A stretch of DNA of 46,280 bases, taken from positions 1 to 46,280 of the IMG/VR virus record IMGVR_UViG_3300027969_000156; one strand, given 5' to 3'. The DNA is from a virus. The number at the start of each line of letters is the position of its first letter. Position 1 is the first letter of the stretch. Positions 1 to 46,280 of the stretch are shown piece by piece. The translations under genes were made by a program, and so were the position numbers. The notes under the pieces were generated by a model. That model ran no database searches, was not told the DNA's origin, and saw nothing but the letters and a program-made list of their open reading frames with translations.

Positions 1-256
1 GAGCCCATGATGAATCTTTCATAGGATCAACACCGATTTCTGCACCAAAAGGACCTAGACCATCACCATTGCAATCAATACGACCACACGAATACGATTG
101 AATAATCTCATTATACTCAAACGATTCGCCAGCTTTTCTGCCAGTTAATTTAGAATCTTCGGTGAGTGTTCGTGTTACTCTTTTGGTTAATCCACGGTCA
201 ATATACCATTGCATATTGATAACACCCATCCAATTGGTAGAATATCTAATTGGCAT
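1..256 (-). CDS. Hypothetical phage protein (C-terminus cut by window edge)
   Basis: An open frame reads from an ATG at 256 to the window edge without a stop, giving at least 85 residues that begin MPIRYSTNWM. It contains an INMQWYIDRGL segment and a run SCGRIDCNGDG. I do not recognise a family. Its start overlaps the stop of the upstream 48-aa gene as TAATG, so it is the distal member of the minus-strand run of small genes. No function is proposed. Confidence 0.7.
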   Translation of the reverse strand, partial: MPIRYSTNWMGVINMQWYIDRGLTKRVTRTLTEDSKLTGRKAGESFEYNEIIQSYSCGRIDCNGDGLGPFGAEIGVDPMKDSSWA

Positions 257-402
257 TACTTTTGATCCTTTAATAAGGCTTCAATTTCTTCTGCTTGTAA
301 TCTCAACATAGCAATAGCGGCTTTAATAATATCATACTGTTTTGGTGCCAATGGATTACCATATTGAATATCTAATTCATCTGCAATTTCATGTGCTGTC
401 AT
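256..402 (-). CDS. Small hypothetical protein, 48 aa
   Basis: A 48-residue helical protein starting MTAHEIADELDIQYG and ending in an acidic/lysine helix (LQAEEIEALLKDQK). It overlaps the upstream gene by 4 nt (ATGA) and its stop overlaps the next start (TAATG), so it is translationally coupled on both sides. The coupling is the main reason to believe it is real. Function unknown. Confidence 0.65.
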   Translation of the reverse strand: MTAHEIADELDIQYGNPLAPKQYDIIKAAIAMLRLQAEEIEALLKDQK

Positions 403-578
403 TCTTCTTCTCCATCGTTGATATAAACTTCTTCATAGATTGATTTGATAACTTCACTCTCATGCTCATCAGCACAATATTCTTTTACATCTTCAACCGT
501 ATATTGGCCAACATGAATAACTTTACCCGATTGAAATTCAACCATGTAAACCCTTTCGAAATCTGAATCATAACTCAT
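399..578 (-). CDS. Small acidic hypothetical protein, 59 aa
   Basis: A 59-residue acidic protein starting MSYDSDFERVYMVEFQSG. A segment reading GKVIHVGQYTVEDVKEYCAD looks like a small beta-then-helix fold. It overlaps both neighbours by 4 nt (ATGA). Function unknown; coupling and its normal composition support that it is expressed. Confidence 0.65.
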   Translation of the reverse strand: MSYDSDFERVYMVEFQSGKVIHVGQYTVEDVKEYCADEHESEVIKSIYEEVYINDGEEE

Positions 579-1021
579 GCTGTTTCCTTTTCTTTACAAA
601 ATTCTGTGAACTCTTTTAAATAACCACCAAATACCATTTCGTGTTTATCACTACCACTTACACCAAAGAAATTACAACCACAATTATATACTTCAACATA
701 TAATCCATCCTTGTTGAAAATGTGATACTCATAATCTTGGCCACAATCTCTTTCATCGGTTGAATAAATGTAAAAACCACCAGGTGTTTCTTTAAAGTGA
801 GCAACCATACTGGCGGCTAAACAACCCATGCCATTATAAACCATTTCTTCTGCCGTTTCTGTATGAATTAATCCATTCACTAAACGACCGCCATTCAAAA
901 ACTCTGCTAACTCGGCACCATGTCCCGTAGGATAGCCATCGAATTGGCGATACATATTACATACAGGTTTTTGGATTTGTCCGTATTTTTCATACACAAA
1001 AGTTAAACATCTGGTACCCAT
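575..1021 (-). CDS. Conserved phage protein with MGTR...DGYPTGHG motif
   Basis: A 148-residue protein starting MGTRCLTFVYE, with YRQFDGYPTGHGAELAEFL near residues 25-43. From memory this MGTR-plus-DGYPTGHG pattern marks a widespread phage and bacterial hypothetical family whose function has not been settled. The middle has the beta-rich segments GGFYIYSTDERD and DGLYVEVYNCGCN. It begins at a TAATG overlap with the upstream stop and ends at an ATGA overlap with the next start. The family assignment is by eye. Confidence 0.75.
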   Translation of the reverse strand: MGTRCLTFVYEKYGQIQKPVCNMYRQFDGYPTGHGAELAEFLNGGRLVNGLIHTETAEEMVYNGMGCLAASMVAHFKETPGGFYIYSTDERDCGQDYEYHIFNKDGLYVEVYNCGCNFFGVSGSDKHEMVFGGYLKEFTEFCKEKETA

Positions 1022-1260
1022 TATATAAAATCCTCTTCATCAATTTGCCAACCTTCAGCACGCAACTGTTCACGACCACTTGCCGTTTTCTTCATAGCAT
1101 CAAAAGCATCATGTATGCCATTAATACTTTCAATCAACCAATCACGGCTACGCCATTGTTCTGGTGTTGCAAAACGAGGACGAAAGCCATGAAAATCTTT
1201 ATGAAAATCGGAAAAATATGATTGTAATTCTTCAACATTCATATCATCAAAATCACTCAT
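1021..1260 (-). CDS. Small hypothetical protein, 79 aa
   Basis: I chose the ATG at 1260 (MSDFDDMNVEELQSYFSDFH) rather than one 12 nt upstream. It forms an ATGA overlap with the preceding stop and has AGGTG just in front. The protein is hydrophilic with aromatic and acidic residues and a central segment FRPRFATPEQWRSRDW. No family recognised. Confidence 0.65.
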   Translation of the reverse strand: MSDFDDMNVEELQSYFSDFHKDFHGFRPRFATPEQWRSRDWLIESINGIHDAFDAMKKTASGREQLRAEGWQIDEEDFI

Positions 1261-1580
1261 ACACCTGCCCATCTAATATGTTTAAAACCACCACACAATA
1301 CATTACCACGACTAAAGTTACGAGCAGGTGCACGCCAACTTGCCGATTTTAATATATCGCCACGCTTAAACTTCTTATCATCATTCAACATAATCCAAGA
1401 ATGTGAAGAACGCTGACCAATACTAAATTGACCAATATGATTCATAATAACATGAACATATTTGCGGCCTAATTCATATTTGAATTCTATGAATTGGTTG
1501 CCACCTCTACTATCATAATCTGCCTGCAAATGAGCAACATACTCTTTCAAGCCAGTATCTAAATCTTTATAAACTTCCAT
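1257..1580 (-). CDS. Conserved phage hypothetical protein, 107 aa
   Basis: The frame is open further upstream, but the start MEVYKDLDTGLKEYV at 1580 has GGAG about 10 nt before it and overlaps the upstream gene by only 14 nt. The C-terminal half (RGDILKSASWRAPARNFSRG) looks like a beta-rich domain I associate with a conserved T4-like hypothetical. Function unknown. Confidence 0.65.
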   Translation of the reverse strand: MEVYKDLDTGLKEYVAHLQADYDSRGGNQFIEFKYELGRKYVHVIMNHIGQFSIGQRSSHSWIMLNDDKKFKRGDILKSASWRAPARNFSRGNVLCGGFKHIRWAGV

Positions 1581-1764
1581 ATAATGATACTCCATCAATG
1601 TCATAAAAATCCAAATCTTCATTGAAGCTTGGGTCACGCTCAATCTCTGAAGCAATCCATGCCTCAGCATCCGCATAGACTGTAAAAGCTCTCAATGTCA
1701 ACCAATTGGTATTACCTGTCATTTCATCAAAACGACCGGAACTCACTACATATACACTAGTCAT
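1567..1764 (-). CDS. Small hypothetical protein, 65 aa
   Basis: The probable start is MTSVYVVSSGRFDEM at 1764, not the longer open frame, because it overlaps the upstream gene by only 8 nt. The protein alternates beta (VYVVSSG) and acidic helix (ADAEAWIASEIERD), a common layout in small phage regulators and inhibitors. No family assigned. Confidence 0.6.
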   Translation of the reverse strand: MTSVYVVSSGRFDEMTGNTNWLTLRAFTVYADAEAWIASEIERDPSFNEDLDFYDIDGVSLYGSL

Positions 1765-1945
1765 TGTCTGCACCTGTAATATAATCAATTGTTTCAATAA
1801 CACAATCATCAGCACAGCTCATCAAAGATGCAACATGCGCACTTACCTTCAACTTACCAGCACCTTCGGCATCTGCCCAATGGTATACATCAGAAAGCAA
1901 ATGCTGTGCTTGCCTCAACTTATCCAACAATTCAATTTGTGTCAT
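1757..1945 (-). CDS. Small hypothetical protein, 62 aa
   Basis: A helical protein, MTQIELLDKLRQAQHLLSDV onward, with two cysteines and an acidic C-terminus. Its ATG overlaps the preceding stop (TAATG). Likely a small soluble all-alpha protein; no family recognised. Confidence 0.6.
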   Translation of the reverse strand: MTQIELLDKLRQAQHLLSDVYHWADAEGAGKLKVSAHVASLMSCADDCVIETIDYITGADND

Positions 1946-2253
1946 TAATGGCTCCTATTATTTGCCCAGCGGACACCACGATTAAAGGCATCACGCTCAA
2001 TACGAATTTCTCTAGTATCACGGTCACTGCGTTGATATACATCAAAAGCATAAGCATTACATTTTTTGGTAGAATAACTACCATTAAAGCGGGGACCACG
2101 AAAACAAACATAATACTTGGTAAAATCAATAAATCTTTTCATTTCTTCATACAAAGCAATTGGTACTGCCTTATAACTAGAACGAAAATTGGCTGGTGCC
2201 TGATAATTCTCTAATGCTTGGCACATTGCAATTTCTTTTAAACGATATTCCAT
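1945..2253 (-). CDS. Hypothetical protein, 102 aa
   Basis: Start taken at the ATG at 2253 (MEYRLKEIAMCQALENYQ); the frame also has an in-frame TTG at 2265 with no better ribosome site. The protein is basic and aromatic-rich (RFIDFTKYYVCFRGPRFNGS) and ends VRWANNRSH. It is the first gene after a terminator-like hairpin, so it may depend on read-through. Function unknown. Confidence 0.6.
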   Translation of the reverse strand: MEYRLKEIAMCQALENYQAPANFRSSYKAVPIALYEEMKRFIDFTKYYVCFRGPRFNGSYSTKKCNAYAFDVYQRSDRDTREIRIERDAFNRGVRWANNRSH

Positions 2254-2261
2254 ATATACTT

Positions 2262-2300
2262 TCAAAAAGATGAGGTCTTACACCCGACAGGACGCCTCAT
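2262..2300 (-). terminator. Stem-loop with T-run after the 94-aa gene
   Basis: On the minus strand, ATGAGG (2300-2295) pairs with CCTCAT (2275-2270) across a GC-rich loop, followed by CTTTTTG. It lies 7 nt past the stop of the 2307-2591 gene, as expected of an intrinsic terminator, probably leaky because genes continue downstream. Confidence 0.55.
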
Positions 2301-2306
2301 TTAACA

Positions 2307-2591
2307 TTAAACTTTACTTAAATTAATTACTCTAAAATCAAACTCCATAAAACTGGTTTGATGCGGTACAAAAGCAATCTGCTCAACACGGTTTCTAGCA
2401 TTAACTTTGGTTTCGTATTTCTTAAACTTATCAACCGTTACTTTTATTTTGTATGAACTAAAACCGGACTCATAGGAATTGGCATCAATCACTACACCTT
2501 CAATAAATGCATCATCACGACCTGCCATTGGTTTAAAATCGTATGCACGAATGATATCACCAACAGTAGCAATTCCTTCAAATTTCAACAT
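2307..2591 (-). CDS. Hypothetical protein, 94 aa
   Basis: Starts MLKFEGIATVGDIIRAYDFK behind a good ribosome site (TTAGGAGATATT). It reads as a compact beta protein with GRDDAFIEGVVIDAN and a lysine-rich strand (SYKIKVTVDKFKKYETK). It is the first gene after the 2619-2646 promoter, with a 5' leader of about 20 nt, and is followed by a terminator-like hairpin, so it may be a single-gene early unit. Function unknown. Confidence 0.7.
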   Translation of the reverse strand: MLKFEGIATVGDIIRAYDFKPMAGRDDAFIEGVVIDANSYESGFSSYKIKVTVDKFKKYETKVNARNRVEQIAFVPHQTSFMEFDFRVINLSKV

Positions 2592-2618
2592 AATATCTCC
2601 TAATCAATTAATAAAACC

Positions 2619-2646
2619 ATTATACAGGTACCACACTATACCACAA
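2619..2646 (-). promoter_or_regulatory. Sigma70-like promoter (TTGTGG-16-TATAAT)
   Basis: On the minus strand -35 TTGTGG (2646-2641) and -10 TATAAT (2624-2619) are 16 nt apart, just upstream of the 2591 start. The same TTGTGGTATA...CCTGTATAATGG layout recurs at 4292-4319, which argues against chance. Confidence 0.65.
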
Positions 2647-2659
2647 GCACTTTGTCATA

Positions 2660-2809
2660 TTAGAAGCGATATACTTGGTCCTTACTTTTGGTTATGTTGT
2701 ATCCAGACAACAGTTTTTGTTCCACAAACAATTCAGCAATAGCCTGATTATCTTCAAAACCTTGCTGTAACGATTTTAATTCACTTATCACAAATTCCCA
2801 TGTATTCAC
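2660..2809 (-). CDS. Small hypothetical protein with GTG start, 49 aa
   Basis: A 49-codon frame begins GTG at 2809 (VNTWEFVISELKSLQQGF) with AAGGAA upstream; the GTG forms a GTGA overlap with the stop of the upstream 34-aa gene. It ends at TAA 2660. The protein is acidic and helical (EDNQAIAELFVEQK). It contains the 2695-2712 palindrome in its coding sequence. Function unknown. Confidence 0.55.
   Translation of the reverse strand: MNTWEFVISELKSLQQGFEDNQAIAELFVEQKLLSGYNITKSKDQVYRF
2695..2712. repeat. TGTTGT-N6-ACAACA palindrome, copy 1
   Basis: Perfect 6-bp inverted arms with a 6-nt spacer (ATCCAG), inside the 49-aa gene and 49 nt upstream of the -35 box of the 2619 promoter. Matching copies lie at 4368, 6571 and 15428. 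Confidence 0.6.
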
Positions 2810-2910
2810 TTAATTGGTTCCTTAAATAGTTTATATAATGCAATGCCTGAAATTACTGTTAATGTACCAGTTAAGGCAAATAATACGATTAATACAGTTT
2901 GATTAATCAT
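2806..2910 (-). CDS. Single-span membrane peptide, 34 aa
   Basis: Reads MINQTVLIVLFALTGTLTVI followed by a short basic tail, so residues 5-27 would form one transmembrane helix with the tail in the cytoplasm. It starts at a TAATG overlap with the upstream gene and ends in a GTGA overlap with the next. Such tiny phage membrane peptides often act as inhibitors or in superinfection exclusion, but nothing here fixes the role. Confidence 0.6.
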   Translation of the reverse strand: MINQTVLIVLFALTGTLTVISGIALYKLFKEPIK

Positions 2911-3209
2911 TATTCTGCCTCTTCCATATTCAAATAAGTTTCTAAATGACCTTGGATTCTATCATCTTCACTCGAATAGAATACAAAATCTCCCATTTCA
3001 TGGCGGAATTCTTTATCAACATATTCAAAACCACCATAATACTGTAAGGCACGGTCATTACCTTTATATACAGCAATACAATCAGGTGATATAAACAAAC
3101 TACCTGACCTATTATCAAGACCTAATTTGACAGCAGGCACCTTTTCCATTGTACCAACATAATTATCGGTCAATTCTGTTACTTCGTCAATTAATGTAAA
3201 TAAATTCAT
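2910..3209 (-). CDS. Hypothetical protein, 99 aa
   Basis: Start MNLFTLIDEVTELTDNYVG at 3209 is preceded by TTGAGGT; a TTG start 12 nt upstream is less likely. The protein is acidic with aromatic beta segments (DCIAVYKGNDRALQYYGGFE) and ends EEAE. No family recognised. Confidence 0.65.
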   Translation of the reverse strand: MNLFTLIDEVTELTDNYVGTMEKVPAVKLGLDNRSGSLFISPDCIAVYKGNDRALQYYGGFEYVDKEFRHEMGDFVFYSSEDDRIQGHLETYLNMEEAE

Positions 3210-3210
3210 A

Positions 3211-3399
3211 TTATACCTCAATCATATTATAGAGTTTGGACATAATGATGGAAGTTGGATTATCATCCTCATCATCATTCCATTGTGGAAAATCATTTAA
3301 TGCGTCATAGATAAGTTCAATTTCATCCAATTGCAATTTAACCGAATACTCATCTTTACCAATACCATAACGAGTTAATTCAAATATAACATTATTCAT
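3211..3399 (-). CDS. Small acidic protein, 62 aa, paralogue of the 4870 gene
   Basis: Starts MNNVIFELTRYGIGKDEYSV behind AAAGGAG. Its second half (LDEIELIYDALNDF, an Asp-rich stretch, then MSKLYNMI) resembles that of the 67-aa protein at 4870-5073 (NQLDLIYNGLSAI, acidic stretch, MFDRLYEV). The two look like duplicated genes. Function unknown; the acidic surface could fit a DNA-mimic or inhibitor, which is speculation. Confidence 0.65.
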   Translation of the reverse strand: MNNVIFELTRYGIGKDEYSVKLQLDEIELIYDALNDFPQWNDDEDDNPTSIIMSKLYNMIEV

Positions 3400-3432
3400 A
3401 ATACTCCTTTGTTTATACTTACTTACATAATC

Positions 3433-3468
3433 TTACTAATAACCACTCATAGAATGGTTACTATAATA
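3433..3468. repeat. Stem-loop with arms shared with 5858-5907, copy 1
   Basis: TTACTAATAACCACT (3433-3447) then a short centre and AATGGTTACTATAATA. TAACCA pairs with TGGTTA. It starts 4 nt past the stop of the 3472-4242 gene, so it sits in its 3' untranslated region. The left 15-mer is identical at 5858-5872 while the centre differs. Confidence 0.6.
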
Positions 3469-3471
3469 CAA

Positions 3472-4242
3472 TTAAGCAGCTATTTTAATAGTAAACTGAT
3501 AATCACCAACTGGATATTTTACGAAACCGCTAGTATCCTTCTTTGCCTTGCCTTTGGCATATAAACCAACCACACAACCTTTTGGATCAAGAAAGCGTAA
3601 ATCACTTTCATCACCATTAAATACAGTCAGGTTAGAATTAAAGAATTTCTCTGGCATTGCTGTGCCTTTCTTAATACCAAATACCACAGCAATATTAAGA
3701 CCTTCATTAACTGCCTGCTTACAATCCATGTAATTACCATCTGCCATAGAAAATGTAAGGTGATAATTAGAAATATGTTTTACCTTACGACCGAGTACCT
3801 TGGTATAATCATAAAACTGGACATTATCAAAAGCTGCAAAGATGTTAGTATATACTGTACCATCTTTGGTTACTGGATATTTTTCCCACGATAAATCGCT
3901 GGTGCCATTTAAACGAAATACAGGAATAAGACCTTTTTTCTCGCTTTGCTTAATAGCATTCTTAATATCTCTTACCAATTCAAACATAAACACTTCACGC
4001 ATTTCATAAAACATTTTAGTTTTACGGATTCTCGCCTGCTGAATGGTATTCGTTACCTCACCACGCTTAAACATACCACCTCGACCAGCAGTATTTAAAC
4101 AAGCGGCAGCGCAACCTGGTGATGCCTTAGGACAGGTATTATGACCTGATAATGTATAAGGCGCCAAGTGTAAAATAAAGGTATTATAACCTTGTGCCAT
4201 TCCCTTTAAAGTCTTGGGATTACCGACTGATAATAATTTCAT
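3472..4242 (-). CDS. Gene product 88 (GP88)-like protein
   Basis: A 256-residue protein starting MKLLSVGNPKTLKGMAQGYN. It carries the cysteine cluster CPKASPGCAAACLN (C37, C44, C48), a GRGG turn, a basic helix region and VFRLNGTSDLSWEK. From memory this is the GP88 domain family found in many phages and plasmids, whose activity is unknown. The cysteine cluster suggests a metal site, but three cysteines alone do not prove radical-SAM chemistry. It is the first gene behind the 4292 promoter, with AGGAAATT as ribosome site, and is followed by a stem-loop. Confidence 0.8.
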   Translation of the reverse strand: MKLLSVGNPKTLKGMAQGYNTFILHLAPYTLSGHNTCPKASPGCAAACLNTAGRGGMFKRGEVTNTIQQARIRKTKMFYEMREVFMFELVRDIKNAIKQSEKKGLIPVFRLNGTSDLSWEKYPVTKDGTVYTNIFAAFDNVQFYDYTKVLGRKVKHISNYHLTFSMADGNYMDCKQAVNEGLNIAVVFGIKKGTAMPEKFFNSNLTVFNGDESDLRFLDPKGCVVGLYAKGKAKKDTSGFVKYPVGDYQFTIKIAA

Positions 4243-4291
4243 AATTTCCTATTCTTAAAAATTTCAATCAAGATTTGCTACCGAAAAAACC

Positions 4292-4319
4292 ATTATACAG
4301 GCATTAGAATATACCACAA
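4292..4319 (-). promoter_or_regulatory. Sigma70-like promoter (TTGTGG-16-TATAAT)
   Basis: Minus strand -35 TTGTGG (4319-4314), 16-nt spacer, -10 TATAAT (4297-4292), then GGTTTTTT. It lies 50 nt upstream of the GP88-like start. Same boxes and spacing as the promoter at 2619, and the palindrome copy lies exactly 49 nt upstream of -35 in both. Confidence 0.7.
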
Positions 4320-4367
4320 TCAATATGGCATATTCCAATACGGTTTCTCTGCCGAAAAACCATAATG

Positions 4368-4385
4368 TGTTGTATGGGCACAACA
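4368..4385. repeat. TGTTGT-N6-ACAACA palindrome, copy 2
   Basis: Perfect 6-bp arms around ATGGGC, 2 nt past the stop of the 36-aa membrane peptide and 49 nt upstream of the -35 box at 4319. Could be a repressor-type operator or a short RNA hairpin; no T-run follows, so it is not a classic terminator. Confidence 0.6.
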
Positions 4386-4387
4386 GA

Positions 4388-4498
4388 CTATTTGAGATAA
4401 TAATTAAAATACATTACCGAATAATATAAATTTAATGCACATAATGTAAATACCCACAAACAAAATAAAATGGTAAGATAATATAATTTCCTCATCAT
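4388..4498 (-). CDS. Single-span membrane peptide, 36 aa
   Basis: Reads MMRKLYYLTILFCLWVFTLC then ALNLYYSVMYFNYYLK. Basic N-terminus plus a long hydrophobic helix suggests an inner-membrane peptide. Its first ATG overlaps the upstream stop (ATGA). Too short for most gene callers. Role unknown. Confidence 0.5.
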   Translation of the reverse strand: MMRKLYYLTILFCLWVFTLCALNLYYSVMYFNYYLK

Positions 4499-4701
4499 AA
4501 TGGCGCCGCCTTAATCTCATCCTTACCAAGTAAAATAGTATATACTGGATCGGTACGCCACCTTAATGTAATTGGATTATCTAGATTAACTGTATAAACA
4601 ATCCGCTTACCATACATTCTACTGGATTCTACTTTACCGATAATCGCTTCATTTTTAAATAAACCAATTACCCTAGAACCATCAGCAATAAATCTACTCA
4701 T
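4495..4701 (-). CDS. Small basic hypothetical protein, 68 aa
   Basis: Start MSRFIADGSRVIGLFKNEAI at 4701 has GGAGAG 5 nt upstream and overlaps the previous gene by 8 nt. Pattern is short beta strands (GKRIVYTVNLDN, PVYTILLGKDEI), perhaps a small barrel. Unknown family. Confidence 0.6.
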   Translation of the reverse strand: MSRFIADGSRVIGLFKNEAIIGKVESSRMYGKRIVYTVNLDNPITLRWRTDPVYTILLGKDEIKAAPL

Positions 4702-4873
4702 TATTACTCTCCTGTATATCCAACCAAGTATCAAATTCTACCTGATACGCATTTGGATTAAGATTAAACAATATCTCCGATGCCAAAAAATATTCACCAG
4801 AGATTTCCACACCACTATTATTATTATCAAAGTAATAATTAAATTCTTCGATTAACCGCTTAGTACCACTCAT
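4694..4873 (-). CDS. Small acidic hypothetical protein, 59 aa
   Basis: Reads MSGTKRLIEEFNYYFDNNNS onward and ends LDIQESNNE. It overlaps the upstream gene by 4 nt (ATGA) and the next by 8 nt, which is the main support for it being real. Acidic, soluble, no recognised family. Confidence 0.6.
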   Translation of the reverse strand: MSGTKRLIEEFNYYFDNNNSGVEISGEYFLASEILFNLNPNAYQVEFDTWLDIQESNNE

Positions 4874-5073
4874 TTACATACCTCATATAATCGGTCAAAC
4901 ATAATATCCAAATCAATATCATCATTTTTATCATAATAAGGACTATCTTCGTCCTTAATATCATCGGTAATAGCAGATAAACCATTATAGATTAAATCCA
5001 ATTGATTATCTGATAATACAGTAGATGATACATCCTGACCATTTACCACTCTAGTAATTCTATATTCTATCAT
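4870..5073 (-). CDS. Small acidic protein, 67 aa, paralogue of the 3211 gene
   Basis: Starts MIEYRITRVVNGQDVSSTVL after AAAGGTC. Its C-terminal half shares a leucine/isoleucine helix, an Asp-rich loop and a LYEV end with the 3211-3399 protein. Very acidic (DKNDDIDLDIMFD). Both ends overlap neighbours by 4 nt. Function unknown. Confidence 0.65.
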   Translation of the reverse strand: MIEYRITRVVNGQDVSSTVLSDNQLDLIYNGLSAITDDIKDEDSPYYDKNDDIDLDIMFDRLYEVCK

Positions 5074-5180
5074 AATGACCTTTCAATTCTAATATTGCCA
5101 CTCATAACCATATATTCTGTATCAATATTGGTAAAGTGGTAAGATAATAACATAATAATAAACAATAACATAAACTTCAT
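5070..5180 (-). CDS. Short membrane peptide, 36 aa
   Basis: Reads MKFMLLFIIMLLSYHFTNID then TEYMVMSGNIRIERSL. A perfect AGGAG lies 5 nt before the ATG and the stop overlaps the next start (ATGA). Residues 2-15 are hydrophobic, so it could be a signal-anchored or exported peptide. Role unknown. Confidence 0.55.
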   Translation of the reverse strand: MKFMLLFIIMLLSYHFTNIDTEYMVMSGNIRIERSL

Positions 5181-5233
5181 ATAAACTCCTAATAATATTA
5201 CTAATATACCCCGTAAGATATATTATAATACCA

Positions 5234-5311
5234 CTATATCAATATACCAATCAATAATAGACCAGTAGATAATAACATAATCTTAATATACTGCTTATCG
5301 ATATATGCCAT
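5234..5311 (-). CDS. Very short membrane peptide, 25 aa
   Basis: Reads MAYIDKQYIKIMLLSTGLLL then IGILI. GGGAGATAG sits 5 nt before the ATG. The C-terminal 14 residues form a hydrophobic helix. The length makes this tentative; the strong ribosome site and similar neighbours are the support. Confidence 0.4.
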   Translation of the reverse strand: MAYIDKQYIKIMLLSTGLLLIGILI

Positions 5312-5315
5312 AATA

Positions 5316-5501
5316 CTATCTCCCATATAATTGATAAACGGAAGAAAATCTATCCCGTATATAATTAAACTGCTTATCCTTTGGAATACTTAATACCTCA
5401 CCCATAAGATTATTCATATAAAATAAGGTATATTCTACACCGTGATGCTTAACCATATAATCTGATAGGTTATTGATTAATATCCGTTTGGTTAATTTCA
5501 T
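5316..5501 (-). CDS. Small hypothetical protein, 61 aa
   Basis: Start MKLTKRILINNLSDYMVKHH at 5501 with GAGGTT upstream; the open frame extends further but without a better start. Basic N-terminus, then GVEYTLFYMNNLMGEVL. Soluble alpha/beta look; no family recognised. Confidence 0.6.
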   Translation of the reverse strand: MKLTKRILINNLSDYMVKHHGVEYTLFYMNNLMGEVLSIPKDKQFNYIRDRFSSVYQLYGR

Positions 5502-5512
5502 AATAACCTCGA

Positions 5513-5659
5513 TTAATGACCACAAGCAGTAAGAAAACGGTTAATATCAAATAACCGATTATCATTTTTAAACTGTACTGCTAGATTGGAACATAATAGA
5601 AAATCCGCTTTCGATTCAAATAACGATTTTGCTACGATAATATAATGCTTTTTACTCAT
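5513..5659 (-). CDS. Small hypothetical protein, 48 aa
   Basis: Reads MSKKHYIIVAKSLFESKADF onward and ends NRFLTACGH. CAGGAGTTTAT gives a strong ribosome site. HYIIVAKSL looks like a leading beta strand. Unknown family; it is the first gene after the 5660-5857 non-coding stretch. Confidence 0.55.
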   Translation of the reverse strand: MSKKHYIIVAKSLFESKADFLLCSNLAVQFKNDNRLFDINRFLTACGH

Positions 5660-5857
5660 ATAAACTCCTGTTAATAACTAATAATAATATACTTTATTAC
5701 TTTCCGTAATATAGTCGCTATATTGTCGCCGGTATAGTGCTTCGATTAAGTCTTAGTTTGAATACCAGATTATCCTAGTGCGTCCTAGATTATCCTGAGA
5801 GATTTTCCGAGATACTTTGAGATAATCGAGAATAAAAACTTTAATATAATCAATAAC
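5660..5857. other. Non-coding stretch with short repeats
   Basis: No convincing gene. AGATTATCCT occurs at 5767-5776 and 5787-5796, exactly 20 nt apart, separated by AGTGCGTCCT. An 18-mer at 5817-5834 (TTGAGATAATCGAGAATA) is identical to 6271-6288 inside the 115-aa gene. It may hold regulatory sites or be a decayed gene. Confidence 0.5.
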
Positions 5858-5907
5858 TTACTAATAACCACTAAGCGCCGCTGAGCGGATATAATGGTTA
5901 TTATAAA
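5858..5907. repeat. Nested stem-loop, arms shared with 3433-3468, copy 2
   Basis: AATAACCA (5863-5870) pairs with TGGTTATT (5895-5902), and inside it CCGC (5878-5881) pairs with GCGG (5885-5888). It lies just past the stop of the 5919-6137 gene. Arms match copy 1 while the centre is longer and GC-rich. Confidence 0.6.
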
Positions 5908-5918
5908 TCATTTAGATA

Positions 5919-6137
5919 TTAAGCAGATAATTTTGCTTGCAATTTGGCAAGTTTATCAGAAGCAGCTTTAATTTGCGCTTCGATTTTCTCTCTCTTAGCA
6001 TTTTCTTTTGCTTGTTTAGTAAATACTGCCATTACCTTTTTATCTTTTACTTCCTCTGAGATAATGCTACGGATTGTTTTTACCAATGCACGCTTGTCTG
6101 ATAATGATAATGCTTGAATAGTGTCGATTAATAACAT
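5919..6137 (-). CDS. Small lysine-rich helical protein, 72 aa
   Basis: Starts MLLIDTIQALSLSDKRALVK. Residues 45-72 are a coiled-coil-like Lys/Glu/Ala helix (REKIEAQIKAASDKLAKLQA). Possibly a small DNA- or protein-binding factor. The upstream gene is 36 nt away. Unknown family. Confidence 0.65.
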   Translation of the reverse strand: MLLIDTIQALSLSDKRALVKTIRSIISEEVKDKKVMAVFTKQAKENAKREKIEAQIKAASDKLAKLQAKLSA

Positions 6138-6173
6138 ATAATTTCCTTTAGTTTAAATTTAAATGGTTACTGC

Positions 6174-6521
6174 TTATAGTGATACTTTATTAGATAATGC
6201 TACTACAAATGGTTTATTACCATTTTTTCTTGATTTTCTTGGTTTAGCGGTGATAATATGCTTACCACTATTGAGATAATCGAGAATATCCTGCTGAATT
6301 TGAATATCTGCTTTTAGTTTAGCATTTTCTACTGGTTTTGAATATACTTTACCTGTAAATGATTTAGCGATACTATTGGCAATATCATATTCACTAGGTT
6401 GATTATCAGCAGCGATTTTCTCACGCTTTTTAATACTCTTGAGGTCCTGATTAACGCATGATAATAACTGCTTTAATTCAGCGATACTCATATTAGATAA
6501 TGCTTTAATATCGTTATTCAT
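6174..6521 (-). CDS. Basic hypothetical protein, 115 aa
   Basis: Starts MNNDIKALSNMSIAELKQLL. A helical N-terminal half is followed by a very basic tail (ITAKPRKSRKNGNKPF), which could bind nucleic acid. It is the first gene behind the 6618 promoter, with a roughly 90-nt leader that contains palindrome copy 3. Function unknown. Confidence 0.65.
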   Translation of the reverse strand: MNNDIKALSNMSIAELKQLLSCVNQDLKSIKKREKIAADNQPSEYDIANSIAKSFTGKVYSKPVENAKLKADIQIQQDILDYLNSGKHIITAKPRKSRKNGNKPFVVALSNKVSL

Positions 6522-6570
6522 AATAATATAATACTTTCAAATAATAAAATTTTGACTTTATCTCTAAATG

Positions 6571-6588
6571 TGTTGTATGGAAACAACA
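6571..6588. repeat. TGTTGT-N6-ACAACA palindrome, copy 3
   Basis: Perfect arms around ATGGAA, in the leader between the 6618 promoter and the 6521 start. Unlike the other copies it lies downstream of the nearest promoter, so it would be present in the transcript. Confidence 0.6.
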
Positions 6589-6617
6589 GCACCGAGCGAT
6601 AAAATGTCCACTCTTGG

Positions 6618-6645
6618 AGTATACAGGTTCCATGGAAAATGTAAA
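6618..6645 (-). promoter_or_regulatory. Sigma70-like promoter (TTTACA-16-TATACT)
   Basis: Minus strand -35 TTTACA (6645-6640), 16-nt spacer ending CCTG, -10 TATACT (6623-6618). It shares the CCTG-TATA junction with the 2619 and 4292 promoters and would drive the 6174-6521 and 5919-6137 genes. Confidence 0.55.
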
Positions 6646-6858
6646 GCGTTATTTTCGATGCGGTAAGTGGTTGATTTTATTGGGGATAATACTCCAGCGG
6701 ACTGGTCAAGTATTATTGAGGCGCTCTGGGACGCACGGCGAGGCGTATAGGGGATAAGGCAGGACGCACAGAAAATGGACAGGAGACGCAGAGGGGGTAT
6801 AGAGCGGTTGAGAGAGGTGCTGAGAGAAAGCGCAGGTAAGCAGTTGATCCGTATAGGT
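6646..6858. other. Non-coding island: strong hairpin plus G-rich, strand-biased tract
   Basis: No supported gene; a 63-codon frame here has unnatural composition. At 6686-6716, ATAATACT pairs with AGTATTAT and inside it CCAG pairs with CTGG. From about 6720 to 6840 the plus strand is G/A-rich and much richer in GC than the rest of the window, with GGACGCAC at 6729 and 6762 and GGAGACGCA at 6782. It sits next to an HNH gene. It could be a structured RNA, a replication-related site or imported DNA. Confidence 0.45.
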
Positions 6859-6878
6859 AAAAAAAAGCCTGTACCAGG
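6859..6878 (-). terminator. Short hairpin with T8 tract after the HNH gene
   Basis: Minus strand CCTG (6878-6875), loop GTA, CAGG (6871-6868), then C and eight T. The stem is short but the T-run is strong and it lies 40 nt past the stop of the HNH gene. Confidence 0.5.
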
Positions 6879-6918
6879 TCAAACACTTTAAATCCAAAAA
6901 GTTTTTTTTAGGCCGGAT

Positions 6919-7425
6919 TCAGGATTTCGAATTTTTTTCCTGGAGGTAAGTCAGTATTCCAAAGTTTTTTGGAGGAGGAGATTCTAATATGGAGTAGATA
7001 GTACCAACACCAATACCAAATTGACTTGCGAGTTTCTTAATAGCTACTCCTTGTTTTCTTAGAGTAAGCACTTCATGCTTCATATCTTCGGTAACCACAG
7101 TAGGTCTACCTAATTTAGTGCCGTTTTCACGAGCTCTTTCTAAACCTTTTTTGATAAGGTTATTGTGGTTTGCCATTTGGAATTTCATAATACCATGGAG
7201 AATATTATGATGATAGTCGCATACAGTAATGGTGCCATCATCAGAGATTATACCTTGGTCAAAGAGATATGCGAATACTTCCATGGAATCACATTCATTT
7301 AAAGGCTTCTTAGAATCATAACCTTTTTTTCTTTTTCTTTCAATACCAGTCTGTATTACTGGTTCTAAATGATGTTGATGTAGTCCTTCAGTAGTTCCAC
7401 ATACAGCGCAAAATGGTAATATCAT
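6919..7425 (-). CDS. HNH-type nuclease with resolvase-like helix-turn-helix
   Basis: A 168-residue protein. The N-terminal zinc/HNH portion has C6-x2-C9, HHL at 18-20 and CDYHHNILHG around 69-78, the layout of HNH endonucleases. It is followed by GRPTV and a helix-turn-helix (KLASQFGIGVGTIYSIL, residues 131-147) resembling the DNA-binding end of serine resolvases. There is no serine recombinase catalytic domain, so this is a nuclease using that binding module. Likely a free-standing homing-type endonuclease, moving between phages and cutting DNA in the cell. GGAAAG gives the ribosome site. A structured, composition-shifted tract lies just downstream. Confidence 0.75.
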   Translation of the reverse strand: MILPFCAVCGTTEGLHQHHLEPVIQTGIERKRKKGYDSKKPLNECDSMEVFAYLFDQGIISDDGTITVCDYHHNILHGIMKFQMANHNNLIKKGLERARENGTKLGRPTVVTEDMKHEVLTLRKQGVAIKKLASQFGIGVGTIYSILESPPPKNFGILTYLQEKNSKS

Positions 7426-7428
7426 ACA

Positions 7429-7602
7429 TTACTTTCCATTGTCATATTCTTGTATCCATACTAAGGCATCATCGAGATTCATCCAGGCAGATATAGGTTT
7501 ATTCTTCATGTCCACCCATTGGTATTCTAGGGTACCAGTAATCCACTTATCATTCTCTTTATCCCATCGAGCAGTCTGAGAGTTTCTTTTCTTTAGTATC
7601 AT
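7429..7602 (-). CDS. Small hypothetical protein, 57 aa
   Basis: Starts MILKKRNSQTARWDKENDKW and is tryptophan-rich, ending WIQEYDNGK. Its ATG overlaps the upstream stop (ATGA). Reads like one small beta sheet (WITGTLEYQWVDM) plus a helix. No family recognised. Confidence 0.6.
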   Translation of the reverse strand: MILKKRNSQTARWDKENDKWITGTLEYQWVDMKNKPISAWMNLDDALVWIQEYDNGK

Positions 7603-7859
7603 TCCAGTATATTATTAGAAGTATTATATACACTATCTGATTCATACCAGTAATGTTCTATGGCCCTCTTAGCCGTTTCGGAACTAATATACATTCCTAA
7701 GGTTTTAGTATCTGTGGTATTGGGATAGACAACACACGAATACTTACTGGCTGCACCTGTACCAGTAATAGTGGTTTCAGCGATGATTCTACCAGCCTGA
7801 TTGACGTAGTAAAATAGGTGAGGTTGACCACCATTTATCCAGCTTCTCTCGATTCTCAT
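7599..7859 (-). CDS. Small hypothetical protein, 86 aa
   Basis: Starts MRIERSWINGGQPHLFYYVN. A beta-rich core (GRIIAETTITGTG, YSCVVYPNTTDTK) is followed by an amphipathic helix. It overlaps both neighbours by 4 nt. Function unknown. Confidence 0.6.
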   Translation of the reverse strand: MRIERSWINGGQPHLFYYVNQAGRIIAETTITGTGAASKYSCVVYPNTTDTKTLGMYISSETAKRAIEHYWYESDSVYNTSNNILE

Positions 7860-8053
7860 AATATAATCCTTGGATTAGGCGGTTCTTTTGGTTCTTTCGG
7901 AGTCCATTCTTTCCAACGAATAAAGAAAAAGAGAGTGGCTACTAAGGTCCACGGAGACCAATCTTCTTTTGTAATGAGATAGATTGTTCCGCCGAGCATA
8001 GAAGTATTCCACATAAACGTGAAGAATAATCCGAGAATGTTATAGAATATCAT
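7856..8053 (-). CDS. Two-span small membrane protein, 65 aa
   Basis: Starts MIFYNILGLFFTFMWNTSML. Residues 2-26 and 34-46 are hydrophobic, giving two membrane segments, followed by a proline-rich tail (PKEPKEPPNPRII). Probably in the inner membrane; neighbours are a secreted-type and soluble small proteins. Role unknown. Confidence 0.6.
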   Translation of the reverse strand: MIFYNILGLFFTFMWNTSMLGGTIYLITKEDWSPWTLVATLFFFIRWKEWTPKEPKEPPNPRIIL

Positions 8054-8265
8054 TTAATTAAAATAGAAATTTGTAAATCTTTAAATTGATTACCATAATA
8101 GTCGTGGCAAGTCCACAGATCCTCAGAGGAACCTTTTTGAGGCCGACAAGTAATCGTATCCTCGGTTACTGTGGGAATATAATGGCTGATAGCTCCGGAA
8201 GCGCTGGCAAAAACCAGAAGCGTGAGAGCGGTTAGGATGGTAAGTTTCGTTTTTACGTTTCGCAT
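8050..8265 (-). CDS. Small protein with signal peptide, 71 aa
   Basis: Start taken as MRNVKTKLTILTALTLLVFA at 8265; a TTG six nt upstream has better spacing to AGGA and is the alternative. Basic start plus hydrophobic stretch and ASASGA form a plausible Sec signal. The mature part has two cysteines (TCRP, TCHDYYG) that could form a disulfide in the periplasm. Function unknown. Confidence 0.6.
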   Translation of the reverse strand: MRNVKTKLTILTALTLLVFASASGAISHYIPTVTEDTITCRPQKGSSEDLWTCHDYYGNQFKDLQISILIK

Positions 8266-8534
8266 TTCCAATTGATTCCTAATAATTTAAATAATACTCT
8301 ACGATAGAGTGGTTGTTTATGTTTTGATGTAATGACGATATTGTTAGTATCGACATTAATAGAGGTGGTCCAAGTAGGTGTTGATGTAAATTCATAGATA
8401 GAACCTAGAATCGGCGTACTAGAGGTACCAGCAATTCCTTTGGCTCTGAAATGAAGATGTGTCGGTCCATAATCTAAGTCCAATGGAATCTGTTCGGTTA
8501 AAGGGAAAAAATATTGAATCTCTAACTGGTTCAT
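8253..8534 (-). CDS. Hypothetical protein, 93 aa
   Basis: Starts MNQLEIQYFFPLTEQIPLDL. Mostly beta segments (THLHFRAKGI, TSINVDTNNIVITSK) and a basic end. ATGA overlap with the upstream gene. No family recognised. Confidence 0.6.
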   Translation of the reverse strand: MNQLEIQYFFPLTEQIPLDLDYGPTHLHFRAKGIAGTSSTPILGSIYEFTSTPTWTTSINVDTNNIVITSKHKQPLYRRVLFKLLGINWKCET

Positions 8535-8704
8535 TTTGGATTCCTATCATGGTAATCATTGAGAATACCAGCAACCAAATTAGCCACCAGTTTCAATCTC
8601 ATCTCAAGGTCTGGATCTTTTAAGTCTTTAGTTGCTCTATGGCAATCATCAGCAATATTCATTAACTTGATAATTGTTCTATCTCTTGGAATATTTTCTG
8701 ACAT
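8531..8704 (-). CDS. Small helical protein, 57 aa
   Basis: Starts MSENIPRDRTIIKLMNIADD and ends LNDYHDRNPK. It overlaps both neighbours (ATGA and TAATG). All-helical, mixed charge. Unknown function. Confidence 0.6.
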   Translation of the reverse strand: MSENIPRDRTIIKLMNIADDCHRATKDLKDPDLEMRLKLVANLVAGILNDYHDRNPK

Positions 8705-8886
8705 TATTCTTGCTTAAAGTGGGGGATTTCATCTTCTTCTAAAACATCTTCTTCGCTGAAAGGCCAAGGATTAGTAGTATTTTCCCAATCTGGTGGTAAA
8801 CCTTTTTGGTCTTTGTTTTGAAGGTCATTCATAATTTTTTGACGCTTCTCTGCTTCTTCTCTATCATCGGATGTAAATGTTGTCAT
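8704..8886 (-). CDS. Small acidic protein, 60 aa
   Basis: Start MTTFTSDDREEAEKRQKIMN at 8886 has GGAGAATG immediately upstream. Acidic with the segment GLPPDWENTTNPWPFSEED. It is the first minus gene left of the divergent region at 8887-8978. Unknown function. Confidence 0.6.
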   Translation of the reverse strand: MTTFTSDDREEAEKRQKIMNDLQNKDQKGLPPDWENTTNPWPFSEEDVLEEDEIPHFKQE

Positions 8887-8929
8887 GTCATTCTCCTGTA
8901 ACAATTCGGCACCTATATATTAGTACAAA

Positions 8930-8952
8930 CACTAATAGTATAACTACTAGTG
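8930..8952. promoter_or_regulatory. 23-bp imperfect palindrome between divergent genes
   Basis: CACTAATAGT (8930-8939), ATA, ACTACTAGTG (8943-8952): arms match at 9 of 10 positions. It is the only divergent intergenic region in the window and could be an operator controlling both directions. A TATAAC at 8939 on the plus strand is a weak -10 candidate. Confidence 0.45.
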
Positions 8953-8978
8953 AACATTAAATCTCAAAAGGAACTATA

Positions 8979-9125
8979 ATGAAATTATTAAAATCAATCT
9001 ACAATTTTTTATTCGACTTAGGTTACTACGCCAGAATGGAACAATATATCCGTTCTAAAAATCCTAAAACTCATGCTGAGCTAGAAAGAGTTGTTCGGGA
9101 TTATTATTCCATCCGTGGTCTGTAA
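8979..9125 (+). CDS. Plus-strand small basic protein, 48 aa
   Basis: Reads MKLLKSIYNFLFDLGYYARM onward and ends DYYSIRGL. AAAGGAAC lies 5 nt before the ATG. It is basic with an amphipathic N-terminal helix, and its stop abuts the stop of the convergent 9126-9914 gene. It is the only plus-strand gene I accept in the window. The tight fit and ribosome site support it; function unknown. Confidence 0.6.
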   Translation: MKLLKSIYNFLFDLGYYARMEQYIRSKNPKTHAELERVVRDYYSIRGL

Positions 9126-9914
9126 TTAAACCTGTTCTTTAGTTGATAGTTGTTCGAATTCCTTTTTAAGGTTTTCCATCTCAACAATCATCTGGTGTTG
9201 CCATTCAGTAAGACCTCTCCATTGGCCAACATCTTTACGTTCTTCATCTAGACCATTAATCCATTTCTTACCAGTCCAAGTTAGTCTGGTGGGAAATGGC
9301 CATGAATTGGCTTCTTTATACTGAACTTCATATTCACCAATATGAACAGGTTTGGTTTCAACATCAAACCATTCTGTCATTTCATATTCTGGTTCTTCAT
9401 CTTCATCTTCATCTTCTTGCCAATCTTCGTGGTCATCTTCTGCTTCACGCTCTTGCATCATTTCAGAGATATTAAACATCTCATCGATTTCGGAAGGAAT
9501 TTCATATTGAACAGCCGCTGAATCCATATCAGAATATTCATAATGGTCGTCTGCACCATAAGCATAACGACCACAAAAAGCCATGCCTTCTTCGTGGTAG
9601 AAAGCATCAACTTCATAACCTTCTGAATCTAAATTTTCATATAATGCGATACAAGGACCCCATGCTGTGTCAAAATTGATTTTAATAGTATTGTCATCAA
9701 CACGGTCAAAATCGTATACTGAAGCGTCCCACTTGGTACCCCAATTTTCACAATTCCAACTGTACCAATTTTCTTCTTGGTCAGCAGGTCGTGGTCGTAA
9801 CATTTGAAAAAGAGCAACATCATCTTTTTCTTTATTCAATTCATTTTCAATTGCGTCAATCTTTTCTTTATCTTCGTGGTTGATTGTGGCCACATTCTGA
9901 CACCAATTCGGCAT
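9126..9914 (-). CDS. Api92/DUF1281-like protein
   Basis: A 262-residue protein beginning MPNWCQNVATINHEDKEKID. The MPNWC start, W/Y-rich core (ENWYSWNCENWGTKWDAS) and DTAWGPCIALYENL match a family I know as Api92-like or DUF1281, thought to have a ferredoxin-like fold and common on plasmids and phages. Residues 150-175 form an acidic linker, then a C-terminal piece with PFPTRLTWTGKKW. The role in infection is unknown. Convergent with the plus-strand 48-aa gene; first gene of its segment follows GroES-like. Confidence 0.75.
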   Translation of the reverse strand: MPNWCQNVATINHEDKEKIDAIENELNKEKDDVALFQMLRPRPADQEENWYSWNCENWGTKWDASVYDFDRVDDNTIKINFDTAWGPCIALYENLDSEGYEVDAFYHEEGMAFCGRYAYGADDHYEYSDMDSAAVQYEIPSEIDEMFNISEMMQEREAEDDHEDWQEDEDEDEEPEYEMTEWFDVETKPVHIGEYEVQYKEANSWPFPTRLTWTGKKWINGLDEERKDVGQWRGLTEWQHQMIVEMENLKKEFEQLSTKEQV

Positions 9915-9930
9915 AATATAATTCCCTCAA

Positions 9931-10122
9931 TTAATCGTTATATTCAACTGGCCAATTTTCTTTTTTGGCCGAAATTTCTTTAATTCTTTCCGATAGTACA
10001 CCGGCTGCAGTATTGAAATGACCAGTACCTTCTGCATACGGGTCATGTAAACTCAATAAATGTTCACGTTCTTTTCTTAATACAGCAATGTATATTTCAT
10101 CATAAGATTTCAAATTTACCAT
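9931..10122 (-). CDS. Small hypothetical protein, 63 aa
   Basis: Starts MVNLKSYDEIYIAVLRKERE. Helical, with HDPYAEGTGHFNTAAGVLSE in the middle. Two nt separate it from the GroES-like gene, so the two are probably co-expressed. Unknown function. Confidence 0.6.
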   Translation of the reverse strand: MVNLKSYDEIYIAVLRKEREHLLSLHDPYAEGTGHFNTAAGVLSERIKEISAKKENWPVEYND

Positions 10123-10124
10123 AA

Positions 10125-10406
10125 TTACTCCTCAATAATCATTACAACATCTTCCTCTTTAACAAGGAAGTAATCTTCTTTTTCAAATTTTGTAGGTTCT
10201 GCAGCATTCCAATTAGGAAGAATACTATCACCAACTTTAACATACTCCACAGCAGGACCAACAGCCAGTACTTTTGCTCGCTGAGCTTCGTGTCGGTCTT
10301 TTGTAGTCAAAACGATACCGGAATCTAGTACCTGTTCTTTTTCCATATTCTCCAATTGAATGAGAATTTTAGTCTTTATAGGTTGTAACACGGACAGTCC
10401 TTTCAT
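10125..10406 (-). CDS. GroES-like co-chaperonin
   Basis: A 93-residue protein (MKGLSVLQPIKTKILIQLEN) with the Cpn10 plan: an opening strand after LQPI, a mobile-loop-like SGIVLTTKDR at about 29-38, then AQRAKVLAVGPAV, VKVGDSIL and a closing YFLVKEEDVVMIIEE. It would cap host GroEL and help fold phage proteins such as the major capsid protein, as T4 gp31 does. Start chosen at the ATG; an in-frame GTG nine nt upstream is possible. It overlaps the upstream membrane-protein gene. Confidence 0.85.
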   Translation of the reverse strand: MKGLSVLQPIKTKILIQLENMEKEQVLDSGIVLTTKDRHEAQRAKVLAVGPAVEYVKVGDSILPNWNAAEPTKFEKEDYFLVKEEDVVMIIEE

Positions 10407-10590
10407 TTGGGTCACGACATTTTTTTATCACTTCTGGTGGTACATCTGGATGCCAACCACCTATTAACATATCACAATTATAACGAATAATTTCAGGTTT
10501 GTCAAACTTTTTATGGTAATCATCATTACCCATCAGCGCATAAGCACCAATTACAACCAAAATCATTCCGGTAAATTTTAGGGCTTCCAT
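10369..10590 (-). CDS. Small single-span membrane protein, 73 aa
   Basis: Start MEALKFTGMILVVIGAYALM at 10590 places one transmembrane helix at residues 6-20. The remainder is soluble with two cysteines and a basic end. It overlaps the epimerase gene by 13 nt. Unknown function. Confidence 0.6.
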   Translation of the reverse strand: MEALKFTGMILVVIGAYALMGNDDYHKKFDKPEIIRYNCDMLIGGWHPDVPPEVIKKCRDPNERTVRVTTYKD

Positions 10591-11414
10591 TTTAACATTT
10601 CTTCGTAAGTATAGTTTCTTTTCATAAACGGTGACGGGTTCTCTAAGTAACAAGCCTCCAAATCACCAGGTCGTCTTGGTGCATATTCAACTTGACAATC
10701 TACCTTATTCACTTTAATAAAAGTTTGGACAATCTCTTTGACTGTCCTTGTGTCATTGTAGGCCAAGTTTTCAAAACGACTTGTAGATGGGTTATCAATT
10801 GCTTCTATCAAAGCACGGCAAACATCCATTACATGAATATATTCACGAACTGCTGTACCATCTTTTGTGTCGTAATCATCACCATATATAGTAATTTTAC
10901 CTGTTTCCATTGCTTGGACTAAATTATAAAATAATCCATCCGGATTTGTTGCTGGAAATCCTTCTGAGCCAATTACATTATAAAATCGGAAGATAGTACA
11001 ATTTGGTTCTTGTTCAATCAACATCTGTTCTGCCACTCTTTTTGAGATAGCATAAGGAGATGCCATACCTTCAGCCGCACCAGTTGAGGCAAAAATAAAC
11101 TTCTTATGCGGTACAATATTCCTCAACCAATTTGTACCGTTAATATTTGTATTATAATAAGCAGTAGGATATTCTACCGACTGTCCCACTTGTACTAAAG
11201 CTGCCAAATGAATAATGGTATCATACTCATTGTACATAACTCCAGAACTTCTAATATCCTGTGGTCTCCTTAAATCTACTTCAAATTTATAGGCACCAGG
11301 TTCTGGAATATAAGAATCTAATTTGTGTACATCAAAATCACGTTGTTCCAAAAGCGAACAGAGGTGTTGTCCGATATATCCTTCGGATCCAGTTACTAAT
11401 ATTTTTTTTGTCAT
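10578..11414 (-). CDS. NAD-dependent sugar epimerase (GalE-like)
   Basis: A 278-residue extended short-chain dehydrogenase. Rossmann motif GSEGYIG at 9-15, FASTGAA with the catalytic Ser/Thr, and YAISK near 119-123 as catalytic Tyr/Lys. VREYIHVMDVCRAL and the ending are typical of UDP-glucose 4-epimerases, although it is shorter than the usual 330 residues. It probably interconverts a nucleotide sugar in the cytoplasm, feeding the glycosyltransferases at 34-45 kb. It is far from that cluster, next to GroES-like and MazG-like genes. Confidence 0.85.
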   Translation of the reverse strand: MTKKILVTGSEGYIGQHLCSLLEQRDFDVHKLDSYIPEPGAYKFEVDLRRPQDIRSSGVMYNEYDTIIHLAALVQVGQSVEYPTAYYNTNINGTNWLRNIVPHKKFIFASTGAAEGMASPYAISKRVAEQMLIEQEPNCTIFRFYNVIGSEGFPATNPDGLFYNLVQAMETGKITIYGDDYDTKDGTAVREYIHVMDVCRALIEAIDNPSTSRFENLAYNDTRTVKEIVQTFIKVNKVDCQVEYAPRRPGDLEACYLENPSPFMKRNYTYEEMLKWKP

Positions 11415-11536
11415 TGCTGAGGTAACTGCGATTTAAAATGATTAATCAATTCATCCAATAAAATTCTAGCTTGCGAACCTTGTTTGGTCCACATTTTGAT
11501 TGTATGTAACCGGTTTATTAATTCTCTAATATCCAT
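11411..11536 (-). CDS. Small basic protein, 41 aa
   Basis: Reads MDIRELINRLHTIKMWTKQG onward and ends KSQLPQQ. ATGA overlap with the epimerase start and TAATG overlap with the MazG-like stop make it a coupled gene. All-helical. Unknown function. Confidence 0.55.
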   Translation of the reverse strand: MDIRELINRLHTIKMWTKQGSQARILLDELINHFKSQLPQQ

Positions 11537-11811
11537 TATTTAAAAATACTTGACCAAGTTTCCAACTTTATCTTTTTGTGTTCCATCGCTTCAATCATGG
11601 CTTCTTCATCAATAACACCTTGGTCGACCAAGATACCAATCATACAAAGTAGTTGTCCTACTTCCATCGTTAAACATTCTTTAGTGGAAGCAGAATCTTC
11701 TGTTGGGAAACAAGAATCAAATCCAAATCTCATCACTTTAGAAACTGCTTGTATTACTTCAGCACATTCTTCTTGCGTTATAATTAACGCTTCTTTAATT
11801 TTTTCATTCAT
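11536..11811 (-). CDS. MazG-like nucleotide pyrophosphohydrolase family
   Basis: A 91-residue helical protein. EECAE at 14-18 is the EExxE metal-binding motif of MazG/dUTPase-like enzymes; the second motif is EVGQ at 50-53 rather than ExxD, with a D at 63. Such enzymes hydrolyse nucleoside triphosphates, and phage versions may lower ppGpp or clean up nucleotides. Because the second motif is altered, activity is uncertain. Start chosen at 11811, overlapping the upstream gene by 8 nt; 11820 is the alternative. Confidence 0.7.
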   Translation of the reverse strand: MNEKIKEALIITQEECAEVIQAVSKVMRFGFDSCFPTEDSASTKECLTMEVGQLLCMIGILVDQGVIDEEAMIEAMEHKKIKLETWSSIFK

Positions 11812-12067
11812 CTTTTTCATTCACAAATTTAATCACCGGCATAAAATCAGATACAATCTTCATTGCATCTTTCATTGACGGCGCAATTACACTACAAGTA
11901 TAGAGTCCATCTTTCATCTTCAAATCAAAAGGCAAAGGTTTACCCATGAAAACAAATACTTCATCTACATAACATTTAACTTCCCAAGATTTTGCGTCTA
12001 AACAACCTTTAATTAACTTATCATAAATTCTTTTAGGATTAAAATCATCCGCTTCAACGTATTCCAT
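11804..12067 (-). CDS. Hypothetical protein, 87 aa
   Basis: Start MEYVEADDFNPKRIYDKLIK at 12067. Two beta hairpins (WEVKCYVDEVFVFMGKPLPF, GLYTCSVIAPS) lie between helices. It sits between the MazG-like and the 67-aa gene with short overlaps. No family recognised. Confidence 0.6.
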   Translation of the reverse strand: MEYVEADDFNPKRIYDKLIKGCLDAKSWEVKCYVDEVFVFMGKPLPFDLKMKDGLYTCSVIAPSMKDAMKIVSDFMPVIKFVNEKDE

Positions 12068-12068
12068 T

Positions 12069-12272
12069 TTATTCACTCAGTAAGGTAGGTTTAGAATTTT
12101 TGTTTGTATAATCTGATGCAAATTGAGTTGCTTCAGATTCAGTCATAAACACTTTACTAAAAGAAGCTGGTGCTTCGGATGTTCCATAATTTACTTTCCA
12201 GAAACCTTCGCCTTCATAAATCACGGCCATAATTCTACCAGCTTCACCAACAAAAGTTGCTATATCTTTCAT
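12069..12272 (-). CDS. Small hypothetical protein, 67 aa
   Basis: Starts MKDIATFVGEAGRIMAVIYE. The pattern of strands (RIMAVIYEGEGFWKVNYG) then a helix rich in Ser/Thr suggests a small alpha/beta fold. Overlaps the HExxH-VWA gene by 4 nt. Unknown function. Confidence 0.6.
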   Translation of the reverse strand: MKDIATFVGEAGRIMAVIYEGEGFWKVNYGTSEAPASFSKVFMTESEATQFASDYTNKNSKPTLLSE

Positions 12273-14425
12273 GATATCAATCCTATAAAACGATTAAGTA
12301 CAACACGATTATTCAAACGGTTACCAGCAAACTTACTAAATGCTGAAACCAAACCACGGGTAGTGGCATTCTCTTTCACTTCAAAGGTCACATCTTCATC
12401 AGTATCTAATGCTTCAGTTTTCAACAAATAGTATTCATCGAAACCGGCATTGGTAACAGTCAATGATTTGTTCTTACGGAATTCTGCTTTGATTTTATCA
12501 TGCAACATATAGTTATTAGGATAAAAATAATGCAGTTCACGACCCAACTCACGCCCAGCCAATACATAGAAACCAACAATGTTACAATTAGTTCTCAACT
12601 TCAACATCTTTATATATGATGCAGTCAACTCACGACCACGGTTAATCTCAATAATTTCTTGATTCTTGGTGATTGGGTCACGCAATACCATTTGGCGTTT
12701 TGCTCTCCAGTCAATACTATCGTAATCAATTTCTTGATTGGTTGAACCATCTCTGAAATTACCTTTATTATCTTTATAATAAACATCAGAAAGACTATGA
12801 CCTTCACCATCAGTTAAAAACACAGTATTTACAATTTGTAATTTATAGTGTTTTTGAAATTCAGGAACAATCTTCATAGCAGAGATAACGGCTTCATTCA
12901 AAGGTGTGCCACCTTTTTGTAACCAGTTTGGTCTCCAGCCACGGCGATATTCAGACATCTGTACCAAGGCAGAACCAGCATAGGTAAATTCAGCCGCAGT
13001 CATCTTACTTGATAAAAGATTCAACAACTTGAAATTGCGTAATACAACATCACCTTCAACTAAGGCTTGTTTGTATGGCTCATCATGTTCAGCAGAGAAA
13101 GCATACACATCATAAGGAATGTTTACCTTCTTACAGAACATCACTAAGTTGATTAACTGCTTGATTGTATTTTCCATATGATTAGACATAGAACCTGACC
13201 AATCAAGGAACATAACAAGACCATGTGATTTAGCACCAGGCACTACTGTCATCTTTTTGAAAATGTCATCAGTCAATTGGTAAGAATAAATCTTACTCAT
13301 GTTCAAATCGCCAGTTTTGGCAATAGAAGCACGTTTCAATTGGTCAGCATTTTTACGCAATTCAAATTCTTTGGCAAGATAGCCAACAACTTTTTTAGAA
13401 TCATTACGCAATTTCATGAATTTCTCGGTGTCGAGTCCAGTAAAATCATCACCTCTATAATGCTTTGAAGCATTTTTGGCATCTTCACGAAAACGTTTCC
13501 ATAAAGATTTGTGGTTTACAATTGCATCTTCTAATTTAATATTAGGAATATTGGCATAGTAATGTGTACGGCCATCAGTTGCAAATAGTTTACTTTCGTT
13601 TTTACGATATGCTTCATCGGTATAAGATTTAGTTTCGGGAGCTTCTTCTTCAGAAACTTGAGTGCCGCCAGCTTCGTTACCAGAATCAGATTCTTGTTTT
13701 TCATCAGATTCTTCTTTTTCTGGTGATGCTTCGCTATCATTACCATCTTTTTTGGTTTCTTCTTCATCATCGAAATCATCAGAATCATCATAACCTTCAG
13801 AATCAAAACCTTCGTATTCACCATCATCATCTTCTTCAAATTCAGTAGGATGATTTTGTTTGTGTTCTTCGGCTTGCTTCTTCATATAGTCGCAAACAAG
13901 GCGAGCAACCTTCATCACATCATCGTAGGTCTCGGTTCCTTCGATAAGGTGAATCAGGGTTTGCTCATAGTCGGTAAATTTAATACCTTGTGTTGTACCA
14001 CCTTTAGTGTAAAGATTGGTGCGGTCAATAAAGTTTAAATCGTTAAGGTCGGTACCGTTAGTACCAAAGAAATCTTTTTCGATGAGTTCACGATATGCAC
14101 GAACAAAACTGGAACGAATACCAGGATATTTGTTTTTAACTTTTTTCTCAATACGAACATCTTCCAAAACATTCATTACGGATGCTGGAATCTTTTCTTC
14201 GTGAGCTTTGATTAAACCATCAAGAGGAGTGTAAAGTGCATGGCCAACTTCATGACCCATGAAAAGGTCATAAAGGTAACCAGAAATATTTTTGTCTAAT
14301 ACAGGTACCGTCAATATACGGTTTTTGACATCGAATGACGCAGTTGATACATTGCGTTGTTCAACGATAAGGTTTTCTGTTGCCATGAGTTTGGCAAGTA
14401 GTGATTTTGATTGAATAAGTTCCAT
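12269..14425 (-). CDS. HExxH metallopeptidase-like protein with VWA (CobT-like) domain
   Basis: A 718-residue protein. HEVGH at 58-62 with downstream NVLEDVRIE (85-93) looks like a zinc site with a later acidic ligand. Residues about 190-275 are an Asp/Glu/Ser-rich linker. From about 390 a von Willebrand A-like domain begins, with the metal-binding DWSGSMS near 405. The order matches CobT-like and phage 'peptidase' proteins I remember from T4-like marine phages. There is no MoxR-type ATPase partner in the window. It may act as a protease or as a chaperone-like scaffold; the substrate is unknown. It is the first gene behind the 14449 promoter, with GGAG as ribosome site. Confidence 0.8.
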   Translation of the reverse strand: MELIQSKSLLAKLMATENLIVEQRNVSTASFDVKNRILTVPVLDKNISGYLYDLFMGHEVGHALYTPLDGLIKAHEEKIPASVMNVLEDVRIEKKVKNKYPGIRSSFVRAYRELIEKDFFGTNGTDLNDLNFIDRTNLYTKGGTTQGIKFTDYEQTLIHLIEGTETYDDVMKVARLVCDYMKKQAEEHKQNHPTEFEEDDDGEYEGFDSEGYDDSDDFDDEEETKKDGNDSEASPEKEESDEKQESDSGNEAGGTQVSEEEAPETKSYTDEAYRKNESKLFATDGRTHYYANIPNIKLEDAIVNHKSLWKRFREDAKNASKHYRGDDFTGLDTEKFMKLRNDSKKVVGYLAKEFELRKNADQLKRASIAKTGDLNMSKIYSYQLTDDIFKKMTVVPGAKSHGLVMFLDWSGSMSNHMENTIKQLINLVMFCKKVNIPYDVYAFSAEHDEPYKQALVEGDVVLRNFKLLNLLSSKMTAAEFTYAGSALVQMSEYRRGWRPNWLQKGGTPLNEAVISAMKIVPEFQKHYKLQIVNTVFLTDGEGHSLSDVYYKDNKGNFRDGSTNQEIDYDSIDWRAKRQMVLRDPITKNQEIIEINRGRELTASYIKMLKLRTNCNIVGFYVLAGRELGRELHYFYPNNYMLHDKIKAEFRKNKSLTVTNAGFDEYYLLKTEALDTDEDVTFEVKENATTRGLVSAFSKFAGNRLNNRVVLNRFIGLIS

Positions 14426-14448
14426 ATAATCTCCGAGTTAATAGAACC

Positions 14449-14477
14449 ATTATACGCTATATATCGTCTACCGTCAA
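14449..14477 (-). promoter_or_regulatory. Sigma70 promoter (TTGACG-17-TATAAT)
   Basis: Minus strand -35 TTGACG (14477-14472), spacer 17 nt, -10 TATAAT (14454-14449) followed by GGTTCTATTAA, close to the GGTTTTATTAA after the 2619 promoter. Predicted leader before the HExxH-VWA start is about 17 nt. Confidence 0.8.
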
Positions 14478-14517
14478 GTAAAACTTGAAAGAGCGTTGTT
14501 TTTTAGCAACATAATGA

Positions 14518-14679
14518 TTATTCGTACATTTCCTTGCGTTTTTGGTAGTCGGAAAGGTCTTTTTCCAGTCCAGATATCACAGCCCATTTGCGAGTTACAA
14601 TATCCAACGCTTTCCAAGCAGGAATTTCTGCATCATCTGTTTTTGCAGACATCCACAAGTTATATTCTTCTTCATACAT
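14518..14679 (-). CDS. Small hypothetical protein, 53 aa
   Basis: Start MYEEEYNLWMSAKTDDAEIP at 14679 with AAGGAAAATC upstream; the open frame continues further but lacks a better start. Hydrophilic helical protein with lysines and glutamates. It overlaps the next gene upstream by 8 nt. Confidence 0.6.
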   Translation of the reverse strand: MYEEEYNLWMSAKTDDAEIPAWKALDIVTRKWAVISGLEKDLSDYQKRKEMYE

Positions 14680-14860
14680 GAGATTTTCCTTCGTTTTTTT
14701 CGAAAAAATTCTGCTCGATTGCAGCTGCCAACTTGTCGGCAAGCTTCGGATCGAACTTTACTAAAAAATACGCAACATCTTCTGTCGGTACATGACGCAA
14801 GTTGAACATAATATTGTCAATTCCTTGCAAAATTTGTGTTTCTTCGTGTTGACTTAACAT
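14672..14860 (-). CDS. Small hypothetical protein, 62 aa
   Basis: Start MLSQHEETQILQGIDNIMFN at 14860 has GAGAGAA upstream. A single helical domain, with VAYFLVKFDPKLADKLAAAI. Unknown family; couples to the 53-aa gene. Confidence 0.6.
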   Translation of the reverse strand: MLSQHEETQILQGIDNIMFNLRHVPTEDVAYFLVKFDPKLADKLAAAIEQNFFEKNEGKSHV

Positions 14861-14867
14861 AATTCTC

Positions 14868-15026
14868 TCATTGTATAGTAAAATTTTCATCAATAGTCAT
14901 AAAACTGCCTCTTTGCTTCGCTTTTCCGACAGATTTTAACCAATCCATCTCAATTTTCAATTCTTCTTCATTTAAAGAATCCAAATATTCTGAATATTCT
15001 TGCCATTCTTCTGCTGTAATGCTCAT
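14868..15026 (-). CDS. Small acidic protein, 52 aa
   Basis: Reads MSITAEEWQEYSEYLDSLNE onward with a basic patch (VGKAKQRGS). Its ATG overlaps the stop of the upstream gene (ATGA). It is helical and may pair with its neighbours. Unknown function. Confidence 0.6.
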   Translation of the reverse strand: MSITAEEWQEYSEYLDSLNEEELKIEMDWLKSVGKAKQRGSFMTIDENFTIQ

Positions 15027-15364
15027 CTTCTCATGCTCGCAATCTCTTTTGCTTCGTTATCTGTAAAAATTGGCACAGCATTTGATTTGTGCATCGTACC
15101 AATACCTTTAATTTTCTCTCCTGTGTAAGAATTACCGAATTTCTTCGTACAAGCGATAAATCCGGTGTCCAAGGACGCAACTTTTGGAGTTTCTCTGTGG
15201 TAAGTAGCCATTTGTTTAATTGGCAAACTTGTTTTAATCGAGGGAGAGTGGGAATACCGTTTTGACGATAATTTATTGATAGCAGCCAACCACGCTGTTT
15301 TTTGGTCTTGTTGAGCTTTAGTCAACTTCTTTGGTTTAGATTTTGGAATGTAACCGTATATCAT
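15023..15364 (-). CDS. Conserved basic hypothetical protein, 113 aa
   Basis: Starts MIYGYIPKSKPKKLTKAQQD. Basic throughout, including SSKRYSHSPSIKTSLPIKQM, and ends EIASMRR. I recall similar proteins in T4-like phages, but no function. It is the first gene behind the 15392 promoter, with GGAG in front of the ATG. Confidence 0.65.
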   Translation of the reverse strand: MIYGYIPKSKPKKLTKAQQDQKTAWLAAINKLSSKRYSHSPSIKTSLPIKQMATYHRETPKVASLDTGFIACTKKFGNSYTGEKIKGIGTMHKSNAVPIFTDNEAKEIASMRR

Positions 15365-15391
15365 AAATGAATTTCTCCACAGGAAGAAACC

Positions 15392-15420
15392 ATTGTACTA
15401 CAAACTTAATAGGATGTCAA
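15392..15420 (-). promoter_or_regulatory. Sigma70 promoter (TTGACA-17-TACAAT)
   Basis: Minus strand -35 TTGACA (15420-15415), exact 17-nt spacer, -10 TACAAT (15397-15392), then GGTTTC. It serves the 15364-to-14518 group of small genes. Confidence 0.8.
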
Positions 15421-15427
15421 GCGGTTT

Positions 15428-15445
15428 TGTTGTACCTAAACAACA
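15428..15445. repeat. TGTTGT-N6-ACAACA palindrome, copy 4
   Basis: Perfect arms around ACCTAA, directly after the stop of the methyltransferase gene and 8 nt upstream of the -35 box of the 15392 promoter. Its position suits a transcription-factor site as well as a 3'-end hairpin. Confidence 0.6.
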
Positions 15446-16009
15446 TTATGGTCTGGCAATATTTTCTTTCCACGCATATTGGCATTTTTCAACGCAAATC
15501 ATGCTATCATACAAGGAAACAGCAAATGTGTTATCCCAACCATATTTTTGTTGAATGTGATTTAGTACTTTGGACTGTTGTTCCCAACCGTGCACATCTT
15601 CAATCATGTAAACACCGTTTTTTGGCATTAAAGGATAAAAGAAATCGAATGAGGCAATAATATCAGGTGTTTGGTGACTACCATCATCTAAAATAATATC
15701 TGGTACGCCAAATTCATTAACGATTGATTGTAAGAAGTTTGTATCTGATTGACTACCAAGGCGGAAGTTTGTTCCTTCTGTACCACGGTCTTTACATTTC
15801 TCATCAATGTCAATTCCAATAACATTAGTTAAAGGACCAAAATAATTTCTCCATAATTCGAGAGAACCACCTTGCCAAACACCAATTTCTAAAAAAGTGT
15901 TTGATTGATTTTTTAACTTTGAGAAATGTCTTTCATAGGCAGGAATATACCAAGTCCACTTTGATAAGTGTTTACCTTGGTTATTAATATAATCACCCCA
16001 TAATTCCAT
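15446..16009 (-). CDS. SAM-dependent methyltransferase (CmcI-like)
   Basis: A 187-residue class I methyltransferase: FLEIGVWQGGSLELW is the AdoMet-binding motif I, VIGIDIDE is the acidic motif II, and DIILDDGSHQTPDI is typical of the CmcI/rhamnosyl O-methyltransferase group. It probably adds a methyl to a sugar hydroxyl, so it may serve the glycan pathway at 34-45 kb despite the distance. It has its own promoter at 16035. Confidence 0.8.
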   Translation of the reverse strand: MELWGDYINNQGKHLSKWTWYIPAYERHFSKLKNQSNTFLEIGVWQGGSLELWRNYFGPLTNVIGIDIDEKCKDRGTEGTNFRLGSQSDTNFLQSIVNEFGVPDIILDDGSHQTPDIIASFDFFYPLMPKNGVYMIEDVHGWEQQSKVLNHIQQKYGWDNTFAVSLYDSMICVEKCQYAWKENIARP

Positions 16010-16034
16010 AATGCAATCCTATTCTTAAAACGGC

Positions 16035-16063
16035 AGCATACTTACTTATGTTGTAAAAGTCAA
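16035..16063 (-). promoter_or_regulatory. Sigma70-like promoter (TTGACT-17-TATGCT)
   Basis: Minus strand -35 TTGACT (16063-16058), 17-nt spacer, -10 TATGCT (16040-16035), about 20 nt before the methyltransferase start. Confidence 0.6.
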
Positions 16064-16242
16064 TATTTTCTGTTTTCTTTTGGCAAACTTGTATCTTCGA
16101 GTTCACTCAACAGTTCTTCTACATTCCGATTCTTCATCTTTTTAATCTCTGAATGTTCATTCTTGTGTTTTCGTTTTGGCATATAACTGTAATCTTCGTT
16201 ATAGTCCTGATTCTTACGAAACTTAGCTACAAATTTGGTCAC
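16060..16242 (-). CDS. Small basic protein, 60 aa
   Basis: Starts MTKFVAKFRKNQDYNEDYSY and has PKRKHKNEHSEIKKMKNR in the middle, so it could bind nucleic acid. Ends LPKENRKY. Follows the cytidylyltransferase-like gene by 9 nt. No family recognised. Confidence 0.6.
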   Translation of the reverse strand: MTKFVAKFRKNQDYNEDYSYMPKRKHKNEHSEIKKMKNRNVEELLSELEDTSLPKENRKY

Positions 16243-16251
16243 TACTATCTC

Positions 16252-16620
16252 CTATTTCATGGTTTCAAAAGTTATGCCTTTAATTTTAGTTTCGGGCATA
16301 TTATGCATATCCTCTGGCGAGATATAGGTAATATCGGCATTAGGATAACAAATTTTAACAATTTTGAGAAGTTGGCAGACTGTGCCATCTGAATCATTGA
16401 ATGAAAAAACTTCGTCAACATATTTTAGAGCTTTAATAATATTAGTTCTTGTTTCATAGTTCTGGACAAACCCACCTTCGGTCCATTGCATCCACCAATC
16501 AGTATGTACACCGACAACAAGCCAATCACCTTTATGGTGACATTTTTTAATGTAGAGTAAATCACTAGCAGATAAAGGATCAAATGTTCCTGTAATTATA
16601 ACTATTCTATCTTTTTGCAT
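16252..16620 (-). CDS. Cytidylyltransferase-like protein with degraded HxGH motif
   Basis: A 122-residue Rossmann-like protein of the nucleotidyl transferase fold: IVIITGTFDPLS at 6-17, WLVVGVHTD at 33-41, and a VDEVFSFND strand. The catalytic HxGH that should follow GTFD reads SASD at 17-20, and no (I)SST-x-R motif is seen near the end. It is probably an inactive or regulatory relative of glycerol-3-phosphate cytidylyltransferase. It overlaps the next gene by one base. Confidence 0.7.
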   Translation of the reverse strand: MQKDRIVIITGTFDPLSASDLLYIKKCHHKGDWLVVGVHTDWWMQWTEGGFVQNYETRTNIIKALKYVDEVFSFNDSDGTVCQLLKIVKICYPNADITYISPEDMHNMPETKIKGITFETMK

Positions 16621-17045
16621 TAGGGTAATAGTTGTGGAAATGCTTCTTTTACAAATTTATAATCAAGACCTCTCACACCTTGGTCTTTTCTAAAAATACC
16701 AATAACAACTTCTGCTTCACGGGGTTCGAGCGATTCTAATAATTGTATTAATAATTCGTTTTGCTTTCTTTCCGTCAATCTCTCAGCAGTAGCATCACCT
16801 TTTTTAAACAAATACAATTTACGAATTTCGGTTGATAATTGTACTCTACCCAAACCTGGTAATTGGTCAGTAGGTAAAACATAATTTTCTGGCATTTCTT
16901 GTACCAAAAATTGATAGTCCGGATGATACGTTAATTGTAAAACTTCCACTAACAGTTTTGACAAATTTCTTCCAATGACATCCATTCTTTCTTTTTTGGA
17001 TTCAGCCATTTCAAATTCATCAAAAACTTCATAGATGTGTTTCAT
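16620..17045 (-). CDS. Conserved T4-like hypothetical protein, 141 aa
   Basis: Starts MKHIYEVFDEFEMAESKKER. All-helical with LLIQLLESLEPREAEVVIGI near residue 95, and ends YKFVKEAFPQLLP. From memory this is a conserved protein (possibly DUF6433) in T4-like marine phages beside RNase H; no activity known. It is coupled to the RNase H gene by a 1-nt overlap, suggesting a role near DNA replication. Confidence 0.65.
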   Translation of the reverse strand: MKHIYEVFDEFEMAESKKERMDVIGRNLSKLLVEVLQLTYHPDYQFLVQEMPENYVLPTDQLPGLGRVQLSTEIRKLYLFKKGDATAERLTERKQNELLIQLLESLEPREAEVVIGIFRKDQGVRGLDYKFVKEAFPQLLP

Positions 17046-17884
17046 CAGAATTCCTCAATTACTTCCATTAGGTTCTTTAGTTTATGCTCAATAAAGTAAT
17101 TCAACAATTTGCCTTTAGCCGGCTTTGTTTCTTCATAGGTATTTATAATCTTCTCTTTAATCTCAGCTGGGATAAAAGAAAGGTCAATTAGTGTAGAATT
17201 ACGAATAAAGTTAGCCTTGATGGTATCATTTTGTTCCAGATAACTTTCACTCATTAACTTATCCAATATCTTCTGTGTGATAGGAGTTTGACGGAGGTCA
17301 CGGACAAAACAATCGGAAGAAGAAAGTACATTAGGTATACCGTCACCCTTATCTCCACGGATAATCTTCTCCTTGAGTTCTAGGATTGGTTTCTTCGATA
17401 CCACATATTTCTTTTGTGATGGATTGTATTGTTTAACATTTGGATAATTCTGTAATTGTAAGAAGTCGCCATCACTCGATAAAATCAAGACTTTTTCATG
17501 TGCTGCTTGTCGTGGTGCCAATGTGCCAATAATATCATCAGCCTCAGCACCTTCAACATCCAATACCTTGTATGGAAAATTATCTTTGAGTTCTTGCTTA
17601 AACTTCGCAAGCATATCAAAAATTAGGTGCCAATCCAAATCGGACTTATCACGGTTCTTTTTACGATTTGCTTTATAAAACGGAAAAAATTCTTTACGCC
17701 AGTATTTACGGTTATCACAACATAATACCACTTCACCATATTCTGCTCTAAAATTCTTTACATGATTACGGATGATATTTAATACCATGTGACGGATTAA
17801 ATGCTCATCTAATTTACCTTTTTGGTTGGCAATTTGTGCCATCAGGCCGGCAAGTAATACCTGATTTAAGTCTACGAGAATCAT
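17045..17884 (-). CDS. rnh: RNase H / 5' flap nuclease, T4 rnh-like
   Basis: A 279-residue PIN/FEN-type nuclease. Acidic active-site residues: D5, D57 (CCDNRKYWR), EGAEADDIIG with E111/E114/D116/D117, SSDGD at 136-140 and RGDKGDGIPN with D178/D181. LYS-rich helical arch region KANRKKNRDK at 71-80. It removes RNA primers from the lagging strand and works with the primase encoded at 21.7 kb. Its own TTGACA-17-TATAAT promoter sits inside the end of the upstream gene. Confidence 0.9.
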   Translation of the reverse strand: MILVDLNQVLLAGLMAQIANQKGKLDEHLIRHMVLNIIRNHVKNFRAEYGEVVLCCDNRKYWRKEFFPFYKANRKKNRDKSDLDWHLIFDMLAKFKQELKDNFPYKVLDVEGAEADDIIGTLAPRQAAHEKVLILSSDGDFLQLQNYPNVKQYNPSQKKYVVSKKPILELKEKIIRGDKGDGIPNVLSSSDCFVRDLRQTPITQKILDKLMSESYLEQNDTIKANFIRNSTLIDLSFIPAEIKEKIINTYEETKPAKGKLLNYFIEHKLKNLMEVIEEF

Positions 17885-17912
17885 ACCAAACTTTCAATAG
17901 TTTCAAAATTAT

Positions 17913-17941
17913 ATTATATCACGATTCTTGTAGTTTGTCAA
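17913..17941 (-). promoter_or_regulatory. Consensus sigma70 promoter (TTGACA-17-TATAAT)
   Basis: Minus strand -35 TTGACA (17941-17936), 17-nt spacer, -10 TATAAT (17918-17913): a full consensus match. It overlaps the last codons of the 17919-18272 gene and serves RNase H and following genes. Confidence 0.85.
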
Positions 17942-18272
17942 ATATGCGTTGTACAAAGGCACCAGAAGTGGTAGTCTTTCTCACAACCATACCAAACCAT
18001 TCTTGTGGCAATAGATTGGAGATATATTCGTATGGGTCTAAGAAGATTGCTTCAAATCGGTCAATATTATATAACTTATCTTCAACAGCATCATCTTTAA
18101 ATAAAATAACTTCGTAGGTGTGTCCCATCGGACTTCCACCAATTGGTTCACCTGGATCTTTTAATTGATTTGCTTCAATATGAACTTGACCTTCTTCATC
18201 GGTCGGCATAAAAAAGATTGCATCGAATGGTCCTTCAGGATCATCCTTCAGCTTTTTGAGATAGTCTAACAT
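17919..18272 (-). CDS. Hypothetical protein, 117 aa
   Basis: Starts MLDYLKKLKDDPEGPFDAIF. Acidic with FFMPTDEEGQVHIEANQLKD and a beta-rich HTYEVILFKDDAV. It overlaps the GIY-YIG gene by 32 nt, so initiation may be coupled. No family recognised. Confidence 0.6.
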   Translation of the reverse strand: MLDYLKKLKDDPEGPFDAIFFMPTDEEGQVHIEANQLKDPGEPIGGSPMGHTYEVILFKDDAVEDKLYNIDRFEAIFLDPYEYISNLLPQEWFGMVVRKTTTSGAFVQRIFDKLQES

Positions 18273-18678
18273 TATAGTCCTTGATGTGTGATTTTCTTAC
18301 TCTTACCATTATCCATGAATTGTAGTAGTCATCTGTTTCCATGACACCACGGATAAACTGCTCTTTTGCTTCGAGATAACCACATTCGCCTTTGGACTGG
18401 CAAAGATGTAAGATTTCACGGGTGAATGATTCATGACCCAATTCTAACACATCTTTAGCCAGTTCGGCACTACTTCCATAGTAAGTTTGCCATCCACTTG
18501 ATGCTTTATACCGTTTTTTCTTACCTTTGACTTGTTTGGTTTTGGTAGAATAAAAGAATTTCTTACCTATGTATTTTTTGTTATTCGTGGTATTTGTAAT
18601 TAAATAAACGAATCCGTAATTATTACCAATCAAGTCTTCCGTAAAATCAGTATTATTATATTGCCAGTTTAGTCCCAT
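18241..18678 (-). CDS. GIY-YIG family nuclease-like protein
   Basis: A 145-residue protein. GFVY at 22-25 followed by KYIGKK at 35-40 is the GIY-YIG pair; YYGSS at 66-70, R87 in REIL and the glutamates in YLEAKEQF (101-108) fit the catalytic arginine and glutamate. Basic insert KGKKKRYKAS at 51-60. It resembles free-standing phage GIY-YIG proteins, which may be homing endonucleases or DNA-processing enzymes. No separate DNA-binding domain is visible. Confidence 0.75.
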   Translation of the reverse strand: MGLNWQYNNTDFTEDLIGNNYGFVYLITNTTNNKKYIGKKFFYSTKTKQVKGKKKRYKASSGWQTYYGSSAELAKDVLELGHESFTREILHLCQSKGECGYLEAKEQFIRGVMETDDYYNSWIMVRVRKSHIKDYNVRLSQKAEG

Positions 18679-18854
18679 TCTCCATTATCCAAATCGTCAT
18701 CATCCTCTATATAGTCCTCGGATAATTCTTCGATTTGTTCACCGCAGAATGGGCAATGCTCTGGTAAATCTTGGGAAACCATTTCTTCCATAAATGCTAC
18801 GCTATAAGTTGATTCACAACTCAAGCACTCTCCTGATAGTTGTTTTTGTGTCAT
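18669..18854 (-). CDS. Small zinc-ribbon protein, 61 aa
   Basis: C10-LS-C13 and C34-PF-C37 (HCPFCGEQ) form a four-cysteine zinc ribbon; the C-terminus is very acidic (EDYIEDDDDLDNGEWD). It follows nrdB by 9 nt, so it is likely co-transcribed with the reductase genes. The role is unknown; small zinc ribbons often mediate protein contacts. Confidence 0.7.
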   Translation of the reverse strand: MTQKQLSGECLSCESTYSVAFMEEMVSQDLPEHCPFCGEQIEELSEDYIEDDDDLDNGEWD

Positions 18855-18863
18855 GTTGAACCT

Positions 18864-19850
18864 TTAGTGAGCCCAAACATCACCCCAATCTCCTGATAAA
18901 GAACCTTTAGCATAATCGGTTGCTCTGTTCTCAAAGAAGTTTGTGTGTGTTGGTGCATTAATCATTTCTTCTACCCATGGTAGAGGATTTTTCTTCACTT
19001 TAAACTGGCCTTTGAGTCCCAAAGAAATTAATCTTCGGTCGGCAATATAACGAATATACTTCTTAACATCTTCTGCTGTTAAATCTTCCATTGGCCCCAT
19101 TTGGAAAGCCAAGTCAATAAACTTATCTTCTAATTCTACCATGCGTTCAGCGATGGTGTATAATCTACCTTTTAATTCATCATTCCAAATCTCACGATTT
19201 TCTTCTATGTATGTACGGAACAATTTAATCATATTCTCAGTATGTTGAGTTTCATCAACGATAGACCAAGTAACAATCTGACCCATACCTTTCATCTTAC
19301 CGTGGCGTGGGAAATTCAACAACATAATAAAAGATGAGAACAATTGCATACCTTCGGTGAAAGCAGAGAATGTAGCAATATGTGCTGCTGTGTTTTCTTT
19401 AGTTGTATTTTGTTCAGCAATATTCAACACATAATCATGCTTCTCTTTCATTTCAGCATATTCCATAAACTCATTATAAGTTGTTTCTGGTAAACCAAGA
19501 GTTTCAATCAAATGTGAATATGCGGCAACGTGCAAGGCTTCACGAGCAGCAAAACCCAACAACATCATTCGAATTTCAGGCTGGGGGAAATAAGGTAAAT
19601 AATTATTAACATAACCGCCAGCAACATCAATGTCTCCTTGGGTGAAGAATCTGAAGATGTGTGTGAGAAATTGTTTTTCTTCTTTTGTAAGTTTTTTCTT
19701 CCAATCTTTAACATCTTCGAGCATTGGTACTTCAGAGTGCAACCAATGAGATTGCTCATGCTTAAGCCATGCATCATAAGCCCAAGCGTAATTAAAAGGT
19801 TTAAAATATGTCCGTTCATCGGTCATCCTTGAATCTGTTTTCTTAATCAT
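18864..19850 (-). CDS. nrdB: Ribonucleotide reductase class I, beta subunit
   Basis: A 328-residue R2 subunit (start MIKKTDSRMTDERTYFKPFN). Iron ligands and radical tyrosine are visible: TQGD (D), EALHVAAYSH (E, H and the Tyr of the radical with the next His), EGMQLF (E), and VDETQHTENM (E and H). It makes the diferric-tyrosyl radical that NrdA uses to turn ribonucleotides into deoxyribonucleotides for phage DNA synthesis. The ribosome site AAGGATAGG overlaps the nrdA stop, so the two are coupled. Confidence 0.93.
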   Translation of the reverse strand: MIKKTDSRMTDERTYFKPFNYAWAYDAWLKHEQSHWLHSEVPMLEDVKDWKKKLTKEEKQFLTHIFRFFTQGDIDVAGGYVNNYLPYFPQPEIRMMLLGFAAREALHVAAYSHLIETLGLPETTYNEFMEYAEMKEKHDYVLNIAEQNTTKENTAAHIATFSAFTEGMQLFSSFIMLLNFPRHGKMKGMGQIVTWSIVDETQHTENMIKLFRTYIEENREIWNDELKGRLYTIAERMVELEDKFIDLAFQMGPMEDLTAEDVKKYIRYIADRRLISLGLKGQFKVKKNPLPWVEEMINAPTHTNFFENRATDYAKGSLSGDWGDVWAH

Positions 19851-19852
19851 TC

Positions 19853-21655
19853 CTATCCTTCGCAAGCAATACAATCGTTACCTTGGGCAATTTGTGTCAT
19901 ATCAATTTCTTTGATAATCTCTCTTTGAATTTTTTTGGATACTTTATCGGCTTTACCAATTTTCTCCGAACGGCAATAGTATAAAGTTTTCAATCCTTTT
20001 TTCCATGCCATGAAATGAATGGCGTGAATATATTTAATGTGTGCATCTGGCCTAAAGAAAAGGTTCAATGATTGTGCTTGGTCAATATACTGTTGTCTAT
20101 CACCAGCCAATTCAATTACCCATCTTTGGTCAATCTCCATGGATGTTTTGAATACATCTTTATCGTGTTGTGACATCCAATCCAAATGTTGAACCGAACC
20201 ATCGTTAGCAATAATAGATGACCAAATGTTATCATAATCATCACTACAAATAACATGATTTTCATCTGCCAAATGGTCTTGTATTAATTTGTCTAACCAA
20301 CGATTCTTATTTAAGAAGGATCCCGAAAGAGTATCTTGTCTATAAGCGTTAGCACGGTAAGGCTCAATACTAGGGCTAGTGTTACCCATGATAATTGAAG
20401 AAGATGCGTTTGGTGCGATAGCCATAAGATGACTGAAACGATTGCCAGTTCCCACCGCATCAGGAGCCTCACCTCTTTCCAATCCAAGTTCTTTATTGGC
20501 ATTATCTAATCCTTCTCGAATAGATTTGAAAATACGGTTGTTGGCAACTTTTGCCATAACACCTTCAAAAGCAATTCCGTTACGCTGTAGATAAGCATGA
20601 AACCCGAGAGCACCGATACCAATAGAACGCTCTCGTCCAGCGGAGTATCTAGCACGAGCAATAGCATCGGGAGCATTAGCAATGAAGAAGCTAAGGACAT
20701 TATCAAGCATCTCAGCAACATCTTTAAGAAATAGTGGTTCGTTTTTCCATTCATCATAGGTCTCCAAATTCAATGAAGATAAACAACATACAGCTGTTCT
20801 TTCTTCGTTAGTAGGTAAAATAATTTCAGAACATAGATTTGATTGATGTACTTTCAAACCTTTATCTTTTAACCATTGTGGTAAATGGTTGTTACTTGTA
20901 TCAATGAAGTGTATGTATGGTTCGCCTGTGTGCATACGCAATTCAAGAATCATTTGCCATAACATTTTTGCTGATACAGTTTCACGAACTTCATGTGAAG
21001 CTGGATCAACTAACTTCCACGAATCATCAAAATTGGGATCCAACATAGATTGTTCAATGATGTGCATGAACTCATCAGTAATATTAATACCGTGATGTAG
21101 ATTTAAACATCTTTGATTTTGGTCGCCTGTTGGCTTCCGCATCTCTAAAAAAGATATAATGTCTGGATGAGAAATGTCGAGGTAAGCAGCATAACTGCCA
21201 CGGCGAGTACGACCTTGGCGGTAGGCCAAAGAAGATGCGTCATAGATTTTGAGGTGAGGCATAACACCAGTAGATTTGTCATCTGCTGAACGGATACCAA
21301 AGCCAATGCCAACACCACCCCCGAGCATACTAAGCCAATTAGTTTCTGATAGATTATCAACTAGTCCCTCTGCAGTATCTTCAATATAGTTAAGGAAACA
21401 TGATATAGGCATACCACGCTTAGAGCGACCAAAAGAAAGAATGGGAGTAGAATAACTGAGCCAATGCTTACTGCTGTAGTCATATAATCTTTGCGCATGG
21501 TCTAAATTACTCCCAAATGATTTCGATACAAAGGCGAATCGGTGTTGTGGACTTTCTTCATTTTCCTTCATGTAGCTTTCTTTTAATCTTTTAATTCCAA
21601 GTTCATCAAACTTGTTATCTCTTTCTAAGTCAATCTTAATTCCTAGATATTCCAT
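19853..21655 (-). CDS. nrdA: Ribonucleotide reductase class I, alpha subunit
   Basis: A 600-residue R1 subunit starting MEYLGIKIDLERDNKFDELG. Key residues: SCFLNY (redox Cys), NLCSEI near residue 273 (Asn, thiyl-radical Cys, Glu), AVCCLSSLNL (partner Cys), KTLYYCRS (Tyr pair of the radical path) and a C-terminal DCIACEG (CxxC recycling pair). It is shorter than the usual 760 residues because the N-terminal ATP-cone is absent, so dATP inhibition is probably reduced. AAGGTGAAT precedes the start; a GTG six nt upstream is less likely. Confidence 0.93.
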   Translation of the reverse strand: MEYLGIKIDLERDNKFDELGIKRLKESYMKENEESPQHRFAFVSKSFGSNLDHAQRLYDYSSKHWLSYSTPILSFGRSKRGMPISCFLNYIEDTAEGLVDNLSETNWLSMLGGGVGIGFGIRSADDKSTGVMPHLKIYDASSLAYRQGRTRRGSYAAYLDISHPDIISFLEMRKPTGDQNQRCLNLHHGINITDEFMHIIEQSMLDPNFDDSWKLVDPASHEVRETVSAKMLWQMILELRMHTGEPYIHFIDTSNNHLPQWLKDKGLKVHQSNLCSEIILPTNEERTAVCCLSSLNLETYDEWKNEPLFLKDVAEMLDNVLSFFIANAPDAIARARYSAGRERSIGIGALGFHAYLQRNGIAFEGVMAKVANNRIFKSIREGLDNANKELGLERGEAPDAVGTGNRFSHLMAIAPNASSSIIMGNTSPSIEPYRANAYRQDTLSGSFLNKNRWLDKLIQDHLADENHVICSDDYDNIWSSIIANDGSVQHLDWMSQHDKDVFKTSMEIDQRWVIELAGDRQQYIDQAQSLNLFFRPDAHIKYIHAIHFMAWKKGLKTLYYCRSEKIGKADKVSKKIQREIIKEIDMTQIAQGNDCIACEG

Positions 21656-21662
21656 ATTCACC

Positions 21663-21680
21663 TTGTTGTTATTGTTGTTG
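21663..21680 (-). promoter_or_regulatory. CAA-repeat leader before nrdA
   Basis: The minus strand reads CAACAACAATAACAACAA directly upstream of the AAGGTG ribosome site. Unstructured CAA repeats are known to favour translation initiation; the role here is inferred from position. Confidence 0.4.
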
Positions 21681-21708
21681 AATTTAATTTTAAATCTGAT
21701 GTGATATG

Positions 21709-22725
21709 CTAAACTTTCTTCCAGTTCACGAATTCCATCTTTGCTCTAAGATTTATGAAGGTATTTTTATTTACAATATCTTGAATTTCATCCAATGAAA
21801 AATCAGAGTCCAACACCATATCGTTAATATCTTTTTCTTTAATATATTCTGGCCATATAACAACATTAAAATGGTTATCTATGGCGTGTTCCATCTTTGC
21901 GACAATTTCTTTGTTACGAGGCTCATTGTCGAACACCAGAACCACATTGGACTTGTCCACGCAATCGGTGATTGATTCTAAATTGGAGTCTGCTGTTGCT
22001 ATTGCGTTATCTAAAAACATCGAATCAATTGGACCTTCAGTAACATAAACCATTAATTCTGTGTTGGCTCTATCCATGCCAAACACTTTTTTATTATCAT
22101 CATGTAGCTTCAATGTTATGTATCTAAGCTTGGATTCGCCTAACGCTCTCCCTTGAAGTGCGACCAAGTTCTTTTCTTTATCATAAAACGGTATGACGAG
22201 CCGATTATCCTTCTCTTTAAGGTTTGTGTTCTCAAGCCCAAGACTTTGTATGAAGGCTGCGAAATCTTCCGCATAGTATAGTTGCGAGTGAAAGGTCTTT
22301 GGAATCCGTCTGTCATGAACATAGCCCTTAGCAAAATGCGCCTCTGGTAAACTGTCGATTGATGGAAGTTCCAACGCTTTCTTAAATGACGGTTTCTCTG
22401 TCTTGAAATCTTCAAAGTCCGGCTTGGGATAATTATTGTTTCCTGTTTCTCCATTTTTATATCTTTCAAGTTGATATTCTTTTACTAAGGTTTCGTCTAC
22501 CATCTTCAAAAAATTATAAAATGTGGTCGATACACCACAATTATGACACATATAAAAATAGTCATTCTGCTTGCGGTATACGAAACCACGGGATTTAGTT
22601 TTATTCTTTTGGGAATCGCCACACAAAGGACACCTGAAGTTATAAAGGTCGTCTTTTTTCTTGGCGAACCTTGGTAACTTAGGTGACATGCGCAACAGGA
22701 AAGTCCTGTCAATAAAAACACTCAT
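21709..22725 (-). CDS. DNA primase, T4 gp61-like
   Basis: A 338-residue primase. An N-terminal zinc finger has C32-PL-C35 and C60-HN-C63, followed by a basic region; a TOPRIM domain has VYVTEGPIDSMF around 225-236 (catalytic Glu) and VLVFDNEP around 265 (acidic pair). It makes RNA primers for lagging-strand synthesis, partnered by a helicase not in this window. It is upstream of nrdA, as often in T4-like phages. Confidence 0.88.
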   Translation of the reverse strand: MSVFIDRTFLLRMSPKLPRFAKKKDDLYNFRCPLCGDSQKNKTKSRGFVYRKQNDYFYMCHNCGVSTTFYNFLKMVDETLVKEYQLERYKNGETGNNNYPKPDFEDFKTEKPSFKKALELPSIDSLPEAHFAKGYVHDRRIPKTFHSQLYYAEDFAAFIQSLGLENTNLKEKDNRLVIPFYDKEKNLVALQGRALGESKLRYITLKLHDDNKKVFGMDRANTELMVYVTEGPIDSMFLDNAIATADSNLESITDCVDKSNVVLVFDNEPRNKEIVAKMEHAIDNHFNVVIWPEYIKEKDINDMVLDSDFSLDEIQDIVNKNTFINLRAKMEFVNWKKV

Positions 22726-22742
22726 AATATAATATACTTAAT

Positions 22743-23156
22743 TTAACGTAACGATTTCAGTATTGTATCAAAACTGGAGTGAGAAAGCAACCATGTAATG
22801 ACAATGATACCACCGGCAAGTGTCCACTTCCATTGGTTCAATTTTTCATATTGGCTTTTGGATGCCGAAACGTGGTCACTCATAGTTTCTTTTAAATCTT
22901 TAATTTCTGCCATAATCCTTAATTCGGATTCTTGCACTTTATCCAAAACGGTATCAATTCGTCCATGGATTTCTTTGATATCGGCTTCCGTTTCTAATCT
23001 ACGGTTATCCATGTCGGTATAAACCTTTGCTATGTGTCGGTCGTGTTGGTCTACCAGTTTTTCTATTACCTGGTCCAGTTTATTACATATTGCTGATAAA
23101 GTCAATACTTGAGTTTTTAAAATACCAACATCAACTCTGAGGTCATCGTCTGCCAT
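22743..23156 (-). CDS. Coiled-coil membrane-anchored protein (XhlA-like)
   Basis: A 137-residue protein. Residues 10-100 form a long heptad-type coiled coil (KLDQVIEKLVDQHDRHIAKV) and residues 112-128 a transmembrane helix (TLAGGIIVITWLLSHSS). The layout resembles the haemolysin XhlA / holin-accessory family. At the end of the lysis region, so it may assist holin function. Confidence 0.6.
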   Translation of the reverse strand: MADDDLRVDVGILKTQVLTLSAICNKLDQVIEKLVDQHDRHIAKVYTDMDNRRLETEADIKEIHGRIDTVLDKVQESELRIMAEIKDLKETMSDHVSASKSQYEKLNQWKWTLAGGIIVITWLLSHSSFDTILKSLR

Positions 23157-23333
23157 TTATTTCTTCTTATCTGGTACCTTCGTACCTTCTAATTTTTTGT
23201 GTGTCTTAACATTCTTACACACTTCTTTTTTGGTTTTTTCATCTGTGTGGCAAACCTTCTTTACCACGGCTTCAGCATAAGAAACTTGTGAAAAGCAAAA
23301 CATCAAACCTAATGAAATTAATAATTGTTTCAT
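23157..23333 (-). CDS. Small secreted protein, 58 aa
   Basis: Reads MKQLLISLGLMFCFSQVSYA as a signal peptide, then EAVVKKVCHTDEKTKKEVCK and a basic tail. Cleavage after SYA is likely. The mature peptide has two cysteines (CHTDEKTKKEVC) that may form a disulfide in the periplasm. Its stop is next to the next gene's start. Unknown role; context suggests lysis or envelope. Confidence 0.65.
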   Translation of the reverse strand: MKQLLISLGLMFCFSQVSYAEAVVKKVCHTDEKTKKEVCKNVKTHKKLEGTKVPDKKK

Positions 23334-23342
23334 TTTAATTCC

Positions 23343-23720
23343 TTATAGTTCAGGCTGTGATGCTGGTGGTGGAGCAAATTTTCCACCCATGGTTGTTGGT
23401 ATTGGTGTAGGTGCTGGTGTAATAAAACTTGATACGGGTGTTGGTACAGTATTTACAGCACTACCAGCTACCTTCTCTTGTGTTCTACCAAAAGCAGCGA
23501 TACCAAGAACTGCACCCATAGCAAGATGAAATAATCCTGCACCTTGTAATGTTAATGGTTGCCATTGGTTGTGTACTTGGCCATGTTGCACTGCTTGTAA
23601 TACGCTCCACAAAACGGGAAATATAACCATATCAAACATACAGACAACCATATACATCCACCCCATGGCAGGACGCCACTTCTTTTGCATCCAATCTTCG
23701 TCTTTTTTAATATCGGCCAT
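23343..23720 (-). CDS. Holin candidate
   Basis: A 125-residue protein. After KKWRPAMGWMYMVVC, two hydrophobic segments (WMYMVVCMFDMVIFPVLW and LFHLAMGAVLGIAAFG) give at least two membrane spans; a proline-rich tail follows. KWRP at the membrane start resembles a group of phage holins I know as 3TM holins. It would open the inner membrane for the endolysin encoded next. Start ATG 23720; GTG 23732 is possible. Confidence 0.6.
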   Translation of the reverse strand: MADIKKDEDWMQKKWRPAMGWMYMVVCMFDMVIFPVLWSVLQAVQHGQVHNQWQPLTLQGAGLFHLAMGAVLGIAAFGRTQEKVAGSAVNTVPTPVSSFITPAPTPIPTTMGGKFAPPPASQPEL

Positions 23721-23721
23721 T

Positions 23722-24063
23722 TTACTTTTCACCCATTTTTAATGGTTGAATTTTCTTACTAATTCCAATTTTTTCTTCAAGAATAGCAATATGCAGTCGG
23801 TTCTCAGCAATTGAATCACGATTCTTTTGGATTTCAATTCCTAAATCTTGACGTAACTTTTCTCTTGCTAATTCGGCACCAGTATTCGATGCTTGTTTGT
23901 TGTCACTAGTAACAACTAAACTAACTTTACTATTCAGAATAGTTACATCATGTTGTAATGCACCTAATGCAGAAATTAAATATCCTGTACAACCAATTAA
24001 TAGTGGTAGTAGTGCAAATAATAGTTTTTCAATAAATGCACCTTTTTGATTTTCTTCTGACAT
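23722..24063 (-). CDS. Membrane-anchored coiled-coil protein, 113 aa
   Basis: Starts MSEENQKGAFIEKLLFALLP. Residues 10-35 form a transmembrane helix (LLFALLPLLIGCTGYLISAL) and the rest a coiled coil (EIQKNRDSIAENRLHIAILE). Between endolysin and holin, so it could be an antiholin-like or accessory lysis protein. TAATG overlap with the endolysin stop. Confidence 0.6.
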   Translation of the reverse strand: MSEENQKGAFIEKLLFALLPLLIGCTGYLISALGALQHDVTILNSKVSLVVTSDNKQASNTGAELAREKLRQDLGIEIQKNRDSIAENRLHIAILEEKIGISKKIQPLKMGEK

Positions 24064-24686
24064 TATGCCCCCAAAATATGTTTAGCGTGTTCATAATGTT
24101 TAATTCTATCATCAAGTCCAATCGTACCACCATTGATACGTTTAGTTAATGTTAAGATATCTTCTTTATCAGCCCATTGATTGAGATTATTTGATTCCCA
24201 GAACCAGCAAGCCGACTGTGCAGCACCCTCAAATGTTTGTAGATATTCTGGCACATCTTCAACATTCATCTCCAGACTATCTGCAAATGCTTGGTAATTA
24301 CTCTTACCAGTCAGTTGGATTAGACCACGACCACAGTAACGGAAACCATCACCAGACGCCTCATCTCCGTTACCCATACGATTAGCGTAGACCTTATTGG
24401 CAATCGCCTCCTGCTTGTTTGGAAGACTGGCGTATTGGTTGGCAATCTCATCCGTAGCGAAATATTTAGGAAATATCTTGCGTAATGTGACAGCCTTGTA
24501 ATTCAAATTCTCTTTGAGTGCCGTGAACCCACCAGATTCATGAGCGCATTGTGCCATGAAAGCAGCAATACGTTGTGGTGTATTAATCTCATAATCTGGT
24601 AACAATTGTGAGAGAGCTTCGTACCATTGGTCAATATACGGGTTATTTGGTAACAATTGACCTAATTGTTCTTTAGTTAATTCCAT
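24063..24686 (-). CDS. Endolysin, GH19 (chitinase-like) muramidase
   Basis: A 207-residue cytoplasmic lysozyme with the GH19 plan: CAHESGGF at 48-54 with catalytic E50, NRMGNGDEASGDGFRYCGRG then LIQLTGKSNY, and ACWFWESNNLNQWAD. It cuts the glycan strands of peptidoglycan at the end of infection. No signal peptide, so a holin is needed; the holin candidate lies two genes downstream. Confidence 0.88.
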   Translation of the reverse strand: MELTKEQLGQLLPNNPYIDQWYEALSQLLPDYEINTPQRIAAFMAQCAHESGGFTALKENLNYKAVTLRKIFPKYFATDEIANQYASLPNKQEAIANKVYANRMGNGDEASGDGFRYCGRGLIQLTGKSNYQAFADSLEMNVEDVPEYLQTFEGAAQSACWFWESNNLNQWADKEDILTLTKRINGGTIGLDDRIKHYEHAKHILGA

Positions 24687-24895
24687 TATGCTATCGATCC
24701 AGCTAATTCAACTGCGGCAACCAATATATTGTAAATGTCTTGATTTCTTTGCAAAGCACTTGCGTTTTCGTTTATTTTTCCAACAATGTTTAAATCATTA
24801 ATTAATTCTTTAAACTCAGATGCTGAAAGCTGACCTAACTCGTATTGTTGTTGATACGATTGTGCTAATTGTGATACTTGTAATAAGTCATTCAT
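24686..24895 (-). CDS. Small helical protein, 69 aa
   Basis: Starts MNDLLQVSQLAQSYQQQYEL. Glutamine-rich helix then ASEFKELINDLNIVGK. Coupled to both the lipoprotein and endolysin genes by 1-4 nt overlaps. Unknown role in the lysis block. Confidence 0.6.
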   Translation of the reverse strand: MNDLLQVSQLAQSYQQQYELGQLSASEFKELINDLNIVGKINENASALQRNQDIYNILVAAVELAGSIA

Positions 24896-25269
24896 TTGGG
24901 TTTACTCCCGGTAGCTTGTTGAATTCGTTCTGCCGTTTTCTCTATGATATTTAGTTTTGCCTTGCAGTAGGCTTGTCCAATAGGCGGTTCTTTATCGTAT
25001 AATTCTGTAACTAATCTTAACAAGTCAGCGTTTAACTCATTATTCTGTCGATTTCGTGGAAGATATTGACTAAAGTTCTTTAATTCTACTGTGGTGAGAT
25101 ATAAATTTTTTACAGTAGATTCATCACAAGTTTTTGATGTTTGTGCAATAGTTCTAATCTTATTAACCAAAGCGTATTCATTGGTGTCATAATTGGCCAC
25201 CCACAAATCTTGTAATGCTGAACATCCTGTTATTAGACCAACAGATAAAATAATTAATAATCTTTTCAT
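24892..25269 (-). CDS. Phage lipoprotein
   Basis: A 125-residue protein with a signal peptide ending in the lipobox LITGC (C16), then a helical periplasmic domain. It follows the spanins, with a 4-nt overlap. It may be a second outer-membrane lysis factor or an exclusion protein; the distinction cannot be made from sequence. Confidence 0.65.
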   Translation of the reverse strand: MKRLLIILSVGLITGCSALQDLWVANYDTNEYALVNKIRTIAQTSKTCDESTVKNLYLTTVELKNFSQYLPRNRQNNELNADLLRLVTELYDKEPPIGQAYCKAKLNIIEKTAERIQQATGSKPK

Positions 25270-25550
25270 GGATTTAAAGCTTTCTGTTGTTTAGCCCAAT
25301 TTTGAAATGCCTCATATTTGGCTTTCAATTCATGATAAAGGCCATAATTTTTAACAATAATGGTTTCAGCAGTTGATAGTTCTACTTTACCTTCCGGTAG
25401 AGTTTGTAGATTTGGTACCGGCTCCATTAGTTCCTGTGGTGGAGTTGGGAACGGTATCTTTAGCGGCGTGATTGAGCACGCTTGTAAAAGAACTAGGCAA
25501 GTTACACAAAGCGTCATCTTTAGTGTTAATAGATTGTATAATTTTTTCAT
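25266..25550 (-). CDS. Outer-membrane spanin (Rz1-like lipoprotein)
   Basis: A 94-residue lipoprotein. The signal ends in lipobox LLQAC, followed by a proline-rich stretch (IPFPTPPQELMEPVPNL), typical of o-spanins. The start lies inside the i-spanin gene in another frame, the classic Rz/Rz1 nesting. It links through the i-spanin to fuse inner and outer membranes at lysis. Confidence 0.78.
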   Translation of the reverse strand: MKKLYNLLTLKMTLCVTCLVLLQACSITPLKIPFPTPPQELMEPVPNLQTLPEGKVELSTAETIIVKNYGLYHELKAKYEAFQNWAKQQKALNP

Positions 25551-25857
25551 TGTTACTTTTCGTTTCAGTTAGTTGCTTTTTTAAATCATTCGATACACTA
25601 TTTGTAATTTCTTGTTGCTGAGTTACTACTTTATCAATTTCCGCTTTTGCGTTTACTAATATATCTTGTCGACCTTGAAGATAAAAACCTCCAGCAAATA
25701 AGACTATTGATAATATCGTACCAACAATTTTAGCTGGCAGTCTGTACATTAAAGGAATAAATGTAGTAAACTTTAACAGAACAAAAAGGGCAACACCAGT
25801 TATGATTATTGCCCCAGGTACCCAAATAGGAAGTAATTTTAAAAACCAATCAATCAT
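25387..25857 (-). CDS. Inner-membrane spanin (Rz-like)
   Basis: A 156-residue protein with two N-terminal hydrophobic segments (IWVPGAIIITGVALFVLLKF and IVGTILSIVLFAGGFYLQG), then a coiled-coil periplasmic region (AKAEIDKVVTQQQEITNSV) and a Ser/Thr/Gly-rich C-terminus. Its 3' half encodes the o-spanin in another frame. The first segment is unusual because classic Rz has one span, so topology needs checking. Confidence 0.72.
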   Translation of the reverse strand: MIDWFLKLLPIWVPGAIIITGVALFVLLKFTTFIPLMYRLPAKIVGTILSIVLFAGGFYLQGRQDILVNAKAEIDKVVTQQQEITNSVSNDLKKQLTETKSNNEKIIQSINTKDDALCNLPSSFTSVLNHAAKDTVPNSTTGTNGAGTKSTNSTGR

Positions 25858-25860
25858 ATA

Positions 25861-26235
25861 TCAATTAGGTGCTTTCCTTGCAATCATTGCGTAACGTTTC
25901 TTTTTCTTCATATCAACAGCAGTAGCCGAAACAGGATCGGTACCACTTTGTGGACCAGTAACATTAGTTGGACCAGAAACAGCAATACCACCTACACCAT
26001 CTTCTTTGACTGGTACACAATTAGGTACTGTTGCACCATTCTTCTTTTTTGTGCCAACAGCAGTATAACCTGTCCAACAAGCTTTCTTTAAATCACCTGT
26101 TGGTTGTTTAACTTTTTCTTCAATCTCTGATTCTTTAACACATGAATTTTTTGAAAATGCCTTTTTACCAGGAACAGGTTTATATCCTGTCCAGCAACGA
26201 CCTTTTTCATCCAAAAACTGTTTAAATGATTTCAT
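25861..26235 (-). CDS. Capsid-targeted protein with paired CWTGY repeats, 124 aa
   Basis: Start MKSFKQFLDEKGRCWTGYKP at 26235 (TAATG overlap). The first ten residues resemble the T4 capsid-targeting leader. The body has two copies of a C-W-T-G-Y...C module (CWTGYKPVPGKKAFSKNSC and CWTGYTAVGTKKKNGATVP followed by NC), then a Thr/Gly/Pro-rich linker and a basic end. The paired cysteines could bind metal or form disulfides. Inferred to be packaged in the head; function unknown. Confidence 0.65.
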   Translation of the reverse strand: MKSFKQFLDEKGRCWTGYKPVPGKKAFSKNSCVKESEIEEKVKQPTGDLKKACWTGYTAVGTKKKNGATVPNCVPVKEDGVGGIAVSGPTNVTGPQSGTDPVSATAVDMKKKKRYAMIARKAPN

Positions 26236-26783
26236 TAGCAATTCCATTTTCTTAATGATTTGTTAATACGGCTATCTGGATCATTTGCTGTCTTAGCTGA
26301 TGTTAATCTTTTCTTCATACCAGACATTCTAGCACAAAATGATTTTCTACGATTAGCAGCTTTAGAACCAGGTTTTAATTTAGATGGTTTTGTTGTAACA
26401 GCCATTGATAATTTGGAACCAGGATTCTCCCTACGATAAGAAGCAATACCTTTACGATTCAAACCACCTTCTGGATCTTTACCGGCTTTTTTTTGCCAAG
26501 CGGCCGATTCACGCCAGAAATCATCTTTTTGCCAAATAGGTGCGTTCTTTGAATTCTTTTTTAGTACAGCACCTTCATTGAATTCTTTAATCCAATCATC
26601 AGGAGTTTTACCGTGTTTGGATTTAAAATCGTTGTGTAATTCTTCACCAGAAATATTATGGTCTTTACTAATGTCCATCATCAATTTATTAATTGTGTCG
26701 TAGCTATGGCTGTCTAATTTTTTTAGACCTTTTTCTAGTTTTTCGACATGGCCTTCGGCCATAAATTGTTTGAAGGTTTTCAT
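26235..26783 (-). CDS. Capsid-targeted basic protein, 182 aa (DUF6321-like)
   Basis: The N-terminus MKTFKQFMAEG closely matches the T4 internal-protein leader MKTYQEFIAEA, whose Glu-Ala bond is cut by the head protease. The C-terminal 90 residues are basic, with SYRRENPGSKLSMAVTTKPS and SGMKKRLTSAKTANDPDSRI. From memory this is DUF6321 in T4-like marine phages. It probably binds DNA in the head and may be injected. Confidence 0.7.
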   Translation of the reverse strand: MKTFKQFMAEGHVEKLEKGLKKLDSHSYDTINKLMMDISKDHNISGEELHNDFKSKHGKTPDDWIKEFNEGAVLKKNSKNAPIWQKDDFWRESAAWQKKAGKDPEGGLNRKGIASYRRENPGSKLSMAVTTKPSKLKPGSKAANRRKSFCARMSGMKKRLTSAKTANDPDSRINKSLRKWNC

Positions 26784-27166
26784 ACGTTTCTTAATATCTC
26801 TGCGACATTCATATCGACTGGTACATCAGCCGTCTTTATATTTTTACCATTAACACCCCATATTGCATCAGGCATTATGTTTAAGTATAGTAGAAAAGTT
26901 TTTAAAACATCATAATCTTTTTCATCTATCCTGTAAAATAATATTCTTGCGGTCACTTCTGGACCAAAAACATTATTTAACAGAATGATATGGTTTAATA
27001 TCAATCGTTCTTTGAGAATTTTAGTTGCCTTATATCTACGAAATAATCGCTTTAGATATTTGGTTCTTTTAATATCTCCTTCAAACTCCGACATAACATA
27101 ATTTGGTGCATTGTAGCACTTCATTGCGTATATCATAAAGTTATCTTCATTCAAATCATCAAGCAT
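26780..27166 (-). CDS. Conserved T4-like hypothetical protein, 128 aa
   Basis: Starts MLDDLNEDNFMIYAMKCYNA. Helical, with KYLKRLFRRYKATKILKERL near residue 35 and VFGPEVTARILFYRI. I recall close relatives in cyanophage genomes near structural genes. It begins straight after a strong terminator with no clear ribosome site; an internal ATG at 27136 may be the true start. Confidence 0.65.
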   Translation of the reverse strand: MLDDLNEDNFMIYAMKCYNAPNYVMSEFEGDIKRTKYLKRLFRRYKATKILKERLILNHIILLNNVFGPEVTARILFYRIDEKDYDVLKTFLLYLNIMPDAIWGVNGKNIKTADVPVDMNVAEILRNV

Positions 27167-27173
27167 AATTAAA

Positions 27174-27195
27174 ATGGGTACCCGTAGGTACCCAT
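27174..27195 (-). terminator. Strong intrinsic terminator
   Basis: A 9-bp perfect stem (ATGGGTACC with GGTACCCAT) closed by a 4-nt loop and followed by TTTTAATT on the minus strand, 11 nt past the stop of the 27206-27850 gene. Confidence 0.85.
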
Positions 27196-27205
27196 CCTTT
27201 TAAAA

Positions 27206-27850
27206 TTACAGACCGCCGTAAACAGCGTTAGAACTTGTATTACCTGATTGAATATTGGAAGCAATTGGATTTGCCAAGCAAACAATAGTTTCTTTTAAGA
27301 AACGAATTGTGCCGTCACTATTAATCTTACGAGTAATTTTATTCCAACCTTGATTTACACTTCCAAGTAATGTATTAGCAACAGTACTACCGTAACCATA
27401 TACAGTACCTTGAGTATTAGACATACGACTTCCTGTTACCAAGATTGTGTCGTTTGCATAGTTAGCATCGATAGGGTTGTTGTGTAGGATTGTATTAGCA
27501 AAGTAAACCAATCTACCAGAAGCAAAGTTACCAGTAACAATGTTATTCAAAATAACAGTATTGCCGGAAACAGAAGCTACGGTATTGTTTGCTCGCCAAA
27601 AAGCAATTTCATTTTGGTCAAAATTTGATGCATCTTTGGCAATTCTAGAAACATTACCAGTAACATCACCTTCGCCGTAGACATGACATCCTGGTTGAAC
27701 TGCACTAGCTACGTTTGCAGTAAACACCAGTACTTTTGAACCACCTAGAGTAACGTTGGCGGTTGTACCTGTCGCAACAGGCAATACTTCACGGGCCAAT
27801 GGCATATGTGGCCTATTGTTCGCAAAGTCTAAATTTCCCCATAAAGCCAT
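27206..27850 (-). CDS. Probable virion structural protein, 214 aa
   Basis: Starts MALWGNLDFANNRPHMPLAR behind AAAAGGAGAAAAAA and a late-type promoter, and is closed by the 27174 terminator, so it is a strong single-gene unit. The protein is Ala/Asn/Thr/Val-rich and beta-predicted, as in head or tail fibre/decoration proteins. MALWG starts recur in T4-like marine phage structural proteins from memory. Exact part unknown. Confidence 0.6.
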   Translation of the reverse strand: MALWGNLDFANNRPHMPLAREVLPVATGTTANVTLGGSKVLVFTANVASAVQPGCHVYGEGDVTGNVSRIAKDASNFDQNEIAFWRANNTVASVSGNTVILNNIVTGNFASGRLVYFANTILHNNPIDANYANDTILVTGSRMSNTQGTVYGYGSTVANTLLGSVNQGWNKITRKINSDGTIRFLKETIVCLANPIASNIQSGNTSSNAVYGGL

Positions 27851-27881
27851 TTTTTTCTCCTTTTAACCTCGGGTTATCTTA

Positions 27882-29426
27882 CTATTTATCGTTCTTATTA
27901 TCTTCTTTTTTGCCAGATTTCTTACTAATATCAGGCTGACCGGGACGATTTCTCATTATTGGATCAATTTCAATACTGTCCCTTTTAACACCAGTTAGGG
28001 TGGTACCACCACTTAATGTTGCTGCGGCTTGTGGTTTATTCTCCCCAAGACTGTCGTTTTTGTCTGTCTGGCTCATCTTAGGTTTTTTACCATAAGTGGC
28101 CACAGACTTATCTTCTTTTTCATGGTCATACATATCTTCTTTGACCACGCCTTTTCTCTTGTATAAAGCCTTAATCATACGAGCAGATTTGGACATTTGG
28201 CGTTTTCTGTCGGCCACTTCATTACCACCATTGGCACCATCAGCAGGAGTTTGTGTTGCTGCCTGTGTGTCTTGCCACATATCTTCAGATGTTGGTTTGT
28301 AACCAGACAAACGGTCTAAAGCACTATTCCAAGATTTGTTATGAGTTTTAATTCTTTTATTATGGTCTTTCTTACTCATACCTGGTTTTTTCTCAGGTAC
28401 GACTGGTTGTTGTTTTAACCAAGAAAATACTGTGGCTTTTTTGAGTTCATCGAGTTGTTCGAATTCTTCATTCTGTTTACCATAGTAGGCACCAAGAGCC
28501 ATCTTCTTACGCTCAGCTGTAGATTTGCCAGCAAATTTAGGATTTTTTGAATGAACAAAGTCGTGAATCCAATCACCAGCAGAAGCATTTTTACTTAAAA
28601 CTTCGTTAATCATTCCATCGAGTTCTTCTTCAGAAACTTCTTCTTTCATCTTCATTTCAGCTCTGCGTTTGCCAAAAGTTTTATGTACCAAAGTATCTAA
28701 TTTTGCATGAAATGCGTTAATTTTTTCTTGACTAACTTCTTCTTTATTCATGTGCTTTTCTAAGCGACTAATGGCATCTGACATACCATCGCTTTTTACA
28801 TCACGATGTGGTAGATTGGATGCAGAAGGTTCTTTGTGTAGTCTTTCTTGACGTTCTTTTTCGGTATTGTTATGCTTTATTTCTCTTGCTGCGGCTGCAG
28901 CACGGAATCTATCTAATGCGGAAGGTTTACTTGCTTCTAGTTGAACCTCTTCACCAGCAAAAAGTTTTTTAAAAAATCCTACTTTCTTTGGTTTAGGTTT
29001 AGTTCTAAGTGTAGGTTTTGGTGACGCCATACGAGTACCTACATTAAGAGAACCCACACGACCTTTTTTCACATGAGCTTGCATCATTGGAGATATATTG
29101 TCCATACTTACTTCATTTACTGTTTCTTCAGGTACCAATTCTGATGTCTGTACATCTTCTCGCCTTTGATTGCTCGTCTGCATTTTTTGTAGATGGTCTT
29201 GTTGCCATTTTAAAAACTGTGCGGATTTGGAATGAGCAATTTTTGTGGCAGTAGAAACAAATTTAGGATTAATACCTCTAGCGGAAAGATATTGATTTAA
29301 TGAAGCTGAGCTTTCAGAAACTTGGTACTTAGCAGAATACTGGCCAAGTTGACCAGGATCCACATTTTTTCCTTTTGCGGGTTCAGGATTTGTTTTGATT
29401 GCTTTAATGTCTTTAAATTTTTTCAT
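27882..29426 (-). CDS. Large low-complexity virion-associated protein, 514 aa
   Basis: Starts MKKFKDIKAIKTNPEPAKGK. Lys/Glu/Ser-rich, with repeated segments EEVSEEELDGMINEVLSKNA and EEFEQLDELKKATVFSWLK that I associate with T4-like marine phage head-region proteins. Several LxE or IxE sites suit head protease cleavage. The first 6 residues loosely match the capsid-targeting leader. Role unknown; may be an internal or scaffold protein. Confidence 0.55.
   Translation of the reverse strand: MKKFKDIKAIKTNPEPAKGKNVDPGQLGQYSAKYQVSESSASLNQYLSARGINPKFVSTATKIAHSKSAQFLKWQQDHLQKMQTSNQRREDVQTSELVPEETVNEVSMDNISPMMQAHVKKGRVGSLNVGTRMASPKPTLRTKPKPKKVGFFKKLFAGEEVQLEASKPSALDRFRAAAAAREIKHNNTEKERQERLHKEPSASNLPHRDVKSDGMSDAISRLEKHMNKEEVSQEKINAFHAKLDTLVHKTFGKRRAEMKMKEEVSEEELDGMINEVLSKNASAGDWIHDFVHSKNPKFAGKSTAERKKMALGAYYGKQNEEFEQLDELKKATVFSWLKQQPVVPEKKPGMSKKDHNKRIKTHNKSWNSALDRLSGYKPTSEDMWQDTQAATQTPADGANGGNEVADRKRQMSKSARMIKALYKRKGVVKEDMYDHEKEDKSVATYGKKPKMSQTDKNDSLGENKPQAAATLSGGTTLTGVKRDSIEIDPIMRNRPGQPDISKKSGKKEDNKNDK
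27883..27890 (-). promoter_or_regulatory. Late promoter-like GATAAATA
   Basis: The minus strand reads GATAAATA 33 nt before the structural gene start. T4 late promoters use TATAAATA. The same GATAAATA occurs at 33979. Confidence 0.55.
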
Positions 29427-29435
29427 ATGAATCTC

Positions 29436-30842
29436 TTAGTTAGAAATCTTACCCAACATTTCTTGCTTTAGTTTTGCAAATGATAATTTTGCTGCATTCT
29501 TAGCACGGCTCATTGGAGTGTGGACTGCACCAGACTTATCTGTAACATTACCTTTTTCATCAGCATTTTTGATTTTTTTGAAACCTGAAATACCAGCAAT
29601 CACTTTTTCATCAACCACTTCAACTTCTTCACTTGTAGTTTTTTTGTCTGATGAAAAATATTTTTGTGGTTTAGGATTGCCCAACTTGTCATCTGTTTTA
29701 ATGTCTATTGGACCAGGACTAGTTGTAACTTTTTGTTTTTCTTTTGTGTCAACGCCATTATCAAACTCTTTAGGTACGGCTTCAACACCACTAGTTGTCA
29801 AATCTACTTTGTAGTTTTTGAAAGAGTTTAATTTACCACCAGGCATACGGCCAGTTAACATATCTGTTGTAATCTTGTCGCCAGTTTTTGATGGTTGAGT
29901 TTGTACAGATTCTTTGATTTCTGGTTTACCACGGAGAAAACGACTAACTTGCGTTAATTGTCCTTTAAGAGTACCTGGTTTATGTTTCAAATATGCCTTG
30001 TCAGCAATATCTTGATTTTTTACTGGTGTTGCTTCTTCAATTGTTTCGTAAGCTTCATCATAAGCTTCTAATAAATCATTAATATCTTCATCCGACCAAT
30101 CAGCATCGGCTTCTTCTTTACGGAGTTTAGCAAGAATTGCGCCTGCAACTTTTTTACCTTTTTCTTCTGAACCATAACGCTTAGCTGCACCAGATGCAAT
30201 CTTAGCAAATGCTTTACCTGGTTTGCCAATGTCTTTACCTGCACGAGCAGCCTTAGCAGAGTAACCAGATGTTTCACCAATATTATTATCGGTAAAAGTT
30301 GGTTCTGTACCTTTTGATTTATCTTCTTGTAATTGTTTTGCAAAGTTATAAAAAATATTTTCTTTATGGTGCATTTTCTTTTCGTGGCCACCAACTTCTT
30401 TTTTAGCAATGCTTTTTGCTTCTGGCTTAGTAACGCAATCGCCATCTTTTTCAGCCTTATTCATCATTTTTTTGATTAGGGCTTTATCTTGCTTTTCATC
30501 TTCATGGCCTTCTTCTTTTTCAGATTCTTCGCTGACTTTTTTCTTAGCTCTAAGAATTTTAAAATCTTGGCCATCAATTTTGTTATTATGATTAGCATCA
30601 ATCTTATGTTGATTACCTTTCAAATCTTCTTTCATCTCTTTGTCTTTTGGACCCTTAACATCATCAACAGAGTGTTTAGTTTGGTCCGCACGAGCTTTTT
30701 TAGAATTGCCGTAACTAGAACCATAGACTTTCATGCCTGTAGGTGTAGGCACCTTTTCAGATGCTTCTTCTACTTTACCTTCGCTGATTACTGAATTAAC
30801 AGCATCAATCATGGATTGGCTTACTTTGTTTTTTGCGAACAT
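29436..30842 (-). CDS. Large basic virion-associated protein with EF-hand-like loop, 468 aa
   Basis: Start MFAKNKVSQSMIDAVNSVIS at 30842 behind GGAGCAATTT. It carries DANHNNKIDGQDF at about 94-106, matching a D-x-N-x-N-x-K-I-D-x-x-D calcium loop, and a KIASGAAKRYGSEEKGKKVA segment typical of this family in T4-like phages. Mostly Lys/Glu low complexity. ISEG near residue 22 could be a head protease site. Likely an internal head or core protein. Confidence 0.6.
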   Translation of the reverse strand: MFAKNKVSQSMIDAVNSVISEGKVEEASEKVPTPTGMKVYGSSYGNSKKARADQTKHSVDDVKGPKDKEMKEDLKGNQHKIDANHNNKIDGQDFKILRAKKKVSEESEKEEGHEDEKQDKALIKKMMNKAEKDGDCVTKPEAKSIAKKEVGGHEKKMHHKENIFYNFAKQLQEDKSKGTEPTFTDNNIGETSGYSAKAARAGKDIGKPGKAFAKIASGAAKRYGSEEKGKKVAGAILAKLRKEEADADWSDEDINDLLEAYDEAYETIEEATPVKNQDIADKAYLKHKPGTLKGQLTQVSRFLRGKPEIKESVQTQPSKTGDKITTDMLTGRMPGGKLNSFKNYKVDLTTSGVEAVPKEFDNGVDTKEKQKVTTSPGPIDIKTDDKLGNPKPQKYFSSDKKTTSEEVEVVDEKVIAGISGFKKIKNADEKGNVTDKSGAVHTPMSRAKNAAKLSFAKLKQEMLGKISN

Positions 30843-30843
30843 T

Positions 30844-32748
30844 TTAAATTGCTCCTTTTTTCTTTTTCTTTTTAATTTCAATGCCTATGTTTCGGCTTGG
30901 GTCTTTATATGTGTCCATACCTTCTTTATTATCGGATCCACCTAATGTACCACCAACGCCAGATGTTGGTGGAACATCAACATCATTTTGAAACCCGTTA
31001 TACTCTCTAAAAGTCAGTTTTTTCTTTTTCTTTTCAGCCAATGGATTTGGTTCTAATTTAGCACCAAGCATTGCTGTACCATTCTGACTTGCGTTACTAT
31101 ATTCTTCTGATTCGCTATATGTTTGATTGCCAAGTCCGGCACCTGCTGCGGCGCCTTGGCCAGCATCTCTACTATCGTATTCTGGACTTACTCCAGCCGG
31201 TCTTGCTACACGACCAGCACTTAAAGATGTATTACCACGTTTCTTTACTTTTTCTTTGTCGTTGTCTTTTTGGAAGTTGGTCTCTTTGGGTTCGGGGTTG
31301 ATTTTGAGCGTGGGCTGGTTTTCTTCGTAGGCACCGCTCCAACCGCCGCCTGTGACTGAACTTCCGATACCTGTGTTTTTTCTTGGACCTGTGTCACCTT
31401 GGACTTGGTCTCTTCCACCAACGAGGCTTCTGGAGTTGTCTGGTTTAATGTCTGCTGGTCCTTTTGCTCGGAGGAAAGGGTTGTATCTTCCGACTGTTTT
31501 TTGCTGAATAGATTTAGAATTGCCTTTAACATTACCTTCTCCAATTAACGAATTATTACCTGTATTTAGTTTATTGTTTCTGTTCATCCAATCAATGGAG
31601 ATTTCATTTAAAACGTTGTTATCCAAGAAGTTTTTGGTTTGGTTATAAACTTCGTGTATATCTTGTTCTTTACTTTCTAAGTTACCAGTATTATCAAAGG
31701 TTACCAAGTTATTATACAATTTTGTAAACTGTGTAATGTTTTCTTGTGACTTTTGCCACTTATCGTTGCGTACGGATTCTACCATCATACGAGATAATAA
31801 AGAGTTACGTTCTTGACTGGTTTCGTTGCTGGTACTAACAAAAATCATCATTGTTTCGTAACCAAGTTCTTCCAATTCTTCTTTAATATGTGAAATCTTC
31901 TCAAGGTCGTCAGCAGGTCCGTTAATGATTAATGGACCACGATTACGAACAGATTCATAACGAGGATTCATAGACTTGGTTGCCAGTTTATGTTTGTCAT
32001 TTAAAATATCACAAGCTTGCGTAAAATTAAACTCTACAATACGGCCTTCAGCAATAGCTTCACGAATAATGATATCTTTACCTGAACCTGGACCACCAGT
32101 TACAAAAATTGCTTTGAATAATCCACGGTCAACATCTTCGTGTAAACCCATGCCTTTACGAGTATCGTGCATGAGTTCTTTTGCGTGTTCGTGTGACACA
32201 TGAGAAGGAACACCTTTTTTGAAAGCGTGAATATCTTTTTTCTCGGCATGGCCACGCATCTTGGTACCAGACATACCAGTTGAACCTTCGGCATCAGGAT
32301 CCCGTTGGCCAGCAGAATGAACAGTAATTTTTTTGAAATTATACAAAGCACCTTTATGTGTGCCGTTATATTGTGCTAATTTCTTTTTATATTCTGGAAC
32401 ACGGTCAGAACCAGCAACCATGTGCAGGTGTGTTACACCTTTTTTGTGTAGTTCGGCGGCATGATGTAAGAATGTTGGATGTTCTTTGGAAGATGCAACA
32501 AAGTGTGTGTCTGGTGAATAACGATGCAGATGTTTAATTTTTTGTGCAGCAGATAATGGATTCTTACTTTTATCTTGACTGTGTGAAGTTACAACAGAAT
32601 GGCCAGCATTATGTTTATGCGCAATCTCTTTAACTTTATCAATCACTTTCATGTGACCAATTGTAGGAGGATTCATGCGACCAAACGCCATGACATGGTG
32701 TTTTTCACCTTGTTTAGTTTCTTCTACTAATTCCAAAAAACTTTTCAT
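30844..32748 (-). CDS. NadR-like adenylyltransferase plus P-loop kinase, 634 aa
   Basis: Three parts. Residues 1-10 (MKSFLELVEE) form a capsid-targeting-like leader. Residues 19-170 are a nucleotidyltransferase: GRMNPPTIGH at 23-32 (GRxxPxxxGH), AGSDRV at 112-117, and SGTKMR at 160-165. From 215, FVTGGPGSGKD (Walker A 218-225) begins a kinase domain. This is the order of NadR (NMN adenylyltransferase then nicotinamide riboside kinase), but the kinase fold is not proven to be specific. Residues about 400-634 are low complexity. The first part is rich in histidine. Confidence 0.72.
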   Translation of the reverse strand: MKSFLELVEETKQGEKHHVMAFGRMNPPTIGHMKVIDKVKEIAHKHNAGHSVVTSHSQDKSKNPLSAAQKIKHLHRYSPDTHFVASSKEHPTFLHHAAELHKKGVTHLHMVAGSDRVPEYKKKLAQYNGTHKGALYNFKKITVHSAGQRDPDAEGSTGMSGTKMRGHAEKKDIHAFKKGVPSHVSHEHAKELMHDTRKGMGLHEDVDRGLFKAIFVTGGPGSGKDIIIREAIAEGRIVEFNFTQACDILNDKHKLATKSMNPRYESVRNRGPLIINGPADDLEKISHIKEELEELGYETMMIFVSTSNETSQERNSLLSRMMVESVRNDKWQKSQENITQFTKLYNNLVTFDNTGNLESKEQDIHEVYNQTKNFLDNNVLNEISIDWMNRNNKLNTGNNSLIGEGNVKGNSKSIQQKTVGRYNPFLRAKGPADIKPDNSRSLVGGRDQVQGDTGPRKNTGIGSSVTGGGWSGAYEENQPTLKINPEPKETNFQKDNDKEKVKKRGNTSLSAGRVARPAGVSPEYDSRDAGQGAAAGAGLGNQTYSESEEYSNASQNGTAMLGAKLEPNPLAEKKKKKLTFREYNGFQNDVDVPPTSGVGGTLGGSDNKEGMDTYKDPSRNIGIEIKKKKKKGAI

Positions 32749-33935
32749 TTACGAACTTTTAATAAATTTTGTTTAGCAAACTCAGCACGGTTAACCAATT
32801 TGGTTGGTTGATTATCATGGTGAACTACAAAACCTTCAGGTTTAGACTTCTTACCAGCGATATGATGTTGGTAGTGTCCTTCATGTGTTTCTAGGGATTT
32901 AACCAAAGCATTTTTGGCTTGATGTAAATGATGATGCATCGAAAACAGATTTCCATAATGTTCTTTATGTTTCTCAACATGAGCAATTTGTTTCTTGCCT
33001 TCACCAGTTTTTTCAGCCTTAGACTTTTCAGTTGAAACTTTAGCAGCCAGTTTTTCATGAGCGTTATGTAAATGTTCTTTGAAACCTTTAACACTTGGAA
33101 CCTCATCATGTCTTACTGTCTTGTTTATGTATGTAGCAAGGTGGCCGTGTTCTCCACTATGCTTTGGATGAACAGCATCATACATCTTGTGGCCATGAGT
33201 ATCATGAATATCTTTGGCAGCCGCCATGTGTTTTTGGAAGTGTTTTTCATTCTCAGCGGAATGTTTTACTTTACTTGTATCGTGTTCAGCACCATGAATA
33301 TGGACATCTGGATGCTCTTTGAATTTACTTGTATCAACATGAGGCGAAGCGTGTTTCATGTCATCACTATACTGGTGGTGAACTACAACACCAACTTTAG
33401 ATTTTTTAATCTTTTCTGCTTCTTTACCTTTGGCAGTATAGGTGATTGTGTTTGGAGTAAAAGAAACATCACCTTTGGCTTCTGCAATATAACCTTCATG
33501 CAAGGTCTTAGTGTCGGCATGGTGCATCAAATCACCTTGGAATACACCAGTTTTAGGTGTTACTTTTGGTAGGTGTTTGAGAGCGTGTTTAAGAGTATGT
33601 GCTAAACCTGGAGCATGACCGTGATTCTTGTCAATGTCTTTTTCTGTGTGATTAATCTTAGGATTCTTATTGAAGGCAGATTTGGTTGCCACAAAGAATT
33701 TACCATTCTTAGGATGATGACCAAATACAATCGATGGAGAACCATCATATTTCATTGTTAAATTGGTATTTTTGTGACCGCCAGTCATATGAGCATGAGC
33801 TTTCATTAAAGCTGCATGAGCGTGTTCAAAACCTGCATGACCGTGCATCAATGGCCTATCTTCGGCATGGTGAATATGTTTTAATTCACCACCTTCGCTG
33901 GCTTCTTCTTTTAAGAATGATAAAAACGATTGCAT
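32745..33935 (-). CDS. Histidine-rich protein with ligase-like nucleotidyltransferase motifs, 396 aa
   Basis: Starts MQSFLSFLKEEASEGG, a capsid-targeting-like leader. Motif I-like KYDGS is at 62-66, then GKFFVATKSAFNKNP, motif III-like GVFQGDL at 130-136, VGVVVHH at 181-187, motif IV-like EGFVVHHD at 367-374 and KLVNR at 379-383. This spacing fits the KxDG ligase/nucleotidyltransferase fold; I recall a DUF6267 family. 56 of 396 residues are histidine by my count. Coupled to the NadR-like gene (ATGA). Confidence 0.65.
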   Translation of the reverse strand: MQSFLSFLKEEASEGGELKHIHHAEDRPLMHGHAGFEHAHAALMKAHAHMTGGHKNTNLTMKYDGSPSIVFGHHPKNGKFFVATKSAFNKNPKINHTEKDIDKNHGHAPGLAHTLKHALKHLPKVTPKTGVFQGDLMHHADTKTLHEGYIAEAKGDVSFTPNTITYTAKGKEAEKIKKSKVGVVVHHQYSDDMKHASPHVDTSKFKEHPDVHIHGAEHDTSKVKHSAENEKHFQKHMAAAKDIHDTHGHKMYDAVHPKHSGEHGHLATYINKTVRHDEVPSVKGFKEHLHNAHEKLAAKVSTEKSKAEKTGEGKKQIAHVEKHKEHYGNLFSMHHHLHQAKNALVKSLETHEGHYQHHIAGKKSKPEGFVVHHDNQPTKLVNRAEFAKQNLLKVRK

Positions 33936-33978
33936 TATTTTCCTCCAGATTGCAACACACTTTGGTTGCTGGTTTACT

Positions 33979-33986
33979 TATTTATC
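33979..33986 (-). promoter_or_regulatory. Late promoter-like GATAAATA
   Basis: The minus strand reads GATAAATA 44 nt before the ligase-like start, between the big stem-loop that ends the glycan cassette and the head block. Matches the 27883 element exactly. Confidence 0.55.
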
Positions 33987-33997
33987 CAAGTTTTAAA

Positions 33998-34042
33998 GTA
34001 CTATGGCCAACCCGTGGAAAGATTGGCTTCGATACATAGTAC
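33998..34042. terminator. Large stem-loop between glycan cassette and head block
   Basis: GTACTATG (33998-34005) pairs with CATAGTAC (34035-34042), and GCCAA (34006-34010) pairs with TTGGC (34023-34027). On the minus strand TTTAAAA follows. It lies 16 nt past the last glycan gene. Confidence 0.65.
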
Positions 34043-34057
34043 AAAAATTGTTGGCTT

Positions 34058-35248
34058 TTATAGGTCCTGGATGTTCAGGAATACATCATTTGTATTGTTT
34101 CGGACTGATAAAATTCTTTGTTTGATTTCTTTGAAGAAATTCCAAGCCAAAGGAATAAATAATACTTTATCATCCTCAGTATATGTACCAAGAATTTCAG
34201 AACCAACAATCTCAATGGATGAACCAGGTGTAAACAGACCTTGTTTCAATTTATTGTCATCAATAATAATATCAAGTGGTATTCTGGCAAAGTTTAAGAA
34301 TGTGTTTCCTTTTGCTGGGGCTCCATAACCAACAATCTTATAACCTTGGTTACGCCAGTAATCAACTCTCTCGGCAAAATTGGCAACCTTTTCAATACAA
34401 TTTGATGTATATTTTGTATATGTGAAATCGGTGTACAATCCAGCAGCAGTTTCCATATCAACTAAGTTCTTAATTGTATTTGGTGCAGACCTATCAGCAC
34501 TAATAATAAAGATATAACTTGTTCCGTGAATTGGGGTTTTTACTACATCAATTAAATTCAGCCCAGCACGATTACACAACAACATCATCGATTTAATATT
34601 GTAGTATGAAATGTGTTCATGGTAGATTGTATCAAACTCATTATTCAAAATCATATCTGCTTGCGATGTTTGAATGAACAACAACCCACCAATCTCTAAA
34701 TTGCTTTTACAGTTTTTTAATAACTCCAAAGGATTTGGATTGTGTGCAAAAGCATTTTGTATTGTAATAATATCATGACTGCGGTCATACTTGTCATCAA
34801 AATAACCACAAGTTACTTTATGATTTTTTGAAGAAGTTTCATATAAATTCTCAGCTGGGTCAACACCGTAAGTATCAACATTAAGAGCTTTAAATTTATC
34901 TAACTGAGAACCATCATTACAACCAATATCTAATACTGAAGATGGTGCATGGCCAAGTTTTTCAATACAGAAATTGGCATACCAATCCATGTAATCAACA
35001 TAAGTTTTTGTTGTACCACTTACATATAAATAATTTTTATAAATTAAATCGGGATTAACAATATGTGTCAGTTGAACATGGTGGCAATTTTGACATACCT
35101 TAATCGCCAATGGAAAAGATTCCTCGGGAGCATCTTTACTGTCTTTGTAAGAATTGGCGAGGGGTTGGTTATTTAAATCTAAGACCATCTTCAAATCATC
35201 ATGGTCACACGCCAAACATTTTTTAATTTCTTGTAAGTTCTCTATCAT
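34058..35248 (-). CDS. Sugar C-methyltransferase, zinc-binding N-terminus
   Basis: A 396-residue three-domain methyltransferase. C11-x2-C14 and C52-x2-C55 (VCQNCHHVQL) are zinc ligands, LDIGCNDG at 106-113 binds AdoMet, and GYGAPAKGNTFLN near 308 begins a C-terminal domain. This order is typical of NDP-sugar C-methyltransferases. It likely makes a branched deoxysugar from the RmlB-like product. Confidence 0.85.
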   Translation of the reverse strand: MIENLQEIKKCLACDHDDLKMVLDLNNQPLANSYKDSKDAPEESFPLAIKVCQNCHHVQLTHIVNPDLIYKNYLYVSGTTKTYVDYMDWYANFCIEKLGHAPSSVLDIGCNDGSQLDKFKALNVDTYGVDPAENLYETSSKNHKVTCGYFDDKYDRSHDIITIQNAFAHNPNPLELLKNCKSNLEIGGLLFIQTSQADMILNNEFDTIYHEHISYYNIKSMMLLCNRAGLNLIDVVKTPIHGTSYIFIISADRSAPNTIKNLVDMETAAGLYTDFTYTKYTSNCIEKVANFAERVDYWRNQGYKIVGYGAPAKGNTFLNFARIPLDIIIDDNKLKQGLFTPGSSIEIVGSEILGTYTEDDKVLFIPLAWNFFKEIKQRILSVRNNTNDVFLNIQDL

Positions 35249-36011
35249 AATATTTTCTCATATATGTTTCAGAATATAAACCAGGATTTGGTGAACAAAG
35301 TCTTGGTGGTGGACTATCTATATTGAATATTTTTTTAGCTTTAGATAGTGGCCAAAATTCAGCAATCATTCTGTCTAAATGGTAAGGTTGTTTATTCTCT
35401 TTCCACCATTGTGAATCTTCAATGTCATCCAATGTTCTCATGTAGTCACTTCTCAACCACCAGAAGTTACCACTATAATGTAGGAATGGGTCGTGATTTA
35501 AATTGATACCCGCAGTTTCATATCGTTCTAAAGCTTCAACACAGGTTTTCCATCGTTCAATAAAACCATACTCTAGATATTTTCTCCAGTAGTAATAGTT
35601 TTTAAACTTGGCAACGTCACCAACTTTAAAGGCATTATTAAATGCTGTAACACCCTTGCCATGAAAATACAATCCATAAAAATCTTGTGTTTGTGCATCT
35701 AACCACATTCTTTTAATTGTTGGAATTTCAAATACAAATTTCTTTTGTTCTTGGCCTTTGGCACTAGAGAAGTCCTTTAATTCTTCACCAGTTACATCAT
35801 TATGAATCTCATGTATCTCAATCTTAGGATACAAAGCACAAAGTTCTTTGAATAATTTAATCTGTTCTTGATTGCCTAATGCTGTGTAACTAAGAACTTC
35901 CATTTCATCATACAAACCAAAATCTTCTAGTTGTTTCATTTGGTCCATAAAGATATAAACCCATGAACCATCATCGGTTAGATAGTGGTGGTTGTATAAT
36001 CTAATTTTCAT
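35223..36011 (-). CDS. Glycosyltransferase-like protein
   Basis: A 262-residue protein with GLYFHGKGV near 129 and HYSGNFWWLRSDYM near 180, features of phage and bacterial glycosyltransferase-like proteins of the DUF-type clusters. No DxD is obvious, so this is tentative. Overlaps the methyltransferase gene by 26 nt. Confidence 0.55.
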   Translation of the reverse strand: MKIRLYNHHYLTDDGSWVYIFMDQMKQLEDFGLYDEMEVLSYTALGNQEQIKLFKELCALYPKIEIHEIHNDVTGEELKDFSSAKGQEQKKFVFEIPTIKRMWLDAQTQDFYGLYFHGKGVTAFNNAFKVGDVAKFKNYYYWRKYLEYGFIERWKTCVEALERYETAGINLNHDPFLHYSGNFWWLRSDYMRTLDDIEDSQWWKENKQPYHLDRMIAEFWPLSKAKKIFNIDSPPPRLCSPNPGLYSETYMRKYYDRELTRN

Positions 36012-36793
36012 TGTCTACCTTCATAAAAATTCTTATAATTGTGTGCAATATAGAAACCTTTTTCTTTAATACTATTTAAATCAGTATTTGGATCCTCGGG
36101 ATGAATATTGTGCAAACGAGGATTAATTGAATAAGGTTTACCTGCAACAAAGAATAACATCTGTAAGAAGTAATCATTCCAACCAAACTGGTGTTGATTG
36201 GGATGAAACCTATCAAAATTTACAGATAGAAAATCCATATACTTGTAAAAGTTTTCAATGAATGTTGCAGTTTTCATAATTGTACCGGCACCAGCGCCAT
36301 AATATGGGTGATTAGGCCTTACACCAGAAACTTTTTCAATCTCATCTTGTATTTCTTCGTTGATGTAACTAAACGCATTATGCCCAACAAATACACCATC
36401 AACATAACGGGTATCATACGAAGCAATTTCCCACGATTCATCAAATTCAATTTTATCTAAGCAGATAACATCATCTTCACAAAACATAAAGTGTGTAGTG
36501 CCCATAGCAATTGCAGCCATCATGATGCGCTTCATGAATTCATAAATCTGAAACTTATTGTATCCCCAATGTTGAGAAGGATAACCAAGACTAGAAACAT
36601 TCTGTAAATAGATTGCATTATGCTTTTTACATATGTCATATTGGTCTACGCTACCGCCATCAACAGATACAAAATATGGAATGTCTGGATGAAATTTACG
36701 GAATGAAGCAATCGAGGCATCAAGCCCCGATTTGTTATTCTTATTCCAATGAAATATTCCTAGTGAAGCCAACGTTTGTTCTCCAATGTCCAA
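36008..36793 (-). CDS. Glycosyltransferase-like protein
   Basis: A 261-residue protein with PYFVSVDGGSVDQYD near 35-49, CEDDVICLDKI near 105 (an acidic metal-binding motif) and PYYGAGAGTIMK near 164. Fits a GT-A fold transferring a sugar from a nucleotide donor. The donor and acceptor are unknown. Overlaps the RmlB-like gene by 34 nt. Confidence 0.65.
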   Translation of the reverse strand: MDIGEQTLASLGIFHWNKNNKSGLDASIASFRKFHPDIPYFVSVDGGSVDQYDICKKHNAIYLQNVSSLGYPSQHWGYNKFQIYEFMKRIMMAAIAMGTTHFMFCEDDVICLDKIEFDESWEIASYDTRYVDGVFVGHNAFSYINEEIQDEIEKVSGVRPNHPYYGAGAGTIMKTATFIENFYKYMDFLSVNFDRFHPNQHQFGWNDYFLQMLFFVAGKPYSINPRLHNIHPEDPNTDLNSIKEKGFYIAHNYKNFYEGRQ

Positions 36794-37797
36794 AGCGTCA
36801 TTTCTTTAATACGTTCACTCAATTTAATCTTTGGTTCCCAACCAAGTGACTTTAATAATCCGCCATCGAGTGCATATCGTAAATCGTGGCCAGGTCTACT
36901 GCCGTGGAAGTCAACCATTTCATAATTAAGTTCTTTACTTTGTGCTTCAGCAATCATCTTAGCCAAAGACAAGTTATCAATTTCTTCTGTACCAACAAGA
37001 TTGAATTTAGGACAATGAGCCCATCCATAATCACCAGTATGTTTATAATCTTTAGGCAAATTATTAAGAATGAACATTAGACCTTCTGCCACATCTTTAG
37101 CATGAATGTACATACGAGTGCCCGCCTCAGTACAATCAGCATTGGCATGAATGTATACTTTCTCGCCATCACGAGCACGCTGAATACACATTGGAATAAA
37201 CTTCTCAGGATGTTGGCGTTCACCAAACACATTCATTGTGTGTGTTACAACAATAGGCATCTTGTAAGTGTTCTCATAGGCAACACAGAATTCTTCTGCT
37301 GCAGCCTTACTTGCTGAATATGGGTTTGTTGAGTTGTATCGGTCATATTCTTTGTATGCCACACCAGGAGGTGCCACACCAAAAATTTCATCAGTTGAGA
37401 AATACACAAATCGTTCTAAGTTAGGTAAATGCTTACGAGCATAGTCTAACATATTAACTGTACCAACAGTATTATCTTGTACAAACTCTAGTGGATATTC
37501 AATGCTTCGGTCCACATGACTGCCTGCTGCCAAATGTAAAACAATGTCAATTGGACCAATGTCTTTGACAATCATTTCATTTAGTTCTGCTTTGAGGTCG
37601 TGGAACACAATACGCAAACGGGAAGAAACAATTTTTGGGTCATGGTCTTGTAACATATCATGTAAACGATTTAAGTTTCCAGAAATGTCCAAACGATCCA
37701 GACAAGTAATATTCCAATCTGTTTCTTTAAGCATCTTGTCAATAACATGATGTGCAATAAAACCGGCACCGCCAGTAATCAATACATTTTTACTCAT
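36760..37797 (-). CDS. dTDP-glucose 4,6-dehydratase-like (RmlB family)
   Basis: A 345-residue extended SDR. GGAGFIA at 9-15 binds NAD, STDEIFG at about 130 gives the catalytic Thr/Asp/Glu trio, and YSASK near 157 the catalytic Tyr/Lys. SRPGHDLRYALDGG is a classic RmlB C-terminal segment. It makes a 4-keto-6-deoxy sugar. Start at 37797 with GGAG. Confidence 0.88.
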   Translation of the reverse strand: MSKNVLITGGAGFIAHHVIDKMLKETDWNITCLDRLDISGNLNRLHDMLQDHDPKIVSSRLRIVFHDLKAELNEMIVKDIGPIDIVLHLAAGSHVDRSIEYPLEFVQDNTVGTVNMLDYARKHLPNLERFVYFSTDEIFGVAPPGVAYKEYDRYNSTNPYSASKAAAEEFCVAYENTYKMPIVVTHTMNVFGERQHPEKFIPMCIQRARDGEKVYIHANADCTEAGTRMYIHAKDVAEGLMFILNNLPKDYKHTGDYGWAHCPKFNLVGTEEIDNLSLAKMIAEAQSKELNYEMVDFHGSRPGHDLRYALDGGLLKSLGWEPKIKLSERIKEMTLWTLENKRWLH

Positions 37798-37799
37798 TT

Positions 37800-38507
37800 T
37801 CAACTCCAAGTAGTACCTTCAAAATCTAACCAATATGTAATAAGTTTGCCTCTACCATTTAGGTAGTGCATTGGGAAAGAATGAACCAATGCTCGACTGG
37901 AATAGAAGTATAACATAACCTTAGGTCCGTTGTCAAGCGAACCTGCCAAGTGGGATGTAGCGGTATCACCACCAACAAAGATTTCTGCCTCTTGAATGTG
38001 GTTTAGATTGGTATCATAATCTGTGGATATTTGCCAGTCATCAATTGGTCTGAGTGCTATATTTGGAGCAACACATACCACTTTTTCATAATCTTTATAT
38101 TGTTCTTCACCAAATTTGCCAATAATGCTTTGTAGTGTGGACTCTGGCCAATTACGATATTGATTATATGGCGCATCGAGGACTGGACACACAACAATTT
38201 TTTTCTTTTGTTCTTTGTCATTTTTAATAATAACATTGTCACCAGAAATATCACGGAAATCAAATATATTTACTTTTCTCCATGGCAAAGATTGTTCACC
38301 TGGAGTTTCTGAAAAGTAGTCAGTATGTTTCAAAAGGAAATTATACATCTTACCACAATAATCGGCCGAATTAATGGAATCTTGTTTCATGTGAAACTTA
38401 ATTGCTGGATTCTGTTTGCGCATATGTGCAACCACATTGGCAATTGCAATTAAATCACCACTTCTAGCAGGACCACCAAACACTCCTGTTTCGATATTAA
38501 AAATCAT
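37800..38507 (-). CDS. Glycosyltransferase family 9-like
   Basis: A 235-residue protein with KIVVCPVLDAPYNQYRNWP and FVGGDTATSHLAGSLDNGPK near residue 180, matching the GT9 (heptosyltransferase-like) signature. It is shorter than usual because only the donor-binding side is obvious. Confidence 0.65.
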   Translation of the reverse strand: MIFNIETGVFGGPARSGDLIAIANVVAHMRKQNPAIKFHMKQDSINSADYCGKMYNFLLKHTDYFSETPGEQSLPWRKVNIFDFRDISGDNVIIKNDKEQKKKIVVCPVLDAPYNQYRNWPESTLQSIIGKFGEEQYKDYEKVVCVAPNIALRPIDDWQISTDYDTNLNHIQEAEIFVGGDTATSHLAGSLDNGPKVMLYFYSSRALVHSFPMHYLNGRGKLITYWLDFEGTTWS

Positions 38508-38995
38508 TTCTTTTCTCCTACAATCATAAACGAATCGTTCATGTCACGGTCCGAATGGAAAACATTAATGTAACCACGGTCAATCATGTAATCTCTAATA
38601 CTTTCAGCCGAGAACATATGCATATGCTTTCTGTTATTGAATGGTCTCCAATATTCTTGGTTATAGTGTGGTAGATATAAAAACAATACGCCACCTGGTT
38701 TTAGATTTGATGTCCAATAATCCAAAGCAGTAACCCAATCAGGAAGATGTTCTAAACAATGACTAGAATAAACATAATCCAAATCTTTATATTCAAAATT
38801 GTATGCTGTATTACCATCATTGAAATTTAAATCAACGCCAATGGCACCAGGGAAACACCAGTCTTGACGATTACAACCAACATCTATCCCATAACCTTTA
38901 CAAAAATGTTTGGCAAATGGAATAGCAAATTGTGATGCGTTGCCTTCGGCTTGAAAGTGTGGGTAATCTCTACCCTTGTATGTTAAAATATTCAT
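38504..38995 (-). CDS. SAM-dependent methyltransferase
   Basis: A 163-residue class I methyltransferase: GYGIDVGCNRQDW is motif I and GAIGVDLNFND motif II, followed by YVYSSHCLEHLPDW and LKPGGVLFLYLPHY. The HCLEHL motif is typical of the Methyltransf_11 group. Substrate probably a sugar intermediate; unproven. Confidence 0.8.
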   Translation of the reverse strand: MNILTYKGRDYPHFQAEGNASQFAIPFAKHFCKGYGIDVGCNRQDWCFPGAIGVDLNFNDGNTAYNFEYKDLDYVYSSHCLEHLPDWVTALDYWTSNLKPGGVLFLYLPHYNQEYWRPFNNRKHMHMFSAESIRDYMIDRGYINVFHSDRDMNDSFMIVGEKK

Positions 38996-39669
38996 AGATT
39001 AAAATTATATTCGTGCATCTTGTTGGTCAAATGCACGTCATCTACTTCAGAATAGTGCATGGGTTCATCGTGTGGAATGTTTAGAAAATCATGATATAAA
39101 GGATATTCATCACAAGTTTCATCTATCAATCCTTTTTCTAATACTAATTGATACCATGTAGGTTCAACTGAGTAGTTTGTTGCTGGACTAATTCTATGTA
39201 TTTGGTCCATCTGAAAGGTCTCTCTTAAAAAACTAACATCAGAAAAGAAACATAATGTTCCTAAATCGGTGTTGTTTCTACAAGTAACCAATCTTTTATT
39301 TTTTGATTTACTACGATTAATAATTTCATGTACATCAAGATTAGGACTCAAATCAAATGTCATCTTAAAAACATTTTTGAAACCATATTTTTGTACAAAG
39401 TCATTGGCTGTGTGCATTAGAATTAATTCTGCAACAGCATGGTTTGGTCTTGTTGGTTGGCCATCAATTTGCCATGGATTATTCTTATCATAAAGATAGG
39501 CATCACAATAACTTTGAGTTTCTTCATCTAAAATTGAATGAGTTGTCATGCAAACATAATGACCTTTTTCTTTTAAACTTTTTACCAAAGTCTTGGCCAT
39601 CTTCCTTTTTTCTTCAGGATTCTGGCCATCACAATAGGCAGTTACTACAACTGCTGTATCTTCATTCAT
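38992..39669 (-). CDS. Glycosyltransferase-like protein
   Basis: A 225-residue protein with VVVTAYCDGQNPEEKRKMAK at the start and VFKMTFDLSPNLDVHEII near 117. The first strand then acidic motif suggests a nucleotide-sugar GT-A fold. Tentative; it follows the GT9-like gene upstream by a 4-nt overlap. Confidence 0.55.
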   Translation of the reverse strand: MNEDTAVVVTAYCDGQNPEEKRKMAKTLVKSLKEKGHYVCMTTHSILDEETQSYCDAYLYDKNNPWQIDGQPTRPNHAVAELILMHTANDFVQKYGFKNVFKMTFDLSPNLDVHEIINRSKSKNKRLVTCRNNTDLGTLCFFSDVSFLRETFQMDQIHRISPATNYSVEPTWYQLVLEKGLIDETCDEYPLYHDFLNIPHDEPMHYSEVDDVHLTNKMHEYNFNL

Positions 39670-40409
39670 AGTAAGGCCTCCAAATCTTTTGCATGAACTA
39701 ATTTGCCTTTACGGTTTAAGTAGAAATGTTTCTCAAATACTTTATCAATATTTTTGTTTTCATCCCAAAGAACATCATCACCAACTCGCCACTCAGGTTT
39801 CCAATCTTCTGCTTTCCATACACAGTATAAAGGAACATTACACAGGTCGGCAAGCATTCCGACACCAGTTAAATTGGTAATAAATGGTTTCTTTAAATTC
39901 TTAATGATGTAGGCATTTTCCAACATTGGTCTATTAAAATCAATAAACTCATATTGTGTGAGGTGTGATAGAATATGGGTTTCTCTACGAGCATCAATAT
40001 CACCTACCGCCCAACGGTCACCAACATAGTAGGTATCTTTTACTTCAATATCAAACTCTGGTGTCTTTACAATAAAGTCATCGTCAACTTCAAAATCAAC
40101 ACCATACTTGTCATTCATCCAGTTTTCATAACGGCAAGTTTCGATTGGCCGATTAGGATCTTTTTTATCTTCACGAATTGGCCATGAACTTAATTGAATC
40201 ACTTCACCATACATGAATACTTCGTCATCGAATTCCACACTAGAGAACAAGTCTTGGTACATCAAGAATTCTTTGATGCCGTTAAACTTACGCATTGGTG
40301 ATTTGATAATTAAATCATACTTACCAAATTTTTTACTAAGACCTGATAATACAGGCATACCATTTAAAAAGTCGCCAAGATTGGCTGTGCCGACAAGATA
40401 TAATTTCAT
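39666..40409 (-). CDS. Glycosyltransferase family 9-like
   Basis: A 247-residue protein starting MKLYLVGTANLGDFLNGMPV, the GDxL-type first loop of heptosyltransferase-like enzymes. FITNLTGVGMLADLCNVPLY resembles the donor-site motif. Part of the glycan cassette. Confidence 0.65.
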   Translation of the reverse strand: MKLYLVGTANLGDFLNGMPVLSGLSKKFGKYDLIIKSPMRKFNGIKEFLMYQDLFSSVEFDDEVFMYGEVIQLSSWPIREDKKDPNRPIETCRYENWMNDKYGVDFEVDDDFIVKTPEFDIEVKDTYYVGDRWAVGDIDARRETHILSHLTQYEFIDFNRPMLENAYIIKNLKKPFITNLTGVGMLADLCNVPLYCVWKAEDWKPEWRVGDDVLWDENKNIDKVFEKHFYLNRKGKLVHAKDLEALL

Positions 40410-41230
40410 TTTACAGTATCATTAAAGTTATTAAACAAAACAAATGAATCGTGACCTAATTGATGGTCAGGAATAATATTCAGATTAAACATTTCTGGTT
40501 TCTTTAATGAAGCCATTAACCATAATGTTTGGTCATCATCAATTAAATTCTTTGATAACAATTCATCCATACTCTCTACAATTAATCGATTTACTTCTGG
40601 CCACAAATCTTTATGCCCAACTTGTTTTGCGCCAAGAATGTAAACAATATTATTAAAGATTACATCTTCAATTGGTTGACCTTTTAAAAATGGTCTGTAA
40701 CCAAATAATTGTAATTTGTCTTTACCAAAGTCATAAGACCATTTCTTACTCGGAGGAATCTTGTCAGGTGTTCTACAATATCCAAAATCAATCTGAGCAA
40801 CATAATCATTGGTAATTAAATTGTTGTCCAAAGCCCACTTAATAAAGAATGACTTGAGGTACATTAACTGAATGTAATCCGGATTCCAATATTCTGGATT
40901 TAGTCTTTGTGAAGGATTAACTCTACTGGCATATGATTCCATTCTTTGAATATCATAGTACTTTTTCTTTTGTTCTGCAAATTGACCATGATAGTCAAAC
41001 GGAATAACTTTAGTTTTATCTTCTTTACCTTTTCGTAAGGCCATCACACGGTCAACAAACTCAGGTGATGTGTAGATAATCATTTCGTTATCTAATTGTG
41101 CCATGTAACCAAAGCGTTCAAAATAAGTGTCTACTGTGCGGTGTAAGTAATGTGGAAAACCTTTATCAGGTGTCCAATCACCACGACCAGTATCAAAAAA
41201 GAATGTTACAATACTTACGTCATTATTCAT
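40406..41230 (-). CDS. HtrL/WlaTC-type glycosyltransferase
   Basis: A 274-residue protein. SIVTFFFDTGRGDW at 6-19 and FIKWALDNNLITNDYVAQID with FGYCR around 145 match the HtrL_YibB/WlaTC family. These proteins are thought to be glycosyltransferases for surface glycan. Role here inferred from context. Confidence 0.75.
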   Translation of the reverse strand: MNNDVSIVTFFFDTGRGDWTPDKGFPHYLHRTVDTYFERFGYMAQLDNEMIIYTSPEFVDRVMALRKGKEDKTKVIPFDYHGQFAEQKKKYYDIQRMESYASRVNPSQRLNPEYWNPDYIQLMYLKSFFIKWALDNNLITNDYVAQIDFGYCRTPDKIPPSKKWSYDFGKDKLQLFGYRPFLKGQPIEDVIFNNIVYILGAKQVGHKDLWPEVNRLIVESMDELLSKNLIDDDQTLWLMASLKKPEMFNLNIIPDHQLGHDSFVLFNNFNDTVK

Positions 41231-41706
41231 AGTTTTATCAATTCAGGTGAATGTTGTGGCTGTTCTACACGGGGTTGTTCTTCATTTTTTTTCTTCTCCA
41301 ATTCATAAACACGCTTTCTTAATTCTGAAGAACTGTATGTGTGTTGGCGTTTATGATAGTGTATTTCAATATCATTATCTAAACAATATTGTTTACCAGT
41401 AAAGTCACGGTTAAGATATTCTTCACTTAAAAAACGAATGTGCATTGTTTGAGTTTGAATTAGATTTAATAAATCAGCTTCGGTACTGTATACCAAAATT
41501 TCATCAACATACTTACAACCTTGTAGTTGTACATATCGTTCATATACTGATTGTGATGGTTTATTTTTGACGCCTGGTCGGTCAATGGTGGGGTCTACTT
41601 GAAGTGCAACAATGAGATAATCACAAAGTTGTTTTTCCATCTTCAACATGGTAACATGGCCAGCATGAAGAAGGTCGAATGACGAACAATTAAATCCAAT
41701 TTTCAT
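41227..41706 (-). CDS. Cytidylyltransferase (TagD/RfaE type)
   Basis: A 159-residue nucleotidyltransferase: GFNCSSFDLLHAGH at 4-17 with intact HAGH, and YSSSELRKRV near 124-133 as the second motif. It likely activates a sugar- or alcohol-phosphate with CTP for the cassette. This contrasts with the degraded copy at 16252. Confidence 0.8.
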   Translation of the reverse strand: MKIGFNCSSFDLLHAGHVTMLKMEKQLCDYLIVALQVDPTIDRPGVKNKPSQSVYERYVQLQGCKYVDEILVYSTEADLLNLIQTQTMHIRFLSEEYLNRDFTGKQYCLDNDIEIHYHKRQHTYSSSELRKRVYELEKKKNEEQPRVEQPQHSPELIKL

Positions 41707-42482
41707 AATTTTTTTCCAATTTCAAAAATGATATTATCAAAGTCAAATGGTCCTATACTTATATTTAGAGCAGCCTCCAATTTAGTATTGTCTAAGATAA
41801 ACTGTTCACCTTGTTTGGTGATATCAACAACCATCTTACCTGAACCATAACCTTTAATTAACAACTTTGATACATCACCAATGTTGAAACCAATATTAGA
41901 ACTTAGATTATAAATTCCTTGTGGTTTTACTTCAATTACTTTTTTTAATGTTTTACATACATTATCTATATCAATAAAATCTCGTTTCAAATCTGGATCC
42001 ATCTCATATAGTATTTCATCATTGTTCTTTAATTGGGTCATACAGTAACCCATAAAAGACTTTCTGCCATATTCAAAACCGATTACATTGGAACCTCGTA
42101 GTATGGTGGCCGTTGGATTTACTTTTAAAATATTTTCTTCCGAACGGAGTTTGTTCTCACTATACCTGTCAAAAGGATTTAATGACGATTCTTCATTGTA
42201 TGTTTTTAATTCTGTGGAATTGCCATAAACTTTTCTTGTACTCAACATGACAAAATGGCAATTATGTAATCGTGCAATACAGGCGATTTTGTAATCTATA
42301 TCACGATGCGTTCGATAATCATCAAACTTCATCTCTGGTGAGATGGCACAATTTAATATAGTATTATACTCTGACATATTAATATTGTCAATATCGGAAT
42401 AGGAAATAATATCCACATTCTTCATACTATGGAATAAATGTTTGCCAATAAAACTGTTTTGTCCTACAATTAATGTTTTCAC
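41703..42482 (-). CDS. NAD-dependent epimerase/dehydratase
   Basis: A 259-residue SDR with IVGQNSFIGKHL near 4-15 as the Rossmann loop, LSTRKVYG as the catalytic Ser/Thr region and FDRYSENKLRSEENIL with YSENK (Tyr/Lys) around 136. Start taken as GTG at 42482 because it forms a GTGA overlap with the upstream stop; ATG at 42497 is the alternative. Confidence 0.78.
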   Translation of the reverse strand: MKTLIVGQNSFIGKHLFHSMKNVDIISYSDIDNINMSEYNTILNCAISPEMKFDDYRTHRDIDYKIACIARLHNCHFVMLSTRKVYGNSTELKTYNEESSLNPFDRYSENKLRSEENILKVNPTATILRGSNVIGFEYGRKSFMGYCMTQLKNNDEILYEMDPDLKRDFIDIDNVCKTLKKVIEVKPQGIYNLSSNIGFNIGDVSKLLIKGYGSGKMVVDITKQGEQFILDNTKLEAALNISIGPFDFDNIIFEIGKKL

Positions 42483-43072
42483 TTTATCCAATACCAAACA
42501 TCATTATTAGTACCTAAAATAACTTTATTCATTTTTGCTGCAAATTCTTCTACTGCTTGTTTTACGGCAGGAATGGCATCAAAATCGTGGCCAGCAAACA
42601 CACCACCTTTTTTAACTTTTGAATAATAGTTCTCACAATCCCACAACACTTGTTCATAAGTATGTAGACCATCAATAAAAATTAAATCAAATTGGTCATC
42701 TTCAAAATTAACTAAAGCGTCATTCGATATTTGACGGTACTGTTTAAATCGTTCACCATACTTTGCAAACCGTGACAGTACACCTTGATACATTGATTCT
42801 CTGTTTGTAACCTGTGAACCATTCCAATCTTGAAAATCGGTATACGGGTCAACACAATGAATTGTTAATTCGGGATTTGATTCTAATAAAAACTGTGTTG
42901 TTTCTCCCGAATCACAACCAATTTCTAAAACAACTGGCGAATTCATATTGGCAACCATTTCACCTAATCCACGACCTGAAGGTTCAATTGGAGGACTATA
43001 AACGGCGGTACTTGGATTCACTGCACCAAAAGATCCGGTATCAGTTTGATAAACGAAAGTAAAATCCTGCAT
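42479..43072 (-). CDS. SAM-dependent methyltransferase (Methyltransf_24 type)
   Basis: Start MQDFTFVYQTDTGSFGAVNP at 43072 after ACAGGAC; the frame stays open further upstream. VVLEIGCDSGETTQFLL is motif I, HCVDPYTD motif II and FDLIFIDGLHTYEQVLWD the metal/acid motif typical of this group. 197 residues. Probably an O-methyltransferase for the sugar. Confidence 0.82.
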   Translation of the reverse strand: MQDFTFVYQTDTGSFGAVNPSTAVYSPPIEPSGRGLGEMVANMNSPVVLEIGCDSGETTQFLLESNPELTIHCVDPYTDFQDWNGSQVTNRESMYQGVLSRFAKYGERFKQYRQISNDALVNFEDDQFDLIFIDGLHTYEQVLWDCENYYSKVKKGGVFAGHDFDAIPAVKQAVEEFAAKMNKVILGTNNDVWYWIK

Positions 43073-43073
43073 A

Positions 43074-43913
43074 TTATGTCCTGTAAATAAAGTACTGTGA
43101 TTCATCTTCTTGGCCAAATTTCTTTTGGACAAACGCTTTAATTTCTGGTACTCTGTCATATTGATGTACAATTGGGAAGATATGGCCATTAACATCTCTC
43201 AGTAAACCATCTTTCCACACAGGCTCAGCAAATAAGAGATTAGGTCTAAAACCATCAATCTTAAATGGATCCATGATAGTGCCTAATTCAGCAGCCCATT
43301 GAATTGTTTTTGATGCGATATCTTTAAATGGTTGTGTATTGAGTAATACATTGAATACAGCTTGGTCACAAATAGGAATTGGTCGGTTGATGCCGTTAGT
43401 GAAGATATGAAACACCATATCTTTTACATATTCAGATTGGCCACCGAATGTTCCAACATTAAAGATTTCATTATCTTTAAATTTTTCATAAACATACGGA
43501 CCATAAGCTTGAAATAAATTTTCATTACCCCACGCTTCGTCTTTATATTTTAAACCTTCTGAAGCAATAACAAGTTTTTCATTAACAAGGAATTTAAATG
43601 GGTCTGTTTGGAAGTAAACATCTTTGACATCTGTTGTAATAACATAGTCATAATCTTGCCAATGATTATGTAAATATTCGTAGATTGATAGAAATCGCAA
43701 CACATGAATTGGTATACCCTCAACAGGTAACATAGGAACAATTTTTACATATTGTCCTTCTAACCATTCTAGTGTTTCATCAGACGCATTACCATAAACT
43801 AAAACAACATCATTATCAATACCAGCATGAACTTTTGCTGATAACACCCAAGGTCTAAGTTGATTGATTCCGTAGTTTGTAAAACCACCAATAATTAAGT
43901 TTTTTGACGCCAT
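43074..43913 (-). CDS. Glycosyltransferase-like (nucleotide-diphospho-sugar fold)
   Basis: A 279-residue protein. DYVITTDVKDVYFQTDPF at about 90 holds the TDVKD acidic metal motif and the phrase FQTDPF, typical of GT-A families that use Mn. FNVGTFGGQSEYVKDMV near 150 follows. Part of the cassette. Confidence 0.7.
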   Translation of the reverse strand: MASKNLIIGGFTNYGINQLRPWVLSAKVHAGIDNDVVLVYGNASDETLEWLEGQYVKIVPMLPVEGIPIHVLRFLSIYEYLHNHWQDYDYVITTDVKDVYFQTDPFKFLVNEKLVIASEGLKYKDEAWGNENLFQAYGPYVYEKFKDNEIFNVGTFGGQSEYVKDMVFHIFTNGINRPIPICDQAVFNVLLNTQPFKDIASKTIQWAAELGTIMDPFKIDGFRPNLLFAEPVWKDGLLRDVNGHIFPIVHQYDRVPEIKAFVQKKFGQEDESQYFIYRT

Positions 43914-44599
43914 GGATATTTCCCATCATATTTTTTCAACATTACTTCATTACCATTAATAAAGAAATCTGTTGTTACAGAACCTTTACCACCATCTGTG
44001 CGATAATGCACAGTATATTCATTTGTACAATCCCATCTAGGAAAATGTTGTGTTACTGCTCCAAGAAATACTCTATCTTGTCCCCATCCACCGTGCCACG
44101 CAGAGGCCAATTTTACAGCAATTTCAGTCTTTAGGCAATAGGAGTTTGTATCAATGTGATTCATACCGTGATATGTTTGCCATTTACCCAACGATTCACA
44201 ATCATCGAAACAAACAAAATTACCAGCTTTATCATGCACTTGCCTTAATGAATAACACCAATCAAGGTTTCGTCTTTCAATTGTATTAACACAGGTTTGA
44301 ACATGGCTAGTGGTCAACCAATTGTCTTGGTCGAGATACATTACATAATCAGTATCTACCAGATGTGTAAATGCAGCATATACACGATGGCCATAAAAAC
44401 CTTTGGCACCGACATTGATTGGCAAATAACAAGCCTTAACTTGTGGATAATCATCTAGTAAGGCTTTTACTGTTGAGTTGAATTGTTCTCCATCACCGAC
44501 AACATAGCAAGTAGTAGGATAAGTTTGATTTAATACAGATTCAATTGCTTGTCGAACCTCAGGAACACCTGTGGTTGGTATAATCACGGTCGCAGACAT
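43895..44599 (-). CDS. Glycosyltransferase family 2
   Basis: A 234-residue GT2 enzyme: ATVIIPTTGVPEVRQAIESV at 3-22 and DYVMYLDQDNWLTTSHVQTC near 88-107 with DQD as metal motif. It is the first glycosyltransferase of the cassette in transcription order. Overlaps the following gene by 19 nt. Confidence 0.82.
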   Translation of the reverse strand: MSATVIIPTTGVPEVRQAIESVLNQTYPTTCYVVGDGEQFNSTVKALLDDYPQVKACYLPINVGAKGFYGHRVYAAFTHLVDTDYVMYLDQDNWLTTSHVQTCVNTIERRNLDWCYSLRQVHDKAGNFVCFDDCESLGKWQTYHGMNHIDTNSYCLKTEIAVKLASAWHGGWGQDRVFLGAVTQHFPRWDCTNEYTVHYRTDGGKGSVTTDFFINGNEVMLKKYDGKYPWRQKT

Positions 44600-44601
44600 A
44601 A

Positions 44602-44880
44602 TTAATCTTTCGTCAGTTTTAATATTCTTTCAATTTGTTTTTCAATAATAGGAGTTCTATTAGGCCAATATATGTATTCTTTATCTCCGGTCTGATGTAA
44701 TTTGGTAAGAAAAGGAATAATAATTTTTTCGACCTCTTTCAGTCGTGCTTTATAATCGTCAGCCGTCTGTGCAGTCTTATTGATAACGGAATTATATTCT
44801 TCTTCCGAAACGGCAGAGAATCCAAAATCATTATCATCATCGTATTGTGCTGCTAATTTATCAAAGTCAATAAGTGCCAT
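44602..44880 (-). CDS. Conserved T4-like hypothetical protein, 92 aa
   Basis: Starts MALIDFDKLAAQYDDDNDFG and ends KQIERILKLTKD. KEYIYWPNRTPIIEKQIERI near 68-87 recurs in T4-like marine phage proteins that I have seen next to structural genes. Function unknown. TAATG overlap with the upstream gene. Confidence 0.65.
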   Translation of the reverse strand: MALIDFDKLAAQYDDDNDFGFSAVSEEEYNSVINKTAQTADDYKARLKEVEKIIIPFLTKLHQTGDKEYIYWPNRTPIIEKQIERILKLTKD

Positions 44881-46034
44881 TAATATAACTTTCCAAAAGG
44901 TCCAAATCCTTTTCCACGTTTTTCAGCTAAAAAGAATAAATCGGTTATAAATTTTTCAGTTTTCTTTTCAGACAACTTTGTTATTTCATACAAAAATTTT
45001 AATTGCATTAGTTTAGAATTGGTTGTACCATAATTTTCAGGATCAATTATTTGTTTTAATATATTTTGTGAAAATTCTTTATCATTTGTAAGGCCAGTTG
45101 TAACTTTTTTATTTACTACATTGAACATATCTTTATATTCTTTTTCTTCTTTTACAAATTCTGGTGCAGTTGAAGGATAATCATGCCAGTCATTTACAAA
45201 ATCCATTTTATTTCTTTTAGCAGCTTCATGTACCAATTCGACAGGAGCTTTACCAATTTGTGCGGAACCTCCCGGTTCTTGAAATTCAAATATTTGATTC
45301 CCTGGCCTGTAAGTTCTTCCCGAAGTTCTAACCGTCAAAGTATACTTAATAGTTTCTTTGCTATATTTTACTAAAAATGTAATTGTGGCGTTTGCAGCTT
45401 TAAAGGTATTATCATTTCTCAGTACAAGGTCACATTTCATGTCCGTAATAGTAAATGTTGGGTGTTTTCCACTAGTAAACAATACACCTTCTTGAATATT
45501 AACTTCTTGATACCTAGCTTTTTCAACTCTACTATCTACAAGTTTTAATGAAATACCTACAACTTTTCTTTCTTTAAAGAGTGTTCGTAATATTGCGTTT
45601 AATTTTTCAATATCATTACTATCATTCACAGCATCTTTAATTTGTTTTACAACTTGTGATTCATTTTGAACACACCAAACATCGGCAGGATCCCAAGCAT
45701 CTTTTTTACTGATGCCGTATTTTTGAGTTACTAATTTTGATACGAAATCCATGAATCCACCCTTAACACTAAATTCTTTAAATTTAGCATCGGAGAATTC
45801 ATCTAAGAAACCTTTTTGTTGTTTGTAAAAGCTATCGACCCATTCTTTTGTAATAAACGGATATATTCCTGCTTTTGATGTTGTACCAATGATTGCATTT
45901 TTAAATTTAGTATCAGTCAAAATATCATCTGGACTTTTATATTTTTTGTTGTGGTTCAAAGCTTGGTCAAAAATCCATGCAGAAGTTTTTTCCTGCATTT
46001 CTGTTAATTTGCTTGCACTAGGTTTGGTTGCCAT
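44880..46034 (-). CDS. Hypothetical protein, 384 aa
   Basis: Starts MATKPSASKLTEMQEKTSAW. Helical first third, then a beta-rich half (ATITFLVKYSKETIKYTLTV, RTYRPGNQIFEF). I recall similar large proteins in T4-like phages, but no proven role. TATAAATA at 46122-46129 lies 88 nt upstream within the preceding gene and could be a late promoter. Confidence 0.6.
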   Translation of the reverse strand: MATKPSASKLTEMQEKTSAWIFDQALNHNKKYKSPDDILTDTKFKNAIIGTTSKAGIYPFITKEWVDSFYKQQKGFLDEFSDAKFKEFSVKGGFMDFVSKLVTQKYGISKKDAWDPADVWCVQNESQVVKQIKDAVNDSNDIEKLNAILRTLFKERKVVGISLKLVDSRVEKARYQEVNIQEGVLFTSGKHPTFTITDMKCDLVLRNDNTFKAANATITFLVKYSKETIKYTLTVRTSGRTYRPGNQIFEFQEPGGSAQIGKAPVELVHEAAKRNKMDFVNDWHDYPSTAPEFVKEEKEYKDMFNVVNKKVTTGLTNDKEFSQNILKQIIDPENYGTTNSKLMQLKFLYEITKLSEKKTEKFITDLFFLAEKRGKGFGPFGKLY

Positions 46035-46035
46035 T

Positions 46036-46280
46036 TTATCTTATAATTTGAATGTCTTTACCTGAAGTCCAGATTTCTAATTCTGTCCTTAATCTACCTT
46101 CTGTTCTGAGGGTTTCGTATCTATTTATAGCTTTACTCCGCCACCACTCAATAATATTGGCCAACTCATGTTTGGCATAATTTTCACCAGGTAAAAGTTT
46201 ATCCGTTTTACAGTTCATGTAATCAACTGAATTTTTGAATCCATAATCAGATGTATAATATCTTTTTTTCTCTGTCAACT
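46036..46280 (-). CDS. Hypothetical protein, cut by the right window edge
   Basis: The frame is open to the window edge with no ATG seen; the first codon visible in frame, TTG, need not be the start. It ends WTSGKDIQIIR. The visible 81 residues are basic with TELEIWTSGKDI near the end. Function unknown. Confidence 0.6.
   Translation of the reverse strand, partial: LTEKKRYYTSDYGFKNSVDYMNCKTDKLLPGENYAKHELANIIEWWRSKAINRYETLRTEGRLRTELEIWTSGKDIQIIR
46122..46129 (-). promoter_or_regulatory. Late promoter-like TATAAATA inside gene
   Basis: The minus strand reads TATAAATA, the T4 late consensus, inside the end of the edge gene and upstream of the 46034 start. Being in coding sequence, it may be chance. 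Confidence 0.3.

Follow-up and report, generated by a model that had tools for sequence, protein, structure and literature searches.

Four genes on the minus strand of a fragment of an aquatic T4-like phage encode proteins whose first ten residues are, in all likelihood, T4-type capsid-targeting sequences on proteins packaged into the phage head. The window, i.e. the whole stretch of DNA analysed, is IMG/VR virus record IMGVR_UViG_3300027969_000156 (46,280 bases), a fragment without head genes. The first-pass annotation had read the leaders as an apparent address tag on four unrelated proteins, two of them enzyme-like, that would be carried in the head and injected with the DNA if the resemblance is functional. 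This interpretation is partly supported. The resemblance of the leaders and the predictions are well supported, and for the window phage itself we infer docking, cleavage and injection, as well as the presence of the four proteins in its head.

Late in infection, the leaders would dock the proteins on the prohead scaffold core, mainly via the hydrophobic residues 4 and 7. A gp21-type protease would then clip the chain behind a Glu (residue 9 or 10), and the clipped bodies, lying loose in the head, would leave it together with the DNA when the next host is infected. The leader would be a movable address, placed by the phage lineage on unrelated bodies. In the window the cargo would comprise four proteins with presumptive roles: the DUF6267 enzyme, which has ligase-like motifs, a protein that combines cytidylyltransferase/NMNAT and kinase parts, and a pair of small basic proteins.

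Four leaders in one block of genes

The leaders and the bodies behind them are positioned in the window as follows.

33906..33935, minus strand: leader MQSFLSFLKE of the DUF6267 protein; putative cut after E10 (L-K-E, then E)
32745..33905, minus strand: DUF6267 body, 386 residues after the leader, basic, with ligase-like motifs (Pfam)
32719..32748, minus strand: leader MKSFLELVEE of the cytidylyltransferase-like protein; next residue T
30844..32718, minus strand: cytidylyltransferase-like body (Pfam and PHROG)
26754..26783, minus strand: leader MKTFKQFMAE of the DUF6321 protein; next residue G
26235..26753, minus strand: DUF6321 body, a variable middle and the DUF6321 domain, pI 10.0 (Pfam DUF6321, 6e-19)
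26206..26235, minus strand: leader MKSFKQFLDE of the small basic CWTGY-module protein; next residue K
25861..26205, minus strand: CWTGY-module body, repeated C-W-x-G-Y, pI 9.8 (sequence)

The genes start at 33935, 32748, 26783 and 26235, with the N-termini originally assigned to them. The ORF of the last one opens 12 nt further up, at 26247, and its homologues begin at the internal ATG at 26235. The leaders had been called near-identical, which is too strong: they are alike, but only 4-7 of 10 residues are identical in pairwise comparison. The T4 leader that had been given for comparison, MKTYQEFIAE-A, is correct, as ipII and ipIII in NC_000866 read so, and the window leaders share 3-6 of 10 residues with it. 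The four bodies are mutually unrelated in Pfam and PHROG profile searches. The pattern common to the four leaders is MxxFxx[FL]xxE, with M1, F4, [FL]7, [LMV]8 and E10. The leader at 32748 is the weakest of the four, having L rather than F or Y at position 7.

A leader rule, M..[FLY]..[FLY][ILVMF].E, was scored over the 63 gene starts of the window. It was matched four times, compared to 0.046 matches expected from shuffled N-termini, and none of 20,000 shuffles reached four; a stricter rule derived from the window leaders themselves gives an expectation of 0.0003. No further gene among the 63 starts conforms to the rule. Two large relatives (404 and 261 ORFs) have convincing matches in the equivalent block only. 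At the DNA level, no match of the block to phage records was found.

Fit to the T4 capsid-targeting rule

Mutagenesis of the T4 IPIII leader assigned targeting to residues 4 and 7 and processing to residues 8 and 10; residues 1-10 are sufficient, and L/I-x-E is the motif behind which gp21 cleaves (PMC9026906). The window leaders agree with this rule at the experimentally important positions (4, 7, 8 and 10). Phe occupies position 4 in all four, and position 7 is either F or L. A strict L/I-x-E at positions 8-10 is present in two of the four, at 26235 (L-D-E) and 33935 (L-K-E). The other two sites are non-strict: the 26783 leader reads M-A-E and the 32748 leader V-E-E, or L-V-E one residue earlier.

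The same positions stand out in the families. F4 and E10 do not change among 17 aligned DUF6267 proteins, in which positions 2, 3, 5, 6 and 9 vary; 51 of 60 unique DUF6267 N-termini conform to the full leader rule. The DUF6321 family carries 1.9-2.1 bits of information at positions 4 and 10 and 0.5-0.8 after position 10. Its leader is conserved, and an identical leader precedes tails that are very different in length and content. The four window bodies are basic (pI 9.4-10.0, net charge +13 to +18), which is weak evidence as other proteins of the block are basic too.

The incomplete set of strict sites bears on a second reading, in which the leader docks proteins on the prohead core and is left uncut in some of them, so that these remain bound to the core or shell as structural components and are not injected. 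A T4 variant with Asp at position 10 still targets, its processing being lost, and some leaders matched in IMG/VR have D as residue 10, or E at position 9 but not 10. Targeting alone, however, would not demand E10, and in several families this residue ranks with the most conserved ones of the leader. Docking without cutting is a possible but rather unlikely account, and cleavage by a gp21-type protease is preferred.

Among known systems, T4 IPI, IPII and IPIII (Mullaney and Black 1996; reviewed in PMC9026906) are similar in having a ten-residue N-terminal leader with an aromatic residue at 4, hydrophobic residues at 7 and 8 and Glu at 10, in the conserved leader being attached to divergent basic bodies, and in the gp21-type protease, here encoded in close relatives. 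Unlike the T4 proteins, the window leaders have Phe for Tyr at position 4, the cargo includes enzymes, and the leader genes lie in one block beside primase and RNR genes; cleavage and ejection are putative for the window. T4 Alt, a head-packaged ADP-ribosyltransferase, likewise has an enzyme body preceded by a short N-terminal propeptide, but this propeptide is seven residues long and of another sequence, and the chemistry of Alt is unrelated. The packaging signal of P1 DarB (PMC9024508) is also N-terminal and sufficient to bring a reporter into the phage head, but it is up to 30 residues long, the Dar proteins have no common consensus, and no sequence similarity is claimed.

T4 gene 61.1 (NC_000866 18966-19130; 54 residues) begins with MKTFKEFIKE-D, a full leader by the rule. 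Its product is possibly an unlisted T4 internal protein.

The leader on other proteins

IMG/VR was searched with MKTFKQF and MKSFKEF as DNA patterns, each of which gave at least 120 loci. Among the matches listed there are at least 223 tagged proteins in at least 113 body families, and Glu is at position 10 in 58-60% of these tagged proteins compared to 11% of background ORFs. The permuted control MKQFKTF gave 27 loci. Several of them are genuine leaders, the control having kept the F4/F7 spacing, and a register-shifted control, MKFTKQF, was therefore added; it gave 11 loci. The permuted control is at least 4-fold and the register-shifted control at least 11-fold rarer than the leader patterns. 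The shuffles, together with the permuted and shifted controls, rule out chance as an explanation of the leaders.

The likeness of the leaders might also stem from common ancestry of the genes, as adjacent genes can arise by duplication, or from a preference in translation starts (A-rich first codons), MK starts being common in AT-rich phages; no address tag would then be involved. Common ancestry does not agree with the bodies being unrelated. Conservation that peaks at positions 4, 7, 8 and 10, instead of declining evenly, and a pattern that extends to residue 10, past the usual start-codon effects, argue against a start preference, and the far rarer permuted and shifted controls of the same composition contradict it. 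Either origin is hardly credible. With at least 113 body families among the matches listed and four unrelated bodies in the window, the leader does behave as the swappable address tag that had been proposed.

Pfam searches with 50 representative tagged bodies found SAM lyase, ADP-ribosyltransferase, methyltransferase, lytic transglycosylase, glucosaminidase, cytidylyltransferase and DUF6321. One match (L226), an HK97-type capsid protein, is probably unrelated and was rejected as a leader protein. Another locus (L234) has four genes within 14 kb that all start with MKTFKQFIxE; one of the bodies looks ADP-ribosyltransferase-like (YRG...WFS).

Leader proteins in the virions of cyanophages

Proteins identified by published mass spectrometry in purified cyanophage particles were mapped onto the phage genomes. 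In S-CREM2 (PMC10665884) all five annotated leader proteins, ORF6, ORF13, ORF14, ORF136 and ORF154, were detected in the virion. They include a SAM hydrolase (ORF6), a kinase (ORF14) and a cytidylyltransferase (ORF154, MKNFSSFLTE-A). With a sixth leader match counted, an internal start unused in the annotation, five of six leader ORFs were detected compared to 45 of 210 others (Fisher P=0.003). In S-SCSM1 (PMC9602691) the NMNAT ORF91, with the leader MKSFLQFLKE-A, was detected and ORF30, which also has a leader, was not; ORFs 89, 90, 92, 93, 95 and 97 of the block are virion proteins as well. The GenBank notes mark 48 virion proteins for this phage, compared to 45 stated in the paper. The S-SZBM1 cytidylyltransferase ORF140, which has a nine-residue leader (MRFRQFIIE-A), was detected, and the leader proteins ORF191 and ORF192 were not (PMC9146016). 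The three undetected leader proteins (S-SZBM1 ORF191 and ORF192, S-SCSM1 ORF30) are all small.

The cytidylyltransferase T4-GC190 of S-SM1, which was detected in the virion (PMC3037559), carries the leader MKKFSAFLNE-A. The same paper reports the S-PM2 cytidylyltransferase as undetected in the virion; this protein is leaderless and fused behind a leaderless DUF6267 (L480 3986-5761). By these reports the enzyme was detected in 4 of 4 cyanophages where it has the leader and in 0 of 1 where it does not.

In the pooled lists of S-CREM2, S-SCSM1 and S-SZBM1, 7 of the 10 proteins with a leader appear as detected, compared to a background of 17% (P = 3e-4), the ten being partly hand-curated: the nine-residue variant was admitted and one gene dropped by the ORF filter was added. 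In a mechanical test of the published lists of S-SCSM1 or S-SZBM1 alone, no significant association between leader and detection was found. Overall, the leader tracks published virion detection in these relatives, in line with the proposed carriage in the head.

Leaderless DUF6267 was not detected in the virions of S-SZBM1 (ORF141), S-CREM2 and S-SCSM1. Two leaderless DUF6321 proteins, S-SCSM1 ORF29 and S-CREM2 ORF137, are listed in virions, so the leader is not the sole route into the particle. Leaderless DUF6321 proteins are mostly on short contigs.

The authors of the S-CREM2 and S-SCSM1 proteomes themselves name lysate carry-over as possible (PMC10665884, PMC9602691). In a rival reading the cytidylyltransferases are in the preparations for that reason, and the motif is unrelated to the virion, being a helix that docks on another complex of phage or host. 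Carry-over would not select by N-terminus, but detection follows the leader and not the enzyme, and in S-CREM2 five different leader proteins were detected and the leaderless DUF6267 was not, according to the published lists. Furthermore, the motif fits the T4 rule at the tested positions, which argues against another docking helix. This explanation is improbable, and targeting to the head is retained as the preferred one.

Leader-like motifs were also seen elsewhere in virion-detected proteins. S-CREM2 ORF12 (OR473000 7704-10313, L172), whose annotation is that of a Cas9-type nuclease, contains PLRFASFMAE-A at about residue 26, away from the annotated start. The 69-residue S-SCSM1 ORF93 (MK867354 91626-91835, L180) has a leader-like motif, KRTFKEFLEYIE, at its C-terminus.

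The DUF6267 protein

The match to DUF6267 (PF19782) is strong (E=1e-92, 311.9 bits compared to a cut-off of 27). An AF2 model has a pLDDT of 84, with values below 50 at residues 1-18; two other short stretches are low. The low confidence of residues 1-18 in the model fits a detachable leader. Three motifs of the body are reminiscent of covalent nucleotidyltransferases, and the protein is accordingly described as ligase-like.

33741..33752, minus strand: K62-Y-D64-G65; K62, D64 and G65 invariant in alignment A1
33531..33539, minus strand: Q133-G-D135; invariant, possible motif III equivalent
32832..32840, minus strand: P366-E367-G368 (PEGFVV); E367 and G368 invariant, possible motif IV equivalent

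The motifs were assigned by eye, K62-Y-D64-G65 resembling motif I (KxDG) of covalent nucleotidyltransferases and ligases. A fold search of the PDB gave no significant match, several ligases being among the weak hits (E about 1-3), and a profile search found no ligase. Neither the fold nor the profile search significantly identifies DUF6267 as a known ligase. No mention of DUF6267 was found in the literature searched.

The other three leader-bearing proteins

The protein at 32748 consists of a cytidylyltransferase/NMNAT-like domain (residues ~15-205), a P-loop kinase-like domain (~205-390) and a basic tail. It matches the phrog_3041 cytidyltransferase (1e-64) and Pfam CTP_transf_like (PF01467; 5e-5, above the cut-off); a Zeta_toxin match is weak. 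When [LI]xE sites were counted as a sign of degradation with the scaffold, they were modestly enriched in this protein only among the four. Homologues in which position 7 is F have been reported as virion proteins. The cytidylyltransferases/NMNATs of cyanomyoviruses (S-SM1 T4-GC190, S-SCSM1 ORF91, S-CREM2 ORF154 and S-SZBM1_140) share with it the enzyme family, the leader and the position in the block, except that in S-CREM2 the order is somewhat different. Unlike these virion-detected homologues, the window protein has in addition the P-loop kinase-like domain and the long basic tail. The available passages of the source papers make no mention of a leader on these enzymes. DUF6267 and the cytidylyltransferase, one fused leaderless protein in S-PM2, are adjacent separate genes in the window, each with a leader.

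Relatives of the DUF6321 protein without a clear leader are virion proteins in S-SCSM1 (PMC9602691) and S-CREM2 (PMC10665884). The C-W-x-G-Y modules of the fourth protein recur in S-SZBM1 ORF139 and S-CREM2 ORF160, both reported as virion-detected.

Genomic context and the gp21-type protease

In the window the DUF6267 block is followed by endolysin, primase, ribonucleotide reductase, exonuclease and peptidase genes. This order resembles the one in HTVC008M and Melnitz of the Kyanoviridae, whose block is flanked by the gp41 helicase on one side and the primase/RNR genes on the other. In HTVC008M the block is present and a strict leader was not found in it; in Melnitz (MZ577097), which can be cultured, DUF6267 has a leader-like start. 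Upstream of the block, 34058-46034 of the window holds a series of methyltransferase, sugar-epimerase and glycosyltransferase-like genes.

Since the window is without head genes, the protease was sought in relatives. Four of them (G001, G002, G004 and G006), with DUF6267 proteins about 89-92% identical to that of the window, encode Peptidase_S77 (gp21, PF03420) beside gp22 and gp23. Their gp23 has L-N-E near residue 50, with T or I as the next residue, roughly where maturation cleavage occurs in T4. The leader does occur where a gp21-type protease is encoded, as these four close relatives show. PF03420 was found in 22 of 47 leader contigs compared to 0 of 12 control contigs, which is only indicative because many contigs are fragments and the controls are mostly shorter. 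Two close relatives (L466 2915-3136 and L468 2915-3136) have a small leader-like gene, MKTLKEFYTLCE..., in the head cluster upstream of gp21.

Three neighbours in the window block do not have the short leader.

27206..27850, minus strand: leaderless M[AS]L[WY]G-type protein, placed in the block like S-SCSM1 ORF95 and S-SZBM1 ORF136, both reported as virion-detected
26780..27166, minus strand: DUF7207 protein without leader (Pfam)
29436..30842, minus strand: protein beginning MFAKNKVSQSMIDAVNSVISE-G...; 21-residue stretch ending in I-S-E (sequence)

The likeness of the first to S-SCSM1 ORF95 and S-SZBM1 ORF136 consists of N-terminal resemblance and synteny only and is below the blastp threshold. 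Equivalents of the DUF7207 protein are not among the detected virion proteins of S-SZBM1, S-SCSM1 and S-CREM2. The third may possibly have a longer propeptide, of 21 residues, by analogy with T4 ipI; a relative has a similar start and I-I-G-E near residue 21.

About 50 nt upstream of the DUF6267 gene, GATAAATA at 33979-33986 (minus strand) resembles the T4 late promoter TATAAATA. A single GATAAATA match is too weak to be used as evidence of a late promoter.

Implications

The mechanism is known from T4, and the T4 leader has already been proposed as an evolutionary device for loading varied proteins (PMC9026906). What is new is the phage clade, the cargo, the wide cargo survey, the controls and the agreement with independent proteomes. 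Of 15 open-access papers naming capsid targeting sequences, a single one also names cyanophages, and it is a T4 review.

It is conceivable, and put forward tentatively, that one short head-address tag carries dozens of unrelated host-takeover proteins in aquatic T4-like phages and is gained and lost gene by gene. In the window, the ligase-like DUF6267 and the NMNAT/kinase protein, joined in S-PM2, would have been split and each tagged, so that a pair of RNA- or NAD-directed enzymes may reach the host with the DNA.

Enzymes such as NMNAT, a SAM hydrolase and a kinase have been described in cyanophage virions by papers that cannot tell cargo from contamination. By following detection, the leader rule provides an answer to this question. 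With the rule, injected proteins can also be predicted for uncultured phages from their sequences, and the proteins that marine and freshwater T4-like phages would inject at time zero become directly testable.
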